NCBI GenBank assembly: GCA_020161265.1
Contig: JAIUOC010000001.1
Coordinates: forward strand, 1 to 64,000
Direction of reading: 5' to 3'
From: Chloroflexota bacterium
Lineage (GTDB): Bacteria; Chloroflexota; Chloroflexia; Chloroflexales; Herpetosiphonaceae
Length of the DNA stretch: 64,000 nt
Below, piece by piece: positions 1 to 64,000 of the stretch (position 1 is its first letter; each line of letters begins with the position of its first letter). The translations under genes and the position numbers were made by a program. The notes under the pieces are model-generated. The model made no database searches. It was not told where the DNA came from and saw only the letters and a program-made list of their open reading frames with translations.

Positions 1-240
1 CGAGTGCAGAAATGTATGAGAGGCACCGTCGAGACGAGACGGGAACTGGGTTGCTGTGGAGGCCGTGTGAACGGTAGAGCAGACAACAACAGACAGCCGA
101 GCGATCATCGGTTGCCGCGCGTCGGCAGGACGCGGGAGGGCAACGGATGGCGGAGGGCAGGCAGAACTGGGAATGATGCGCGTGAATGCGAGTGATGAAG
201 TCGTCGGAGGATGGGTGGTTGGAGTGAGGGCAACCAAGAT
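1..240 (+). other. rRNA operon spacer upstream of 5S
   Basis: G-rich, non-coding-looking DNA directly before the 5S rRNA gene. It contains a hairpin at about 111-144, where gttgcc pairs with ggcaac and cgcgtc pairs with gacgcg. Such a structure suits a processing stem in the 23S-5S spacer. I do not see the conserved 3' end of 23S rRNA here, so the 23S gene probably ends left of the window. That this is transcribed spacer is inferred from position. Confidence 0.5.
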
Positions 241-357
241 TGGTACGTGTCGAGGTGGTTGTGCCCCACGCTGCTCCATCCCGAACCAGGCCGTGAACGC
301 GACACACACCGAGGCTACTGCAGCACCCGCTGTGGGAACGTAGGGGGATGCGTACCG
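241..357 (+). rRNA. 5S ribosomal RNA
   Basis: A 117-nt segment with the 5S layout. The ends pair through ggtacg (242-247) and cgtacc (351-356). The loop B/C core reads ctccatcccgaacc followed by gtgaacgc, the usual 5S 'CCCATCCCGAAC...GTTAAGC' signature in a variant form. A GC-rich helix IV/V region and 'gtgggaacgtaggg' near the 3' end also fit. A strong terminator follows 9 nt later, so this is the last gene of an rRNA operon. Ends are accurate to a few bases. Confidence 0.85.
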
Positions 358-365
358 CTCCATAG

Positions 366-403
366 AAATCCCACTGGACAACAATCCAGTGGGATTTTTT
401 ATT
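366..403 (+). terminator. Rho-independent terminator of the rRNA operon
   Basis: A 13-bp perfect stem (366-378 with 385-397), a 6-nt loop, and a T-rich tract running into attgttt. It sits 9 nt after the 5S gene. Confidence 0.9.
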
Positions 404-460
404 GTTTAATCATTCTGCACCACCGAGTTGAAACTTGATCTTACTAATGATTTCGGTTTG

Positions 461-835
461 TTAATCAATCGCAATTCGAATACCAAAAATTTGGAAATAG
501 GCATCAATGAAAATATGCATCCATTCGCCACGAGGAAACTCTTTGGCTTGCACGACTAGCTGATAAGCGATCAACCCATGTGGGTACTCCAAAGGAATTT
601 CGCCATATTCAAAAATTTTAAATTGCTGAAAATGGAATAATTGATGGTTTATAGTCAGTACTAACTCAAATAGCTGTTCTAAAAAGGTTGCTGGGCTAAA
701 TTCTAAGGCATAGGCGGGTAACATTTTACGATTATGCAGATTTGAACCATTAAAGTAGTCGGTAATCTGTGCTTGATAATTATAATTCAAACAAGGGTCG
801 AGGTTTATTTGATTATGCCAAAGATAAATACTCAT
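461..835 (-). CDS. Small hypothetical protein (124 aa)
   Basis: I do not recognise this protein. It is 124 aa, acidic to neutral, rich in aromatic residues (Tyr, Phe, His, Trp) and has no signal peptide or membrane segment. The aromatic-rich strands resemble small soluble alpha/beta proteins of unknown function. The start at 835 is supported by AAGGA six bases upstream. It lies downstream of fabF in the same direction, with an 81-bp gap that holds a heptamer repeat, so it could be co-transcribed. It ends about 60 bp from the rRNA terminator, convergent with it. Confidence 0.6.
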   Translation of the reverse strand: MSIYLWHNQINLDPCLNYNYQAQITDYFNGSNLHNRKMLPAYALEFSPATFLEQLFELVLTINHQLFHFQQFKIFEYGEIPLEYPHGLIAYQLVVQAKEFPRGEWMHIFIDAYFQIFGIRIAID

Positions 836-886
836 CCCTCATCCTTCGCGATTGATAACCCCTTCCCCTCTTCTATTCTCATTTTT

Positions 887-914
887 GCCTTCTGCCTTTT
901 GATTTTTGACTTTA
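887..914. repeat. Heptamer tandem repeat (STRR-like)
   Basis: Four consecutive degenerate 7-mers, gccttct / gcctttt / gattttt / gacttta, lie between the fabF stop and the upstream small gene. The preceding C/T-rich stretch (836-880) is similarly low in complexity. This resembles the short tandemly repeated heptamers known from filamentous cyanobacteria. Confidence 0.6.
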
Positions 915-916
915 AC

Positions 917-2185
917 TTAGCCTTGCCAGCGTTTGAGAATTACGCTAGCGTTGACTCCACCAAAGCCAAAGCCATTCGATAAGGCATATTCAATTGGCAT
1001 TGAGCGTGGTTGCTTGGCTACCAAATCAATGCCCGCACTCGCTGGATCAGGATCTTCTAAGTTTAATGTGGCTGGGGCAATTTGGTCGCGAATGGCCAAG
1101 GCCGTGAAAATTGCCTCAACTGCTCCCGCTGCTCCTAGCAAGTGGCCAGTTGAAGATTTGGTAGCGCTCACGGCTAATCCAGAGTTCTCGCCAAATACTT
1201 GTTTAATTGCCGCAAGTTCGCCGCGATCGCCAACTTGGGTTGAGGTGGCATGGGCATTGAGATGTTGAATATCTTCAGCAGAGATTTGGGCTTGGCGCAA
1301 GGCTAAGCGCATTGCTCGTGCCGCGCCCGATCCATCTTCGGGGCCAGAGGTGATGTGGTAGGCATCAGCAGTTGTTCCATAGCCAACGACCTCAACCAAT
1401 GGCGTTGCGCCTCGGGCTAAGGCATGGTCTAAATCTTCCAAAATCAAAACACCCGCACCCTCGCTCATCACAAAGCCATCACGGGCTTGATCGAATGGGC
1501 GTGAGGCTAAAGTTGGCCGATCGTTGAACTCGGTAGCTAAGGCGCGGGCGGCAGCAAACCCGCCTAGACTGACTGGATCAAGCGCTGCCTCAGTACCACC
1601 ACAAACCGCGACATCGGCTTCGCCACTATGAATTAAGCGGGCACCATCGCCAATCGCTTGCAAACTAGCGGCGCATGCGGTGACCGGAGCGGCGATTGGC
1701 CCTCGAAAACCATAGCGAATTGAAATATGGCCTGCTGCCAAGTTGATCAAAAAGGCTGGTACGGTAAACGGTGAGAGCCGTTGCGGGCCTTTGCTATCTA
1801 AAGTGCGTACCGCTTGGGTAATGGTCGAAAATCCACCAACGCACGAGGCGATTAAGGTTGCAGTGCGCTCTTGGGCTTCCGCAGTTTGTGGTTGCCATTG
1901 AGCTTGTTGAAGTGCCTCGGCAGCCGCCGCCAAACCAAGCACGATAAAGCGATCCATTTTGCGTAGCTCTTTGCTATTGGCAACGGCACTTGGTTCAAAA
2001 CCAGCCTGCGGATCATCGGCCAAACTTGGCACCATTCCGCCGATTGTGCTGGCTAAACCTGCGCTAATTTGCTCTGGCAATTGACCAATACCCGATTGCC
2101 CAGCCAACAAGCGTTGCCAAACGACCTCAACCCCACAACCCAACGGTGAAACAATTCCCATTCCGGTAATGACAACACGACGCAT
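917..2185 (-). CDS. fabF: Beta-ketoacyl-ACP synthase II (KAS II)
   Basis: Condenses malonyl-ACP with acyl-ACP in type II fatty acid elongation in the cytoplasm. The 422-aa length is normal for FabF. The N-terminus has the typical VVITGMGIVSPLG start. The thiolase-fold catalytic triad is visible: Cys171 in VTACAAS, His312 in LNAHATST, and His348 with Lys343 in ATKSSTGHLLGA. The start at 2185 has AAGGAAG just upstream. It stands alone without acpP, fabD or fabG, so it may be a second copy or serve a specialised acyl chain; a polyketide-type ketosynthase is less likely because no chain-length-factor partner is present. Confidence 0.92.
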   Translation of the reverse strand: MRRVVITGMGIVSPLGCGVEVVWQRLLAGQSGIGQLPEQISAGLASTIGGMVPSLADDPQAGFEPSAVANSKELRKMDRFIVLGLAAAAEALQQAQWQPQTAEAQERTATLIASCVGGFSTITQAVRTLDSKGPQRLSPFTVPAFLINLAAGHISIRYGFRGPIAAPVTACAASLQAIGDGARLIHSGEADVAVCGGTEAALDPVSLGGFAAARALATEFNDRPTLASRPFDQARDGFVMSEGAGVLILEDLDHALARGATPLVEVVGYGTTADAYHITSGPEDGSGAARAMRLALRQAQISAEDIQHLNAHATSTQVGDRGELAAIKQVFGENSGLAVSATKSSTGHLLGAAGAVEAIFTALAIRDQIAPATLNLEDPDPASAGIDLVAKQPRSMPIEYALSNGFGFGGVNASVILKRWQG

Positions 2186-2399
2186 AGTGCTTCCTTAACT
2201 AGGCTGCTACGATCTGCAGCAACCGCAGCATCACTATACCGCAGTTTTATCGGGCTGTAGGTTGGGGTTCGAATAACGTGTATCGAGTTTGGGATTACAA
2301 GATGGCGATGGATTGGTAATCAATCTGTATCATAGGATGGAATAGATTCTGCTATCAACAAAATGTAATTGGTGGTTTTTTGCCTCAAAAGATTGGCTC

Positions 2400-2429
2400 T
2401 TGTTGTCGCCCTCATTCAAGTTGTATACT
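2400..2429 (+). promoter_or_regulatory. Putative sigma70-type promoter of the histidine kinase gene
   Basis: TTGTTG (2400-2405), an 18-bp spacer and TATACT (2424-2429), 41 bp before the first possible start codon. It lies in the 285-bp divergent region between fabF and the kinase gene. Only a consensus match supports it. Confidence 0.4.
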
Positions 2430-2470
2430 ACCATGCGCTAGGCATAGAAGGCAGATTTATGGTTTGAGCA

Positions 2471-3751
2471 ATGGTGCTAGAAAGAGAGTTACCAATGAAT
2501 TTGCATGATGATGATCGTGCTGCCGAGCAGGAAATATTGGAGCGCTTGGCAACCCTCAGCACGATGCAATTTGATGACGTTGATCGCGCAATCCAAACTT
2601 ATCTGGCAGTTGCATGCGAGGTAACTGGGACAACAACGGCCTTGATTGGCGACTTAAATCGAACGCATCAATATATTCGGGCGATTTATCCAGCGACGAC
2701 TGGCAATTTGGCAGCAGGCAGCACCCTTGCTCGCGAAGATACTTTTTGTCAGTATATTGATGTGACTTCACAGCCCTTAGTTGTTGATGATGCTGAGATT
2801 GATTTACGGGTTCAACGCTTGCTTGAGCGGTTGGAAACGCCCATTCGCGCTTATTTGGGTGTGCCAATTCCGGCATCAACTGCCATGCTTACTCCAACTC
2901 TGTGTGCCTTTGATCCACAAGCGCATTGTTTTACACCGATTCATGTAGCAGCGCTTAAACTTTTGGCCCACCAAATTGCCCGCTGGATGCCATTGCTGCG
3001 TGCGCCCGCTACAGATGAGCCACCTGTTGCGCTGACGAATCTGAGTGTGGCTGAGCTTAACCAAATCGTCGCCCACGATATTCGCAATCCGTTGCATTTT
3101 TTGCAGGGAACTTTAGAATTATTGCAGGGTGATCCGCTCTTACCAGCCGATCATGCACTGGGTTCGTTGTTGCCACAGGCCTATAACTCGGTGTTGCATA
3201 TTCAGCGACTTGTGCGCGATTTGGTCGATGGTACAGCATTGATGACTGGAACGCTCTCATTTGTGCGCCATACAATTGATCTAAGCACATTAATTCCTGA
3301 GATTGTGGCAGTCGCTAGCACAATGCTGCGTTCGACCTGTCGCATTCATCTGGAGCTTGATCCAAATTTGCCAGCGTTGATTAGCGATCGTGATCGGGTT
3401 TGGCAAATTGTACACAATTTAGTCAGCAATGCTGTGCGTTACACTGAAGCAGGCACGATTACGATTCGTGCGTATACCAGCGAAAAACACATGTTGAACA
3501 TTGAAATTGAAGATACTGGGCCTGGCATCAGCCCCACTGATAGTGTGCGGATTTGGGAACGCCACACGCGTGCTAGTACGATCGCCCAAGGCTGGGGCTT
3601 GGGTTTAGCAATTGTGCGGGCACTGGTGCTGGCCTTGGGTGGCCAAGTTGGCATGACCAGTACCGTAGGTCAAGGTAGCTGTTTTTGGGTAATTTTCCCT
3701 TTAGCTCGGCCTGAACCAGCCTTGGTCGATTATCAGCCTTGGCGTTCGTAG
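2471..3751 (+). CDS. Soluble GAF-domain sensor histidine kinase
   Basis: Two-component sensor kinase that would autophosphorylate on His202 and pass phosphate to an unlinked response regulator. Residues 20-175 form a GAF-like sensor (FCQYID and AYLGVPI motifs). The H-box IVAHDIRNPLHFLQG lies at 199-213. The ATPase domain has the N-box (VHNLVSNAVRYT, about 314-325), the G1 box DTGPG (348-352) and the G2 box GWGLGLAIV (374-382). No membrane segments are present, so it senses an internal signal. A second start at 2495 has a better ribosome site (AGAGAG) and may be the real one. No response regulator gene is adjacent. Confidence 0.85.
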   Translation: MVLERELPMNLHDDDRAAEQEILERLATLSTMQFDDVDRAIQTYLAVACEVTGTTTALIGDLNRTHQYIRAIYPATTGNLAAGSTLAREDTFCQYIDVTSQPLVVDDAEIDLRVQRLLERLETPIRAYLGVPIPASTAMLTPTLCAFDPQAHCFTPIHVAALKLLAHQIARWMPLLRAPATDEPPVALTNLSVAELNQIVAHDIRNPLHFLQGTLELLQGDPLLPADHALGSLLPQAYNSVLHIQRLVRDLVDGTALMTGTLSFVRHTIDLSTLIPEIVAVASTMLRSTCRIHLELDPNLPALISDRDRVWQIVHNLVSNAVRYTEAGTITIRAYTSEKHMLNIEIEDTGPGISPTDSVRIWERHTRASTIAQGWGLGLAIVRALVLALGGQVGMTSTVGQGSCFWVIFPLARPEPALVDYQPWRS

Positions 3752-3754
3752 CGC

Positions 3755-4197
3755 TTAAGTATTAGCTGGGGCTAGGCTTTGTTCGTACGGATCACCATAA
3801 TGCTGCAGCACATCCCATAGCTCAGGATTATATTTAAAGTACGAAGGACTATGGGTGAATTTCGAGCTATGGATAAGTTTGATTCTTTGAAAAATAAAAG
3901 GACGCTCCAAGACTATCCGTTGAATTTCAGCTCGATCAATCGGAATTGCCCGCACAAATAATGGATAGATAATGATCCCAGTGCTATAGATTTCGATCGG
4001 CAATACTTGGCCCTTGCCCATGTTCCATTTTGCTTCAAGCTTGATTTTTTCTTATACAGCAATCTTCCGTTGGTTTGAATGGCTGTAATTGTAGCCTTCG
4101 ATGCAGTTGCTCTAAAAAAGGATAGGCTCATTGTGATAATCAAAACAAGCCCAAACCCAAAAAGAAACAGCATAAACAGAAAAATTGGATCGTCCAT
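3755..4197 (-). pseudogene. Frameshifted small membrane-anchored protein gene
   Basis: Two overlapping frames read as one protein if one base is added to (or re-read in) an A6 run, seen as T6 at 4045-4050. The first frame gives a 23-residue hydrophobic N-terminal membrane anchor, then a basic stretch ending LLYKKK. The second frame continues with IKLEAKWNMGKGQVLPIEIY and about 75 more residues that look like a PH-like or bacterial 'photosystem reaction centre/YcxB-like' beta fold, ending in NPELWDVLQHYG. The joined product would be about 147 aa. Start at 4197 has AGGGA just upstream. It may be a true pseudogene, a sequencing error in the homopolymer, or a -1 programmed frameshift. I do not recognise the family. 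Confidence 0.6.
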
Positions 4198-4324
4198 ACT
4201 TCCCTCAAATCATCATTCATCGGCAACAATCGCCGTGATCAAGCCTACACATTACGCTTAAGCACGGCTGTTGTTGCTCAATTCTAAAGCTCGTCGAGGT
4301 AGGTTACACCCCAGCGTTGACGTA
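4198..4324. repeat. 127-bp direct repeat, left copy, with hairpin
   Basis: Matches 5464-5590 almost base for base over 127 bp. It carries the last 13 or so codons and stop of a Gfo/Idh-type oxidoreductase (in minus-strand reading, ending WGVTYLDEL), followed by a hairpin (arms 4224-4243 and 4257-4276, 13-nt loop). Compared with the right copy, the 13-nt loop is inverted, and the arm has two extra mismatches. Confidence 0.85.
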
Positions 4325-4529
4325 GCGGACAAAATTCTCGACCAGATTACCAATGCCGGGTCGAACGCCTGTTGGCCAAAACCGTGGAAGGGTTGGTGAC
4401 CTGCAATTGTAACAAAAGTGCCCCATCTGGTCTTGAAAGCCGTCTTAAGAGCACGGTTTGTGATCGATGTATTCACATTTACCGTGGTCAAAGATAGGCA
4501 TATTCATGATTATATTCAAGGATATCCAT

Positions 4530-5459
4530 ATGGAATACAGCCTAATGTGGCAACCGCTATCTATCAGCAGGCTGTCAATCTTCGAACTGGCGGTTGATGC
4601 GGCTTTAACCGAGATACAGAATCAATGGGTAATGCTGTATGCGGCGATCCAATCGCATGGGTTAGTTCATCCGGATGCAATTGTACAAGCTGCTGGAATC
4701 GATGAAGCACAAACATATGGTTTAACGATCTATGCGGAACAAGGTCGGCGCTGGCAGCAAATTAATCCGACCAAACAGATGCAACAACAGCTTGATAGAG
4801 TATTGACCACGATAACGCAAGCAACGATTGTCAATGCCGAAGTGATTGCGGTCTTGGCGCTGATCCACGCCATGGATATGCATTCTCAAAACAAGGATTG
4901 GTTGATCGCCGTGCGAACGATGCTTTCACAGGTTGGCACTGATGATCTCCAAAAAGCTTTTGCATGGTCCGATAAGGTTCTCCTACAACAGAGCTGGACG
5001 ATTGGGCAAGCAATCGAACTGCGACGATTATGGAGTCTTATCTGGCTCGCCTATGACAATGTGCCCGAAGCGCTGTGGGAGGCAAAGGTGGCAATAGCAC
5101 TTTGGACGGATGGAGCAAGCGCGGCAGATCACGTTACCTATGCGCAACTATGGGAATTAATGATCCAATGTTGGCTCCGTCAAGCGGATGCTATGAATGC
5201 TGCCGAGGCAGCGATGACGCTGGTGGCATTCGTGGACATGCACAAGGATAGCCTGTTTACGCAGCCTGATGGGCCAAGGCTCTGGCTGGAAGCAGCGTAT
5301 CATCGTGCGTTAGTGGCCGAATTCGCCTTGGATTATCCGATGGCAGCGATGTGGTATGCTGAGGCGCAACAGCGAGCACATACGGTCGCGCTGGCAACCC
5401 ATCACCCAATGAGGTGGCTGATTGCCGCAGGGATGGCTCGGGGTACAATGGAATCTTGA
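4530..5459 (+). CDS. TPR-like helical protein on an inserted segment (309 aa)
   Basis: I do not recognise the family. The protein is almost all alpha-helical and Ala/Trp/Gln-rich, with helix pairs from about residue 120 onward that look like tetratricopeptide repeats (for example WLIAVRTML, ALWEAKVAIALW, RALVAEFALDYPMAAMWYAE). The N-terminal 80 residues may form a small winged-helix-like domain. The start at 4530 is chosen because AAGGA lies 7 bases before it; longer forms starting at 4467 or 4506 lack such a site. It is the only gene on a 1.14-kb segment bounded by direct repeats, so it was probably gained by insertion. It could be a C-terminal sensor-like fragment of a larger TPR regulator. 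Confidence 0.6.
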   Translation: MEYSLMWQPLSISRLSIFELAVDAALTEIQNQWVMLYAAIQSHGLVHPDAIVQAAGIDEAQTYGLTIYAEQGRRWQQINPTKQMQQQLDRVLTTITQATIVNAEVIAVLALIHAMDMHSQNKDWLIAVRTMLSQVGTDDLQKAFAWSDKVLLQQSWTIGQAIELRRLWSLIWLAYDNVPEALWEAKVAIALWTDGASAADHVTYAQLWELMIQCWLRQADAMNAAEAAMTLVAFVDMHKDSLFTQPDGPRLWLEAAYHRALVAEFALDYPMAAMWYAEAQQRAHTVALATHHPMRWLIAAGMARGTMES

Positions 5460-5463
5460 CCTT

Positions 5464-5590
5464 ACTTCCCTCAAATCATCATTCATCGGTAACAATCGCC
5501 GTGATCAAGTGTAACGTGTAGGCTTGATCACGGCTGTTGTTGCTCAATCCTAAAGCTCGTCGGGGTAGGTTACACCCCAGCTTTGACGTA
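5464..5590. repeat. 127-bp direct repeat, right copy, with terminator-like hairpin
   Basis: Right copy of the repeat at 4198-4324. It overlaps the 3' end of the oxidoreductase gene (stop at 5550) and holds a 19-bp stem (5491-5509 with 5523-5541, 13-nt loop) that ends in a T/A-poor tail. As it follows the oxidoreductase gene, it probably serves as its transcription terminator. This looks like the original copy. Confidence 0.85.
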
Positions 5591-6533
5591 ATTGATCCAT
5601 GGTATTGATCAGGCTGCGCGAGGCTGCCCACGTAACAATTGGGCTTTCGATTAAGCCTGCTTGAATACATTCGGCCACATGGGCAACTTCGGTCACATAG
5701 CCATTGCCGATGAATGGCAGATCGAGGGTTTCGCTTGGTTGGCCGTTGCTTTGCACGACTAATTGTTGTGAGTGCCAAAAATTGCGTTGAAAGCGAATAT
5801 AGCCGCTGCTGCCGGTGATCGTTGCTTCGCATGGCCCTGCCGCTCGCACGCTGGCAACACAGTTGGCTTGGCGATCATCGCCATATTCCAAAATGATGCT
5901 TTCTTGTTCATCAACTCCAGTTTGCCCAATTTGAGCTTGACCATAAACGCTGGTTGGCGCACCAAACAGATACAAGGCCAAGGCCAAGGGGTAAATTCCA
6001 ATATCAAGCAACGCCCCACCACCAAGCGCCGGATCATACATGCGATGGCTTGGATCGAACGGGAAGTGCACACTGAAATCGGCATGGAACAAGTGTGGCT
6101 TGCCAATTGCCCCAGCCTCGATCAATTGTTTAGCCTTGATTGTGCTGGGGTGAAACCACATCCACATGGCTTCCATCAAAAAGCGTTGGTTGGCTTGGGC
6201 TGCGGCGATCATCGCTTCAACTTGTTGGCTGTTGATACCCATTGGTTTTTCGCACAGCACATGTTTACCAGCATTCAAACAGGCGATGGTTTGTTCAGCA
6301 TGGCGTGGGTGCGGCGAACCAATAATCACCACATCCAATTCGGGGTCGGCCAAAAAGGCTGCCTGATCGCTATAGGCATGGGCAAATTGATGGGTTTGGG
6401 CAAAGCTTTCAGCCGAGGCTTGGTTGCGCGAAAGCACGCTCCAACGTTGGGCATTTGGCAAATCGGCTAAGGCGTTGGCAAATTGTTCAGCGATCCAGCC
6501 TGTTCCGAGTAGCCCCCATTTTAGTTGTTGCAT
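5550..6533 (-). CDS. Gfo/Idh/MocA family NAD(P)-dependent oxidoreductase
   Basis: Likely oxidises or reduces a sugar, inositol or related polyol with NAD(P). The N-terminal Rossmann fold has GLLGTGWIAEQFA (7-19). The family signature CEKPMGIN has its catalytic Lys at 96. The C-terminal alpha/beta substrate domain has the GGGALLDIGIYPLAL motif, close to dihydrodiol dehydrogenase-type members. The 327-aa length is normal. The ATG at 6533 is preceded by gaacattc without a clear ribosome site. Its 3' end carries the repeat that was duplicated at 4198-4324. The true substrate cannot be told from sequence. Confidence 0.88.
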   Translation of the reverse strand: MQQLKWGLLGTGWIAEQFANALADLPNAQRWSVLSRNQASAESFAQTHQFAHAYSDQAAFLADPELDVVIIGSPHPRHAEQTIACLNAGKHVLCEKPMGINSQQVEAMIAAAQANQRFLMEAMWMWFHPSTIKAKQLIEAGAIGKPHLFHADFSVHFPFDPSHRMYDPALGGGALLDIGIYPLALALYLFGAPTSVYGQAQIGQTGVDEQESIILEYGDDRQANCVASVRAAGPCEATITGSSGYIRFQRNFWHSQQLVVQSNGQPSETLDLPFIGNGYVTEVAHVAECIQAGLIESPIVTWAASRSLINTMDQLRQSWGVTYPDEL

Positions 6534-6668
6534 GAATGTTCTCCAACAGTCGATGAATCCGGTCTCATGCTACCACGTAATTGGTCAACGACGTTTAAAC
6601 AGGCGATTAATACTTGATCATAATCGTGGTCTATTTGTGATCAGGGTGTGAACATTGATCAATTGCTC

Positions 6669-6697
6669 TCGACAAGCCTGATCGTTCGGCGTATGAT
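6669..6697 (+). promoter_or_regulatory. Putative sigma70-type promoter of the P450 gene
   Basis: TCGACA (6669-6674), a 17-bp spacer and TATGAT (6692-6697), 29 bp before the P450 start codon. Five of six and five of six matches to consensus. Confidence 0.45.
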
Positions 6698-6726
6698 CGG
6701 GGTTATTCGTACTAAGGAGTAGCCAC

Positions 6727-8061
6727 ATGTTACGACAGCAACCACCTGGGCCAACCCCGCGTTTTCCCAATTTGTTGATGCGATTTCGGCGTAATCCTTT
6801 GCTTTTTTTAACCCAAGCCGCGCGTGAATATGGCGATGTAGTGCGGTTGAAATTTGGGCCACGCGAATTAATTTTGTTAAATCACCCTGATGATATTCAT
6901 GCGATGTTGGTGACAAATCAGAAGATTTTGGCCAAAAGTATAGTTTTGCAACGCTCCAAACGTTTATTAGGCAATGGCTTGTTGACCAGCGAAGGCGAGC
7001 AACACATGCGCCAGCGCCGTTTGGTACAGCCCGCTTTTCATCGCAAACGGATCGCGGGCTATGCTGAGGTGATGGCCATCTATGCTGCCGAAATGCGCGA
7101 ACAATGGCAACCAAACCAAGTTTTTGATGTGCATGCCGAGATGATGCGCTTGACCTTGCGGATTGTAGCTAAAACCTTGTTTGATGCCGATGTTGAGCGT
7201 GATGCCCAGGCGGTTGGCGAGGCGCTTGAACATTTGCTCAATCGCTTTAATGTGATGATTTTGCCCTTTGCTGAGTTGATCGAACGCTTGCCACTAGCCT
7301 CGAATCGGCGGGTTCAAGCGAGCATTCAATATCTCGATCAATTGATGTTTCGGGTGATTGAAGAACGCCGCCACGATCAACGCGACCACGGCGATTTGCT
7401 CTCGATGCTGCTGTTGGCCCAAGATACCGAGGGCGATGGTACAGGGATGGACAATCAACAAGTGCGCGATGAGGCGATTACGCTGTTTTTGGCGGGCCAT
7501 GAAACTACTGCGAATGCTTTGAGTTGGACATGGTATTTGCTTAGCCAACATCCGGCAGTTGCTGAACGTTGGTATCGCGAACTCGACGAGGTGCTGGCAG
7601 GGCGCATTCCAACCATGGATGATGTTCAAAACTTGAGCTATACGCGCATGATTCTATCCGAATCGATTCGTATGTATCCCCCAGCGTGGATTATGGGGCG
7701 TGAAGCCTTGGCCGAATATCAGGTTGGCGAGTATGTTTTTCCCGCTGGGATTGGCCTGACCGTTTCGCCGTTTGTGGTGCATCATGATGAACGTTGGTTC
7801 CCCAATGCTTATCAATTTAATCCTGACCGTTGGACGGCTGAGCAAATTGCTCAACGCCCCAAGTGGAGCTATATTCCGTTTGGTGGTGGCTCGCGAATTT
7901 GCATCGGCGAACAATTTGCTTGGATGGAAGGCATTTTATTGCTGGCAACGATTGGCCAGCGCTGGCGCTTAAAGCTTGTGCCTGAGCATCCAGTGGCTCT
8001 ACAACCTGTCATTACCCTACGGCCACGCCATGGGATTAAGATGGTCGCGGTTGCCCGCTAA
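6727..8061 (+). CDS. Cytochrome P450 monooxygenase
   Basis: Haem-thiolate monooxygenase that inserts one oxygen atom into an unknown substrate. The 444 aa show the complete set of P450 motifs: oxygen-activation I-helix AGHETT (256-261), ESIR as the ExxR motif (312-315), the PDRW region (367-370), and the haem-binding loop FGGGSRICIG with Cys392 as ligand. There is no membrane anchor, so it is soluble. AAGGAG lies 8 bases before the ATG. No ferredoxin or ferredoxin reductase is next to it, so it must share electron partners. It resembles the CYP4/CYP102-like long-chain hydroxylase side of the family in its FGGGSRICIG loop; the substrate is not known. Confidence 0.93.
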   Translation: MLRQQPPGPTPRFPNLLMRFRRNPLLFLTQAAREYGDVVRLKFGPRELILLNHPDDIHAMLVTNQKILAKSIVLQRSKRLLGNGLLTSEGEQHMRQRRLVQPAFHRKRIAGYAEVMAIYAAEMREQWQPNQVFDVHAEMMRLTLRIVAKTLFDADVERDAQAVGEALEHLLNRFNVMILPFAELIERLPLASNRRVQASIQYLDQLMFRVIEERRHDQRDHGDLLSMLLLAQDTEGDGTGMDNQQVRDEAITLFLAGHETTANALSWTWYLLSQHPAVAERWYRELDEVLAGRIPTMDDVQNLSYTRMILSESIRMYPPAWIMGREALAEYQVGEYVFPAGIGLTVSPFVVHHDERWFPNAYQFNPDRWTAEQIAQRPKWSYIPFGGGSRICIGEQFAWMEGILLLATIGQRWRLKLVPEHPVALQPVITLRPRHGIKMVAVAR

Positions 8062-8125
8062 ATGATCGTGGATACGCACTGGCTTGCAGCTATTAGCGTT
8101 TGATATTTGACCAGTCTCTGATCGC

Positions 8126-9409
8126 CTATAGTCTCATCCCCATCTGCCTTGTGCTTTGTTCTAAGCGTAGCCCATGCCAGCAGTTGAGCAATAGGGCAAT
8201 CGCGCTAGCAGCAATCAACCCACTGCCCAAGCGCAAAAGCCAAACATTATTTATCACCACTGCAACAACCACCAAGCCACTGCCCAAGCCATAACTTGCA
8301 ATCGCGATGCTGCTCAATTGCGGCCAAAATAGCTCGCGGGCAGTGCTTGGAACAGGTTGTTTGGGATTATTGGCACGGGCTATCCAAATCAAAAATGGAA
8401 TAATTTTGTGCAGCATGGTCATGATTGCAAGGCCAATCCAGCCTTGCATGGCTGCCATAAATAACACCTGAAATTGCTTAACGCCACTGCTTGGCAACCA
8501 ACCTAGACTGGCTGCAACCGCCCAGCTACTACAAATTAATAGCCAAGCTCCCGCCGTAATAAACACTTTGATTGGGCTTTCAACGTGGCGGCGAATCCGA
8601 TGCTTGAGGATAGTTCGTACATCAGCCAACCATGCACCGATACTGAGCACAATTAAACCTGTGCAACTCAACATAATTGATTGTGAAGCTTGATGCCACA
8701 GGGCTAAACCAGTCGCATAGGCCGCAAGGTTCATTCCAAGCATCGCGACCCAGCGCCAACGGCAAAGATAGCCGTGAGCTAAAGTAAACATTGGCAACAA
8801 ACGATAACTAAGCGCCAAGGTGAGCGTGCTAAACCAACCCAAAACGCCCAACGTGGCATGCCCCAACGGACCATAGGCCACCAAACTCGGCCAAACGAGG
8901 ATTGAGCGATTGATGACCAAGGCGATACCAATTAGGAGTTGAATTGTTAAGGTCGTTAATCCTAAACTGATTCCAATCGTCGTCACATCCCACTGTTGCG
9001 CAACCCATAAGGTGCGGCCATAGCTCGCCAAAATGCCCAACAAGCCAAGACTCATCAATCCAGCCCCGCTAATCAGCCAATGAGCTGCCGCTTGACTAAA
9101 TGCCCAACTAAACAGGCCGCTGCCAACCACAAACGCGCCAAAGCTCCAATCGACCATGCTGCGCCAAGCCAACGGTTGCTGTAACAGCACTGGCAAGAGT
9201 TGATATAAGGCCGCCAAACAAATTAAGCTAGCCCAGCCAAGTGTGATCAAGTGGGTCAAACTTAAGATGTTGGGGCTATAGGGGAAGCCAATCAACTGCG
9301 GCGCAATCAGCCCTTGCAAACTGGCCCAAGCCAGCAAAAATCCTTGGGCAATTAGCAGCAGAATCAACACATTGCGAGCGTGATTATAGGTTTGGCTGGG
9401 CACATGCAT
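8126..9409 (-). CDS. Polytopic membrane protein, heme-copper-oxidase subunit I-like
   Basis: 427 aa with about 12 hydrophobic segments. His residues inside helices occur in LTHLITLGWASL, GHATLGVLGW and MTMLHKIIPFLIW, a layout like the cytochrome c oxidase subunit I / NorB / NnrS-type proteins found next to nitrogen-oxide genes. It probably binds haem, but I cannot place the full ligand set. GAGGA precedes the start at 9409. It is divergent from the DUF1858/DUF2249 gene across a palindrome and close to the nitrate island, so a role in NO or nitrite handling or sensing is a reasonable inference. Confidence 0.6.
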   Translation of the reverse strand: MHVPSQTYNHARNVLILLLIAQGFLLAWASLQGLIAPQLIGFPYSPNILSLTHLITLGWASLICLAALYQLLPVLLQQPLAWRSMVDWSFGAFVVGSGLFSWAFSQAAAHWLISGAGLMSLGLLGILASYGRTLWVAQQWDVTTIGISLGLTTLTIQLLIGIALVINRSILVWPSLVAYGPLGHATLGVLGWFSTLTLALSYRLLPMFTLAHGYLCRWRWVAMLGMNLAAYATGLALWHQASQSIMLSCTGLIVLSIGAWLADVRTILKHRIRRHVESPIKVFITAGAWLLICSSWAVAASLGWLPSSGVKQFQVLFMAAMQGWIGLAIMTMLHKIIPFLIWIARANNPKQPVPSTARELFWPQLSSIAIASYGLGSGLVVVAVVINNVWLLRLGSGLIAASAIALLLNCWHGLRLEQSTRQMGMRL

Positions 9410-9476
9410 CGCATCCTCGTTTCAGCAAGCAATTAACCGATGCTTCAGCCTAGCAAATTTCGGCTAGCGATGGCGT

Positions 9477-9511
9477 GACTTTTCTCACATAGCTTGGTTG
9501 TGAGAAAAGTC
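9477..9511. promoter_or_regulatory. 35-bp palindrome, probable operator in divergent intergenic region
   Basis: Perfect 13-bp arms, gacttttctcaca (9477-9489) and tgtgagaaaagtc (9499-9511), around a 9-bp centre. It sits between divergent genes starting at 9409 and 9576, where a terminator makes no sense, so an operator for a dimeric regulator is more likely. The arms contain TCACA...TGTGA half-sites. Confidence 0.65.
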
Positions 9512-9575
9512 GCTGCTCAATCGACCTGCTGGCGCTAGACTCAGCATAGTGAGCTATTAGCGCAACGAGGTATCC

Positions 9576-10352
9576 ATGATTACCGCTACTATGACGGTCG
9601 CTGACATTCTCAAGCGTTATCCCAATTTGCTTGAGGTTTTTGTGGCTCAACATCAGGCCTTTCAACGGCTGCGCAATCCGCTGTTGCGGCGGGTATTTGC
9701 CCGCATGGTTACGCTTGAACAGGCCGCCCAAATTGCTCAAATTGAGCCAGCCAGTTTAGTGCAAGCACTGAATCAGGCTAATGGCGAACCCGTTGCGGTT
9801 ACGCCGCTGGCTGAGCCTTCCAGCCCACAGCTTGATCCAACGATTCCACCAGCTTGGCTGCAATTTAGCCATATCAGCTATTTACTCGATGTACGTGAAG
9901 CCCAAGCAACTGCCCAAAATCCCTTGGCGCTGATTACTCCCGCCACGCTAGCGCTTGCCGATGATCAACTGTTGCTTTTACGCAGCAGCTTCGAGCCAGT
10001 GCCGTTGTATCAGTGGCTCGCTCGGCGCGGCTACCAAGCTTGGGCGCACCAACATACCAGCGACGATTGGTTGGTGTTGATCGGACGACTTGCCAGCACT
10101 GAAACTCAGCCAAGCGACCAGCCCAACTCCGCCAAGCCATGTGTGGTTTTGGATAATCGCGGCCTCAAACCACCCGAACCGATGGTGCGCACGATTACAA
10201 CGCTCAAAAAGTTGCCGCCCATGAGCTATTTAATCGGCGTTACCGACCGAATCCCGGTGATATTGCACGAAACGCTGAGCGACGAAGGCTACACGTTTGA
10301 GTCGTTAGGCCAGATTCAACAAAGCTATCTGACCCTGATCACTGCTGGGTAA
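9576..10352 (+). CDS. DUF1858/DUF2249-domain protein
   Basis: 258 aa. Residues 1-70 look like a DUF1858 helical domain (MTVADILKRYPNLLEVFV, then a four-helix segment). About residues 105-175 look like a DUF2249 domain of the SirA/TusA-like fold (LLDVREA, LLRSSFEPVPLYQWLARRGY, DDWLVLIGR). Proteins with these domains are common beside NO, nitrite and nitrate genes and hemerythrin-like repair proteins, but their chemistry is not settled. The start is backed by GAGG six bases upstream. It is followed at 127 bp by the nitrate reductase gene set on the same strand and may be co-regulated with it. Confidence 0.7.
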   Translation: MITATMTVADILKRYPNLLEVFVAQHQAFQRLRNPLLRRVFARMVTLEQAAQIAQIEPASLVQALNQANGEPVAVTPLAEPSSPQLDPTIPPAWLQFSHISYLLDVREAQATAQNPLALITPATLALADDQLLLLRSSFEPVPLYQWLARRGYQAWAHQHTSDDWLVLIGRLASTETQPSDQPNSAKPCVVLDNRGLKPPEPMVRTITTLKKLPPMSYLIGVTDRIPVILHETLSDEGYTFESLGQIQQSYLTLITAG

Positions 10353-10479
10353 GGAGTTTTCAACCAAAGCTATTTAGCTGATTCCATTGTTGTGAGTTGC
10401 TAGCGAATAGCCTATTTGCTATTCCCCTCCATGTGCCAAGTGAAAACAACAGTGTCGTTATAGGTTCAAGGAGCACCCG

Positions 10480-11634
10480 ATGGTCAAACCTCGCCCCGTT
10501 CGGAAAGCGATTATTTGGGGTTGCATTACCACTTTTAGTCTTGCGATCATGATTGCGGTTGGTTCGCGTGATCTGGCGCATTTTGATGCAGCCCTCGTCG
10601 CCTATACCTTTGCCACGCTTTTTGCCACCTTCGGCATTACCTACCGCTATACGATGTGGCTGCAACGCCCGCCAACCGCCATGTATTGGAAACGCGGCTG
10701 GCAAATGTTTTTTAAACCTCAGCGCTTATTAACCAACACCCGCAATTTATTTACCCGCACAACCAGCGATTTTGCCGCCAATCGCTTTATTTGGAAGCGT
10801 GGCAAATTGCGCTGGCTGGCCCACTGGTTCATTATGTGGGGCTGTATTATTGCCCTCGCGATTACTTTTCCCTTGGTGTTTGGTTGGCTGCACTTCGAGA
10901 GCGTACCAGGCTCGTTAGAGTCATATCGGGCTTATATTTTTGGCTTTGCGCTCTTCGATTTCCCTGTGCATTCGATGTTTGCCTTCTTAATGTTTCATGG
11001 CTTGGTTTGGTCGTCGTTTGCGGTGATTTTTGGGGTGATGCTGGCGATGTGGCGACGCATGCGCGACCATGGCGCGGCCTCAGTTCAGCAATTTGTTGAA
11101 GATATTTTGCCGCTGATTTTGCTGTTTGCCATTAGCGTGACCGGCGTGATGCTGACTGCTAGCTACACGTGGATGCGTGGCTATGCCTTCGATTTTATCG
11201 CAATTCTGCACGCGATCACGGTGATTTTTACCTTGCTGTATATGCCGTTTGGTAAGTTTTTTCACATTTTCCAACGGCCCGCCCAACTTGGGGCAACCTT
11301 CTACAAAGATGCAGGCGCTGTCAGCGAGCAAGCGCATTGCCGCCGTTGTGGCGAGGCCTATTCCTCGCGCATGCACATCGAAGATTTGATTACCGTGCAA
11401 AAGCAATTGGGTTTTCGCTACGAGGTTGAGGGCGAAATCGAACATTATCAATGGATTTGCCCACCCTGTCGGCGGGCAATGTTGGTTTTAGCCCAAACTA
11501 AACAGTGGCAAGGCAATTTTGGCGATCAAATGTTTTCGAGCATCAGCGAGCAGCCGACCGCGCCGCGTTTTGGCAACGCCGTGATCAGCGAAGGCCCACT
11601 TGGCCATGAGGATCAGGCCAATCTGCATTTTTAG
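10480..11634 (+). CDS. NarI-like membrane cytochrome b with C-terminal CxxC pairs
   Basis: Likely quinol-oxidising membrane subunit that passes electrons to the molybdoenzyme encoded next. The 384 aa contain about six membrane helices, with candidate haem histidines in [24 protein letters not shown] and LHAITVIF. After the last helix comes a cytoplasmic domain with two CxxC pairs, Cys287/290 and Cys327/330, which look like a zinc- or iron-binding ribbon. AAGGAG precedes the start. It is the first gene of the tight nitrate set (20 bp to the next gene). The CxxC domain is not part of ordinary NarI. Related annotation could be 'heterodisulfide reductase-like/NarI'. Confidence 0.75.
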
Positions 11635-11654
11635 GTTTATGAGGAGTTTCAATT

Positions 11655-13901
11655 ATGGCACAGCTACCCCGTTCTGAACTCGATATTATTGCAGCATTTG
11701 GCCCGCACCTCGCTCATGCCCAAGGTCAACGGCTTGAAGCTGGAGTGGAGCCAGATCGCTTGGTCAAAACCCATTGTTGCTTTTGTGGTCAGCAATGCGG
11801 TATTCAACTCAAAGTCAAAGATAACACCGTGATTGGCTTTGAGCCGTGGTACGACTTTCCATTTAACCAAGGCATGCTCTGCCCCAAAGGCGTGAAACGC
11901 TACTTACAAGGAGCGCATCCCGACCGCTTGCTGACTGCCTTGGAGCGTGATCCTGCTAGTAGCGGCGGTTTTCGGCCAATTGAGTATGCTGCGGCAATTC
12001 AGCGGGTTGCTGGCGAGATTGCCCGCATCCAAGAAAAATATGGCAACAGCGCCTTTGGCATTCTCTCAGGCGCTAGTTTGACCACCGAAAAAACCTATCT
12101 CATGGGCAAATTTGCCCGTATGTGCCTCAAAACACCTTATATCGATTACAACGGACGCTTATGCATGGTTAGTGCTGGCGCTGCCAACAAAAAATCGTTT
12201 GGCATCGACCGCGCCGCCAATGCCTGGGACGACATGCTACATACCGATGTGGTCTGGATTAGCGGGGCGAATGTGTCCGAATGTGCGCCAATTACTACCA
12301 GCTATGTGTGGCGAGCACGCGAAAACGGAGCCAAAATTATCGTGGTTGACCCGCGCATCACACCAATTGCCCGTACTTGCGACTTGTATTTGCCAATTAA
12401 GCCAGGCCGCGATATTGCCCTGTTCAACGGCATTTTGCACCTGATGATCAAAAACGATTGGCTGGATCATGACTTTATCAACAATCATACAGTTGGCTTT
12501 GAGGCCGTAGCCGAGCATGTTGCCGCTTGGACACCTAAGCGCACTGCCGAAGTTACGGGTATTGCCGAAAAAGGCATTCAACAAGCCGCCGAAATTTGGG
12601 GCACGGCCAAAACTTCGTTTATGACCCATGCCCGTGGCATTGAACACCATACCCATGGCGTGCAAAATGTTATGGGTGCAATCAGTTTGGTGCTCGCTTC
12701 GGGCCGCATCGGGCGACCAAATTGTGGCTATGCGACGATTACGGGGCAAGCCAATGGCCAAGGTGGCCGCGAGCATGGCCAAAAATGCGACCAATTGCCA
12801 GGCTGGCGCGATTTGGCTAACCCCGAACATCGCCAACATATCGCCAATATTTGGGATATGCCAGTCGAAGATATGCCGCAACCTGGGGTTGATGCCTACG
12901 AAATTTTTCGCAAAATCGAAACTGGCGAGATCAAAGGCTTGCTCAGTTTGTGCTTCAATCCCAAGGTTTCGCTGCCCGATAGCGAATATGTCAGCGCGAT
13001 GCTCGACAAACTGGAATTTTATAGCTCGATTGATTTTTTCTTGAATGATAGTGCCCGCCATGCCGATATTGTCTTGCCTGGCTCGCTGCAAGAGGAAGAT
13101 GAAGGCACGGTGACCCAAGCCGAAGGTCGGGTGATCAAAATCAATCAGGCAATTCAGTCGCCTGGGGCTGCTCGCCAAGATTGGCGAATTATTCAGGATA
13201 TTGCTAAGGCTTTGGGGCGCAGCAAGGGCTTTACATTTAACGAGCCACGCGAGATTTTCGATGAATTGCGCCGAGCTTCCAAAGGTGGCGTTGCCGATTA
13301 TTCAGGCATTAGCTACGAGAAAATCGAAGCCCAAGGCGGGGTTTTCTGGCCATGTCCCAGCGATGATCATCCCGGTACGCCGCGCTTATTCGAGCCAAAT
13401 TCGTGGAATCCAGTTGCCAGAGGTGCTGGGCCGTTCTACTTCCCCGATGGTAAAGCCCGCTTTAATGTTTCGCCCTACACCCCGCCCGCCGAAGATGTTG
13501 ATGCCGAATATCCTTTAATGTTGACGACCGGACGGGTGATTAGCCACTTCCTTTCGGGCACGCAAACCCGCCGGATCGGTCCCTTGGTTGATCAATATGC
13601 AGAGCCACGGATTGAAATTCACCCACAACTGGCCATGCGCCACAACATCCAAGAAGGTGATTGGGTGACGGCTCAAACGCGGCGCGGCGAAATTACCCTG
13701 CGGGCACAGTTGGTTCGCACAATTCGCCCCGATACGATCTTTGTGCCCTATCACTGGGCTGGCCAAAAGAGCATCAATCGCTTAACAATCGCCGCCCAAG
13801 ACCCAATCTCGAAAATTCCTGAGTATAAGGTTTGTGCGGTGCGGATTGCCAAAGCGACCCAAGCGCCTGCTTATGCCAGCCAACTTGAGCCACAGCAATA
13901 G
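11655..13901 (+). CDS. Molybdopterin oxidoreductase, probable nitrate reductase catalytic subunit
   Basis: Reduces nitrate to nitrite at a bis-MGD molybdenum centre (inferred). A [4Fe-4S] motif lies at the N-terminus (Cys41, 44, 48 and 76). The likely Mo ligand is Cys170 in GRLCMVSA, the arrangement seen in NapA/NasA/formate dehydrogenase types. The molydopterin-binding C-terminal domain includes [18 protein letters not shown]. The 748-aa length fits NapA/NarB, not the 1200-aa NarG. It has no Tat signal, so it acts in the cytoplasm. GAGGAG precedes the ATG. The NarK-type transporter downstream supports nitrate over formate as substrate. Formate dehydrogenase-like activity is the main alternative. 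Confidence 0.82.
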
Positions 13902-13910
13902 GAGCCTGCC

Positions 13911-14531
13911 ATGCCTGAAGCCCAATATGAATTTTTTATCGATCCCAGCCGCTGTATTGGCTGCCAATCGTGTGTGCAAGCCTGTAGCGAGTGCGATACC
14001 CACAAAGGCCGCGCAATGATTCACCTTGAATTTGTGAATCGCCAGTATTCGACTCAAACTGCGCCAGTGGTGTGTATGCACTGCAATTCGCCAACCTGTG
14101 CCGAGGTTTGTCCGGCGGATGCGATTAAGAAAACGCCTGATGGGGTAGTGCAAACCGCCCGCAAACCCCGCTGTATTGCCTGTAATAACTGTGTGCTGGC
14201 CTGCCCGTTTGGTGTGCCCAAGATGAATAGCGAAGCCGAACTGATGATGAAATGCGATATGTGTTATGACCGAACTTCGATAGGCAAAGCGCCGATGTGT
14301 GCCTCGGTCTGCCCAAGTGGTGCTTTATACTACGGGACGCGCGAGCAAATTGAAGCCCAACGTCCCCGCTCGATGCCTGTGAATCAATTTCAATTTGGTC
14401 AGCAAGTTATCAGCACAAAAGTCCATATGATGGTGCCCCGAACCGCCCAACCAGAACACATCGACGTGCTTTCGGCCATGCATGATCACACCAGCGGCCA
14501 AGATATTTTCTTGATGATGCATGAGGATTAA
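13911..14531 (+). CDS. Four-cluster [4Fe-4S] ferredoxin subunit (DmsB/NrfC-like)
   Basis: Electron-transfer subunit of the molybdoenzyme. The 206 aa hold sixteen cysteines in four groups: 15/18/21/25, 55/58/63/67, 88/91/94/98 and 115/118/130/134, so four [4Fe-4S] clusters as in DmsB, NrfC and PsrB. It has no signal peptide, so it sits with the catalytic subunit in the cytoplasm. The C-terminal 60 residues extend beyond the standard fold. AGGAG lies 7 bases before the start, 9 bp after the catalytic gene, so the two genes are translated together. Confidence 0.9.
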
Positions 14532-14581
14532 CGCCGTCGCTTGTTCTCGTTGAAGCTCTATCAGAAAGGACTTGCTGAATT

Positions 14582-15127
14582 ATGACCCACGATCACGATG
14601 AACTTTCGTTGTCCCCCGATGGCCTGCCATTGTGCCAACAACCACAATGGCGGCAAGATTTTCCAATCGATGTGGCTCAAGATAACTATGTTTCACGGCG
14701 TGAATTTGCTAAATTTTTGGTGTTGATTAGCTCGGCGTTTAGTGCTGGCCAATTTTGGATTTTGTTTAAAAATTGGCAGCGCAACCAAGCCGCCGCGCCG
14801 CCAGCCCAAAAAATCGCCAATTTAGCTGATATTCCGGTTGGTGGAACGCTGCTATTTCGTTACCCCAACGAGCATGAGCCATGCATTTTGGTGCGACCTG
14901 ATGAGCATACCTTGGTTGCCTATAGCCAAAAATGCACCCATCTTTCATGTGCAGTGATTCCCAACGTCGCCGAAAATAAAATCGTCTGCCCATGCCACCA
15001 AGGCTACTTCAGCTTGGATGAAGGCCGACCATTAGCGGGGCCACCGCAACGCCCATTGCCACGCATTCATGTTGAGGTGCAAGGCGATGAGGTGTTTGCA
15101 ACCTCGGTGGAGTTACGCAGCATATGA
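14582..15127 (+). CDS. Tat-exported Rieske [2Fe-2S] protein
   Basis: Anchored high-potential iron-sulfur protein. A Tat-type signal/anchor is visible: SRREFAKFL (Arg39-Arg40) followed by a hydrophobic helix (45-62). The Rieske boxes are CTHLSC (Cys118, His120, Cys123) and CPCHQG (Cys136, Cys138, His139), including the disulfide pair typical of bc1-type proteins. This implies folding in the cytoplasm and export to the outer face of the membrane. AAAGGA precedes the start. The gene overlaps the next by 4 bp (ATGA). It probably takes electrons from the quinol site and hands them to an outer-face partner, although the catalytic subunit is predicted to be cytoplasmic. Confidence 0.9.
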   Translation: MTHDHDELSLSPDGLPLCQQPQWRQDFPIDVAQDNYVSRREFAKFLVLISSAFSAGQFWILFKNWQRNQAAAPPAQKIANLADIPVGGTLLFRYPNEHEPCILVRPDEHTLVAYSQKCTHLSCAVIPNVAENKIVCPCHQGYFSLDEGRPLAGPPQRPLPRIHVEVQGDEVFATSVELRSI

Positions 15128-15354
15128 AACAACGCTTTCCACGTCATCAAAAAATGACCATCGTCCATGGCATTTTAAGTATCGTGCTAATCATCGATAT
15201 TGTGCAGCTTTGGTTGTTGACCGCTACCATGAACTCGTATCTTGGTGGCGATAGCGGTGTGCCACTGCCAGCCTTAATCTTTAGCTGCATCTGTTTATTG
15301 CTCAACCTTGGCTTGCTGAGATTTCTCTACAAGCTTGATCGAACTGCCAACTGA
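15124..15354 (+). CDS. Small two-helix membrane protein of the nitrate gene set
   Basis: 76 aa with two hydrophobic helices (about 12-35 and 50-68) separated by a short loop, and a basic N-terminus. Its ATG overlaps the Rieske stop codon (ATGA), so translation is coupled. Small membrane proteins of this kind recur in similar molybdoenzyme-Rieske sets and might be an assembly or anchor subunit. No catalytic residues are seen. I do not assign a family name. Confidence 0.7.
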
Positions 15355-15370
15355 TTTTAGGAGCCTTGCA

Positions 15371-16564
15371 ATGACTGCTCAAGCAACGGCCAATGGCGGC
15401 CAAGCCCGTGGCAATTTGGGCCAATTAATCCTCGCAACTGGCGCATTTGCCATCTGTTTTGCGATTTTCGGCTCGGTTTCGGCCATGATGCCAACTATTA
15501 AAACTGATTTGAATCTTACTCCAGTTCAGGTAAGCGTTGCGCTAGCCTTGCCCGTGCTGCTCGGTAGTTTGGGCCGGATTCCCTTGGGGATGCTGACTGA
15601 CCGCTATGGTGGGCGGGTGGTGTTTAGCGCGGTGATGGCTGGCTCGATTATTCCATCACTCGGTATGGGCTGGGTCGAAACGTACAACCAACTCTTGATT
15701 GCGGCGTTTGGTTGTGGCTTGGCTTTAGCTAGCTTTTCGGTTGGGGTCGGCTTTGTGAGTGGCTGGTATCCGCCGCAACGTCAAGGCTTTGCCCTAGGCG
15801 TGTATGGTGCTGGCAATGCTGGGCAATCGTTGGCCGCGTTTGGCGCACCAGTGCTAGCCGCCAATTTAGGCTATCAATGGGGCTTTTGGGTTTTTTCGGC
15901 TTTGACCGTGGTTTGGCTAATTTGCTTTATGCTCTTTGCCCGCAATGCACCGCGCCAAGGGCCAGCCAAAAGCTTGAGCCAAATTTTACAGCCGATGAGC
16001 AGCCCCAAAAGCTGGATTTTGAGCCTCTACTACTTTTTGACCTTTGGTGGGTTTGTGGCGATGACGGTTTATCTGCCAACCTTGCTGACCGATTTATTTC
16101 GTATCAGCAAAACCGATGCTGGCTTGCGAACTGCTGGCTTTGTGTTGGTTGCCACCGCCGCACGGCCATTTGGCGGCGTGTTGGCCGATAAAATTGGCGG
16201 TACGACGATTTTGAAATGGGTTTTTCCAATCACCACCTGTATGGCAGGCTTGATGGCTTTCAGCAATGTTATGCCATTTACGATTGGAGCCTTGGGCATG
16301 GCAGCGGCAATTGGTTTAGGCAATGGGGCGGTGTTCAAACTCGTGCCCGAATATTTCCCGCAATCGGTGGGGATTGTGACCGGCTTGGTGGGTGCGGCTG
16401 GTGGTTTAGGCGGCTTCTTCCCGCCTTTGCTGCTGGGCTACATTCGCCAACAAACTGGCTCGTTTAGCTATGGTTTTGTGGCTTTGGCGATGTTTACGCT
16501 TGTTTGCTGGTTTGTGCTCTACTACAATAATCGCCCTCGCCGCCCAACTCCTCAATTGGCTTAA
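15371..16564 (+). CDS. narK: Nitrate/nitrite transporter, NNP family (NarK/NasA-type)
   Basis: MFS transporter for nitrate uptake or nitrate/nitrite exchange. It has 12 hydrophobic helices in 397 aa. The two family signatures are visible: [20 protein letters not shown] in the middle and the glycine-rich [20 protein letters not shown] followed by FFPP near the end, plus the MFS motif [13 protein letters not shown]. The start at 15371 has AGGAG 7 bases before it; longer frames upstream overlap the small membrane gene. It closes the nitrate set and is followed by a strong terminator. Confidence 0.92.
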
Positions 16565-16572
16565 TGATGTTG

Positions 16573-16610
16573 GCGACCCACTCAAAAACGGAGTGGGTCG
16601 CTGTTTTTTT
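16573..16610 (+). terminator. Rho-independent terminator of the nitrate operon
   Basis: Perfect 11-bp stem (gcgacccactc, 16573-16583, with gagtgggtcgc, 16591-16601) followed by tgttttttt. It also lies at the 3' end of the convergent DinB gene. Confidence 0.93.
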
Positions 16611-17100
16611 AAGCTTCGGGATGCTCATAGACATAAAAAATATAATCTTGTGAACTGGTTTTTATGCCAAAATCGTGGCACAAGCGCAAGATTTGAGCAC
16701 GATGGTCGGTGCCATGATTCACCACTTGCAGTAATACCTGCCAAACAATTAAATTTTCATCCTCGCCATCAAGCGGCTTGGTTTGCAAATCGGCATCCTG
16801 CAAATTGGCCAGATATTCGCGCATCGTAGCCTCGATGTTCGCCCAATAAGCCCGCAGCGTTGCCAGATCAGGGAACTGATTGGGATCGAGCATTTCTAGG
16901 AATTCTACACCACGTAAGCCGCTAAACCATGCTTGATCAACGCTGATTATGTGCACCAGTTGGTTACGCACCGAGCCAAGCGAATAATCGACAGCTTGCA
17001 CAAATTGCTCAGCAGATAATTGCGCGACATAATCATCTAAAAGCTGGCGATTTTGAGCAAAGTGATAATTGTAAAAATGACGAAATGCGACGACATTCAT
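16609..17100 (-). CDS. DinB-family metal-binding protein
   Basis: Four-helix-bundle protein of the DinB/YfiT superfamily, often thiol-S-transferases or damage-linked proteins with a metal site made of three His. Conserved histidines are His50 (LVHIISVDQAWF), His129 and His133 (VNHGTDHRAQIL). The 163 aa are the usual size. Start at 17100 is backed by AGGAGG. The gene's role is not known beyond the fold. Confidence 0.85.
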   Translation of the reverse strand: MNVVAFRHFYNYHFAQNRQLLDDYVAQLSAEQFVQAVDYSLGSVRNQLVHIISVDQAWFSGLRGVEFLEMLDPNQFPDLATLRAYWANIEATMREYLANLQDADLQTKPLDGEDENLIVWQVLLQVVNHGTDHRAQILRLCHDFGIKTSSQDYIFYVYEHPEA

Positions 17101-17194
17101 TCCAACCTCCTAGATTAAACCACAATCTTTTCTTATGATAGCACATTTGTTTTATTGGAGATGAGGAATTTGGCCTATCAAGCTGCTAAAATAG

Positions 17195-17227
17195 CAACAC
17201 CGCCCTCAATTCCTGTAGGCGGTGTTG
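17195..17227 (-). terminator. Terminator of the GT2 gene
   Basis: 10-bp stem caacaccgcc (17195-17204) with ggcggtgttg (17218-17227). On the minus strand it is followed by ctatttt, so it should end transcription of the GT2 gene at 17250-17990. Confidence 0.75.
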
Positions 17228-17249
17228 ATTTTGCAATCAAACTGACAAG

Positions 17250-17990
17250 TTAAATATGTTTGGCCTTGGTTTGCTCTTGGCGTGCTAATTCGCTGCGCAC
17301 AGCAATTAATTCCCGGAAGGCTCGCAGAATGACGCTCAGTTTGGCTCCGGTCGGATTGCCGGCTACCCGTGGGCGATGACCATTGATCGCAACTTCTTCA
17401 AAGCGAAAGCCAGCCCGTTTGGCGCGAACCAAAAATTCGGCGCTAAACGTGGCCCCGCGTGATTGAACTTCAGTTTTGAGCGTATCGACCACATGGCGTT
17501 GCATCAATTTGAAGGCGCAATCAATATCACGAGCGGTATAGCCAAACAACAAGGTAACCAAGCGGCTCCAGCCCCAGCCATTCAATCGCCGCATCAGCGG
17601 GTCGCGGCGTGGTGAGCGATAGCCAACCACCAAATCGGCTTGATCAATTTTGGCCAGCAATTTTGGCAACTCGCCAAGGTCAAATTGGCGATCAGCATCG
17701 GTAAAAAAGACCAAATCGGTTTTTGCGCTAGTCAGACCTGTCCAAACCGCAGCGCCATAGCCTTGGTTCACCGCATGATCGACCAAACGAACATGCGGAT
17801 AGCGAGCTTCTAGGTCACGCACAACCGCCGCAGTATTATCGCGGCTCCCATCGTTGACGACAATAACTTCATAGGCGCGACCAAGGCTTTCGAGGGTATT
17901 GACCACTTCCTCAACCATGGCCGGAATATTTTCAGCTTCGTTATAGGCGGGTAAGGCCACCGTGATGCTTTTCACGTTGAGAACTCCCAT
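17250..17990 (-). CDS. Glycosyltransferase family 2 (DPM1/polyprenyl-phosphate mannosyltransferase type)
   Basis: Transfers a sugar from an NDP-sugar, probably to a polyprenyl phosphate. GT-A fold motifs: VALPAYNEAENI near the start, VNDGSRDNT (nucleotide binding) and FFTDADRQFD (DxD-like). The 246-aa length and lack of membrane helices match the soluble DPM1-type enzymes. The ATG at 17990 has only a weak ribosome site; a GTG at 17975 (Val6) has GGGAG 8 bases upstream and may be the real start. It stands apart from the other glycosyltransferase genes at 31-33 kb. Confidence 0.88.
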   Translation of the reverse strand: MGVLNVKSITVALPAYNEAENIPAMVEEVVNTLESLGRAYEVIVVNDGSRDNTAAVVRDLEARYPHVRLVDHAVNQGYGAAVWTGLTSAKTDLVFFTDADRQFDLGELPKLLAKIDQADLVVGYRSPRRDPLMRRLNGWGWSRLVTLLFGYTARDIDCAFKLMQRHVVDTLKTEVQSRGATFSAEFLVRAKRAGFRFEEVAINGHRPRVAGNPTGAKLSVILRAFRELIAVRSELARQEQTKAKHI

Positions 17991-18089
17991 TGTTCGCAGA
18001 TAGGGTTAAGTGCAGCCCTCCACGCATGGGCTTGCAAGCAACTATTGTAGCATAAAGCCTTTTATTGCGATAAAAGCGAACAAATGTGT

Positions 18090-18117
18090 TTGCTTTTAAG
18101 GTTTTTAAAGGTATACT
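18090..18117 (+). promoter_or_regulatory. Putative sigma70-type promoter of the SRAP gene
   Basis: TTGCTT (18090-18095), a 16-bp spacer and TATACT (18112-18117), 54 bp before the start at 18172. Confidence 0.45.
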
Positions 18118-18171
18118 TAAGTTTAGGGTAACTGATAGTAGCTTTTGGGTGATTACAAAGGAGTTAAAGCG

Positions 18172-18831
18172 ATGTGTGGACGCTATTCGATCACTGCCAA
18201 TGGGCAGCAAATTGCTTTACGTTTTGGGGTTCAAGTGGCAGGCGATTGGCAAGCTCACTATAATGCAGCGCCAAGCCAGAATTTACCAGTCATTCTCAAT
18301 CGTGATCCGCAAAGCGTGCAATGGTTACGTTGGGGTTTAGTGCCCCATTGGGCCAAAGATCCAAATATTGGCCATAAAATGATTAATGCTCGAGCCGAAA
18401 CACTCCTAGAAAAACCCAGTTTTCGTGAGCCACTGCGGAAACGTCGCTGTTTGGTGTTGGCCGATGGCTACTATGAATGGCAGGCAACTCCCAATGGCAA
18501 GCAACCAATGCGCTTTGTGCTCGAAGATACTCAGCCATTTGCCATGGCGGGTTTGTGGGAAGAATGGAATGCTGGCACAACTCCCTTAGCCACATTTACG
18601 GTTATTACGACCTCGGCCAATCCCATGGCGGCAGCGGTGCATAATCGTATGCCAGTGATCCTTGAGCCGGAAACCGAGCGTGAGTGGCTCAATCCTGCTG
18701 CTGATGTGGCTGATCTGCTGCCGTTGTTAACGCCGTTTGCTGGTGAAAAAATGCAGGTTTATCCAGTTTCGACCCGCCTAAATTCACCAAGCAACGATGA
18801 CTCAAGCTTAATTGCGAGATCTGCAATTTAA
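18172..18831 (+). CDS. SRAP (SOS response-associated peptidase/HMCES-like) protein
   Basis: Protects abasic sites in single-stranded DNA by forming a covalent thiazolidine link through the N-terminal Cys (family knowledge). The sequence starts MCGRYS, so removing Met exposes Cys2. Other conserved SRAP motifs are NAAPSQ, RWGLVPHWAKD, INARAET and CLVLADGYYEWQ (Glu in the YEW segment), and HNRMPVIL near the end with the conserved His. The start at 18172 is preferred over 18145 because it gives the exposed Cys2 and has AAAGGAG 8 bases before it. The 219 aa is normal. Confidence 0.95.
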   Translation: MCGRYSITANGQQIALRFGVQVAGDWQAHYNAAPSQNLPVILNRDPQSVQWLRWGLVPHWAKDPNIGHKMINARAETLLEKPSFREPLRKRRCLVLADGYYEWQATPNGKQPMRFVLEDTQPFAMAGLWEEWNAGTTPLATFTVITTSANPMAAAVHNRMPVILEPETEREWLNPAADVADLLPLLTPFAGEKMQVYPVSTRLNSPSNDDSSLIARSAI

Positions 18832-18874
18832 GTGGATTGAAGGCTGATTGGCGCTAAAATACTGGCCTAAGCAT

Positions 18875-18903
18875 TTGCGTAGGACTATGGTACGGGCTAT
18901 ACT
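18875..18903 (+). promoter_or_regulatory. Putative sigma70-type promoter of the cyclase-ATPase gene
   Basis: TTGCGT (18875-18880), a 17-bp spacer and TATACT (18898-18903), 50 bp before the start codon. Confidence 0.4.
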
Positions 18904-18953
18904 AGGAGCAAGCGTAATTCGCGCGATGATTTCACGGGCCTAGGAGTTGCTCC

Positions 18954-21900
18954 ATGCAAGCACGCTGGTTTGCTTATGTGCCGCCGTATCTTGTCCCACG
19001 ATTGCTTGATCAACGGGCCTCTTCTGCAACTCAAACAACGAAACATGGCCAAGCCGTGGTGCTTTTCGCCGATATCGCAGGCTTTACGCCGCTCAGTGAG
19101 GCGCTTGGCCAACACGATTCGCATGGAACTGAAACCCTAACCCGCCTATTAAATCGCTGTTTTGCCCCATTAATTGATGTGATCGAGCGCTTTGGCGGCA
19201 TGATTAGCACATTTGGCGGCGATGCAATTACCGCGTTATTTCCGATTAATCAACCACAACGCACCCAACGCGTCGCCGCCCGCGCCGTCCGTTGTGCCCT
19301 CGAAATGCAAAGCCTGATGGAGCAATTGGGCGCAATCGAAATTCAAGCAACCAAATGGCGTTTGACCCTCAAAATTGGCATTGCCGCAGGCCATGTGCTC
19401 TATACCACGGTCGGCGATCCGACGAAGCGCTGTGTTGCGGTGGTTGGTGGTTCGGCATTGTTACGCTCTGCCGAGGCCGAAAATCAGGCTCGTTCTGGCG
19501 ATGTGATTATTGATTATGCCTCGTTGGATTGCGAGCAGTTCAAGCGTGAGACGCTCGATCAGCGTTTTGCCAAGGTGCTTGGGCTTGAGCAAAGTGTGCG
19601 GGCGCAGCCAATTCGCTGGCCTGAACCAATCACCCCGCATCCACCTGCCCAATTCGATGCCTACTTGCACCCAACAATTGCCCAACAAGTGCGTGAAGGT
19701 CGTACCGCGTTTATCAACGAGCGCCGTTCGGTTACGCTGTTGTTTGTTAATTTCGATGCCCCCGATTATGATCGCGATCCATTTGCCGCCGAACGGCTCA
19801 ACCATTACTTTCGCGAGGTGCTACGGATCGTCGAGCGCTACGATGGCTATCTGAATAAAGTTGAAATTGGCGATAAAGGTAGTAGTTTTTTGGTGCTGTT
19901 TGGTGCACCAGTTGCCCACGAAAATGATAGTGATCGGGCGGCGCATTGTGCTTTAGAGCTTCGCGCTTTGCCTGAATTTGAGGCTCGCATCGGCATCAAC
20001 ACTGGATTTGTCTTTTGTGGCTTGATTGGCTCGGAGCGTCGTCAAGAATATACCGTGATTGGCGATACGGTCAATTTGGCGGCGCGGTTGATGCAGCAAG
20101 CCAGCCAAGGCCAAATTTTGCTGACTGAAGCCACCCAAGAAACCCTTAGTTCAACCTTTTTAACTGCGCCATTGCCAGCCGTTCGGGTCAAAGGTCGTAG
20201 TGAATTGGTCGAATTACACGAATTAACCGATTTGCGCCAGACCGCGATTCGTGGCCAAGAGCCAATTTATGCTTTGCCAATGGTCGGGCGCAGCCAAGAG
20301 TTACAATCTGTCGGCGAATTACTTAGTAGCATCAAGCAGGGCCATGGCCAAGTTTTGGGGATTACGGGCGAAGCTGGCATGGGCAAATCGCGGCTGGTGG
20401 CCGAAATTCGCCGGATTGCGCGGGCGCAACGGGTGGCGGTGTATAGCGGCGAGTGCCTTTCGTATGGCACAACCATTAGCTATTTGCTCTGGCATAACTT
20501 GTGGCGCTCGTTTTTCAATGTTGATCCTGAGTGGCCGCTCGATTTGCAAATGTTGCAGTTGCGGGCGCAATTAGCCCTGATCGATCAAGATTTATTAGAT
20601 TGGATGCCGCTGCTGGCCAGTGCACTACGCCTGCCAATTCCCGATCAATCCTTGACCAAATTGCTGGATATTAAGTCGCGCAAGATGCTACTTGAATCGC
20701 TGCTGGTGGATTGTTTGCGTTATCGTGCCAACGAAACGCCATTGTTGCTGGTGCTCGAAGATTGCCATTGGATCGATTCGCTCTCGAATGATTTGCTGGC
20801 GCGGATTACTAAGGCGATTCGCGATGTGCCTGTGCTGATTGTGCTGGCCTATCGACCTTCCGCCGAGCGTGATCAAACGATGTGGCACGAGTTACGCCAG
20901 CTTGAACATTGGCACGAAATCGAATTACAAGAATTTACGCTCGAAGAAACTGCCGAATTGGTGCGGCTCAAAATCAAACAACTGCTCGGCAATCGCCAAG
21001 CACCATCCGAGCAGTTGGTTAGCAAATTGACCGATCGGGCCCAAGGCAACCCATTTTATATTGAAGAATTGATTAATTTGGTGGTTGAACGCCAGCCCGA
21101 TTTGAGCGACCCCAAGGCCGTGGCCCAACTGGATTTGCCTGATAGCTTACACCGCTTGATCATCAGCCGAATTGACCAGCTTGAAGAAGCAACCAAGCAT
21201 ACACTCAAAGTTGCCAGCGTAATTGGTCGTCTATTCAAAGCTAATTGGCTGTGGGGCGCATACCCGCAACTGGGCAGTGCCGAGCAAGTAAAACAGCAAC
21301 TCAACACCCTGAGTCGTATGGATCTTACGCCGCTTGATCGTGATGAGCCTGAGCTTGAATACCTGTTTAAACATGTGGTCACCCAAGAAGTTGCCTACCA
21401 AAGCTTGCCCTTAGCAACTCGTGCTGCGCTCCACGAGCAGGTTGGCGATTATTTGGTTGAAACCTATGGCGTGGAAGGCGCTGCCGATTTGTTGGCGCAC
21501 CACTATGGCATGAGCAATAATCTTGATAAACGGCGCAACTATTTTCGCAAGGCTGGCGATGCGGCGGCGGCGCGATATGCTACTGATGTGGCTTTGAGCT
21601 ATTACGAACGCTGTTTGCCCTTGCTTGAAGCCCATGAAACGCTTGATATTTTCTTCGCGATGGGCGAAATCTACAAACATACTGGGCGTTGGCACGAGGC
21701 CGATGCAATTTATCGGCGTTTGTTGAACCAAGCCCAACAGCAACAGCAACTTTCAGCTTTGGCCCGCGTGTGGTGTGAAATTGCCGATGTTCAAAGCAGT
21801 CAAGGTTTGCATAACGATGCATTACAAAGCATTCAACCAGCTTTGGAATATGCCCAACAAGCGCGGGATCAGCGTACCCATTGCAAAATTTTGATGCGCA

Positions 21901-22769
21901 TGAGTTGGATTGCCAGCTATCAAGGCCAACTGCAGCAGGCTTGGCAAACCAGTCAAGCGGCGGTGGCGATCGCCCGTGAAGCCAATGATGCCCATAGTTT
22001 GGCCTTGGCACTGAAAACCCATGGCTATATGAATGTCTTACAAGGCCAATTTGCGCTTGCCGAGCAGCTATTTGCTGAAGGCCTCGGATTGCACCGCCAA
22101 CTCGGCCAGCGCGAAGATGAAGGCCGTATGCTGAATGTGATGGGTGAGGCTGCCCGCCATCGCGGCGATTTTCAGCATGCCGTCGAGCTGTATCAACAAG
22201 CCTTGGTCATTGGCCGCGAGTTGCGCAATCCTGAACGGTTAATCATGTTTTTGAGCAATTTGGGGGGGGCATTGGTGGGGCTTGGCACGTATGAAACCGC
22301 GATTGCCACCTTGAACGAGGCTTTTGAACTTGCGCGTTCGACCACGTGGTATGGGATCGCGGAAACCTATCGTTTTCGGGCTGAGGCTGCGATTGGCTTG
22401 GGCTATCCTGATGAGGCAATTCGCCATATTATCCAAGCGCATCATGCTGCTCGCGAACGCCAACAAACCCTCGAATTATGCGCTGCACTGCGGGTTTTGG
22501 GCAGTGCCTTGAGCCAATTGAATGCACCAATCCTCTTGCCACCAAGCTTGCCAACTACCCCACTGAGCTGCTTTGAACAGGCCTTGAGCATGGCCGAGGC
22601 TAGTGGTTCGCAAGCTGAGGTTGCTGCGATTCAGCTGGCCTTGGCCGAGCATTGGCAGCGTCAACAACAAACAACCAAAGCCCAAGCGGCTTGGCAGCAA
22701 GCGTATACAATCTATGGCCAATTGGGCATGGATGCGCTGCAACAACGGGTAGCCCAATATTTGAGCTAG
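18954..22769 (+). CDS. Double class III cyclase-AAA ATPase-TPR regulator
   Basis: 1271-aa cytoplasmic protein. Residues about 35-200 form a first class III nucleotide cyclase domain with FADIAGFTPLSE and FGGDAITALF. A second domain at about 255-400 has VTLLFVNFDAP, KVEIGDKGSSFLVLFGAP, GINTGFVFCG and the dimer-side IGDTVNLAARLM. Then follows a STAND/AAA ATPase with Walker A GEAGMGKS (472-479) and Walker B LLLVLEDCHWID (about 597). The rest is TPR (850-1250). The first domain keeps the metal Asp; the second lacks it at the matching place, so one half may be catalytic and the other regulatory. Cyclase-ATPase-TPR proteins of this form are abundant in Chloroflexota and actinobacteria. AGGAG is 8 bases before the start. 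Confidence 0.9.
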   Translation: MQARWFAYVPPYLVPRLLDQRASSATQTTKHGQAVVLFADIAGFTPLSEALGQHDSHGTETLTRLLNRCFAPLIDVIERFGGMISTFGGDAITALFPINQPQRTQRVAARAVRCALEMQSLMEQLGAIEIQATKWRLTLKIGIAAGHVLYTTVGDPTKRCVAVVGGSALLRSAEAENQARSGDVIIDYASLDCEQFKRETLDQRFAKVLGLEQSVRAQPIRWPEPITPHPPAQFDAYLHPTIAQQVREGRTAFINERRSVTLLFVNFDAPDYDRDPFAAERLNHYFREVLRIVERYDGYLNKVEIGDKGSSFLVLFGAPVAHENDSDRAAHCALELRALPEFEARIGINTGFVFCGLIGSERRQEYTVIGDTVNLAARLMQQASQGQILLTEATQETLSSTFLTAPLPAVRVKGRSELVELHELTDLRQTAIRGQEPIYALPMVGRSQELQSVGELLSSIKQGHGQVLGITGEAGMGKSRLVAEIRRIARAQRVAVYSGECLSYGTTISYLLWHNLWRSFFNVDPEWPLDLQMLQLRAQLALIDQDLLDWMPLLASALRLPIPDQSLTKLLDIKSRKMLLESLLVDCLRYRANETPLLLVLEDCHWIDSLSNDLLARITKAIRDVPVLIVLAYRPSAERDQTMWHELRQLEHWHEIELQEFTLEETAELVRLKIKQLLGNRQAPSEQLVSKLTDRAQGNPFYIEELINLVVERQPDLSDPKAVAQLDLPDSLHRLIISRIDQLEEATKHTLKVASVIGRLFKANWLWGAYPQLGSAEQVKQQLNTLSRMDLTPLDRDEPELEYLFKHVVTQEVAYQSLPLATRAALHEQVGDYLVETYGVEGAADLLAHHYGMSNNLDKRRNYFRKAGDAAAARYATDVALSYYERCLPLLEAHETLDIFFAMGEIYKHTGRWHEADAIYRRLLNQAQQQQQLSALARVWCEIADVQSSQGLHNDALQSIQPALEYAQQARDQRTHCKILMRMSWIASYQGQLQQAWQTSQAAVAIAREANDAHSLALALKTHGYMNVLQGQFALAEQLFAEGLGLHRQLGQREDEGRMLNVMGEAARHRGDFQHAVELYQQALVIGRELRNPERLIMFLSNLGGALVGLGTYETAIATLNEAFELARSTTWYGIAETYRFRAEAAIGLGYPDEAIRHIIQAHHAARERQQTLELCAALRVLGSALSQLNAPILLPPSLPTTPLSCFEQALSMAEASGSQAEVAAIQLALAEHWQRQQQTTKAQAAWQQAYTIYGQLGMDALQQRVAQYLS

Positions 22770-22778
22770 CGCAAGCAG

Positions 22779-22846
22779 ATGTTAACCACAACAGCCGAGG
22801 TTTTTGCCTCGGCTGTTGATTTTTAGCTCCAACATGCCTATTCAGT
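22779..22846. terminator. Bidirectional terminator, duplicated element (left copy)
   Basis: Stem caacagccgagg (22790-22801) with cctcggctgttg (22808-22819) and a T/A-rich tail on both sides, between the convergent cyclase gene and the MFS gene. The 68-bp block around it is nearly identical to 25133-25199. Confidence 0.88.
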
Positions 22847-22850
22847 GCCG

Positions 22851-24302
22851 TTAATGAATAAATGTTGGCTCTCCGGTTGGTTCGCCGGTGCGGCGCAGAA
22901 AAAGCGCTAGCACCAAACCAACTACGGCTATTCCAGCTGCCACCACAAAGGCGTTTTGGATGCCAACGGTCAAATCAGCTAAAGGATTAGGCGCGACGGT
23001 TTGTGCAGGCTGAGCTTGACCAGCACTCATAATCGTAATTAATAATGCTGTTCCTATTGCTCCAGCAACTTGCTGAAGCGTGTTGGAGATCGCTGTGCCA
23101 TGCGAGTGCAGCGCTTGGGGTAATTGATTAAGTCCAGTTGTGAGAATGGGCGTGAACAAACAGGCAAGGCCTAAACTGAAAATCACATGAAGACTCAGCA
23201 GCCAGATCACAGAGGTCGTGGCATTCAAGAAAGTCCATTGCCAAAGTGCTACTACAACCAGCACCATTCCTCCCATAACCAGCATTCGTGGCCCTGAGCG
23301 ATCAAAGATCCGACCCACGAATAGTCCACTAAATCCCATCAATGCCCCACCAGGTAGCAAAAAAAGCCCGGTTTGTAGGGTATTAAACTGGCGAATTTGC
23401 TGGAAATAGAAGGGCAATAGAATCGCTGAGGCAAATAACGTTACCATCACCACCATCATTAATACGACGCTCAAGCTGAACATGGGAAAGCGAAAGACGC
23501 GCAGGTCAAGCAATGGACTGGAAAGTCGGGTTTGTCGCCAGGCAAACAATGCGATCCCAACTAAGCCCATTCCGATCGCCGCCAAAACAATTGGCTCAGT
23601 TAGGCTACTGCCAGGCTCGCCAGCCCGACTAAATCCGTAGACTAGCCCGCCGAAGCCAATTGCAGCCAGCAGAATCGAGGTACGATCAAGGCTGGCTGCT
23701 TGAAGTTTGCCCACATTCACCAACCGCAGGTAGCCATATGCCAGCACCGCTAGGGCAATCGGAATCACGAAAATAAACATAAAGCGCCACGAAAGCGCTT
23801 GAATGATTAATCCTGATAGAGCTGGGCCAATCGCTGGAGCGACCGAAATCACCATACTGGCCGTGCTCATCATGGCTCCGCGCCGCTCCATCGGCACCAG
23901 CACCAAAATAACCGTCATGAGCAATGGCAGCATTAGCGCTGTGCCCGCTGCTTGGAATACCCGACCAACCAAGAGCACCTCAAACCCAGGAGCCGCTGCT
24001 GCTGCCACGGTTCCCATGGTAAATAAACCCATGGCCGTAAGAAACAGCGTTCGTGTGCTAAACCGTTGAATCAGAAAGCCGGTTGTTGGAATCAAGACCG
24101 CCATAACTAACAGATAGGCTGTGGTCAGCCATTGCACGGTGCTTGCTTCGACTTGGAATTCGTCCTTCAAGCGGGGTAAAGCCACACCCATAATCGTTTC
24201 GTTCAGAATCACGACAAAGGTCGCAATCAATAAGGTTAAAATAATGCCTTTTTCGCGGGTGCTGGTTGCAACGGCGCTGGCATGGGTTGTCTCTACGCGC
24301 AT
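22851..24302 (-). CDS. DHA2-type MFS drug exporter (EmrB/QacA family)
   Basis: Proton-driven multidrug or lipid-like efflux pump with 14 predicted membrane helices in 483 aa. Family features: FVVILNETIMGVALP in helix 1, LTTAYLLVMAVLIPTTGFL, GRVFQAAGTALMLPLLM (motif with GxxxxxG) and ISVAPAIGPALSGLI. AAGGA lies just before the ATG. A regulator gene is not adjacent. It is followed at 48 bp by a reductase gene on the same strand, which may be co-transcribed. Confidence 0.9.
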   Translation of the reverse strand: MRVETTHASAVATSTREKGIILTLLIATFVVILNETIMGVALPRLKDEFQVEASTVQWLTTAYLLVMAVLIPTTGFLIQRFSTRTLFLTAMGLFTMGTVAAAAAPGFEVLLVGRVFQAAGTALMLPLLMTVILVLVPMERRGAMMSTASMVISVAPAIGPALSGLIIQALSWRFMFIFVIPIALAVLAYGYLRLVNVGKLQAASLDRTSILLAAIGFGGLVYGFSRAGEPGSSLTEPIVLAAIGMGLVGIALFAWRQTRLSSPLLDLRVFRFPMFSLSVVLMMVVMVTLFASAILLPFYFQQIRQFNTLQTGLFLLPGGALMGFSGLFVGRIFDRSGPRMLVMGGMVLVVVALWQWTFLNATTSVIWLLSLHVIFSLGLACLFTPILTTGLNQLPQALHSHGTAISNTLQQVAGAIGTALLITIMSAGQAQPAQTVAPNPLADLTVGIQNAFVVAAGIAVVGLVLALFLRRTGEPTGEPTFIH

Positions 24303-24350
24303 AGAATTCCTTTTGATAACCCGCCATAAAGCTTAGCGGATGAGCTGAAT

Positions 24351-24932
24351 TTAATCATGGTGATGAGCTACGGCATAGCGATGCAGCGCAACGCCGCCAT
24401 CAAAGGTTTGCTGCTCAAGCAATTCGAGCTGAACTGGAGCATTAAGCTGATCAAAAAGCCGAATCCCTTGACCAAGGATGACGGGATTGACTTTCAGAAT
24501 CAGTTGATCAATCTCGCCGATTAAGGCACTAGCTAATGAACCGCCGCCACACAACCAGATATTCTGCCCTAGCTCTTGTTTGAGTCTGCGTACCAAGCCA
24601 ACTGGGTCATTGGCAACTAAGGTTACCTCTGGGCTTGGGCTGGTGCTGATTGATTGCGACACCACATATTGCCGCAAATGGGCATACGGACTGGTAACAC
24701 CTTCGCTCAAGCCAACTGCATAGGTGTACCGACCCATCACGACGGTATCAAAATGGCGTGGCTCAGCCGTAATTCCTAGCAGCGCATGCAAATGCGTAGG
24801 CATAGTTTCTGGATACTCTTGTTGTAGATATTGCATATGCCCACCCTGCATGGGGAAGAAATCGAAGCTGCCATCCTCACGAGCAATAAACCCATCAGCC
24901 GTGCAGGCGATGAAATAAATTAACTGACGCAT
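24351..24932 (-). CDS. Dihydrofolate reductase-like protein (RibD C-terminal fold)
   Basis: NADPH-dependent reductase of the YyaP/RibD_C group. The 193 aa show the fold signatures: YFIACTADGFIA at the N-terminus, DTVVMGRYTYAVG and the nucleotide-binding NIWLCGGGSLASAL, followed by DQLILKVNPVILGQG. The substrate is unknown. AAGGAG precedes the ATG at 24932. It lies upstream of the MFS pump and on its strand, so the pair may form an operon. Confidence 0.9.
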   Translation of the reverse strand: MRQLIYFIACTADGFIAREDGSFDFFPMQGGHMQYLQQEYPETMPTHLHALLGITAEPRHFDTVVMGRYTYAVGLSEGVTSPYAHLRQYVVSQSISTSPSPEVTLVANDPVGLVRRLKQELGQNIWLCGGGSLASALIGEIDQLILKVNPVILGQGIRLFDQLNAPVQLELLEQQTFDGGVALHRYAVAHHHD

Positions 24933-25132
24933 ATAGTTACGCTCCTTAGGCTATTCATCTGCTGGATAAGTAGCATTATCTGCCGCACGATGCAGACTTG
25001 CATGCTACCATCAAGCAACTCGCAAGCCATCAGTCTCGGGGTCGATATTAGCTCAATTGATCTGAATTTATGCTCAATTGGGCATGGAGCGATAGAATAG
25101 CGCGTCGCTGAATATTTGTGTCAGCGCAGTTG

Positions 25133-25199
25133 GATGTTAACCACAACAGCCGAGGCAAAACCTCGGCTGTTGGCTTTTAGCTCCAATATACTTATTCAG
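25133..25199. terminator. Duplicated terminator element (right copy)
   Basis: Stem caacagccgagg with cctcggctgttg around a 4-nt loop, T-rich tail. The block includes the stop codon of the surface protein gene (25192-25194) and matches the copy at 22779-22846 over about 67 bp. Confidence 0.85.
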
Positions 25200-26538
25200 C
25201 TGAACGAATTGCGATTGGTAAGAAGGCTCGCCATAGGCTTGGCGTGGGAGTATTGGTCGTGGTGCTGGTTGGCGTATTAGTTGGGCTACTGGTTGCGGTC
25301 GGGGTATTGGTCGGTGTGTTGGTCGGGGTATTGGTCGGTGTGTTGGTCGGGGTATTGGTCGGTGTGTTGGTTGGGGTGCTGGTTGCAGTATTGGTGGGGG
25401 TATTGCTGGGCGTAATGCTGGGGGTTGGGGTATCAGCAACCAACGAAGTGATCGCTAAAATAACTCCCCCAACAAAATACATATCGCTAGTGGAGCCAGT
25501 AGTTATGCTGGCTGTGGTTTGGCCTGGGCTAGTCCATGCTGAAACATCGAAGGTATCAAGGTCAAACCCACCCATACTGTTGGCTGCTCCGGTTAGTTGT
25601 GGCAAATCGCCTGTGGTTGAAACTGAATTACCTAAATAGGAGCGAGTGCTATTCATAACATTATCGGCAGGGTTTTGCGCATTGCTAACGCTATTGCCAT
25701 TAAACAGCAATTGGTCACCTGCGCTTGCATTATCGCCCTCGTAGCCAACAATTGTAAGGTTGGTTGTGCTGCTGCTGGGAATATTGAATCCACTCAATGT
25801 ATTGGTAATTGAGCCGCCAAGTAATACTTGATCCAGCCCATCGTGGAGAATGATCGTTCGATTAGGTTGGTTGGTATCGCTGTAAATTACTACTAGCCAC
25901 CAAGCGGCAAAAGCGTTGGTATCATTGGTGTTAATAAACGGATTGGCGAGAATCCCACTGGCACGATAGGCTCCTGAGCCATGCGTTTGAACATAGCTGG
26001 TAACATCTGCGACCGCTTGATAAAATGAATTTGGATTGATAACTGTACTGATTGGTGTGACGTTCTGGCTATTACCCCGATTAAATTCAAGCGTAGCACC
26101 AGTTGGTGTTACGCCACCCCAACGTGCTCCCCAATAGAAGTAAGCATGGGTTACGCTGGCCCCGACTGGAATATTGAGCATTGCACTACTGCGAGCCTGG
26201 GCATTATTGAGGCTGGTATTCGCTTCGGCTTGGCTGACAGCAGGCGAATCGGCCCGCCAATAAATGTCAACGCCTGAATCGCTCGTATTTGTGCCACATG
26301 CCCCGACTACGCCCACGACTGGGGCGGGAACGCCCGCCGCACAATCGTGGCTTAGCGTATTGCCAATCGTGATGACCCCGCCTCGTTGGGTCAGATTGAG
26401 CCGTGGTTCAATTGCTGGCACTCCTTCCATGGCCGCCGAAGGCTTGAGTAAACTACTCGTTAGCCCAAACGTACTAAGTAGCAACAAGCCGCCAATGAGC
26501 CGAATTAATCGATTTGATGAATATTGAGTTGCTTGCAT
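25192..26538 (-). CDS. Secreted surface protein with PTNT-repeat stalk and C-terminal hydrophobic tail
   Basis: 448 aa. A signal peptide with a hydrophobic core (LIGGLLLLSTFGL) sits near the N-terminus. The body is a Ser/Thr/Asn/Gly-rich beta domain with motifs such as HAYFYWGARWGG, VADVTSYV and AFAAWWLVVIY, similar to DUF3344-like extracellular domains (moderate guess). A stalk of 12-bp repeats encodes Pro-Thr-Asn-Thr units. The end LWRAFLPIAIRSAE is hydrophobic and may be a sorting or anchoring signal. The start at 26538 (AGGAG 8 bases upstream) is preferred over 26562. Confidence 0.75.
   Translation of the reverse strand: MQATQYSSNRLIRLIGGLLLLSTFGLTSSLLKPSAAMEGVPAIEPRLNLTQRGGVITIGNTLSHDCAAGVPAPVVGVVGACGTNTSDSGVDIYWRADSPAVSQAEANTSLNNAQARSSAMLNIPVGASVTHAYFYWGARWGGVTPTGATLEFNRGNSQNVTPISTVINPNSFYQAVADVTSYVQTHGSGAYRASGILANPFINTNDTNAFAAWWLVVIYSDTNQPNRTIILHDGLDQVLLGGSITNTLSGFNIPSSSTTNLTIVGYEGDNASAGDQLLFNGNSVSNAQNPADNVMNSTRSYLGNSVSTTGDLPQLTGAANSMGGFDLDTFDVSAWTSPGQTTASITTGSTSDMYFVGGVILAITSLVADTPTPSITPSNTPTNTATSTPTNTPTNTPTNTPTNTPTNTPTNTPTATSSPTNTPTSTTTNTPTPSLWRAFLPIAIRSAE
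25298..25369. repeat. 12-bp tandem repeat encoding PTNT stalk
   Basis: Alternating 12-mers gtcggggtattg and gtcggtgtgttg, three 24-bp pairs in perfect register, with degenerate copies flanking. They lie inside the surface protein gene and keep its frame. Confidence 0.9.
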
Positions 26539-26889
26539 CAACGAAACTCCTAATAGACCCAATATCTGGATAGCTAGTATCGCTTATTATGGCTCAAACG
26601 GTGATTAATTACCATAGCTCAGGTGAAATTTATGCCAAGCACGTTCACCTAAATCCTTGTCTATGGTGGGTTTTTCCATCACTAACAATCGGTCTTAAAT
26701 GAAAATATAGCAGCAAATAAACCAAAACCTGACAGGCAAAAATACGGATCAATATAACCCTGCTTGGGTAGCGCATGACCAGCAAGTGAAAATGCCTAGA
26801 CTGGCGGAGAAAAGTGGACGGGCTGTCCATATGGCCGATAAGCAAGAGGCTATGTGCTTGTTAACTGGTATCAAGCATATAGCCCCACT
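26539..26889. other. Intergenic region, 351 bp, no gene seen
   Basis: No convincing gene in this stretch: short frames lack ribosome sites and family features. It should hold the surface-protein promoter and the 3' end signals of the flippase operon, but I see no clear hairpin terminator or promoter match. Confidence 0.4.
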
Positions 26890-28164
26890 TTATCGCGGTG
26901 TCGTGGATGTATGGGGAAAGGATACTTGTATGATTGTTCTTCGGATTTCATCTATGATGAGTAGTCCAAGGAAACCGAGCATCACGGCGATTTGACCATA
27001 GACGATCTGAATAATGCTCTGATGCATCCAAGCAATCACGCCTATTTGGGTTATCCCTGCGATCATAGTTATCCATGCCCCAAACGACCGATCGTGGGCA
27101 AGTTGATAGGTAATGATAATATTGGCGAGCGCATAACAGCTTGTTGCAGCTCCATACAACCATAACACATTGGCCATTGGGAGATACGCTGCACCAAAGA
27201 GCCAGACAAGGATTAGCTCAGGAATCGCCTTACAGACAGCGGTGATGAGTCCCGAAATACCAACGGTTATCAGCATACTGTTCCAGAACAGTCGTTGTTG
27301 TTCCCGGGGGTGCGAGGACTGTAACACGCGCGGAAAGAGAATTGTGCCGATCGTGGCGGTGGCAAAAAACACAACCCGACCAATCAGGGCTAATGCGGCA
27401 TACTGTCCCGCACTATGTGCCGGAAACCATACTTTCACCAATAAGACATCACTATTATTAATAAAGACCTGTCCCAAAAGATGGATCATAATGGGAATCA
27501 GCGTGGTCATTTGTATGGCTTGCGTTGTTGCCAGAACCGCAGGAGCGGGCTGATATTTCCTCATACTGACCCATGCAAGGATAATCGAACTACTGAAGGC
27601 GATGGTAGCCCCAATCACCCCCATCCCCATCGTGACGAGCAGTAATGCTCCGATAAGCCGGATGCCCATCTCAAGTTGGAAATTCCAGGCTAGCCGTCCA
27701 AAACGGGTACATCCTTGCGCGATACCACGCTCAACCCCAAGGGCATAATAGCACGTTAACCCAATTCCTAAGATGATAAATGGAAGTGGACTTGCTGTCT
27801 GAAAGAGGGTTTGCCAAAAGGATGCAAAAAGCCCCAAACCAAAGAGACTGAGCCATCCGCACGCCCACGCAATACGCCGTAGCGTGGTGATCATATGCTG
27901 GTTATTTGCACCAACGATAGCACGTGCTGCTCCCATCTGTAGCCCGCTGGTAATAAAGGTTGCAACCAGAAAGAGGGTGACGATTAAATTAATTTCAGCA
28001 TAGGCCGCTGGTCCAAGCCACCGTCCCATGAAGACATTGAACCCATAATTTCCTGCATTGACCAGCATCATGCTGATAAAGAGCCAGAATCCGGGCCTTT
28101 TTGTGAATTGTGCACTGATGATGGTCGTGATCGATTGGTGCGTTGGTTGGGATACGATGTGCAT
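26890..28164 (-). CDS. Polysaccharide flippase (Wzx/MATE-like)
   Basis: Likely moves lipid-linked sugar units across the membrane. The 424 aa hold about 12-14 hydrophobic helices with few charged residues, including NAGNYGFNVFMGRWLGPAAYAE, the typical N-terminal pattern of the PST/Wzx family, and FINNSDVLLVKVWFPA in the middle, also typical. AAGGA lies 7 bases before the ATG. It is the last gene of a leftward set with STAS, kinase, phosphatase and glycosyltransferase genes. Confidence 0.88.
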   Translation of the reverse strand: MHIVSQPTHQSITTIISAQFTKRPGFWLFISMMLVNAGNYGFNVFMGRWLGPAAYAEINLIVTLFLVATFITSGLQMGAARAIVGANNQHMITTLRRIAWACGWLSLFGLGLFASFWQTLFQTASPLPFIILGIGLTCYYALGVERGIAQGCTRFGRLAWNFQLEMGIRLIGALLLVTMGMGVIGATIAFSSSIILAWVSMRKYQPAPAVLATTQAIQMTTLIPIMIHLLGQVFINNSDVLLVKVWFPAHSAGQYAALALIGRVVFFATATIGTILFPRVLQSSHPREQQRLFWNSMLITVGISGLITAVCKAIPELILVWLFGAAYLPMANVLWLYGAATSCYALANIIITYQLAHDRSFGAWITMIAGITQIGVIAWMHQSIIQIVYGQIAVMLGFLGLLIIDEIRRTIIQVSFPHTSTTPR

Positions 28165-28214
28165 AGGGCATCCTTAATATGGGTCATGGTTCGGTATCGT
28201 GGGTATGCGCGAAC

Positions 28215-28550
28215 CTACCAAATACATAGTGCCGATTCAAGCGATGGACTGCTGGTGAAAACGCGATCAAATTTGGTGAGACTCACAATGCGTCGTGCCG
28301 CCTCAGATGTTGGCCAAAGAACTCGGATATCACCAGCGTGTTCCCGAACACGTTTAAGCACATTAACTAAAGCGGCCATTCCCGCGCTATCGAAAAACGT
28401 GACCGCACTCAGATCAATCACAAGATAGTTCGTTTGAGCAAGAATCTGATCGGCTATTTGGCGAAAGGTTGCTACTGCGGCAATATCAAAGCGCTCACTG
28501 AGCGTTAAAATGCCAATATTAATTGCTTTAGTTTGACTCGTAATGCTCAT
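28215..28550 (-). CDS. STAS anti-sigma factor antagonist, first copy
   Basis: Partner-switching protein that binds an RsbW-type kinase when unphosphorylated. 111 aa with the STAS motif VIDLSAVTFFDSAGMAAL; Ser55 is the expected phosphorylation site. The fold follows SpoIIAA/RsbV. AGGAG lies 6 bases before the ATG. Its start overlaps the end of the kinase gene by 23 bp, so the two are translated as a unit and probably form the switch pair. Confidence 0.9.
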   Translation of the reverse strand: MSITSQTKAINIGILTLSERFDIAAVATFRQIADQILAQTNYLVIDLSAVTFFDSAGMAALVNVLKRVREHAGDIRVLWPTSEAARRIVSLTKFDRVFTSSPSLESALCIW

Positions 28551-28977
28551 GGGGTGCTCCTAATAATTTGATTAACTGCCAATGATTGCCGGTTGGAGTC
28601 CGACGATAATCAAGCGAATCTACAATTTGTTCGACAATAAATAACCCATAACCACCTTCTTGGCCATGCTCAAGATCGGGGAGCGTGCGTTGTTCAGCCA
28701 GAAATGGTCTACCCCAATCGTAAATATTAATTTCAAGTTGATTCGACAGGGGATGAAAATATACATTAATTGCAATTGAACCTTCATCGTCAGATGCATA
28801 AGCATGGGAGATAATATTGGTGCAAATTTCATGAATCGCCAGCTCGATGTTATAGATCGCCTGTGAATTTTGTTCAATCACCGGTAATGTTTGGAGAAAT
28901 CGACGGATCGCAGTATTAATATCTACGAGCAAATCGATTCTGGCTGCAATAACCATATTAACCATACAATGCCTCAT
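28528..28977 (-). CDS. RsbW/SpoIIAB-like serine kinase (anti-sigma type)
   Basis: GHKL-fold ATPase of the HATPase_c_2 group that phosphorylates a STAS partner. 149 aa. The N-box ELAIHEICTNIISHAY carries Glu50 and Asn54; the ATP lid region has YDWGRPF and EGGYGLFIV. The ATG overlaps the stop of the upstream phosphatase gene (ATGA). A second Met at residue 5 or 8 is possible. The usual partner sigma factor gene is not next to it, so its target may be a glycosyltransferase, a response protein or an unlinked sigma factor. Confidence 0.9.
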   Translation of the reverse strand: MRHCMVNMVIAARIDLLVDINTAIRRFLQTLPVIEQNSQAIYNIELAIHEICTNIISHAYASDDEGSIAINVYFHPLSNQLEINIYDWGRPFLAEQRTLPDLEHGQEGGYGLFIVEQIVDSLDYRRTPTGNHWQLIKLLGAPHEHYESN

Positions 28978-30461
28978 GAGTTGGTTTTTAATATAATCAT
29001 TGTTCGATCATCTTCTTGAACACACCCATTGCCAAAGGCCTCAACTTGCTGAAAGAACAGGTTGCATAAGGCTGGTGCTGATAATCCATGATGATGGGCT
29101 AGGAGCTGGCAGATTCGCTGATAGCCAAACATCTCTTGTTGTTGGTTGTGGGTCTCATTAAAACCATCAGTTGCTCCAATCAAAATATCGCCTGCATTCA
29201 GAATTTGGGCATGGCTACCAGCACAAAGTTGTGGTAATACACCAATTGGCGGGCAATCAGCTTCAAGCAACTGGGTTTGCTCGTTGCTATAGAGCAATAC
29301 AGGCGCATGGCCCGCATTGGCGTACCAAAGCATGTGGGTTTTGGGGTGATAAATCGCCACAAAAACAGTGATAAATACTCCAACGGTTGTTAAGTCGTCA
29401 TAAAGATCTATATTCATGCGTTCAAGAATTGCTGCCGGATCATGGGTTGCAAGGGCCGCAGTTCTTAGGGCAGTTCGACTCAGCATCATGAGTAATGCTG
29501 CTGCAACACCTTTCCCAACAACATCACCAACCATAATGGCAACGCTTCCATCAGGCCGCTGTAGGACATCATAGAAATCACCCCCGACGCTGCGAGCTGG
29601 CTTGGCATACGCAGTGAGTTCGATATCAGCAATCTGCGGCAGTGGTGTATTCAGGAGGCGTTGTTGGACACGTTGGGCTAAAGCGAGATCGGCCTCGATT
29701 TGGATTTTGGCCAAACTTTCTTGATAGAGCATCTGTTGTTCAAGATGATGACTAATGTGCTCACAAATCGCCTGAACAAATTTGATATCGGTTGCGCTGA
29801 ACTCACCTTCTTGATGACAAATACCGAGTCCACCAGCAATAATGACCGAACGAATGGTAATCGGGACCCATAAAAGATTGGTAACTCCTAAGGATTGACA
29901 AATCGGATCGTGGTGGCTAAACAGGGTCAGTTGGTTCGTTTTAATTGATTGAAGGAGTCCTTCCGAGATTGGCACAACCCCGTGGATAATGCTATGTTGG
30001 AATCCTAAGCCTGCGCCAAAACTGATCCAAGCATTGGTGGTTTTGGTTAAACGCACAACTTCGCGCATGAGCGATTGCATTAACGTTGGCAGATCTGCGG
30101 ATTGCCCCATCGAAGCCCAAATATCATATAACGTTATTAATTGATCTTGGCAATCGATTAATTCATCCGTTAATAACTGGACATTCTGCTGATACTGGAG
30201 GAGTGCTGCGAGTAATCCAGCATCAGTATTCAGTCGTTCTTGCCAGCCTGGTTGTTGACTACCAACAAGATGCAATTCACCAATAACCTGTCCATTGACA
30301 ATTAACGGCGATCGATAGCTAACGCTAGTGATGCTGCTCTGGGCCGGCCATAGGTGTTGGTATCGATCATCAATCCATACACCAAATGCCTGCATACCCG
30401 TTTTGATCCAAGCATGGGCAATGGTTTCAAAAGCTGGAATATGGTGTACGATCATTGTCAT
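28974..30461 (-). CDS. GAF-domain PP2C phosphatase (RsbU/SpoIIE type)
   Basis: Dephosphorylates the STAS antagonist to turn the switch on. Residues about 100-245 form a GAF-like sensor that reads a small ligand or redox/light cue. The PP2C domain follows: KPARSVGGDFYDV (Asp295, Asp298), VGDVVGKGVAAALLM (Asp313), YANAGHAPVLLY, LIGATDGFNE and CVQEDDRTMIIL. 495 aa, no membrane helices. The start is ATG at 30461 or two residues later. The stop overlaps the RsbW gene start by 4 bp. Confidence 0.93.
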   Translation of the reverse strand: MTMIVHHIPAFETIAHAWIKTGMQAFGVWIDDRYQHLWPAQSSITSVSYRSPLIVNGQVIGELHLVGSQQPGWQERLNTDAGLLAALLQYQQNVQLLTDELIDCQDQLITLYDIWASMGQSADLPTLMQSLMREVVRLTKTTNAWISFGAGLGFQHSIIHGVVPISEGLLQSIKTNQLTLFSHHDPICQSLGVTNLLWVPITIRSVIIAGGLGICHQEGEFSATDIKFVQAICEHISHHLEQQMLYQESLAKIQIEADLALAQRVQQRLLNTPLPQIADIELTAYAKPARSVGGDFYDVLQRPDGSVAIMVGDVVGKGVAAALLMMLSRTALRTAALATHDPAAILERMNIDLYDDLTTVGVFITVFVAIYHPKTHMLWYANAGHAPVLLYSNEQTQLLEADCPPIGVLPQLCAGSHAQILNAGDILIGATDGFNETHNQQQEMFGYQRICQLLAHHHGLSAPALCNLFFQQVEAFGNGCVQEDDRTMIILKTNS

Positions 30462-30476
30462 ACGTTTCTACTACCT

Positions 30477-30809
30477 TTAGGCTGGAACCTTTGCTAGCGC
30501 TTCATCAAGGCTGTTGGTCAGTGCTAAAACCCGATCAAGCCTCGTCAGTTCTAGAATAATTTGAACTGGCTGTTGTAAACCACAAATCTGTAGACTCCCG
30601 TTCAGCATGGACACCTGTTTGCTTAAGCGTACCATCCACGCTAAGGCTGCCGAATCGACAAAATTGACCCGACTTAGCTCCAAAATAATATGCGGCAGCG
30701 TTAGTGATGGTTGCCATGAGCGTAAGTGAATCAGACTATGGACATCAAAGCGGCCTTCAAGATAGAGAATTTCGGCTTGCTTGGCTGGGTTCACGTGTCG
30801 ATTGATCAT
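30477..30809 (-). CDS. STAS anti-sigma factor antagonist, second copy
   Basis: 110-aa STAS protein with IILELSRVNFVDSAALAWMV, Ser53 in the phosphorylation position. The start at 30809 is fixed by AGGAG five bases upstream and by the ATGA overlap with the stop of the glycosyltransferase gene; a longer start at 30881 would lie inside that gene. Having two STAS copies in one operon with one kinase suggests different outputs. Confidence 0.88.
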   Translation of the reverse strand: MINRHVNPAKQAEILYLEGRFDVHSLIHLRSWQPSLTLPHIILELSRVNFVDSAALAWMVRLSKQVSMLNGSLQICGLQQPVQIILELTRLDRVLALTNSLDEALAKVPA

Positions 30810-32032
30810 AAAAGCTCCTGTTGGAGATGGGTTATGATTGGGGTCAAGGGTCGTAACGTTTGCAAGTGTAAGAGATACCAATCAGCGACATCACTAATTG
30901 GCAAGCCACATGCCGCTGCATAATTTTGCAAACCCAAACGATGGCTGGTAGCGGGATCGAGCAAAAGCTGTTCTAAGGCTTGCGCAAGGCTGGTAACGTT
31001 TTCAGGCTCAAAAAAAACGCCAGTAAAGCCTTCTTCTTCCACGACATCGGCCAGATCACCAAGGTTTGGTAAGATTGCGGCGCGACCATATGAGCCTGTT
31101 TGATGCAAGACCCCTGAACTTCCGGTCGTACTGGTATAGGGAAAGACGACAGCGGTTGCCGATTGAAAGAGGTCTGCGACCGCAGCTTCGGGCACATAGC
31201 CGGTAAAACGAACATTCGGGATGTGCTGATACTGGCGCTGAACTGTTTCTAAGTAGCCAGTTGCATTGGGGCTATCTGATCCTGCAATTACTAATTCCAT
31301 CGGCTGCTGGTGTTTGGATTGAACCTGCGCAAAGGCTTCAATCAGGGTTTCCACCTTTTTATACGTGCCAAACTTGCCAAAGGCCAAAAATCGGCAGCAA
31401 TCGCTGGTTGGAGGGGTGGGTGGTGGTGGGGTTTCAAATGCTCCATGCGGTGCAAGGAGCACATTCGTTGCGCCATATCCATGCTCTAAAATATCGACAT
31501 AGCGCGGAATTGTGACGGCCACCAGATCAGCTCGTAAGAGTTGGCGAGTTATGATCCGTCCTGCCATCTTGGTCAGCCAATTGATGACGCGATTTCCAGC
31601 GAAGCCTGCTTGGTTAAGATCAACAGTCTCCATAATATTGTGCAGAAGAACGACACTCGGAATTGCTTTTTGGCGGACGAACGCTGGAGTTAACAGGGCG
31701 AGTGCTGCTGGAATCCGCCGATTGCCAAAGGTGGCAAACTGAAGATTAAACAGCACCGCATCGGGGTTAAGCGATTCAATCGCCCGCAGCAGCCGATAGG
31801 GGGTATCCCAGCGATTAAATGCCCAACAGCGGATAATTCGGAGCGGAATTCCATCAATCTGGTTTGGTAGTTCGACCTGATCTGAGGGAAGTTGATCGGC
31901 TAAAATAATCAGTTCCGCAAGGTCGCGTTTTTGTTGAAAAGCCCGCACAAAGTGCCATGCATATTCATTGAGCGTACCCGTGCTTGGTGGGAAGGTTGTT
32001 ACAATCACGAGCCTTAAGCTGGGGTTTGACAT
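30806..32032 (-). CDS. Glycosyltransferase family 4
   Basis: Retaining GT-B enzyme that adds a sugar to a growing polysaccharide repeat. 408 aa. The N-terminal domain starts LVIVTTFPPSTGTLNEYA (with a typical G-rich P1 loop). The C-terminal domain has FGKFGTYKKVETLIEAF and VVFPYTSTTGSSGVLHQTGSYGRA, which match the donor-binding region, although the second Glu of the usual EX7E motif is altered. It overlaps the STAS gene by 4 bp and the GT2 gene by 68 bp. Confidence 0.87.
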   Translation of the reverse strand: MSNPSLRLVIVTTFPPSTGTLNEYAWHFVRAFQQKRDLAELIILADQLPSDQVELPNQIDGIPLRIIRCWAFNRWDTPYRLLRAIESLNPDAVLFNLQFATFGNRRIPAALALLTPAFVRQKAIPSVVLLHNIMETVDLNQAGFAGNRVINWLTKMAGRIITRQLLRADLVAVTIPRYVDILEHGYGATNVLLAPHGAFETPPPPTPPTSDCCRFLAFGKFGTYKKVETLIEAFAQVQSKHQQPMELVIAGSDSPNATGYLETVQRQYQHIPNVRFTGYVPEAAVADLFQSATAVVFPYTSTTGSSGVLHQTGSYGRAAILPNLGDLADVVEEEGFTGVFFEPENVTSLAQALEQLLLDPATSHRLGLQNYAAACGLPISDVADWYLLHLQTLRPLTPIITHLQQELL

Positions 32033-32789
32033 AACGACCTCGTAGGTTATTAAATTGAATGGTCAGAATATCGCGGACAAAGCGGTAGGTATCGCGGATA
32101 GGATGGACTTTTGAACCCGGGGCATCAATCCATTCGACCGGAATTTCAATGGTTTGGTAGTGGTATTTTTTTGCGAGAAACAATAATTCAAGGTCAAAGG
32201 CAAAGCCGGGCATTGTTTGGAGCTGGGCTAAGTGTTTGGCAACACTCTGGTGAAAGACTTTGAAGCCACATTGACTATCAAGAACATCCAACTGTAAGCC
32301 ATAGTGGACGATGGCTCGTAAGGTTGCACTCATTACCCGGCGAATCAGATTCCGATGTTGGGTATCGGCGGCGGTGGTTGCCCGCGACCCAATCGCGAGA
32401 TCGTATGCCCCCGCTTCGAGCAGTGGCAACAGCTGATGAATCTGCTCAATCGGGGTTGAGTTATCAGCATCTGCAAAGAGAATAAAATCACCACGCGCAG
32501 CGAGGATGCCTTGCCGAACAGCATGACCTTTGCCACAGTTAGTGGGGGTTCGCAACACACTAAGGTTAGCAAAATGGAGTTCTTCAAGCAGGGCAACGGT
32601 CTGATCGGTTGAGCCATCATCGCTAATAATTAATTCCCATGGACGGCCTAGCGCACAAAAACAGGCAATAATCGCTCCGATAGTGGGTAAAATCCGTTCT
32701 TGTTCATTGAAACAGGGAATCACCACCGAGATATGGGGTGTTTCGGTAAGTGGCTCTGTTTTCCATAGGTCATAGCGTATGTCTGCCAT
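31965..32789 (-). CDS. Glycosyltransferase family 2 (polyprenyl-phosphate type)
   Basis: GT-A fold enzyme starting SVVIPCFNEQERI, with ISDDGSTDQTV and LFADADNSTPI as nucleotide and metal motifs. The C-terminal part has the acceptor-side CGFKVFHQSV and IEIPVEWIDAPGSKV typical of dolichyl-phosphate glucose or mannose synthases. 274 aa without membrane helices. First gene of the leftward operon, 197 bp from the divergent giant membrane gene, so both promoters lie in 32790-32985. The overlap with the next gene is unusually long (68 bp) but both reading frames look real. Confidence 0.88.
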   Translation of the reverse strand: MADIRYDLWKTEPLTETPHISVVIPCFNEQERILPTIGAIIACFCALGRPWELIISDDGSTDQTVALLEELHFANLSVLRTPTNCGKGHAVRQGILAARGDFILFADADNSTPIEQIHQLLPLLEAGAYDLAIGSRATTAADTQHRNLIRRVMSATLRAIVHYGLQLDVLDSQCGFKVFHQSVAKHLAQLQTMPGFAFDLELLFLAKKYHYQTIEIPVEWIDAPGSKVHPIRDTYRFVRDILTIQFNNLRGRYVKPQLKARDCNNLPTKHGYAQ

Positions 32790-32985
32790 GGAATGATCCC
32801 CGTCCTAGTTAAAAAATACGATACGTTGAGCATACGGACTTGCTGCTCATCTGCGTATGGTCTAACAGTCCACCATGACGATAGCCCTTTTGCTTGGTGC
32901 TATGATGCTTCGTAGCGTATGTCATCATGCTGTCAGGATGGATTGCTATGTTTGTTGAGATACATCGGTATGCTGAGAGGAATCG

Positions 32986-35900
32986 ATGAGGTACAAGTGT
33001 ATGCAGCGTCGTGTTCCAATTAATCCCTATCTACTGACGGCCTTGATATTGGTGATTGCTTTTCATGGCATCTTGCTGGTATCAGGGAATTTTAAGCGCA
33101 CCTATGATGCCTATGTGCATATTTTTTTTGCGGATCACTATCGGCGAACGTGGTTTGATCATTGGGATTATCGTTGGTATACCGGCTTTCCGCTGATTAG
33201 CTATCCACCAGGCTCACAACAATCAATTGGGTTGTTGGGGATGGCGATTGGCTTACTGCCAGCGTTTGTGGTAGTGCAAGTAGCGGCATTGCTCAATTTA
33301 ACCCTCGGCATGTATCGGTTTGCCAAACTGTGGGTTTCGGAGGAAGCAGCAGGCTATGCTGCGCTATTAATTGTGTTCAGTTCGAGTATCTGCGAAACGG
33401 TGCATGTGTTTGGGCAGCTACCCACAACCTTTTCGTTGGGATTTTTGTTGAATACCCTGCCATTTGTCAAGCGCTGGTTAAGTCAGGGTGATTGGCGTGA
33501 TCTGATCCGAGCGTGGTTACTGCATGCAGCAACCACGGCGGGTCATCATGTGACCACATTATTTGGGGCAGTCTTTTTTGCTGGCCCAGTAATTCTGTTG
33601 GCGCTGGTTGAGGCATTTCGTCAGCCAAAAGCCGATGAGGATGTGCTGCATCCTGCTCAGATTAGCCGTTCGAATATTCGACCACTCATTGTTCGCCGCT
33701 TACGCCGAATTGCTCCGCCATTCATCCGCACGGCGATCTATGGGCCTGGCTTGATTGCGGCCTTGGTACTGGTGGTCTTACCCTATTGGCTCTGGAGTAG
33801 CAGCGATCCAATTAGCCAAGTGCCGATTCCGCATGCATCGCGAGACTCTTTTTTAGAAAATCCAAATGCAGGGATTGTCTTTTGGTTATTGCCCTATGGC
33901 TCGACCTTGTTGGTGCTGCCGTATCTCTTTTATAAAGGGTTTTTTAGTCGGGCATGGCCCATGGCGCTCTCGATTAGTCTGTTGTTTCTGCTTGGTACTG
34001 GCGGTACAACCCCGATTCCAAAGGCCTTGTTGGGTGGCGCGTTTGATATTTTAACCCTTGATCGCTTTACCTTTTGGGCAACAATTTTATTCACGCCCTT
34101 GCTTGGGGAATTTGTGGTGAGCATGCGCCGTGGCAACCTTGCGCGCTATCTGCGTGAACAATTCGGACGAAGCATGTGGCGCACGACCCAAGTTTGTTGT
34201 GTGTTGATATATGTTGGGGTGGCAGTGTTTACCTCAAACTTTACCCAATTCCGCCGCTTTCAGCCTGATCCGATTGATCCTGCGCCGTTAGTTGCCTTTC
34301 TTGAAAAAGATGAACATTGGCGCTGGCGCTATCTCATGCTGGGGTTTGGTGATCAGATGGCATGGGTCTCGGCGCAAACGACCGCGACGACGGTCGATGG
34401 CAATTATCATTCAGCCCGTCGCTTGCCAGAATTAACCACAACCCCAGTTGAGCGGCTTGAGGGAGCTAAATTCCGTGGGATTCCCGGGATTGGTTCGTTA
34501 CAGCAATTTTTGGCAGTTCCCGATAAATACAACCTCAAATATGTATTTTCCAATGATCAATTTTACGATCCGCTACTCTATTTTTCAGGTTGGCATCGGG
34601 TTCAACGCCTCGAAAACGGGTTGGTGGTGTGGGAACGGGAAGATATTCCACCCTTACCTGAGATCTTGCCTCGGCGGGAAATTCCCTGGTTTCAACGGAT
34701 TATGTGGGGAATAGTGCCACCTACCGCCCTAGGCTTAGGAATTTTGGCCTTGAGTGCGGGCCTATGGGGACCACGCCTGCGACGGATGCTTCGGCCATTG
34801 TTGCCGCCTCGTATTCCAATCATTCCCTATGAACGCTGGTGGCATACGTTTGATCAATTGCTTAAACGTTGGTCAGTTGTGCCAGCTACTAACGATCAAC
34901 GCCGAACGCGTTGGCAAATTTGGCGGACTTTGTGGCAAAAGCTACCAAAGCTTAAGCCTGCTCCGCCATCGGCATATGCAGTTCGAAATGGATTACTAGG
35001 CTTGATTCTGCTTGCTGGAGCTTTTACCAGCTGGCGGCATTATACTCAAGTGCAACAAAGCCCCGAAACTGTTGTCTTGGCATATTACGATGATCTTGAT
35101 TTTCGACGGTTTTCAGCAGCTTATGCCCGGCTTGATCCACAAACCCGCCCGACCTATGACCAATATCTACTTGAACTTTCAGTTCAAGGGGGCTTAGTGG
35201 CTTCATATGGCAAATTAGATTCGGTCATTGTTAACGATTTGGGGGGTGACCAAACAACACGGATCGTCGATGTAGAAACACGCTGGGTCACGGCACTCAA
35301 CGAATACCCAACCAGAGAACGGTTGATCTTGGTTAAGCGTGATGGTCAATGGTATATCCCGACTGCCAAAGTAGATGTACGGGTTCCGCCTGATACATTT
35401 ATTCGACAAGCTGCGATTGATTGGTTTGCGGCTGGACGACGACGAGTCACCACGACGATAACCTCGTTTGCTGATGTCCAAGATCGGCCTAAACTTTCTG
35501 TCCTTTCATCGCGATTGGTTTCCTATCAAGGGCGTACTAGTATTGTTGGCGAGGTGTTGAATCTCGATGTTGATCCCGCTGATCTGACCGTAACTGGAAT
35601 CCTCTTTGATGAGAACGATCGAGAACTGACCCGCTATAATGCCCAATCGGTGATCAATCATAAGATTTTGCCGAAAGAAGTAACTCCCTTTCGAATTGAC
35701 TTTGAAGGAGTAGCTGGGGCGGTGCTGAGCGATACATTAACCGCTGGCGAATTCAACCCCAATGCATTCTCACCAGTATCCTTCACCTCACCAATTGACC
35801 ATTTTACGGTCTACGCCAAAGCAGTTGTGACCAATCGCGATCTTAATCGGGGGTTAGCAGTGCAAGATGTTATTGTAACTGCGGATGCAGAACAGCAGCA

Positions 35901-36231
35901 GATTCACTTGACTGCGATCAATAATGGTACGGAAGAAGCCACTATTCCGCATATTTTGCTAACCTATTACGATGCAAATGGTGACGTGGCATGGGTTGAT
36001 CACGCTTTTGTGGCAAGTTCGATTCGTCCGCAACGCTCAACAGCGGTAAGTATTCCCATTATTCCTGTATCAGCAATTCAGATTATTAAAACTGATGGCG
36101 ATACGGTGGTCAACGCCTTGGTTGAAGCAGGGATTCCTGATGCTGAGCCGAGCTATCTTTTAAGCTTGCCTGCAACAACAGGTTATGCTGCGGTTCGCAT
36201 CAGTATTCATGGCTATTTTGCGGAGAATTGA
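32986..36231 (+). CDS. Large GT-C-like membrane glycosyltransferase with C-terminal beta domains
   Basis: 1081 aa. The first 590 residues hold about 10-12 helices. The start has RTYDAYVHIFFADHY (Asp41, His45) and TGFPLISYPPGSQQS, the pattern of membrane proteins of the PTPS-related/GT-C kind, which use lipid-linked donors. After a further helix (about 665-685) the rest is extracellular: a region resembling DUF4440/SnoaL-type folds (YYDDLDFRRFSAAYARLDP) and then two Ig-like or FxLD-type domains. Start at 32986 has GAGAGGA. The exact sugar or protein acceptor cannot be told. It shares a divergent promoter region with the operon to its left. Confidence 0.7.
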   Translation: MRYKCMQRRVPINPYLLTALILVIAFHGILLVSGNFKRTYDAYVHIFFADHYRRTWFDHWDYRWYTGFPLISYPPGSQQSIGLLGMAIGLLPAFVVVQVAALLNLTLGMYRFAKLWVSEEAAGYAALLIVFSSSICETVHVFGQLPTTFSLGFLLNTLPFVKRWLSQGDWRDLIRAWLLHAATTAGHHVTTLFGAVFFAGPVILLALVEAFRQPKADEDVLHPAQISRSNIRPLIVRRLRRIAPPFIRTAIYGPGLIAALVLVVLPYWLWSSSDPISQVPIPHASRDSFLENPNAGIVFWLLPYGSTLLVLPYLFYKGFFSRAWPMALSISLLFLLGTGGTTPIPKALLGGAFDILTLDRFTFWATILFTPLLGEFVVSMRRGNLARYLREQFGRSMWRTTQVCCVLIYVGVAVFTSNFTQFRRFQPDPIDPAPLVAFLEKDEHWRWRYLMLGFGDQMAWVSAQTTATTVDGNYHSARRLPELTTTPVERLEGAKFRGIPGIGSLQQFLAVPDKYNLKYVFSNDQFYDPLLYFSGWHRVQRLENGLVVWEREDIPPLPEILPRREIPWFQRIMWGIVPPTALGLGILALSAGLWGPRLRRMLRPLLPPRIPIIPYERWWHTFDQLLKRWSVVPATNDQRRTRWQIWRTLWQKLPKLKPAPPSAYAVRNGLLGLILLAGAFTSWRHYTQVQQSPETVVLAYYDDLDFRRFSAAYARLDPQTRPTYDQYLLELSVQGGLVASYGKLDSVIVNDLGGDQTTRIVDVETRWVTALNEYPTRERLILVKRDGQWYIPTAKVDVRVPPDTFIRQAAIDWFAAGRRRVTTTITSFADVQDRPKLSVLSSRLVSYQGRTSIVGEVLNLDVDPADLTVTGILFDENDRELTRYNAQSVINHKILPKEVTPFRIDFEGVAGAVLSDTLTAGEFNPNAFSPVSFTSPIDHFTVYAKAVVTNRDLNRGLAVQDVIVTADAEQQQIHLTAINNGTEEATIPHILLTYYDANGDVAWVDHAFVASSIRPQRSTAVSIPIIPVSAIQIIKTDGDTVVNALVEAGIPDAEPSYLLSLPATTGYAAVRISIHGYFAEN

Positions 36232-36233
36232 TC

Positions 36234-37454
36234 ATGCGCTGGATGCTACTCCTGCTTAGCGCTTGCTGGTTCATCGCCTGTCAACCGCAACAAGCGCCTC
36301 TATCGGCTCCAACTCGGATCACGATTGGCGTGGCTCCAACTAGTGTGGTTGGAGCTGATCTCCCAATTTTGCTTGAGGTTGAGTCAAACTGGAATGGCCT
36401 TGTGACCCTCACAATACAAACAAGTTATGCCGTGCATAGTCAAGCAGTAACGATTGTGAATGGGCAAGCAACAACCTCCTTGATTTCCCCATGGAATGAG
36501 CAACGTGGTGATGTGACGATCGTCGCCCAGGTAGGCCAAGTACAGGCTCGCGCGACAACCAGTTTGCAGCCAGGAATGGTGGTTGAACCACTTCGCCCTT
36601 TAGTTGGGGCACGTTCGATTATTGCTAATGGTGCAACCTGGAGTATGGTTGTGGTGATTCCCCATGATCAATTTGGCAACCCGATTGCTGATGCCTCGGC
36701 GGTAGATATTACAGCTCAACGCCCAAATCAACAGCTAACGCGACTTACGGCCAAGACCGCCCATCTCCTAGCCTGGCAACGACTTTACAGTCAAACCGTT
36801 GCTGGAAAAACATTGATTAGTACCACAAGCCAAGACCGACTTGGGCCTCAAGCCGAGTTGCTTGAAGTTGCTGGTTGGCCAGTCGATATCAGTGTTCAGC
36901 TTGGTCAGTTACCAACCTGGATTAGCGCTGATGGAAATAGCTTTATTCCGATTCAAACAAACCTTATTCGCGACGCATTTGGCAATGTGATGCCCGATGG
37001 TACAAGCGTAGTATTTGAGGTTAATGATGGGACTGGTCTGAAACGGATGATCAATAGTGTGACGATTCGGGGCGTTGCCGAAGCCCAAATTCTATCACCC
37101 AATCAAGCAACCACCTTGACGATCCAAGCGCGCATTTTTCGGGTATCCAGCGAGCCACTTATAGTTGATGTTCCGCCGAATGGTGGGTTTGATTTTGCGT
37201 TGCAGGCAGTGGTTGCGACCGATGTAATTAGCATTACCGCAGGGCCAATTAGTGGGAGTTTACAGCAATATGTTCCCGATGGGACGATTGCAGTCCTACA
37301 AGTCACTGGACCCACAAGGTTTGAACAAACGAGCGATGTTGTGGCGGGTTATATCCAAACGACGATCAGGCGATCGTTGTTGCCAGCAGGTCGTTATACC
37401 CTGATCTGCCGGGTTGGCGATAAACAAGCCAAATTATTGCTGGTAATTCCTTGA
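36234..37454 (+). CDS. Lipoprotein with Ig-like/invasin-type repeats
   Basis: 406 aa. The N-terminus MRWMLLLLSACWFIAC carries a lipobox with Cys16 as the lipid-anchored residue. The mature part consists of beta-sandwich Ig-like repeats (for example IPHDQFGNPIADASAVDITA, LIRDAFGNVMPDGTSVVFEV), typical of invasin/intimin-like domains. The start at 36234 has GGAG 8 bases upstream; a TTG at 36228 is the longer alternative. It follows the large GT-C-like gene by 2 bp and precedes the GH5-like gene by 10 bp, so these three form one operon. A role in surface attachment or complex with the glycosyltransferase is inferred. Confidence 0.78.
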   Translation: MRWMLLLLSACWFIACQPQQAPLSAPTRITIGVAPTSVVGADLPILLEVESNWNGLVTLTIQTSYAVHSQAVTIVNGQATTSLISPWNEQRGDVTIVAQVGQVQARATTSLQPGMVVEPLRPLVGARSIIANGATWSMVVVIPHDQFGNPIADASAVDITAQRPNQQLTRLTAKTAHLLAWQRLYSQTVAGKTLISTTSQDRLGPQAELLEVAGWPVDISVQLGQLPTWISADGNSFIPIQTNLIRDAFGNVMPDGTSVVFEVNDGTGLKRMINSVTIRGVAEAQILSPNQATTLTIQARIFRVSSEPLIVDVPPNGGFDFALQAVVATDVISITAGPISGSLQQYVPDGTIAVLQVTGPTRFEQTSDVVAGYIQTTIRRSLLPAGRYTLICRVGDKQAKLLLVIP

Positions 37455-37464
37455 TACAAATGAG

Positions 37465-39171
37465 ATGTGGTTCATGAGTCAGCGGCGCTTCAAAATTATT
37501 ATATGGCTCTTCTTTTTGCTCATCCTTGGTCAATGTGGCTGGTGGGGTGTTGGTCAAGTTGCGCGGCTTGTCGCTAGCTTCCAGCAAGGTGCCGACCCTG
37601 CTAGTGCCCTAAAATTGCCACCCATGTTGCCACCTGAAGCCGCAAGCGCGACCCAGTGGCTGCCTGACGACCCCGACACTGGTCGCGTGATGGAAGATTT
37701 TACTCGCCAACAACTGACCAGCGATTATGGTCGGGCGTGGCTCCAATGGAATCTTTCCTTGAAGATTGGCCGCCCCTACAATTTACGCACTAGTTTTAGT
37801 GGACCAGCCTTGCATTATCTTACGACAAGCATCAGTGCAACTGCCAATCTCCAGATAGACCAAATTGATACAGCGCACCAATTACAACTGCATTTCTATG
37901 CAGCAGATGGCTCTATTGTAGCAATGACCGATACCCAAGCCGAGGTCTACCAGATAATCTATGATGCTAACGGGAAAATCGTATCGGCCCAATGGCTCTA
38001 TGCGCGATATGAGATTGTGCTGCTGTTGCAAGATGGCACATGGCGAATTCGGCATTGGGTGCGCCATGAACTGCCAACCCCTCTAGAACCATCGTATCAA
38101 CCAAAGCCGCAACTTTTGCAGGTTAATCAGCAACAGTTACAACTTCACGATCAGGCTTTTATCGCGCGAGGCGTTAATTATTATCCTTCTAAAGCTCCAT
38201 GGCTACAATTTTGGCCTGGCTATCAACCTCAACAAACAACAACAGATCTCGCGTTAGTTCAACAACTAAACTTGAATAGTGTGCGGATTTTCATTCCGTT
38301 TGAACAATTTACCGAACCCTATAGTACAAGCCTTTATCTCCGTTCCGTGACCGATTTTCTGGATCAGGCTGATCAAGCGAACATCAAGGTCATCGTCACC
38401 TTATTCGATTTTTTAGGCGATTATCAACTGGCCCGTTGGCAACAAACCGATAGCTATTTAACAACTGTGGTGACTGCATTAAAGGAACACCCAGCTATTA
38501 TGGCCTGGGATGTAAAAAATGAACCAGATCGCGATTATGCGACTGCTAGTCAAATAGTGGTTGAGGCATGGCTCCAGCATAGCATCCGCCAGCTTCGTCG
38601 GCTTGATCCACATCATCTGATTACGATTGGCTGGTCTACGCCTGAAGCTGCTGAACGGTTATATCAAGATGTTGATTTGGTCTCGTTTCATTACTATGGA
38701 TCAACTGAACTGTTGGCAACCCACTATCAACGCCTCAGGCAGATAGTTGGCGAGAAACCGCTCCTGCTAACTGAGATTGGGTTGCCAACCTGGAATAGCC
38801 CATTTTTTCCTCATGGCCACAGCCAGCGTGAGCAAGCAAACTACTTAACGGGATTAATCCAGCAAGCCGAAGCCTATAATGGTTTTTTGATCTGGACACT
38901 CTTTGATATTCCTGAGGTTCCAAGCACAATCGCTGGATTTTGGCCATGGCAACGTGGCCCGCAAACCCAATTAGGACTCTATACTGAGACCTATGAACCA
39001 AAATTAATCAGCAAAGTGTTGTTAGGGCTTGAGCCTGTCCCGTTTATTCGCTGGTGGGAGGCGTGGCTCAAGCCGTTTCGAATAACGCTGATTACGCTAA
39101 GCATGCTTGGATTAATCGGAGGATGGAGATTCTTTCGCCGCAGGAAACGCAAAAAACGCCTAAAGGTTTAG
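37465..39171 (+). CDS. Membrane-anchored GH5/cellulase-fold glycosidase
   Basis: 568 aa with an N-terminal membrane helix (about 10-30), a beta domain similar to a SnoaL/NTF2 fold at 75-210, and a TIM-barrel glycosidase (215-530). The acid/base Glu353 sits in WDVKNEPD and the nucleophile Glu437 in LLTEIGLP, the GH5/GH-A clan layout. A second membrane helix (about 545-560) and a strongly basic tail follow. It probably acts on polysaccharide outside the cell while held in the membrane at both ends. Start is ATG at 37465; 37474 is also possible. It belongs to the operon with the lipoprotein and the GT-C-like gene. Confidence 0.82.
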   Translation: MWFMSQRRFKIIIWLFFLLILGQCGWWGVGQVARLVASFQQGADPASALKLPPMLPPEAASATQWLPDDPDTGRVMEDFTRQQLTSDYGRAWLQWNLSLKIGRPYNLRTSFSGPALHYLTTSISATANLQIDQIDTAHQLQLHFYAADGSIVAMTDTQAEVYQIIYDANGKIVSAQWLYARYEIVLLLQDGTWRIRHWVRHELPTPLEPSYQPKPQLLQVNQQQLQLHDQAFIARGVNYYPSKAPWLQFWPGYQPQQTTTDLALVQQLNLNSVRIFIPFEQFTEPYSTSLYLRSVTDFLDQADQANIKVIVTLFDFLGDYQLARWQQTDSYLTTVVTALKEHPAIMAWDVKNEPDRDYATASQIVVEAWLQHSIRQLRRLDPHHLITIGWSTPEAAERLYQDVDLVSFHYYGSTELLATHYQRLRQIVGEKPLLLTEIGLPTWNSPFFPHGHSQREQANYLTGLIQQAEAYNGFLIWTLFDIPEVPSTIAGFWPWQRGPQTQLGLYTETYEPKLISKVLLGLEPVPFIRWWEAWLKPFRITLITLSMLGLIGGWRFFRRRKRKKRLKV

Positions 39172-39503
39172 GGCAAAAGGGTTAATCGGATAATCGCATG
39201 CCCTGAGCGCTGCATCGCCCGTTTGTTTACATCGGCAATCCATTTAATTAAAAGATTTGCTAATTTTGGGTATTTTGTCCAAAATGATTCAGCGCCAACA
39301 ATCTCGATCATAAATTGCTCGAACCCAGCTTTGCGTGTTTTATGGGGCTGTAGGCTATGTTGGCTATCAAAATAACTCACCAAATCTAGCCATGGCTCAC
39401 ATTCGCGCTGATACCAGCCAGGATAAGCCATTAACCGATCCAAGGCACTACTTAATGTCGCTTGATTCTCGATACTGCTTGTTTCAAGACGAATATTTCG
39501 CAT
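39168..39503 (-). CDS. Hypothetical protein (111 aa)
   Basis: I do not recognise this protein. It is a basic, Trp-rich small protein (PGWYQRECEPWLDLVSYFD) of helical type, without signal peptide. The start at 39503 is supported by AGGGG; a start two codons earlier lacks it. Its 3' end overlaps the stop of the glycosidase gene by 4 bp in convergent orientation. It lies 16 bp downstream of the secreted protein gene, so they may be co-transcribed. Confidence 0.6.
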   Translation of the reverse strand: MRNIRLETSSIENQATLSSALDRLMAYPGWYQRECEPWLDLVSYFDSQHSLQPHKTRKAGFEQFMIEIVGAESFWTKYPKLANLLIKWIADVNKRAMQRSGHAIIRLTLLP

Positions 39504-39519
39504 GATCATCCCCTATTGC

Positions 39520-40320
39520 TTAGGTATATGGTTGCAAATTCCAATTCCAATTACGAATTTCAACAGCATGTGATGGTGCAATACTAGTATTACCAGGCCA
39601 GATACTAATAATTTCAGTTTGAAATCGCGCCGCAGTTTCCGTCCCCCAGCCGACTTTGGGTGTTGCCGTAAAACAAATGGGGATGCTAGTTTGATCAATC
39701 GTGAGCCGGCAGGTTTGGTTATGATAATCAACCATCATTTCGTATTGATGCCAATTCGTATCAGGTTGGAGGAATCCACACGGTATCCAGCCTTGTGTAG
39801 CGCCATCGCTTGACCAGCTATAGACTGTCCCGAATGTACTCATCCATGGGTTGAGCACCCATTGAAAGGCACAGCCATAATCTAGTTGGGTTTGGCTGCC
39901 ATCCCAGATAAAAAAACCACCTTCAAAGGTTTGAGCGTTTTGGATTCCTGAATTTGTCTGAGGAATATATGGTAAGCGAAATTCATAGCTGGTCGTATGA
40001 ATATACTCAAACAGATCCTGATCAATCAGTGATTTATAGGTAATATTATGCGCCATGACTCCACGTTGGCTGATATTTGCTCGCAGAATGCTTTTGGCGG
40101 ATGTTTGATCGGTTTGAATATCAGCATTATTGACCGGTACTTGATTTGGTGCTGTCCATAAACCATCACCAAGCACGGTTTTCCAGTCAGCGAGCGTTGT
40201 ACCACTAAATTGTAGCGCTGTGAGTCCCATCGCAGCGGCTTGTTTGGGTTCGAAAGACCGAACTAAAAAACCGGTTGCGACACTGGTGCCAAGAAGCTTG
40301 AGAAATTGTTTGCGATCCAT
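39520..40320 (-). CDS. Secreted concanavalin-like lectin/glucanase-fold protein
   Basis: 266 aa. The N-terminus MDRKQFLKLLGTSVATGFLV resembles a Tat-type signal with a single Arg pair replaced by Arg-Lys. The mature part is a beta-rich jelly roll with FEGGFFIWDGSQTQLDYG and DTNWHQYEMMVDYHNQTCRL, typical of LamG-like or glycoside hydrolase 16-like sandwich folds. Catalytic Glu residues of GH16 (ExDxE) are not clearly present, so it may bind sugar without cleaving it. It lies next to the polysaccharide operon and would act outside the cell. Confidence 0.6.
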   Translation of the reverse strand: MDRKQFLKLLGTSVATGFLVRSFEPKQAAAMGLTALQFSGTTLADWKTVLGDGLWTAPNQVPVNNADIQTDQTSAKSILRANISQRGVMAHNITYKSLIDQDLFEYIHTTSYEFRLPYIPQTNSGIQNAQTFEGGFFIWDGSQTQLDYGCAFQWVLNPWMSTFGTVYSWSSDGATQGWIPCGFLQPDTNWHQYEMMVDYHNQTCRLTIDQTSIPICFTATPKVGWGTETAARFQTEIISIWPGNTSIAPSHAVEIRNWNWNLQPYT

Positions 40321-40721
40321 AGCGGCCTCGTATCTGCGATGATTTGGATACTATGAGGAGTATAGTTAGATACGATCTAGGGCTATATAGGTTTTTACTC
40401 CTGTTATGATGGTTCTCAATAATTACACGCTTTAGGACTTGTGCCCTAATCCCAGCGGTTACGGGTTGAACCTAAGCATAAATTTTTGGCATAATCGAAA
40501 TCACCGCAGATGGTTTGACTAATGGCATTCAGAAGGTGTTCGAGGTGGCATCTGGCAGGGCTATGCTTGGGTTGGTACTGGGCACTTTTTCTTCGCCGCA
40601 CGGGGAACCAATCATTTATACCCGAATGATCTGTGGCTTTTGGGGGGTTCGCCACAGATCATTCGGAGCTATTTCTAAGGATGCGCTGATCTGCGTTTGA
40701 AAACGTAGCCCTTGCTTATTG
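40321..40721. other. Intergenic region, 401 bp
   Basis: No convincing gene. It contains a long hairpin (40622-40666). A stretch at 40510-40610 reads in short frames on both strands without stop codons, which could be a remnant of an older gene or mobile element, but nothing is recognisable. Confidence 0.4.
40622..40666. repeat. 16-bp perfect inverted repeat
   Basis: ccgaatgatctgtggc (40622-40637) and gccacagatcattcgg (40651-40666) with a 13-nt loop. There is no T-run after the stem in either direction, so it is not a simple terminator. Confidence 0.8.
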
Positions 40722-41159
40722 CTAGATATTTGCTTGCTCTTGATTCCAGCGCACCCAATCGCCGTGGGTAATCTGATGATCGTTGGTTAAATGTTGGGTG
40801 ACCCGTTCGCTGGCATAATACATCCAGGCTAGTATTTGTTGCTCGCCAACGTTAACATAACGTGCAACGCGTAAATACCAACTATTGCCATCAGGGCGAA
40901 ATTGCTCAAGTTCGTCGATTTCACGCATGACAGTTTCATACAGTGCTGGCTCAATTTCAACCAATGTACCGACGACGCTACCTTCGCCGACAATCATATA
41001 GGGGTAGCGATTGGCATAGAGCTGATGTTGCTGCACGATCGCGGGGGTTTCGCTGCGGGTTTTGCCTTCGAGGTAGATTTTCCAGTTGTACTCGCCAGTG
41101 CGTAATGTGCCATAGACAAACAATGGCAAGGGTGTCTCGTAAGCTGGTTGGTCGCTCAT
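40722..41159 (-). CDS. Gamma-glutamylcyclotransferase-like (AIG2) protein
   Basis: Likely cyclises or transfers gamma-glutamyl groups. 145 aa with LFVYGTLRTGEYN at the start (the substrate-binding YGTL loop) and the conserved Glu in EIDELEQF (residues 87-94). Some family members have lost activity, so only the fold is certain. The start at 41159 is backed by AAGGAT. It is 14 bp downstream of the cyclase gene on the same strand and probably shares its operon. Confidence 0.87.
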   Translation of the reverse strand: MSDQPAYETPLPLFVYGTLRTGEYNWKIYLEGKTRSETPAIVQQHQLYANRYPYMIVGEGSVVGTLVEIEPALYETVMREIDELEQFRPDGNSWYLRVARYVNVGEQQILAWMYYASERVTQHLTNDHQITHGDWVRWNQEQANI

Positions 41160-41173
41160 TGTTATATCCTTAC

Positions 41174-41833
41174 TTAATCAATCCGAGCATAGGCTCGAAC
41201 TGGAAATGTGCCAAATTGTTTAACTTTAACTGGAACTGCTGAGAAATGAAAGCCGCTGATTGGTAGCTGATCAAGCTGGCAAAGATGTTCAACAATCGGA
41301 ATATTGTTGCCTAATAATATTGTATGTACAGGTCGTGTGCCAGTATCGGTGTTATCAATATTATAAGAATCGATGCCAACCAGCGTCGCTTGGGCCTGCA
41401 CCAAATATTCTGCTGCTGCTGCCGTGAGGTAGGGATGGCCTTCGAAATACTGGTCTGTGCGCCAGTGTTGCGACCAGTTGGTATTAACTAAAACGGCCTT
41501 ACCTTTGAGATCCAAGCCAGCAAAGGCCGCAGCCTCGATCGCTCGTCCATTAGCCAGATCATGGCGAATGAGCACAGCCTCAAGCTCGGCAATTTGAGTT
41601 AACGTTAATTCCGATAAATCCTTGCCATCAGCAAAACGATGAAACGGGCTATCAAGATAGGTTCCGGTATTGGCAACCAGCTCAATTTTGCCAATATGAA
41701 ATTCAGTTCCCTCGGCGTAGTTGTTGCGCGATGCCTCGCGACTGAGAAAATCGCAGATAATTGGCGCTGGAATACCCTTGTAGGTAATCATGCCAGCTTC
41801 GATAATATGGCTAAGATCGATAAATTGGGCCAT
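41174..41833 (-). CDS. Cyclase/kynurenine formamidase-like hydrolase
   Basis: 219 aa of the metal-dependent 'cyclase' family (KynB-like). The start at 41833 has GAGGA seven bases before it; a longer start at 41875 has none. The usual metal motif HxGTHxDxPxH is replaced by N55-T-G-T58-Y59-L-D61-S-P-F-H65, so two of the expected His ligands are missing while Asp61 and His65 remain. This may change the metal or make the site inactive. Other members with this variant exist. Next gene is a gamma-glutamylcyclotransferase-like protein, which suggests a joint small-molecule salvage role. Confidence 0.8.
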   Translation of the reverse strand: MAQFIDLSHIIEAGMITYKGIPAPIICDFLSREASRNNYAEGTEFHIGKIELVANTGTYLDSPFHRFADGKDLSELTLTQIAELEAVLIRHDLANGRAIEAAAFAGLDLKGKAVLVNTNWSQHWRTDQYFEGHPYLTAAAAEYLVQAQATLVGIDSYNIDNTDTGTRPVHTILLGNNIPIVEHLCQLDQLPISGFHFSAVPVKVKQFGTFPVRAYARID

Positions 41834-41884
41834 GGAATTATCCTCGCAAAACCTTGAACGATTTGAGTATAGCATGGGTGAACG

Positions 41885-42445
41885 ATGACACTTAAGACGA
41901 GTTTAAATTGCTGGAAACATCATGCTCGTTGGGCACTCCAGGCTTTGATCACGCTCCAACCTGATGATCAAACCCACTTGTTGGCAGCTTTGCAAAAAAT
42001 CGGCAATTCGCAGATGGATTTGTATCTTGGCGATCGAAGCCTAGTAGCTATCGATAGCCAAATTATTGCCCAGCTCCAACGGCGTGGGATTGATGAGCCT
42101 GCCACCTATGCCGAATGGTTGGCGAGCAATGATCACTATCAATTGTTGAATCTTGATGATGGCTCGGAATGGGTGCTACGCTGGGGCGAAATTGACCAGC
42201 AGCGGGTGCATTTGCATCCTGCTCGCTATAGCCCGTTGAGTGTTCGCGTGCGTGCTCCGGTGTTGCGTTCAGCTTATGCGATAATGGTTTGGCAGCGTTG
42301 GTATGGTGGCGATTTGTTTGATCTGCAATTGATCAATCGGGTGCGCACGATGTGGTTGCAACTTAGCCCAATTGCCAAATTGCCGCCAAATGATGGCCTT
42401 GCGGCGCTGTTGCGCTTACTACACCAGCTAAACCAGCCAAATTAA
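41885..42445 (+). CDS. Hypothetical protein (186 aa)
   Basis: I do not recognise this protein. It is a soluble, Leu/Gln/Trp-rich protein with a mixed fold, with YAEWLASNDHYQLLNLDDGSEWVLRWGE in the middle. There is no signal peptide. GGGTG just before the start is a weak ribosome site. It is divergent from the cyclase gene and separated by 179 bp from the giant-protein operon, so it could be its regulator or simply a neighbour. Confidence 0.55.
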   Translation: MTLKTSLNCWKHHARWALQALITLQPDDQTHLLAALQKIGNSQMDLYLGDRSLVAIDSQIIAQLQRRGIDEPATYAEWLASNDHYQLLNLDDGSEWVLRWGEIDQQRVHLHPARYSPLSVRVRAPVLRSAYAIMVWQRWYGGDLFDLQLINRVRTMWLQLSPIAKLPPNDGLAALLRLLHQLNQPN

Positions 42446-42624
42446 CCCCAATCAGCTCCAAAAATTCAGCAATTCGATTATTCCAACGTTTTAGTAATAG
42501 CAATGGCTGCGTAGCTACCCTCTAGGCTATTTCAAGCGGCTGCTTGTAACCCGTAATTTGCCCGTGATTGCGTCACAACAAGTTTGGTAGGGCAAGTTCC
42601 TGCCATAATTTCGGGGATGGGATA

Positions 42625-45600
42625 ATGAATAGTGTGTTGATGATTCCGCTGTATCTTGATGCGTTGGTGCTGCCGACTGAGCAGGCCGTCGCTCAAGCAA
42701 TGACCGATTTTAGTCGTTTGCCCTATAGTAATGGTCAGCGCGATATTAATGCTGATGTGGCCAATGTTAGCGAAGAGATCGTGCGTCAGCCATTTGCTCA
42801 ATCGACCCTCAAGGCGGGGGTGCACTTGCACTGGGCGTTGCCCGATAGTCTGACGCGTGGGACGCAAGTTGGTACAACCACCAATTTTCCGAGTGTGCCC
42901 AATCGTTGGTTGGTGTTGCGAGCGCGGGGTGGTGGTAATACGCCCTTGCAAATTGAAGAACAATGGATTGTCGAAAGCGATTATCTTTATCCTGCTGGGC
43001 AATTTGCTAGTAGTGTGACGACCCCGGTTGCTGCTGAGGGCAATCAACAGCCGTTTCGCTATTTGGGGCGGCGCATGCCCTTTTCAATGTGGCAAGAGCA
43101 CGATCCGCAGGCTGAATATTTGGCGCAACTCACGGCGGTGGGCTATGGCGAGCCAACTTTTGCGGCGTTTTACCCCAATTGTTACAGTGTGTTTGGCTTC
43201 TACGACGATAGCTACACCGACGATGTGCCCAGCGATTTGCAATACCTTGTGCTTGGTTGGTACAACGATATTAATCAAGATGTTGTGCATAACTTGGTCA
43301 ATAGCCTGCAAGGATCGAGCAATGCTGATTTAAGCGCAGCGTTGTTGACCCAATTGGGCTGGGCAGTGAATGTGCCTGATGGGAGCGATTTCCCTGATGC
43401 GCTGTGCTGTTATTGCCAAATTCAATTGAGCAATCCTGCTGCTGCGCCCATTCCAACAACCCCATTGCAAATTGCGGTTGGCAATACTGGCACAGAAGCG
43501 CTTTCGGCATTTTTAGCCAACACGATCAACCCTAGCCAGCCAGCCGCGATTGAAGATCATTTAGAGGCTGTGCTGATGGCCTCGTTTCTTGATCAACAAT
43601 ATCTTGATGTGGGAGCAAGCTTTTTAGCCGCCCGTCATGAAAAAAGTTTTAATGCAATTCCAAGCGGTTCGTTGTGGTCGGTTCGCCCGCAATCAACCAG
43701 CGGCAGCGCCGATTCGGCCAATGCCACGGTTTTGGTGAGCTTGCCTGAGAGCTTGGCACATCAACTCAATCAATTAAATAGCCTACAGCACGACTATGAT
43801 CGGGCGCTTGAACTGATCGAGCAGCAACGTGAACAGTTGTTTTTTGATTGGTATAAATATATGTTGGCGGCCTATCCGCCAGCCGAGAGCCGCGATGATT
43901 TTCCTGATGTCGATTTGGTGCGCTATTTTGTTGAACAAAAAGATCTTGTGCCGCTGGCAAATTTACTGAATAGTGCTGGCGCACTCAGTTTGCAGTGGGA
44001 TGAGGTTGGCAATGTGATTGCGGCCTCGGCTGGTAATTCGGCGAGCAATGCAGTTGCCAGCGGTTTGGCTCAGCAAATTAATCTGGTGTTGCAAGCAGTC
44101 GCCGATTTTAATGCGAGCGCCGATGTTCAGGCGGTTGATCAACGATATCTGTTGTTGATTACTGGCGGGCCACGCTATTGGCAGCCCAACGAGCCTGTGC
44201 TGTTGCTCTCGGGGGCCGCGCTTGAGCCAACCGATCGTCATGGTAGCGATGGTCAATTAGCCTGTCAGTATGCCGCCAACCTGAGCTTGCATCCCATGAA
44301 TGCGAGTGTCGTTGAGCAATTGGCTAATGCTGTGGCGGCGATCAAAGCCAATGCTACGCCGCAGCAAGTGGGCTTTTTCAGCTACGATCAAGCGCCGTGG
44401 AATCCAATTTTGCTGGAATGGGGCGTTGAGGTCTTTCCCTTGGATCATCATAGCAATCTCGACCCCAACACCAGCGCCTACAACCCTGATTTTATTTTCA
44501 GTAACTACAGCTTGGCCGAGAATGCCGTTGATTTGGCGATCTTGCCCAGCCAAGTTGCGATTGCCCCAGCTGCCAACTTGTACAGTGGCTGGAGCATTCT
44601 TTCATCGCGGGCTGAAACGCAATATCAACAACAACTCAACGGCTATTTAGCCCAATATCCCGATGATACGACGGTGCAACAGGCCGCCGCCTTGGTCAAC
44701 GACCCTAGTTTTCACTGTTTGGCTCAGTCATTAGGTGGTTTCAATCAAGCCTTGCTGATGCGCAAACAAACCTATCAATTGGCCATGGCCGATCCCTTGG
44801 GTTTTAGCGATTATCAAGCTTGGACTAACCAAGTTGCCTCGGCAGTGGCCAATCATAATCGGAGTGCGCCGCGTATGTTCAGCGATTTCAACCCGATTCG
44901 CAGCGGAGCCATGCGCCTCAATCGCTTGCGATTGGTTGATAGTTTTGGTCAATTGCGCGATGTCGCAGCCGAGCAAATTATTCGTACCCAGCAAATGACC
45001 ACTGCTGGCAGCGATTATCTGATTTGGTTGCCGCCACGCTTGATGCAACCGGCTCGTGTGAATTTGCGCTGGCTTTCGGCCAATCAAGGCGATATGGAGA
45101 TGAACGACGCACCGATTACCACGCCAATTTGTGGCTGGGTCGTGCCAAATAATCTCGATGGCAGTTTGATGATCTATGCAACATCGGGCGCAGCGCTGGG
45201 TTTTATCGATGCCCAAGTGCGTTGGCAATATGTGCCAGGCGGGCCAAATGTCGAGCCTACGGCGATCGAAAATCGCTATTTACGCCAAATGGTGCACTAT
45301 CTTTTGCAACGCACTAGCGACTTTTTACGCGATTTTATTGTAACAATCGACAATGCGCTTGACACCATCGACCCCGAAAATGCTGCCGCTCACACCGATT
45401 TGGCCTTGCTACTTGGCCGCCCGATTGCCTTGGTACGCACCTCGCTTGATTTGGAGTTGCAAGGAGCGCCAGCAATTCACCAAAGTTGGAGCGCCCTACG
45501 CCTCGATTTGCAGCAAACTAGCCGCGACGACGATGGCTTTGCCGAAGTCGAATTCCCCATTCGGATTGGCGAATATCAACAATTAAATGATGGCGTGGTG

Positions 45601-46083
45601 GGCTATTGGCAAGAACTCAGCGATGGTAGTTATGCTGATGATATGTTCTATGCGCCGCAAAGTAGCGATTTGCCAGTTGACGATCCGCTAATTCGGACTC
45701 ACGACCAAGCGGATATGGCGATTATGCAAACGGTCAATGCTGCTCCGCGCTATCTGACGATGCTGTTTGACCCACGTGGCAGTGTGCATGCGACCAGCGG
45801 TATCCAGCCAGTCAAGGCAATTACGATTCCTGCTGATCAATATGCTGATGCCTTGGGCGCAATTGCGATTACCTTCCTGACTGCGCCAATTTTGACCAAT
45901 CAGGGAGCGATCAATTTGCCATTGCCAGTTGAGGCGGGCTATCGCTGGAGTTGGCTCGAACAGCCAACCAGCGAATGGCAAGAAACCAGCGAGATCGGCC
46001 AAGTTAGCCCCAAAGCCACCTTTGAAGCACCGCAAACCTTGCACGATGGTTGGCTCAAACTAAGCCCAACCAACGAGAATTAA
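42625..46083 (+). CDS. Giant conserved protein, first gene of the five-gene operon (1152 aa)
   Basis: I do not recognise a named domain. The N-terminus has IPLYLDALVLP and then HLHWALPDSLTRG and FPSVPNRWLVLR, segments that read like a conserved core; further on YCYSVFGFYDD-type and YLVLGWYNDIN motifs follow. A long middle (400-750) is alpha/beta and Asn/Gln-rich. A C-terminal part (about 900-1152) has beta-sandwich character (YQQLNDGVVGYWQEL). There is no signal peptide or membrane helix. ATG at 42625 with GGGGATGGGAT upstream. Followed by the next gene after 17 bp. It may be a structural or scaffold protein of a large assembly. Confidence 0.55.
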   Translation: MNSVLMIPLYLDALVLPTEQAVAQAMTDFSRLPYSNGQRDINADVANVSEEIVRQPFAQSTLKAGVHLHWALPDSLTRGTQVGTTTNFPSVPNRWLVLRARGGGNTPLQIEEQWIVESDYLYPAGQFASSVTTPVAAEGNQQPFRYLGRRMPFSMWQEHDPQAEYLAQLTAVGYGEPTFAAFYPNCYSVFGFYDDSYTDDVPSDLQYLVLGWYNDINQDVVHNLVNSLQGSSNADLSAALLTQLGWAVNVPDGSDFPDALCCYCQIQLSNPAAAPIPTTPLQIAVGNTGTEALSAFLANTINPSQPAAIEDHLEAVLMASFLDQQYLDVGASFLAARHEKSFNAIPSGSLWSVRPQSTSGSADSANATVLVSLPESLAHQLNQLNSLQHDYDRALELIEQQREQLFFDWYKYMLAAYPPAESRDDFPDVDLVRYFVEQKDLVPLANLLNSAGALSLQWDEVGNVIAASAGNSASNAVASGLAQQINLVLQAVADFNASADVQAVDQRYLLLITGGPRYWQPNEPVLLLSGAALEPTDRHGSDGQLACQYAANLSLHPMNASVVEQLANAVAAIKANATPQQVGFFSYDQAPWNPILLEWGVEVFPLDHHSNLDPNTSAYNPDFIFSNYSLAENAVDLAILPSQVAIAPAANLYSGWSILSSRAETQYQQQLNGYLAQYPDDTTVQQAAALVNDPSFHCLAQSLGGFNQALLMRKQTYQLAMADPLGFSDYQAWTNQVASAVANHNRSAPRMFSDFNPIRSGAMRLNRLRLVDSFGQLRDVAAEQIIRTQQMTTAGSDYLIWLPPRLMQPARVNLRWLSANQGDMEMNDAPITTPICGWVVPNNLDGSLMIYATSGAALGFIDAQVRWQYVPGGPNVEPTAIENRYLRQMVHYLLQRTSDFLRDFIVTIDNALDTIDPENAAAHTDLALLLGRPIALVRTSLDLELQGAPAIHQSWSALRLDLQQTSRDDDGFAEVEFPIRIGEYQQLNDGVVGYWQELSDGSYADDMFYAPQSSDLPVDDPLIRTHDQADMAIMQTVNAAPRYLTMLFDPRGSVHATSGIQPVKAITIPADQYADALGAIAITFLTAPILTNQGAINLPLPVEAGYRWSWLEQPTSEWQETSEIGQVSPKATFEAPQTLHDGWLKLSPTNEN

Positions 46084-46100
46084 TAAAAGGAACGCTAACG

Positions 46101-48935
46101 ATGACAACAATTGATGATGGATTAATCGTTTATTTGCAACTAGATGCGTTAAGCGCGGGTCAAACCGTTTTAGATATTTCGGGCAACAATAACAACGCTG
46201 TGGCTCATGGCTTAGTCCAACTGGTTTCCGATGATGTGTTTGGTAGTGTGCTTGATTTCGATGGCAGCAGCTATCTCGAATTGAATCCAGCCAGCATTCC
46301 GGCTGGTAATGCGATCACTGTGAGTTTTTGGGCCTGTGGGGCAGAAAATTTGCCTGGTGCAGGCGTTTCGGCGATTGCTGCCTTGACCGCCGCTGATGAG
46401 CGTTCGCTGAATGTGCATTTGCCATGGAGCGATGGCCAAGTTTATTTCGATTGTGGAGCCGAAGGTAATACCTGGGATCGGATGAATCAAGCAGCCAATG
46501 CTAGCGATTACAAAGGTACATGGACCTATTGGGCGTTTACCAAAGATGTTGCCACCGGCACGATGCAAATTTATGCCAATGGCACCTTGTGGGCACAAGC
46601 CACCGGCAAAACCTTGCCGATTAAGGCCGCGAGTCAAGCGACCTTTGGCGCGTATAGCCCTAATACAACGCCCTACTACGGCAAGCTTTCCAGCCTACGG
46701 ATCTACAATCGGGCATTATCGGGCGATGAAATTCTGCAAGTGATGGCGGCTGATCCAGCGGCAGCAGCAACCTTCGATAGTTTGTATCCAGTTGGTTTTA
46801 ATTTGCTCGATGATGATGGCCATTCAATTCTGTACATCGACGATAATCCCCAAGGCTACAACCTCTTTTTGACGATCAGCAACAACTCGCCCCGCACAAT
46901 TAATCTGGTTGCCCCGAGCGATCAAACACCCTCGGCAAGCAATCACCATTTTGTGCTGAATTTTCGACCTGGCACGCTTTCGACGGCGACGCTGAGCCAA
47001 GTTAAGCTGACCGACCAAACCTGGAAACTGAGCACTGGGCAAGCTGTTGATGGCACAACAAGTTTGTATTTGTTGAGCACTCAGGCACGGAGTTTGACTC
47101 CCAACCAAAGCCTGAATTTGGCTTTGCAATCGATTAGTGCCTCGGCGAGCAGCGGCGCACGCAACACCCGGGTCGAATTAAGCTACCAACAATTGCAATA
47201 TGCCAACAGCCTCACCCCATTAATTGGCAGCCGTTTGCAAAATCTGGTGGTGCTGAATGCTCAAGGTGCGCATACACCGCCATTGCATGTGGGCTTTGTT
47301 GGCCCAAATATGGTGTTGAATAATGGTAGCGCGGCGAATCAACTAACGTTACATATTACCAACCTACTTGATGATGCGGCGCTGGCGCTTAGCCCAAGCA
47401 CTAGTAATAGCCCCACCACCTTCATCGTAGCCTTTGATAGCCAAGATAACCAAAATCATCGCGATTGGGCCTTGGGCACAACCAGTCAAGTCAATGCGAT
47501 TGCGATCACGCTTGAGGGCTGGACTGGTGGCAAAGCTCCTGAAGCGGCAGAGTGGATTTTCACCACGACCCAAACGTCGTTGGCAGCAGAAGCCTTTATT
47601 CAAATGAACCTGAGTAACATCATTTCATCGCTGCCCAGCGGCGCGGCCAATCTCTACTTGCTCTATGAAAATTTGCCAGGTTATCGTGATGGCTACTTTG
47701 TGGTATCAATCGACAAAACTCCGTTGATCGTGACGAATAATCAGCGGGTTGGCGTGGGCACAAATACCCCAACTCGTGCCTTAGCGGTGCGTGGCATTGC
47801 CTCGTCGGAAGAATTAGTCAGCTTTGAAGATGTGAATGGGGCAACCAAGTGGCATTTTAACCAGAAATGGGGCGGGAAAGCTGGCTTTAACATCGCTGAA
47901 ACGGGCGTAAAAGATGGCCGACTATTTTTGCAGGCTGGTGGCAACACTGGGATTGGCACAACTGCGCCGCGAACTGGCTTAGATACTGGCACTGGGGTAT
48001 TAAGTGGCGCGGCCAACGACTATACCAAGGCTCAATTTGCCTTTACTGGCGGCGGACGCGTAACCTGGAACGGGATTAATAATCGCTTGAAGTGGAGCCA
48101 ACGTTTTATTGCAATTTCGATGGAGCGCTCAATTTCTTTTGCTTCCGGCCACGTCAATGTGAACCAACCAACCAGCGATATTCCTGCCGATCAAGTTTAC
48201 GATAACCAAGTGCGTTCGTGTAATGCCGAAGGCATTGTACTCAAGGCATGGGAAGCCTTATATGCAGTGCATACGGTTGGTGGCAACGAAAATGCCGTCA
48301 GCTACCAGATCACCTGTTACACCAAAGCATCGTTCTTTGTGCCCAGTAATTGGCTGCTGGTTGCGGTGGTTAATGGCGATGATGGGACGATTCGTTTGGC
48401 CAATGGTCTCGTGCTCAACCCTGGAGCTAGCTCGCTGAATGGCAGCCCAATTCCTTCGGGCACAATTAATATGTGGTCGGGGGCAGATAATGCGCTGCCT
48501 GGTGGTTGGGTGCTGTGCAATGGTCAAAATGGCACGCCCGATTTGCGCAATCGCTTTGTGGTTGGAGCTGGCGCTACCTATGCTGTTGGCACGACTGGGG
48601 GTAGTGATGCGGTAACGCTGACCACCGACCAAATGCCCCGTCATAACCATAGTGGCTCGACCAATGTTACTGGTGATCATAACCACTGGATGGAAGGCAC
48701 TGATGCTGATGGTTTATCCAAACGTCGGCGACGAATTTGGGGTGATACAACCGTTGATATGGGCTTTGGTGGCGGCAGAAATGCTGACCCAAATGATGAA
48801 CGCTGGCGCGGTAGTGTGAATACCGATACGACTGGCAATCACTCGCACTCGCTCGTGATCAATGAAAATGGTGGCAACCAAGCCCACGAAAATCGCCCGC
48901 CCTTCTATGCCCTTTGCTACATTATGAAACAATAG
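46101..48935 (+). CDS. LamG plus phage tail-collar domain fibre-like protein
   Basis: 944 aa. Residues 1-215 resemble a LamG/concanavalin domain (VLDFDGSSYLELNP, ITVSFWACG, GKLSSLRIYNRALSGDEI). Residues 230-540 are beta-rich and unassigned. About 550-640 carries NQRVGVGTNTPTRALAVRG and GNTGIGTTAPR, a pattern seen in trimeric tail-fibre stalks. The C-terminus (about 785-944) matches the tail collar domain: IPSGTINMWSG, LPGGWVLCNGQNGTPDLRNR and DQMPRHNHSGST. Start 46101 has AAAGGA. No signal peptide. Such collars attach receptor-binding ends in phage tails and in microcystin-dependent-protein types. Confidence 0.82.
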   Translation: MTTIDDGLIVYLQLDALSAGQTVLDISGNNNNAVAHGLVQLVSDDVFGSVLDFDGSSYLELNPASIPAGNAITVSFWACGAENLPGAGVSAIAALTAADERSLNVHLPWSDGQVYFDCGAEGNTWDRMNQAANASDYKGTWTYWAFTKDVATGTMQIYANGTLWAQATGKTLPIKAASQATFGAYSPNTTPYYGKLSSLRIYNRALSGDEILQVMAADPAAAATFDSLYPVGFNLLDDDGHSILYIDDNPQGYNLFLTISNNSPRTINLVAPSDQTPSASNHHFVLNFRPGTLSTATLSQVKLTDQTWKLSTGQAVDGTTSLYLLSTQARSLTPNQSLNLALQSISASASSGARNTRVELSYQQLQYANSLTPLIGSRLQNLVVLNAQGAHTPPLHVGFVGPNMVLNNGSAANQLTLHITNLLDDAALALSPSTSNSPTTFIVAFDSQDNQNHRDWALGTTSQVNAIAITLEGWTGGKAPEAAEWIFTTTQTSLAAEAFIQMNLSNIISSLPSGAANLYLLYENLPGYRDGYFVVSIDKTPLIVTNNQRVGVGTNTPTRALAVRGIASSEELVSFEDVNGATKWHFNQKWGGKAGFNIAETGVKDGRLFLQAGGNTGIGTTAPRTGLDTGTGVLSGAANDYTKAQFAFTGGGRVTWNGINNRLKWSQRFIAISMERSISFASGHVNVNQPTSDIPADQVYDNQVRSCNAEGIVLKAWEALYAVHTVGGNENAVSYQITCYTKASFFVPSNWLLVAVVNGDDGTIRLANGLVLNPGASSLNGSPIPSGTINMWSGADNALPGGWVLCNGQNGTPDLRNRFVVGAGATYAVGTTGGSDAVTLTTDQMPRHNHSGSTNVTGDHNHWMEGTDADGLSKRRRRIWGDTTVDMGFGGGRNADPNDERWRGSVNTDTTGNHSHSLVINENGGNQAHENRPPFYALCYIMKQ

Positions 48936-48946
48936 GAGGGTTGTTT

Positions 48947-51223
48947 ATGCCATGGAGTTTAACTATTCACCATATTGATCTTGGGAGCAACGGTGATTCA
49001 ACCGTGGTGGTTGCAACTGATGGTGCTACCACCAAAACGGTGCTGATTGATGGTGGCAGAAATTCTTGTACGAATGATGTTAATGCCTATATTGCTGGCT
49101 TGACCGTACCAACCGTTGATGTGATTGTGGTAACCCACTATGATGATGACCACTTTGGCGGCATTGTGGGCTTACTTTCGCTAACCACTGTGGCTGGACG
49201 CTATGATCATGCAACCATTTTCGATCAGGGTAAACCACCAGATACCGATAAATTCACCTCACGCAAAACCAATGCGAATGGCGAACTCAAGCAACTCTAT
49301 CCACGGTATCTTGCCAAATTGGCGGGTTTGCCGAATGTTCATCGGCTGACTGCCGACGTAAATAGTTTTCAAATTACCTCATTCGACAATAATTGGGACC
49401 CAATTATCCCGGTTCAGGCCAACCAACAAGCCTTTGGGGGTCATAACTATTGGCCTGCTAATTGGTTAGTTGGCAAAGAAATCATGTGGGGCAATGATCA
49501 AGTTGGGAATGCGTATCAGTCGAATCCGCCTGATTTGAATGCCCCAACCATTCATTGTATTGCCGCTAATAAGTACGTCCAACAGGCCGTGGGTATGAAT
49601 TTTGTTTCAGAGAAAAATCGATTTCTTGGGATTGGCAAAAACCAAACCGCCCGCGATGAAAATGCTAATGACAATACCAAAAGCTTAGCCTTTTTAATTC
49701 AATTTGGTAATTTTCGGTATTACATCGGCGGTGATATCGAATCAAGCCAAGAAGATGGCTCAGTTAATCGAAAATCGACTCAAAATCCGCAGCCCTTTTA
49801 TGATGGAATTCTTACGTATCTAAACCAAACCGATACGATGCAAAATCGGGTGCAGGTGATGAAAGCCAGCCACCATGGTTCGGCTAAATCGACCTCGCGG
49901 CTCTTTTTAAATACCCTGCGGCCAGGTTCGGTGTTAATTTCCAATTCGGGTAGTGGCGGTAGTAATCGCTTTGAACACCCGGCGGCACGGGTAGCAAATG
50001 TGCTTGATGGCTACGAATCGCAGCCAATTTTATATGCCGATACGATTAACCAAAACAATCAACCACAGCATCCACCACAGCCGCCGTTGGCTCCTCAAAA
50101 AGCGATTCCAAGCTATTTGATGTTACTCTCACCCTATCTTTTTAATGCTGGGGTTGTAACATCATTGGCTGCTAATCCGCCAGCTGTGCCTGCTGCGGTA
50201 CCAGGCCATACCCGAATTCAGGTTAGTCAAGCTCAATCTGGCTACTCGGTGATGGGCGATGGTTATCGCGCTGTTGATGCGCTTGTTACCACGCTTGCTC
50301 CATTACTGAATATTAATGGATTACAAGCTGCAACCATTGCCGATGCTGGCACCGTTTATGGCATATCGGCTGCGCTAGCGACGGCCTTTGGATTAAACGC
50401 CACAATCCAAATTGATTCCGATCCAGTCAGTCAAACCTCGGCGTTGTCGAATGAAACATGGTTTGATATTGCCTCTGCCATCGCTTGGGCTGGTCCTGAT
50501 CATGGCGGAGTTGGGGTGATTGAAACAGCAATTGCCCAAGCGCAACTTGGCAACAATGCCGCCGCGATTGCCCAAGCGATCAGCCTGATTGACAATGGCG
50601 ATCGGATCAGAGAGATTGGCTATGGGAGTGCTGAGGCTATCGGGGCAGCCTTTACGAATCTTGGGGCTGCTCAAATTGAACAAGCTGCAATTAATGGTGC
50701 TAATGGTGGAGCTACCCAGCCGACGGCTCAGGCGGCGGCTCAGGCGGCGGTTGCCATGCGCAATGGCGCGGCTACGATTGCCAATGCGATTGTTTTGCCG
50801 AATGTTGGCTATGCGATTGCAGCAGCCTTTGGGGCTAGGAAGGCCAATACCGCGACCGTTGCCCAAGCGGCAATGATGGCGGTTGCCCAAAGTATTAGCA
50901 CTGTCCCACTGCAAGCTAATGGCCTGCTGGGTCCCTTAGCAGCCAGCATTCAATCAGACCCATTGATGGATTGGCTGTTTAATGTTGCAACTGCGAATGG
51001 AATGAATGCTCCCGATGCTGCTTTGGCGGCGGGGATTGCGGCGATGATTTATATGGATGGCAGTATCTTTAGTATTCGGGCAATTGCACGCAAAACGTTA
51101 ACCTTGGCAGCTTATGCTGGTAATGTTGGAGTGGCAGCGCAAGCTGTTGTGGATGCCGTTCCGTTTGTTGCTGGTTTCTATAACGTGGTCTACCGCAATG
51201 TTAATCGAGCGAAAAGCTATTAG
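48947..51223 (+). CDS. ComEC-like metallo-beta-lactamase domain with helical Ala-rich C-terminus
   Basis: 758 aa. The N-terminal MBL fold (1-400) has HIDLGSNGDSTVV, VTHYDDDHFGG (His64, Asp66, Asp68, His69, the HxDxDH form found in ComEC/Rec2) and KASHHGSAKSTS (His309/310), plus ISNSG. That form fits a phosphodiesterase or nuclease. A Pro-rich linker (about 395-405) follows. Residues 440-740 are a run of Ala-rich helices with QAAAQAAVAMRNGAATIA, of unknown fold. AGGAGGG precedes the start at 48947. It has no signal peptide. It is the one candidate enzyme of the operon. Confidence 0.8.
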   Translation: MPWSLTIHHIDLGSNGDSTVVVATDGATTKTVLIDGGRNSCTNDVNAYIAGLTVPTVDVIVVTHYDDDHFGGIVGLLSLTTVAGRYDHATIFDQGKPPDTDKFTSRKTNANGELKQLYPRYLAKLAGLPNVHRLTADVNSFQITSFDNNWDPIIPVQANQQAFGGHNYWPANWLVGKEIMWGNDQVGNAYQSNPPDLNAPTIHCIAANKYVQQAVGMNFVSEKNRFLGIGKNQTARDENANDNTKSLAFLIQFGNFRYYIGGDIESSQEDGSVNRKSTQNPQPFYDGILTYLNQTDTMQNRVQVMKASHHGSAKSTSRLFLNTLRPGSVLISNSGSGGSNRFEHPAARVANVLDGYESQPILYADTINQNNQPQHPPQPPLAPQKAIPSYLMLLSPYLFNAGVVTSLAANPPAVPAAVPGHTRIQVSQAQSGYSVMGDGYRAVDALVTTLAPLLNINGLQAATIADAGTVYGISAALATAFGLNATIQIDSDPVSQTSALSNETWFDIASAIAWAGPDHGGVGVIETAIAQAQLGNNAAAIAQAISLIDNGDRIREIGYGSAEAIGAAFTNLGAAQIEQAAINGANGGATQPTAQAAAQAAVAMRNGAATIANAIVLPNVGYAIAAAFGARKANTATVAQAAMMAVAQSISTVPLQANGLLGPLAASIQSDPLMDWLFNVATANGMNAPDAALAAGIAAMIYMDGSIFSIRAIARKTLTLAAYAGNVGVAAQAVVDAVPFVAGFYNVVYRNVNRAKSY

Positions 51224-51234
51224 GAGCCATGCTG

Positions 51235-54200
51235 ATGACAACCCTTAGTGAATTGCGCAGCAGTCTCTTAGCTGCGGTCCAAGCTGATCAGCTTGCTCTG
51301 ACTCCAGCCTTGGCAACTGATCCAAGTCTCGCAACATTTATTAGTCTGTTGCCATCAGGGCAATTGTTAATAACCCAGCCAGTTGTTGCACCAGACGATC
51401 CTACTACAACGTTAACGGTGACAGGTAACGTCGCACTCGATTGGCCTGTACCTGGCACAAACGGTGAACTTGTGCATGTGCAGCATGTGCTGATTACCTA
51501 TACCCAAGCGACAACGATTACGGCAACCCTCACCGCCAATGGAGTTTTAACGATTGATCAATCATTGCAATTAGCACTTGAAGGCACATTCAACCCTGCT
51601 ACCTTGCAAATCGATTGGCAACAAGCAGCCAATGCTAATAGTGTTGTGGCGCTAGCAACCTTGGCGAATGTGGTGAGTGGTGGTCAATTAACGCCCTTCC
51701 TGCCATTGCTTGATCAATTTCAATCAGGGCCACTTTCGACCACCAATCTGTCGCTTGGCCCAAATCTGGCTGTGCCAACAACCTTTACGATTAGTTCCGA
51801 TCTTAATACAACCTGGACAATTATTGAAGGATGGGTGGCGATTACCGGGGTTGGGATCACCCTTCAAACCACTACGGTGCTTGATCCACGGCTTGGTTGG
51901 GCCTATCAACTGCAGGGCAATATCCATGGCACATTGGTGCTTGATCAGCCCTACCGAATTGAAGTTGGGCTGTTGGGGCAAGAAAATTGGCAACTATTAG
52001 TTGTGCCAAATAATGGCAACCTTGTGCCAAGCCTCGATACGATGGCCGGAATTGTTGGTGGGAGCAGCTTACAAGCAAGTATTCAATCAGGCCTGAATGC
52101 CTTGGATTTAAGCGAAGTTGCAATCGATCAGGTCTCAGTTCAGTTCAACCCCTATGCCTTACGCTTGCGGGCAGTTGCCATGCTTGGGCATATTACAATT
52201 CAAGGTTTGCGCTTTAATCTCCAAGTCTTTTTGCCTGATTTTGGTTTCTTTGGCCAGCTTGATTCGAGCACGCCAATCGACTTGGCAGCCTTAATCACGC
52301 TGTATTTTGGTAATCCTGCAAGTTTTCCTGCATTAGCCATTAGCAAACTGAAAGTTAGCACTGTACCAAGCCAAGGCTACTATGATTTTTTCATGGAGAT
52401 CGATACCGATTGGACAATGCATATCGGAACGGTCGCCTTGGGCTTGCGTGGCATTGCATTGCAAGTTACCCAAAAAACTGATTCGGTGACTGGGTTTGGC
52501 GAGACTTTGCTGATTTTTGCTGATGCGCCGTTTGATATTAGTGTTGAATACGAAGCTGGTGCATGGGTATTTACAGGCCGAACGCTTGACGCGAACGATA
52601 GTAATAGTCTGTTGTATATCGATGATTCAACGATTAAGCCAATGCAAATTGGCCATTTGATTAGCGCAATCGTTGAATCATTCAGCGGTGCGCCATCCAC
52701 AATTCCTCAGCCAATTGCCGAACTAACCCTTGAGAAAATTTATATTCGCTTTGCTAGCGATACCTATGATTTCAACTTTGCATGTGAAGCTAAATTTCCA
52801 ATCAACGATCAGGAACTCGACATAACCGTCACAATTGATGTGATTCATACTGAACAAGGCTATACCACCAAATTTGGTGGTACGCTGAAAATCGGCAGCT
52901 TAATCTTTATGCTGCAATTTGCCAGCGATCCCAACTCAAACTTGTTTATCGCGACCTATAGCCATACCAGCGATCAAGCTAGTATCAGCGTCAAGGATTT
53001 GATTGGGGCAGTTTCGACAGATGTGGCCGCCTACATTCCCGAAAGTCTCACGATTGACCTCAAGGATGTGCTGTTTGCCTACCAACAAGATACCCAAACC
53101 CGCTTTGCCTTTGGCTTCGATTTAGCTGCTAGCCTGAATCTCTCCGATTTGCCGTTGGTTGGCAAGGCCTTCCCCAGCAATCAAACCTTGGCAGTGCAAG
53201 ATCTCCAAGTGCTAATCGCCTCGCTGGACTTCCCCGCTACTGTCGTAACCCAGTTGAATACTGTGCTGACTACCCAGCACATTTTGGCGTTGCCTAGCCC
53301 GTTGGTCGAAGGTATTACCGTCTCGGCCTTGATCGATTTTGGTACTTCAACCCAAGCCTTGAGTATGCCGCTGGCTGGTGATAGCAGCACGGTTACGCCG
53401 CCAACCCCACCAACCAGCACCACCAGCGTGGTGACTAGCAATGCCAGCGCCAAGTGGTTCGATGTTAAAAAAGGCTTTGGGCCAGTCTACTTTGAACGAA
53501 TTGGGGTGCAATATCAAGATTCAGCCTTGTGGTTTTTGCTTGATGCCTCGCTCACGGCGGCTGGCTTAACCCTCACGGTTGAAGGCTTGGGCTTTGGCTC
53601 GCCGTTGAATGTATTTAGCCCAAGTTTCCGCATTCAAGGCTTAGGCTTGGATTATCGTAATGCAGCGGTGGAAATTGGTGGCGCATTTGTCCATACTACG
53701 GTTTCCAATCAAGGCAAAACCTACGATGAATATGATGGCATGGCGACGCTGCGAGTCAAGCAATTCAGCCTTGGGGCAATTGGCTCGTATGCCTATCTTG
53801 ATGATCATCCTTCGTTGTTTGTTTATGCGGTGCTGGATTTCCCACTGGGCGGCCCAGCCTTCTTCTTTGTCACGGGGTTAAGTGCAGGTTTTGGCTATAA
53901 TCGTAGCCTGATTGTGCCGCCGATAGAGCAAATTGCCAGTTTTCCATTGGTGGCCGAGGCGATCAGCGGGCCGCCATCGACGGTCAATAGCGATCCGCAA
54001 CAAACGATCCAAACCGAGTTGGCCCTGCTGCGCCAGTATATTCCGCCTTCCATAGGCGAAATGTTCTTGACCGCTGGCATTCGCTTCAACTCATTCCGCT
54101 TGATCGATTCATTTGCCTTGCTGACGGTCTCGTTTGGCCAACATTTCGAAGTTGATTTGCTCGGGCTTTCAACCGCGATTATTCCTACGCCTGATCTGGC

Positions 54201-55560
54201 TAGCACCATCAGCCCCTTGGCTGAGATTCAAATGGCCTTGGTGGCGAGTTTCATCCCCGATCAGGGCTTTTTGGGCGTGCGAGCACAACTCACCTCAGCG
54301 TCGTATTTGCTCTCGCGTAGTTGCCATCTGACTGGTGGATTTGCCTTCTATGCATGGTTTGCCAAAGAGCATGCTGGCGATTTTGTGCTGACCTTGGGTG
54401 GTTACCATCCCAGCTTTACAATTCCGCCGCATTATCCCCAAGTGCCACGGCTTGGCTTTAATTGGCAAATTGATAGCTCGTTGATTCTCAAAGGCGGGAT
54501 GTATTTTGCCTTGACTGGCTCATTGTTGATGGCGGGTGGTAGTTTGCAAGCAACTTGGCAGAGTGGCAACCTGAAAGCTTGGTTCAATGCTGCTGCTGAT
54601 TTCTTGCTTGGCTGGAAGCCCTATCATTATGATGCCCGTTTGAGCGTTGATATTGGGGTATCGTATACCTTCCATTTATTTGGAACTCACCATATTACTG
54701 CCGATGTTGGAGCCGATTTGCACATTTGGGGGCCAGATTTCTCGGGCACAGCGCGGATCGATCTCGATATTATTAGCTTTGATATTAGCTTTGGAGCCGC
54801 TGCGTCCAAAACTCCTAAACCAATCGATTGGTCGAGCTTTAGCAGTTCGTTCTTGCCTGATCCAACAGCGGTTTGTGGGGTTGCAGTTGGTGCTGGGCTT
54901 GTCCAAACGCCCCAAGGCGATCCAACCTGCGATTGGGTGATCAATCCAGCGAGCTTTTTGCTCACAACCAACAGCCTGATTCCGATCACTAGTGCCAATT
55001 TTGGCCAAGCTAGCGTCAGCTTAGGTTCAAGCTACGATTTGAATGTGGGGGTTGCGCCAATGGCAGTAGCACCCAGTAGCCTAACCTCGCATCAGATTAT
55101 TCGAATTACCCATAATGGTGCATCGTTTGAGCACGATTTTGCGCTTACGCCAATTGCCAAAGGTATGCCCAATGCCTTGTGGGGTACGGAATTTCAACCC
55201 AATTTGAAGAGTGCCCCAATTTTGCCGAATGCAATTGCTGGCTTTGAAATTCGGCCTCAGCAACCACCAGCACCTGGCAGCACCAGCGCAATCAACCAAA
55301 GCTACTTGGAATATAACACCCAAACGGTAGCCGATGGTTTTGCTTGGCAAGCTGATCGGCCATTTGTAGCCGAATCGGCTGATGATGCCCAACGGCGCAC
55401 CACGATTAGCACAACCATCAATGCTTCAGAACCAAGTGCTACCCGTGAGAGCTTACTGGCGGCCTTTGGGCTGGATTGCCCGCTCAATCTGCAAGCAAGT
55501 TTGGCTCAAAGTTATGTCGTTGCGCCGCAAGTTGGTACTTATGCCGATGAACAACTGTAA
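51235..55560 (+). CDS. Giant beta-rich protein with DUF6603-like region (1441 aa)
   Basis: Very large beta-strand protein. The middle and end match the style of DUF6603: LGFGSPLNVFSPSFRIQGLG, then ATLRVKQFSLGAIGSYAYLD and DFPLGGPAFFFVTGLSAGFG followed by YNRSL. The first 700 residues repeat beta-sandwich units such as SIQSGLNALDLSEVAIDQVS and LTIDLKDVLFAYQQD, with periodic alternation that suggests a lipocalin-like or amphipathic lipid-groove fold (guess). Start at 51235 has AGGAG 8 bases before; an earlier ATG at 51229 is too close to it. No signal peptide or membrane segment. DUF6603 assignment is from memory of the family and should be checked. Confidence 0.6.
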   Translation: MTTLSELRSSLLAAVQADQLALTPALATDPSLATFISLLPSGQLLITQPVVAPDDPTTTLTVTGNVALDWPVPGTNGELVHVQHVLITYTQATTITATLTANGVLTIDQSLQLALEGTFNPATLQIDWQQAANANSVVALATLANVVSGGQLTPFLPLLDQFQSGPLSTTNLSLGPNLAVPTTFTISSDLNTTWTIIEGWVAITGVGITLQTTTVLDPRLGWAYQLQGNIHGTLVLDQPYRIEVGLLGQENWQLLVVPNNGNLVPSLDTMAGIVGGSSLQASIQSGLNALDLSEVAIDQVSVQFNPYALRLRAVAMLGHITIQGLRFNLQVFLPDFGFFGQLDSSTPIDLAALITLYFGNPASFPALAISKLKVSTVPSQGYYDFFMEIDTDWTMHIGTVALGLRGIALQVTQKTDSVTGFGETLLIFADAPFDISVEYEAGAWVFTGRTLDANDSNSLLYIDDSTIKPMQIGHLISAIVESFSGAPSTIPQPIAELTLEKIYIRFASDTYDFNFACEAKFPINDQELDITVTIDVIHTEQGYTTKFGGTLKIGSLIFMLQFASDPNSNLFIATYSHTSDQASISVKDLIGAVSTDVAAYIPESLTIDLKDVLFAYQQDTQTRFAFGFDLAASLNLSDLPLVGKAFPSNQTLAVQDLQVLIASLDFPATVVTQLNTVLTTQHILALPSPLVEGITVSALIDFGTSTQALSMPLAGDSSTVTPPTPPTSTTSVVTSNASAKWFDVKKGFGPVYFERIGVQYQDSALWFLLDASLTAAGLTLTVEGLGFGSPLNVFSPSFRIQGLGLDYRNAAVEIGGAFVHTTVSNQGKTYDEYDGMATLRVKQFSLGAIGSYAYLDDHPSLFVYAVLDFPLGGPAFFFVTGLSAGFGYNRSLIVPPIEQIASFPLVAEAISGPPSTVNSDPQQTIQTELALLRQYIPPSIGEMFLTAGIRFNSFRLIDSFALLTVSFGQHFEVDLLGLSTAIIPTPDLASTISPLAEIQMALVASFIPDQGFLGVRAQLTSASYLLSRSCHLTGGFAFYAWFAKEHAGDFVLTLGGYHPSFTIPPHYPQVPRLGFNWQIDSSLILKGGMYFALTGSLLMAGGSLQATWQSGNLKAWFNAAADFLLGWKPYHYDARLSVDIGVSYTFHLFGTHHITADVGADLHIWGPDFSGTARIDLDIISFDISFGAAASKTPKPIDWSSFSSSFLPDPTAVCGVAVGAGLVQTPQGDPTCDWVINPASFLLTTNSLIPITSANFGQASVSLGSSYDLNVGVAPMAVAPSSLTSHQIIRITHNGASFEHDFALTPIAKGMPNALWGTEFQPNLKSAPILPNAIAGFEIRPQQPPAPGSTSAINQSYLEYNTQTVADGFAWQADRPFVAESADDAQRRTTISTTINASEPSATRESLLAAFGLDCPLNLQASLAQSYVVAPQVGTYADEQL

Positions 55561-55577
55561 TTGCTGAGGATATATCG

Positions 55578-57461
55578 ATGGCAGACCCAATAGAAGCAAC
55601 TAACGACAAACTGCAATTTAGCCAATTTCATCAGCCCAGCCTCAAAACTGGTTTGTATCAGGTTGTCGTAACTCATCAAATTTCGACCAACGAGCCATCA
55701 CAGCCTAAAATTCCGCAGACAGTGTTTAGCACAACGCGCAATTTTCAGGTTGCTGGCGAGCGATTTAGCCTTGATCCTAAGGATATTTATGCAGTCTACC
55801 CACCCGACGGCAGCTTGAGCGATCACTCGACGATTTTGCCGCACCTGATTTTGAATCGTTCGACCTTGCCGTGGGAGCGTCAAGCCGACCCCAGCAATGA
55901 AGATTTGCCGTGGCTAAGCTTATTGATGTTTACCGCCGATCAAACTCCGCTTGCCCAAACCATGACCTTGGGTGAGTTGCAGCAATCGGCCAATGCTGGG
56001 GTGAAATTTCCCAGCTTCACGCTTGAGCCAGGCCAAACCACCAATGATCGCGTATTAGTAATCGATGTAGCCAAGCAATTATTGGCTGATCTCTTACCCA
56101 GCAATGCCGATTTGGGTTACCAAGCCCATATTCGCCAAGCGATTGCCGACGATGGCACACCAACCGGACAGGAGCGAGCGGTGATTCTGGGCAATCGCCT
56201 GCCTGGCCCGAATCAGATTAATACGGTATTTCTGGTTTCGTTGGAAAATCGCTATACCAGTGCTGGCTTCGATTTCCAACAAGCCGGCGATTCAGATTTG
56301 ATTCGGTTGGTGGTGCTGAGCAGTTGGCGTTTTGCCTCGCCACCAGCAGCCCAACAGCAATTTGCTGATCTCATGCTCGGCTTGAATCATAGCCCCAGTA
56401 ATCTCCGACTGGCGACCAATGCTAATCCTTTGGCCGAACGTTATGCTGCCCAAGGCTATGCCTTATTACCGCACAGCATGCGCCAAGCCAACCAATCGAT
56501 CTCGTGGTATCGCGGGCCGTTGGGAGTTGGCCAACATACGACCCAACTGGCTTTGCCAGCCTTAGCCGCCGATAGTTTACTGGCCTATGATTCAACCACG
56601 GGAATGTTTGATGTTTCGTATGCAGCGGCGTGGGAATTAGGGCGCTTGATGGTGTTGCAGACCAAGCAAATTTCAACCAGTTTGTATGCTTGGAAGCGTG
56701 GGCAAATTCAACAAAAGAAGAGTCAAAATACGCCAACTGCCCGTTTTCAACCGCAACGTTTACAAAGCCGCAGCTTGGCAACCGCTGCTCCTGCTGATGT
56801 TCAAACGTGGTTTAAAGGGCTAGCCCAATTGCAAGGCGTGCCGTTCAACTACCTTGTGCCCGATGAAACCATGCTGCCAAATGAGTCAATTCGCTTCTTT
56901 CGACTCGACCCAAATTGGATGGCCTGCTTATTTGATGGAGCGCTCAGCATTGGCCGCGCGACCACGGGCGATTTGACCCATGAGCAAGCGCTTGATCTAC
57001 CGACCTTGCTCGGTGGGCTGCCTACCGTAACTGGCTTTATTATGCGCTCGGCAGTTGTGGCAGGCTGGCCAAATATCATTATCGAAGCATTCGATGCAGC
57101 TGAGGCAAAAATCGATCAAATTCGGCTAGAAACCTTGGCTGATAGTGTGCTGATTGGTTTGTTTGCTGGTGATTTAGCCAGTATTAGCTTCAAACTGCAT
57201 GCTGAAACTATGCATTTTGGCTTTGACCCAGCGACCCAGCAATATCCAAATTTGCATAAGCAATTGCGTGATGCTAATGGAGCCGAAACCAACCAAGTTG
57301 TTACGAGCATTCCTTGGCAGAACGAAGCCTATGCAGTTGTGGGTTTGGCTCAACTAGCCACTGCGATGCAACAACTTGTGCCGCAAGCTTCGTTTACCTC
57401 AGCCCAATTTGCCTTGCAAATGATCGAAGGTAGTGAAAGCGTCTGTTTCAAACACGGCTAG
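55578..57461 (+). CDS. Conserved protein, last gene of the five-gene operon (627 aa)
   Basis: I do not recognise a named domain. It has HLILNRSTLPWERQ, LPWLSLLMF, VPDETMLPNESIRFF and WMACLFDGALSIGR, which read as conserved family cores. The N-terminal 60 residues are beta-rich. No signal peptide. ATG at 55578 has GAGGA 7 bases before, 17 bp after the previous stop. It is soluble and mixed alpha/beta; its place at the end of the operon, with motifs like those of the first gene, suggests a shared assembly. Confidence 0.55.
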   Translation: MADPIEATNDKLQFSQFHQPSLKTGLYQVVVTHQISTNEPSQPKIPQTVFSTTRNFQVAGERFSLDPKDIYAVYPPDGSLSDHSTILPHLILNRSTLPWERQADPSNEDLPWLSLLMFTADQTPLAQTMTLGELQQSANAGVKFPSFTLEPGQTTNDRVLVIDVAKQLLADLLPSNADLGYQAHIRQAIADDGTPTGQERAVILGNRLPGPNQINTVFLVSLENRYTSAGFDFQQAGDSDLIRLVVLSSWRFASPPAAQQQFADLMLGLNHSPSNLRLATNANPLAERYAAQGYALLPHSMRQANQSISWYRGPLGVGQHTTQLALPALAADSLLAYDSTTGMFDVSYAAAWELGRLMVLQTKQISTSLYAWKRGQIQQKKSQNTPTARFQPQRLQSRSLATAAPADVQTWFKGLAQLQGVPFNYLVPDETMLPNESIRFFRLDPNWMACLFDGALSIGRATTGDLTHEQALDLPTLLGGLPTVTGFIMRSAVVAGWPNIIIEAFDAAEAKIDQIRLETLADSVLIGLFAGDLASISFKLHAETMHFGFDPATQQYPNLHKQLRDANGAETNQVVTSIPWQNEAYAVVGLAQLATAMQQLVPQASFTSAQFALQMIEGSESVCFKHG

Positions 57462-57478
57462 CTTGATCCATTAATGAT

Positions 57479-57535
57479 GCCAAATAGGGCGTATATTCCA
57501 AGCCTCCAACACTTGGGATGTACGCCCTATTTGGC
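57479..57535. terminator. Long stem-loop after the giant-protein operon
   Basis: 15-bp perfect arms gccaaatagggcgta (57479-57493) and tacgccctatttggc (57521-57535), with a smaller nested stem (ttccaag with cttggga). It begins 17 bp after the operon stop. No clear T-run follows, so it may work as a factor-dependent terminator or an RNA-stabilising hairpin. Confidence 0.65.
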
Positions 57536-57659
57536 TAGTTGCAGTTAATCTGCTGCAAGTTTGCCGTTAATTTGCCTTCAATTTGCTACTTGAAGATCCA
57601 AAAGCTTGCTAAAGTACTAGCTAGACAACTCAATTCTGAGTTGGAAATGAGGATTCTGT

Positions 57660-58790
57660 ATGCGTCGAATAACGATCGGATTATTGGTAGGTTTGGTGAT
57701 CGCCAGTATTGGTCAAACGTATGCCCAGCCGTCGGGTGATGTGATTGATCCAGCGGTTGTGGGCTATCCCCAACGGGTGGTTGCCTTTGGTGATTCGATT
57801 ACCAGAGCTTTTTTGGCTGATGGCAATGTTGCCGAGATAGGTGATAAGCCCCAATATAGCTGGGCTACTGGCACGAGCCCAGAAGTTAATAGTTTGACTG
57901 AGCGGATTCGCACGGCAACGGGCAATGTTACCGCGACCAATGCTGCGGTGAGTGGAGCCAGCATGACTGCCTTGGTCGGCCAAGTCAATGGCGCTGAGCC
58001 AGCCAACGCCCAATATGCCACAATCTTGATGGGCGCAAACGATATTTGTCGTTCAAACGAAGGAGCCATGACTAGTGTAACTGATTATCGCACCCAGATC
58101 ACTAGTGGCTTAAATCAATTAACCACCAATGAACCAGAGGTTCGGGTTTTCGTTGCCAGCGTTCCTGATATCTTTCAAGTTTGGCAGACGTTTAAGGATA
58201 ATTCGACCGCGCGGTTTATTTGGGGCCAATTTAGCGTTTGTCAATCGATGTTTGCCAACCCTGAATCGACTGCGCCTGCCGATGTAGAGCGTCGCCAACG
58301 GGTTCGCCAACGGATTGTCGATTACAACACCCAATTGAGTGAAGTTTGTAGCAATTATTTGCGCTGCCGTTTTGACCAAAACCTGTTGTTTAATTCGCCA
58401 ATTTCGCCAACCCTGATCACCGCCGATTACTATCATCCTTCAATTGCGGGACAACAAGCTTTAGCAAACAATTTAGCGCAGGCTTCATTTGATTTTACCG
58501 ATCAGCAAGCGCCTGTTTCGACAGTTGGTTTTACTCAAGCTAATCTTATGTGGCTAGCAACCCTGAGTGCTACCGATAATCGCAGTATGCGCGGCTTGGA
58601 GTATCGATTGCCTAGCCAAACAACTTGGACGCGCTATAGCCAACCATTTGAAGTAGCGCCTGAAACAACAATTATCGTGCGAGCAGTTGATATTAATGGT
58701 AATACCGAAGGTTCTCGCGCTTGGACGGCCCCAGCCAATAATGAACCCCCAAGCGTGGTGTTTATGCCATTTGTCACGCTTAATCAATAA
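57660..58790 (+). CDS. Secreted SGNH/GDSL hydrolase
   Basis: Esterase or lipase of the GDSL type, outside the cell. Signal peptide at 1-22 (core ITIGLLVGLVIASIG, cleavage near TYAQP). Catalytic Ser46 in AFGDSITRA, Gly/Asn in MGANDIC, and Asp256/His259 in DYYHPS, so the full SGNH set is present. The final 110 residues form a beta domain (Ig/FN3-like, SATDNRSMRGLEYRL), ending in VVFMPFVTLNQ, which resembles the hydrophobic tails of the other surface proteins here. GAGGA lies 7 bases before the start. Confidence 0.9.
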   Translation: MRRITIGLLVGLVIASIGQTYAQPSGDVIDPAVVGYPQRVVAFGDSITRAFLADGNVAEIGDKPQYSWATGTSPEVNSLTERIRTATGNVTATNAAVSGASMTALVGQVNGAEPANAQYATILMGANDICRSNEGAMTSVTDYRTQITSGLNQLTTNEPEVRVFVASVPDIFQVWQTFKDNSTARFIWGQFSVCQSMFANPESTAPADVERRQRVRQRIVDYNTQLSEVCSNYLRCRFDQNLLFNSPISPTLITADYYHPSIAGQQALANNLAQASFDFTDQQAPVSTVGFTQANLMWLATLSATDNRSMRGLEYRLPSQTTWTRYSQPFEVAPETTIIVRAVDINGNTEGSRAWTAPANNEPPSVVFMPFVTLNQ

Positions 58791-58825
58791 TTACACTGAG
58801 TTCCTAGTCGATTGACATAATTTAC

Positions 58826-58872
58826 TCGCCTGGGAATGTCTGTGCATACTTGCGATGGACATTCTCAGGCGA
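58826..58872. terminator. Hairpin between the SGNH and ruvA genes
   Basis: 15-bp stem, tcgcctgggaatgtc (58826-58840) with gacattctcaggcga (58858-58872), one mismatch. Sits between the convergent SGNH gene and ruvA and can serve both strands. Confidence 0.7.
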
Positions 58873-58902
58873 ATAGGATTTAGGCTGAGGGCATTCCTAA
58901 AT

Positions 58903-59496
58903 CTATACTCCACCAAAATATTGCAAGGCCAAGCGTAGGCGTTCTTCAGTATCGGCGGGAGCATCAGCGGGGAGTGCATTCAGGGCTGCTTGGGCTTCGG
59001 TGGTGCTATAACCAAGGCTGGTCAAAATATCGATCAGTTCGGTATTGAGTGCTAGTAGGCCTGGGTTGGTACTGAGTTGCGGGCTAATTGTAGCGACTCC
59101 AAATTTGCCTTTGAGTTCGAGCACCAAACGGGCAGCGGTTTTTTTGCCAATGCCTGGTACTTTGGAGAGCATGGTGATATCCTCGCGGGCGATCGCATGT
59201 TGCAATTCTTCAGGGGTAGCCGCCGAGAGCAGTGCTAAGGCAACTTTGGGGCCAATTCCGCTCACCCCAAGTAATAGCTCAAACAATGCGCGTTGGGCTG
59301 GCGAACTGAAGCCAAACAAGGCCAGCATATCTTCACGCACATGCAAATGGGTATACAACTGGGCGGTATCGCCAATCGCGCCAATCGTTGCTAAAACTGT
59401 GCGTGGTACGGCGATGGCCAGACCTACACCATGCACGTCAATTACCACTTGATCTTGACCAATCAACTGCACAACACCCCGTACCGATGCGATCAT
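58903..59496 (-). CDS. ruvA: Holliday junction branch migration protein RuvA
   Basis: Binds four-way junctions and loads the RuvB motor in recombination and repair. 197 aa with the family order: N-terminal OB domain (MIASVRGVVQLI, VVIDVHGVGL), HhH motifs (LLGVSGIGPKVALALLSA and LSKVPGIGKKTAARLVLELK), and a C-terminal RuvB-contact domain (IDILTSLGYSTTEAQAAL). Start at 59496 has GGGAG nearby. ruvB and ruvC are not adjacent. Confidence 0.97.
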   Translation of the reverse strand: MIASVRGVVQLIGQDQVVIDVHGVGLAIAVPRTVLATIGAIGDTAQLYTHLHVREDMLALFGFSSPAQRALFELLLGVSGIGPKVALALLSAATPEELQHAIAREDITMLSKVPGIGKKTAARLVLELKGKFGVATISPQLSTNPGLLALNTELIDILTSLGYSTTEAQAALNALPADAPADTEERLRLALQYFGGV

Positions 59497-59596
59497 TCCA
59501 GATCTCCCTAGCTAAACTTGCGCCTATTATACAAGGTTGCAGGGAGTCGCGCTCAAAGTGGCTGCCTTGGTTTGACCCAAAGCAGCCACTGATGGG

Positions 59597-60934
59597 CTAG
59601 CGTATAACGGCTGGTAGATAGATTTTGGTTGTTGGGGGAATTTCAGCCGTTGCCGTCGGGGTTGGCGTTTCGCTTGGCATAACGGTTGCCGTCGGGGTTG
59701 GGCTGGGAGTAGCCGTTGCCGTCGGGGTTGGACTGGGCGTAATCGTTGCTGTTGGAGTTGGCGTTGGCTCATTGCCTTGATATTCGTATGGCCCCATATC
59801 AACGAGTCCTTCGTTGATCCGTGGTAGATAATCGATCGTCAAGGGAATTGCTTCGTTAACGTCGTTATCACCGTCGAGATCAGTTTGATCATTGGGCAGT
59901 AAGCTGGCATTAGCAGTATTGCGGGCGGCTGAATTCGCTTGCAACTGCAAATTATCGTCAAGCGTCCCCATGATATTATCAATTCCATTTGCATCAACAA
60001 ACTGAGGATCAAGGGCGCTATTGCCAGTGCCAATAAAGCCACCTTGGACAATTGAATAACTCACGGTGAGGTTGAGATTATTATTGGAACCGTTGACGGG
60101 CGTGGTGCCATTATTCCCCCAAACGATACTGTTATGCAGATTAAGTGTGCCACTAGCGTTGGCAATGGCACTCACTACATTGTGCTGGGAAATATTGCCG
60201 ACAAATGTGGTTGAGCGTAAGTTAACAACTCCATTTTGTTGGTTTTCAAGCCCGCCACCAGTGCTCAGTGCCCAATTGCCAGCAAAAATACTTTGGTCAA
60301 CAGTTAAGCTATTGTTGAAATTGAGAATCCCGCTGCCAAATTGGGCTGCATTGCTGATAAAACGACTATTTAATATCGTTAAGTTGCACTGATCAAATAA
60401 GCCACCCCCGCCCATATTGTGTGGAAACATTGGGCTTATCGCTTGGCCGCCGCTAATCACAAAGCCATCGAGGACGATTGGCTCAGGCTTTGAAACACAA
60501 TAAAGCACGTGATAGCTATTGTCGCTGCGGGTTGGATTGCTATCATTGGCTGCTCCAACGTCGTTACCCAGCAAATCGCCACTGAGAATTGTGGGGTTTT
60601 GGCTGGGATTACGGGCTTGGCGCGAGGTCTCATCGCCAGCAAAGCCGCCGAAAAGTTGAATGCCATTGGTAAGCGTAAAGGCAGCGGTGCGAGTAGTGCC
60701 AGTGGTTGGGCGATAAATTCCCTGCTTGACCCAAATTTCTGTGCCAGTTGTCGAGGTTTGAATGGCTGCTTGAAGATCTTTGGCATTGGCCCAATCGTTG
60801 CCAGTTTGGCTACCAGCGCCACCTGGTACAACATAAACTATCCCACCTGCTTGCGAAGGTTGCGGAGCCAAGCCAAAAGTCAAGCCCAAAAGTACGAGCA
60901 CGCCGAAACTGCGGATTTTCCACCAGTTGTTCAT
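59597..60934 (-). CDS. Secreted beta-helix surface protein with PT-rich stalk
   Basis: 445 aa. Signal peptide (VLVLLGLTFGLAPQPSQAG). The body is a right-handed parallel beta-helix with polymorphic outer membrane protein-like repeats (LDGFVISGGQA, LTILNSRFISNAA, VNLRSTTFVGNIS), then the 'choice-of-anchor Q' pattern (DGDNDVNEAIPLTIDYLPRIN, DMGPYEY). A Pro/Thr-rich stalk follows and the protein ends KIYLPAVIR. Similar architecture is shared with the protein at 25192-26538. AAGGGAA lies close to the ATG at 60934. Likely an adhesin or sheath component. Confidence 0.85.
   Translation of the reverse strand: MNNWWKIRSFGVLVLLGLTFGLAPQPSQAGGIVYVVPGGAGSQTGNDWANAKDLQAAIQTSTTGTEIWVKQGIYRPTTGTTRTAAFTLTNGIQLFGGFAGDETSRQARNPSQNPTILSGDLLGNDVGAANDSNPTRSDNSYHVLYCVSKPEPIVLDGFVISGGQAISPMFPHNMGGGGLFDQCNLTILNSRFISNAAQFGSGILNFNNSLTVDQSIFAGNWALSTGGGLENQQNGVVNLRSTTFVGNISQHNVVSAIANASGTLNLHNSIVWGNNGTTPVNGSNNNLNLTVSYSIVQGGFIGTGNSALDPQFVDANGIDNIMGTLDDNLQLQANSAARNTANASLLPNDQTDLDGDNDVNEAIPLTIDYLPRINEGLVDMGPYEYQGNEPTPTPTATITPSPTPTATATPSPTPTATVMPSETPTPTATAEIPPTTKIYLPAVIR
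59649..59765. repeat. 30-36-bp tandem repeat encoding Pro/Thr-rich stalk
   Basis: Repeated gttgccgtcggggttgg starts at 59649, 59685, 59715 and 59745 with small changes. It lies at the 3' end of the beta-helix gene. Confidence 0.85.
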
Positions 60935-61038
60935 TGGGTTCCCTTTCTCATTCTTTCATGTGCTGCGATCATCAGTTTAACAGTCGGCAATTGCCAAACC
61001 GATAACCTCATTATAAAGCTATCAGTCCAGCGGGTTAA

Positions 61039-64000
61039 TCATTCGTTTGATGGATTATCGGTTGGATCGTTGGGTAATGATTGGTTCAATTGGCGGTTGA
61101 CCACGGCTACGGTTGCGAGAAGCGCTTGGCCTAACCACGGATATAGGCTAATCCAGCGTTTGAGCTGCGGTATAAGTTGCCAAAATTCATCACTGTTTGA
61201 GCATTGATGCCATAACTGTTGCAAGGTTGCTAATTCAAATTCGCTGGCTGGGTTGAACTTGATCGAGTTGCTGGTTTGTGATTGTTGAGCTTCGCAGGCC
61301 TTCACGACATGTTCAAAGGCATTTGAACGAAACCCTGGTTGTTTGCACATTCTGGCAATTGTGAGTGCCGTTTCAATATCACCACATTGGGCGGCAGTTT
61401 CGGCAATTCTTGCAAATGTATGTTCATCCCAATTGCCTTGATCTGCTTCGATTGTACTTCCAGCCTTGAAGAACAGCTCGCGAGCTTGGGCTTGATCGCC
61501 CTGGCGAGCCGCAATTTTGGCAATTTCGATGATTGCAAAGGGTATCGCCGTTGGAATACTAATCGTTTGAACGATTGCTGTGGCGGTTGCATAAAGCCCA
61601 TAAGTTGCCGCAATATTGGCGATATACCTGAGCAGATCGTTTTGTTTATATTGATCATGGATCAATTGATTGATCGTTTGCGCCATTGCATAATCTTGCT
61701 TGTCAGCATACGCTTGGCCAATTAAACCACATAGATCGTCAGCAACAGTTTCGTCTGTAATGCTTTCGGCAATCTGCTGAGCCTTAACCAAATCAGCTTG
61801 CTGAATCGCCAGTTTTGCTAAATCGCGATTAATATAGAGCATTTTTGTGCTCTGATGTGGATAAACATAGTTAAATAAATAATGGGCAGTCGTTAAATCA
61901 GCTTGATCGGTATAGTATTCGATCAAACTTAAATACGCTTCATATTGCGAATTTTTAATTGGAATTTGCTCAATCAATCGTTGAGCTTGAGCTAAATCAC
62001 CTTGTAGGCTTGCCAACTTTGCTTGTTTGGCAAATAATACAGCTTTCGCACCATCATCATCGATAAGCTCTAGAATTGTCTGAATTGCTGCGGAATGGGC
62101 CTGTTCAATCGCAAATTCTCCAATGAATTCCAGACTTCCATTACGGCTTATAGGTTCTTGCAGCGTTTGGGCAATTGCTATGGCTTCGGCCAGATAAGCT
62201 TGAGCTTGTTCAAGGTTTATTTGTTGGGCTACATTTGCAGCAAGTTTGGTTAATCCAACAATCCGACACCAATTGTTGGGAATGCTTTGAATAAGCTGCC
62301 AAGCAATTGTAAACTCAGCATATTGAATTGCTGTTTCGACAATTTGGCGTAGTTTGGACGATTGATGCTCAGGTTCGCTTAGGCTCTTTGCTGCCTGTGC
62401 CATCACGTTAAATATCGTTGTGCGCGGGGTTTTTAATTGGTATTTCAGGCTATGCTCATACAATCGAATTCTTTCTAATGGGTCACGCACCGCTTGAATC
62501 CAATCAAGCACCACTTGTTCAGCGCCTAACTCTAGTAAACAACCGACCATTGCGCTGTGATCGGGCGTGCTATCTTCAAGCAAACTAATCCGTAGGAGAC
62601 TGTAGCGCCAAAGTTGGGGCAAGCTCTGGATCTTTTGTTCAGTTGTTAGCGTTGTTGCGAGAATTCCCACTTGGCCCCAAATAAGCTGATTGATAACGAG
62701 GTTGTTGCTATGGTCGAATTGACGTTGAGCCTTAGGATAAACATCTGTATCAAGAATTTGCCAAAGCCTTGACCATTGCTCGCTCTGCCCAAGATGGGTT
62801 GCATAGTGGGTTCGGGCGTAGGCAAGTTGGGCTTGTTCGACCACTGATGCTTGGGCTGTCAACTGGTCACTACACCAAGTCGCTACTTGTTGATCTGCCT
62901 GTTTTAGAATTGGCGCATCAAAGGACGCTAAAATAGCTGTTCTGATGCTGGGATCTAGCCAAATAAGGGTATGATCAGCTGGTTGCCAGAGCAAATCGTT
63001 GATCATTGAAATGACTGAATCAATTGTCTGGGAATCGACGTTAAGCAATGTTTCGAGCATAGTGCGACTGATTGGGCTTTGGCATACTGCTAAAATAGCC
63101 AAACAGGTAGTCGTTAATGGGGTTGGCTGTTCAACCTGGTTAATAGCTCCAAGACTCACTTGGGTCGGCTGCGCTTGGTTTGGTAAACGATATTCATTGA
63201 TTTGCAATTGGTTGATGCCTGAATAGCTTGTATCTGCTGCCATTCCCAACACAAATACAAAACCACTAGGCACAATTGGCAAGAACAATGACCAATCTTC
63301 GGCTGATAGATGTTCTAGACCTGCTATATAGATTGTTGCTTCAAAACCCTTTTGGGCCAGCATATACAGGAGCTTCTTGAAGGTTGCGCGAAGTCTATGG
63401 TAATCGCTATCAGAATTCCAGTTCATCGGCAGCCCATACTTTAACGTCAATTGAGCGATCAACGTGCGCAGAATTTTGCGTGCTCCGAGCTGATGTATTT
63501 GTGGGGCGAGAAAATAATATAAATCTGGATTGTTAGGATCGATTAAATTGGCGATCAGCGTGCCAGCCTCGCTGCCAGTTGACCCGCGCAGCAAGAGATA
63601 ACCCCCGGTTTCCCTTAATCCTGCTATTTTATCTTGCAGGATAGTTTGCTGAGCAGAACTATGTCTATAACGCGAACGATAGAGATCAAGCCAGTGGCGT
63701 TGTTCGATCGAGTAGGCTTCGTCTGCAACGCGGGTCAAAGTATTGAAGATCGAGGGTGAAGTATAGTCCTTGCACAGGTCATTGATATGCTCGTGGTACA
63801 AACGCAGGCCATAATCCTGAGCTTGTTTGGCGAGCGCAGCCTCGACCCAGCTGCGTTGGCTTGGTAATAATGCTGGATGCTGTTGCACCTGATCAAGCGT
63901 AAGATATTGAGGGTAACTTATAATTGGTTTAAACAAATCGGGGTTGACGATGTGCAGAATGGTTGCGTGGCCGCATGGTGTACCAGCCACAAAAAGTTGC
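61039..64000 (-). CDS. Large TPR protein with degenerate P-loop domain, 5'-partial
   Basis: At least 983 aa; the reading frame stays open to the right edge, where QLF precedes the first GTG, so the start lies outside the window. Residues about 120-320 (from the GTG) form a STAND/AAA-like domain, but the P-loop reads RGSTGSEAGTL without the Lys of Walker A. Later YLLL, TIYIAGLEHLS (degenerate Walker B) fit the same idea. The last 500 residues are helical TPR-like repeats (AQAYLAEAIAIAQ, DLAQAQRLIEQI, DYAMAQTINQLI). It likely works as a scaffold or regulator without ATP hydrolysis. Its C-terminus ends 104 bp from the start of the beta-helix gene. Confidence 0.75.
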   Translation of the reverse strand, partial: QLFVAGTPCGHATILHIVNPDLFKPIISYPQYLTLDQVQQHPALLPSQRSWVEAALAKQAQDYGLRLYHEHINDLCKDYTSPSIFNTLTRVADEAYSIEQRHWLDLYRSRYRHSSAQQTILQDKIAGLRETGGYLLLRGSTGSEAGTLIANLIDPNNPDLYYFLAPQIHQLGARKILRTLIAQLTLKYGLPMNWNSDSDYHRLRATFKKLLYMLAQKGFEATIYIAGLEHLSAEDWSLFLPIVPSGFVFVLGMAADTSYSGINQLQINEYRLPNQAQPTQVSLGAINQVEQPTPLTTTCLAILAVCQSPISRTMLETLLNVDSQTIDSVISMINDLLWQPADHTLIWLDPSIRTAILASFDAPILKQADQQVATWCSDQLTAQASVVEQAQLAYARTHYATHLGQSEQWSRLWQILDTDVYPKAQRQFDHSNNLVINQLIWGQVGILATTLTTEQKIQSLPQLWRYSLLRISLLEDSTPDHSAMVGCLLELGAEQVVLDWIQAVRDPLERIRLYEHSLKYQLKTPRTTIFNVMAQAAKSLSEPEHQSSKLRQIVETAIQYAEFTIAWQLIQSIPNNWCRIVGLTKLAANVAQQINLEQAQAYLAEAIAIAQTLQEPISRNGSLEFIGEFAIEQAHSAAIQTILELIDDDGAKAVLFAKQAKLASLQGDLAQAQRLIEQIPIKNSQYEAYLSLIEYYTDQADLTTAHYLFNYVYPHQSTKMLYINRDLAKLAIQQADLVKAQQIAESITDETVADDLCGLIGQAYADKQDYAMAQTINQLIHDQYKQNDLLRYIANIAATYGLYATATAIVQTISIPTAIPFAIIEIAKIAARQGDQAQARELFFKAGSTIEADQGNWDEHTFARIAETAAQCGDIETALTIARMCKQPGFRSNAFEHVVKACEAQQSQTSNSIKFNPASEFELATLQQLWHQCSNSDEFWQLIPQLKRWISLYPWLGQALLATVAVVNRQLNQSLPNDPTDNPSNE

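Follow-up and report, generated by a model that had tools for sequence, protein, structure and literature searches.

Partner-switching genes interleaved with glycan assembly and flipping genes in Herpetosiphonaceae, with a possible direct action on the sugar machinery

Gene content of the locus

We analyzed a window of 64,000 nt, corresponding to positions 1-64,000 of the forward strand of contig JAIUOC010000001.1 (GCA_020161265.1), to which all coordinates refer. On the minus strand, GT2, GT4, STAS1, GAF-PP2C, RsbW-like, STAS2 and MOP flippase genes follow each other 5' to 3' from 32789 to 26890, and a divergent set of genes is found on the plus strand:

31965..32789, minus strand: GT2 glycosyltransferase of the dolichol/polyprenyl-phosphate sugar synthase type (Pfam PF00535, E 6e-29)
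30806..32032, minus strand: GT4 glycosyltransferase (Pfam PF13692, E 5.5e-21)
30477..30809, minus strand: STAS1, single-domain protein with predicted phosphoacceptor Ser53 (Pfam STAS)
28974..30461, minus strand: GAF-SpoIIE (PP2C-type) serine phosphatase (Pfam SpoIIE, E 1e-48; GAF_2, 6.9e-6)
28528..28977, minus strand: RsbW-like serine kinase (HATPase_c_2, Pfam E 6.5e-23)
28215..28550, minus strand: STAS2, single-domain protein with predicted phosphoacceptor Ser55 (Pfam STAS, E 2e-16)
26890..28164, minus strand: MOP-superfamily (Wzx/MurJ-like) flippase (AlphaFold model and Foldseek)
32986..36231, plus strand: 1081-aa multi-domain membrane protein, divergent partner gene (shared presence with GT4; homologues outside Chloroflexota)
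36228..37454, plus strand: Big_1/Invasin-like domain protein downstream of the 1081-aa protein (Pfam Big_1, Invasin_D3)
37465..39171, plus strand: glycoside-hydrolase TIM-barrel protein (Pfam Cellulase, 1.4e-10; Glyco_hydro_2_C, 1.7e-6)

The seven minus-strand genes are tightly packed, with a 68-nt overlap between GT2 and GT4, ATGA overlaps at the GT4-STAS1 and PP2C-RsbW-like junctions, a 23-nt overlap between the RsbW-like and STAS2 genes, and gaps of 15 nt between STAS1 and GAF-PP2C and of 50 nt between STAS2 and the flippase. The ATGA overlap of STAS1 with GT4 follows from an ATG start at 30809, where a mechanical ORF list instead puts a TTG at 30881. A previous sequence-only reading had described these genes, their order and strand, their ATGA overlaps or short gaps and the lack of a sigma factor, all of which were confirmed by coordinates, Pfam matches and a sigma HMM search of the window, which returned none. 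The nearest Sigma70_r2 match on the contig lies at 138.9 kb, ~107 kb from the operon, and the genome holds 30 such matches. A scan for promoters and terminators returned no more sites than in shuffled sequence.

The best NCBIfam match of GT2 was PpgS (7e-21, under the PpgS cut-off) and its PDB match was dolichol-P-mannose synthase (5mlz, E 1.5e-13). GT4 is 52-55% identical to its counterparts in other Chloroflexota families and is fused to GT2 in loci L035 and L048. The flippase sequence itself had no Pfam or NCBIfam match, while its homologues match Polysacc_synt; its AF2 model (pLDDT 90.3) aligned in Foldseek with WzxE (TM 0.70/0.73) and MurJ (0.71), and judged by this model the protein belongs to the MOP superfamily. 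As to the earlier designation as a polysaccharide biosynthesis operon, the locus is probably better called one of lipid-linked glycan assembly and flipping than a complete polysaccharide operon: a scan that covered part of the window genes (neighbours from ~14.5 to 42 kb), with the 1081-aa protein left unassigned, gave neither an initiating sugar-phosphate transferase nor a Wzy polymerase.

The divergent 1081-aa protein, which was absent from the earlier gene list, belongs to the same unit: it is found in the same 10 of 61 Chloroflexales genomes as GT4 and the GT4-adjacent PP2C. Searches of Pfam, NCBIfam and, by profile, the PDB gave no match for it, and counterparts 39-45% identical occur in Bacteroidota and Actinomycetota; as a guess, it could be a GT-C type transferase. 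The order of the Big_1/Invasin-like gene matches that of Tenacibaculum L126, where the glycoside-hydrolase gene also has an equivalent position.

Conservation of the switch residues and of the linkage

Both predicted phosphoacceptors, which the earlier reading had pointed out, sit within the expected D-S-A motif. Across Chloroflexota and Cryobacterium sequences, the residue is Ser in 31/31 STAS2 orthologues and in 30/31 for STAS1 (Thr in 1/31), the Glu and Asn of the kinase N-box are present in 32/32 orthologues, and the metal-ligand Asp of the phosphatase is kept in every aligned orthologue. At the level of sequence, the active sites of both enzymes and the putative STAS phosphoacceptors are thus kept nearly without exception. 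The kinase also matched RsbW in the PDB (6m36, E 1.7e-7), the phosphatase matched SiaA weakly, and STAS1 had a sub-threshold match to MlaB (E 1.4e-9). By its STAS Ser, kinase N-box and phosphatase Asp, the module is predicted to be of the RsbV/RsbW/RsbU type, lacking the linked sigma gene.

To assess the linkage, GT4 alone was used as a query in Chloroflexota, yielding 36 loci in which same-strand neighbours up to a few kb away were counted. A STAS gene was found in 35 of them, PP2C in 33, the RsbW-like kinase in 29 and the flippase in 25; 26/36 also have a receiver gene along with the cassette, and several loci encode a large receiver/kinase protein downstream. The receiver gene is absent from the Herpetosiphon operons (the window, L065 and L066). 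All Chloroflexales genomes with this GT4 (10/10) retain the linkage, and Cryobacterium has the full set of parts in a different order. The Bacteroidota version retains STAS, flippase and GT4, with no kinase/phosphatase pair nearby, and its flippase-adjacent STAS proteins often lack the phosphoacceptor Ser. We identified at least four arrangements (the window; L087/L088; L116; L070 with its receiver-PP2C), and the linkage therefore outlasts gene order. The same interleaving in related genomes, which the earlier reading had proposed to look for, is thus found through rearrangements in most Chloroflexota GT4 loci and in Cryobacterium. A sigma gene linked at another conserved site, named there as contrary evidence, was sought with sigma HMMs and not found in any Chloroflexota or Actinomycetota locus retrieved with GT4.

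Given 52 STAS and 55 GT4 domains, random placement would already bring ~1.4 GT4-STAS pairs close together in one genome, and we dropped single-genome adjacency as an argument. Across genomes, though not within one, the linkage exceeds chance, because 10/10 Chloroflexales, the majority of Chloroflexota loci and Cryobacterium all keep it despite rearrangements; these comparisons indicate that the GT-STAS linkage is old. A further site of the same genome with PP2C, RsbW and GT genes (C3:394-402 kb) was set aside for its different phosphatase, chemotaxis-type neighbours and gaps between regulators and GT genes. We also correlated the tree distances of regulators with those of sugar genes; one striking pair weakened after removal of Herpetosiphon, and we rejected this approach for naming STAS-enzyme pairs as confounded by vertical descent.

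Fusions of switch domains to sugar enzymes

In three Chloroflexota genomes (L067, L075 and L091), two RsbW-like HATPase domains are fused N-terminally to the flippase in the same operon type (model pLDDT 84). L067 and L075 are ~81% identical and L091 is ~46% identical to L067, which implies at least two fusion lineages. This fusion is rare, with one occurrence in 400 sampled Chloroflexota genomes besides L075 and L091, and its kinase-like domains seem to be split or degenerate: the G2 box is retained in one and the N-box in the other. In 16 genomes, WecG/TagA-STAS-STAS fusions adjoin a paralogous STAS-PP2C-RsbW-receiver cassette; in the Chloroflexales WecG fusions the STAS domains are C-terminal, two per protein. 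Close to the Bacteroidota version of the locus, GT2 is found fused to a receiver domain, and regulators are also fused to each other in relatives (PP2C-kinase in L089, receiver-PP2C in L070). The flippase, WecG and GT2 fusions are found in relatives and not in Herpetosiphon. The WecG gene of the genome studied here (C2:461374) was considered as a fusion-type locus and rejected: GAF-STAS proteins are encoded downstream, with no fusion and with unrelated genes intervening. As domain architectures, these fusions give strong indirect support, the strongest in this analysis, to a direct control of sugar enzymes by the switch, and they name the flippase, WecG and GT2 as concrete candidate partners of STAS proteins.

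Possible mechanism, alternatives and related systems

We consider it likely, from these comparisons, that the module is a signal-controlled phospho-switch and that its STAS proteins work by directly touching the flippase, the glycosyltransferases or both. Because relatives fuse switch parts directly to sugar enzymes, the export of envelope sugars is probably regulated by physical contact between switch and machinery and not via transcription. On this view the operon would serve to assemble and translocate lipid-linked glycans, with its output gated post-translationally. The RsbW-like kinase would phosphorylate Ser53 of STAS1 and Ser55 of STAS2, holding both off their targets; upon sensing of a signal by the GAF domain, the attached PP2C would dephosphorylate both, and the STAS proteins so released would attach to the sugar machinery; the likeliest pairing is STAS2 with the flippase and STAS1 with GT2/GT4. 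As a guess, the simpler direction of effect is that dephosphorylated STAS proteins switch their targets on, as with SypA. Phosphorylation, binding, direction of effect and pairing are all elements that we infer. The sequence-only interpretation is thus partly supported: its core proposal of direct glycosyltransferase or flippase control without a sigma factor gains strong indirect support from the RsbW-flippase, STAS-WecG and receiver-GT2 fusions, and no sigma gene is linked in the Chloroflexota and Actinomycetota GT4 loci. A broader reading, on which our judgement is evenly balanced, is a cross-phylum glycan-export system (flippase, GT4, GT2 and 1081-aa protein) with partner-switch proteins as machine parts: the flippase and glycosyltransferases would be docking sites for STAS, phosphorylation would toggle flipping, and the RsbW fold would be reused as a flippase docking domain.

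Operon membership is equally compatible with a regulator whose target is elsewhere. The RsbW-like kinase could work as an anti-sigma factor on some member of the set of ~30 sigma factors encoded elsewhere, with the operon as part of the regulon; in favour of this, the genome has 30 Sigma70_r2 matches, and all three switch proteins (kinase, STAS, phosphatase) are typical of the RsbW, RsbV and SpoIIE families. We consider this unlikely, as such a classical switch in trans leaves the three kinds of fusion unexplained and no sigma gene is linked in the Chloroflexota or Actinomycetota loci retrieved with GT4. The switch could instead target another effector, such as the receiver protein or hybrid histidine kinase often encoded alongside, and affect the sugar genes indirectly. 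The frequency of the receiver gene and the large downstream receiver/kinase proteins speak for this, but the receiver is missing from the Herpetosiphon operons and is therefore not an essential target there, and we give this explanation very little weight.

The STAS proteins might also form a fixed structural part of the export machinery, like MlaB in the Mla ABC transporter, with phosphorylation a minor or recent addition. The MlaB match of STAS1 and the Bacteroidota STAS genes next to flippase and GT4, with neither kinase nor phosphatase and often no Ser, are consistent with this, whereas the near-invariant Ser (31/31 and 30/31) and intact enzyme active sites of Chloroflexota and Cryobacterium make it quite improbable.

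Direct contact has partial parallels. The operon shares with SypA/SypE of V. fischeri a STAS protein with a phosphorylatable Ser (there a single one) encoded within a polysaccharide locus that has no sigma factor, and opposing kinase and PP2C activities; SypE is however one multi-domain response-regulator protein, whereas the operon has separate kinase and GAF-PP2C genes, two STAS genes and a GAF sensor. Nothing points to a sigma factor as what SypA acts on (PMC4517449), and its target is unknown (PMC4517449, PMC8256260); Syp, invoked earlier as an established contact mechanism, is therefore an analogy, while relatives of the operon have fusions pointing to the flippase and glycosyltransferases. 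HmpU, HmpV and HmpW of Nostoc punctiforme (PP2C, STAS and RsbW-like) govern polysaccharide and the development of hormogonia, the STAS protein being the output that acts on an undefined effector, and neither source mentions interleaving with glycosyltransferase or flippase genes or sugar-enzyme fusions (PMC6495340, PMC8256260). RsbU/RsbV/RsbW and SpoIIE/SpoIIAA/SpoIIAB of Bacillus comprise the same three families with intact active-site residues, and the operon differs by two STAS genes, a sugar-enzyme context and no linked sigma factor. In SiaABCD of Pseudomonas aeruginosa, a small protein under phosphatase/kinase control, SiaC, turns on the enzyme SiaD by binding to it (PMC8457831), but the output is a diguanylate cyclase and SiaC is controlled by threonine phosphorylation (PMC7647112). 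According to PMC8256260, Anabaena all4160 is a STAS-glycosyltransferase required for the polysaccharide of the heterocyst envelope; its STAS is N-terminal, whereas the Chloroflexales WecG proteins have their two STAS domains at the C-terminus and lie next to a complete kinase/phosphatase cassette. By analogy, SiaC-SiaD and all4160 serve as precedents for direct enzyme control. No prior description of a system combining STAS or partner switching with a glycosyltransferase and a flippase was found in the open-access literature, which is weak evidence of novelty as subscription papers fall mostly outside this coverage.

The target of single-STAS outputs such as SypA and HmpV is a long-standing gap, for which the fusions offer ready-made constructs for testing STAS contacts. 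If the proposed mechanism is true, partner switching would gate a lipid-linked-glycan flippase or its glycosyltransferases, the co-conserved 1081-aa protein of no known family would be a new glycan-export component, and biofilm and envelope could be controlled fast, with no need for transcription.

Gene content of the operon and search for sigma factors

The sequence-only reading had placed seven genes in this operon, and all of them were found at those positions:

31965-32789 (-), GT2, resembling polyprenyl-phosphate sugar synthases
30806-32032 (-), GT4
ATG at 30809 (-), STAS1
28974-30461 (-), GAF-PP2C phosphatase
28528-28977 (-), RsbW-like kinase
28215-28550 (-), STAS2
26890-28164 (-), flippase, from its AlphaFold2 model and homologues

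Neighbouring genes overlap (two junctions are ATGA) or lie 15 or 50 nt apart, in keeping with a single transcript; a promoter and terminator scan gave no excess over shuffles. The flippase had no match in Pfam or NCBIfam, but its AlphaFold2 model (pLDDT 90), built from a 36-sequence alignment, matches WzxE and MurJ, and its homologues score as Polysacc_synt. The window belongs to Herpetosiphon, the same operon being present in two named Herpetosiphon genomes with a GT4 identity of 83-90%. A gene downstream of the flippase (25192-26562, -) encodes a protein of 456 aa that looks secreted and has a stalk rich in Thr and Pro (no match in Pfam or NCBIfam). Elsewhere in the window, a 1271-aa protein combines guanylate/adenylate cyclase, AAA ATPase and TPR repeats (18954-22769, +).

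To search for sigma factors, we made HMMs from 20 of the genome's own, all 20 of which were recovered. As had been claimed from the sequence, there was no sigma gene in the window, nor did any occur in the Chloroflexota and Actinomycetota loci fetched from relatives with GT4 (L065 onward). The 30 Sigma70_r2 matches of the genome all fall outside the window, the closest on the same contig at 138.9 kb. The few HMM matches came from three Bacteroidota loci (L110, L118, L123) and from the far sides of three paralogous loci of non-GT4 type (L036, L040, L043).

Conservation of the linkage and shared presence with a membrane protein

With the phosphatase as query, other families of the same order yielded full-length relatives, whose neighbourhoods sort into type A, the operon of the window, and type B, a paralogous STAS-PP2C-RsbW-receiver cassette. 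We also searched contigs with an alignment of GT4 alone and kept the best 80 of 346 relatives, a set enriched for module-linked cases because the alignment was drawn from module-linked GT4s. The 36 Chloroflexota loci obtained in this way (Chloroflexia, Anaerolineae, Caldilineaceae and Thermoflexales), including several that end at contig edges, carry near GT4 a STAS in 35/36, GT2 in 35/36, PP2C in 33/36, RsbW in 29/36, a receiver protein in 26/36 and a flippase in 25/36. Two Cryobacterium genomes (Actinomycetota) have the full set as GT4-flippase-GT2-STAS-PP2C-RsbW-STAS-receiver, followed by a member of the 1081-aa membrane protein family (L116 was checked with Pfam), and in loci L087 and L088 the flippase sits between STAS genes. 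Since these arrangements differ from that of the window, the linkage of switch and sugar genes outlasts gene order.

The 1081-aa membrane protein is encoded divergently from the operon (32986-36231, +) and had no match in Pfam, NCBIfam or PDB; its family reaches Bacteroidota and Actinomycetota at 39-45% identity. We compared 61 Chloroflexales genomes, 60 relatives plus that of the window: a GT4 orthologue was present in 10, adjoined by the type-A phosphatase in 10/10, and the membrane protein occurred in exactly the same 10, in some of them on a different contig or at a distance of ~20 kb. Of six Herpetosiphon genomes, three jointly lack GT4, the membrane protein and the type-A phosphatase. 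This is the pattern of one functional unit, although through shared ancestry the events are not independent. Behind the 1081-aa gene come a Big/Invasin-like gene and then a glycoside-hydrolase gene, an order shared with Tenacibaculum (L126).

Phospho-switch residues

In the operon type, the residues predicted for the phospho-switch are intact: the STAS2 Ser (Ser55) is kept in 31/31 orthologues, the STAS1 Ser (Ser53) in 30 (the remaining orthologue has Thr), both Glu and Asn of the kinase N-box in 32/32, and the metal-ligand Asp residues of the phosphatase in every aligned row covering them. In Bacteroidota loci there is no linked kinase or phosphatase, and the STAS beside the flippase is often without the Ser (that of L126 scores weakly). 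This suggests that contact of STAS with the sugar machinery may be the older property, around which the phospho-switch was gained or lost, or, in a rival reading, that STAS may be partly a structural subunit.

Two Bacteroidota loci encode a haem-NO-binding (HNOB) protein upstream of the STAS-flippase-GT4 genes (L126 2205-6107; L084 1862-5595), followed in L126 by a histidine kinase, an Hpt-like protein and a LytTR regulator (Pfam), which suggests that NO/oxygen sensing may feed the glycan system there.

Domain fusions and the proposed mode of control

In three Chloroflexota genomes the operon flippase carries two N-terminal RsbW-like domains:

L067 6835-8910, RsbW-RsbW-flippase fusion
L075 14364-16451, RsbW-RsbW-flippase fusion
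L091 14427-16487, RsbW-RsbW-flippase fusion

Each is a single open frame in which Pfam HATPase_c_2 scores at E 4e-12 to 4e-18 and Polysacc_synt at E 2e-8 to 1e-12, and a single assembly error is an unlikely source, given their divergence from L067 (identity 81% for L075, 46% for L091). The AlphaFold model of the L067 fusion (pLDDT 84, lower N-terminally) shows mixed alpha/beta domains, then a MOP transporter. Judged by eye, domain 1 retains only the G2 box and domain 2 only the N-box, and with the boxes so split we infer that the pair resembles a docking unit more than a normal kinase. A WecG/TagA/CpsF transferase of the type B loci bears two C-terminal STAS domains (WecG E ~1e-64, STAS E 1e-24 to 1e-31); it lies beside a sugar-phosphate transferase, and the fusion was found in 16 genomes of the order. 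Receiver-GT2 fusions lie near Bacteroidota GT4-flippase genes in 13 loci (Pfam-verified in three), and GT2 and GT4 are fused to each other in L035 and L048.

Other fusions were also seen. A 571-aa protein that joins a nucleotidyltransferase to a bacterial sugar-phosphate transferase domain is encoded beside the WecG-STAS-STAS gene in L033 (10922-12634, -), and similarly long homologues occur in further type B loci. A polysaccharide pyruvyl-transferase-like domain is fused to the N-terminus of the operon flippase in L073 (9745-12408) and L094 (15890-18370), both Pfam-verified, and in L077 (9854-12829) by sequence likeness only.

Related loci show RsbW-like, STAS and receiver domains on three different sugar-handling proteins, one each, which makes direct contact a likelier mode of action than control of a sigma factor encoded far away. 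The direct control of a glycosyltransferase or flippase proposed earlier gains from these fusions. The pairing of each STAS with an enzyme is a guess; naming pairs from tree-distance correlations was dropped as too confounded to decide. The nearest biological analogues are SypA/SypE and HmpUVW, in both of which the STAS targets are unknown (PMC4517449, PMC8256260, PMC6495340). A STAS-glycosyltransferase is already known from Anabaena, all4160 (PMC8256260), and SiaC activates the enzyme SiaD by binding, so a small switch protein can turn on an enzyme by contact (PMC8457831). Our open-access literature search returned no description of the operon or of the flippase-RsbW and WecG-STAS-STAS fusions.

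Of an RsbUVW-type module, the operon has all three enzymatic parts and lacks the linked sigma factor, and we therefore call it a new variant of partner switching, outside the sigma-controlling kind. In the mechanism that we find most likely, the RsbW-like kinase would hold STAS1 and STAS2 phosphorylated, a signal at the GAF domain would turn on the PP2C phosphatase, and the dephosphorylated STAS proteins would bind to the flippase, the glycosyltransferases or both and switch them.
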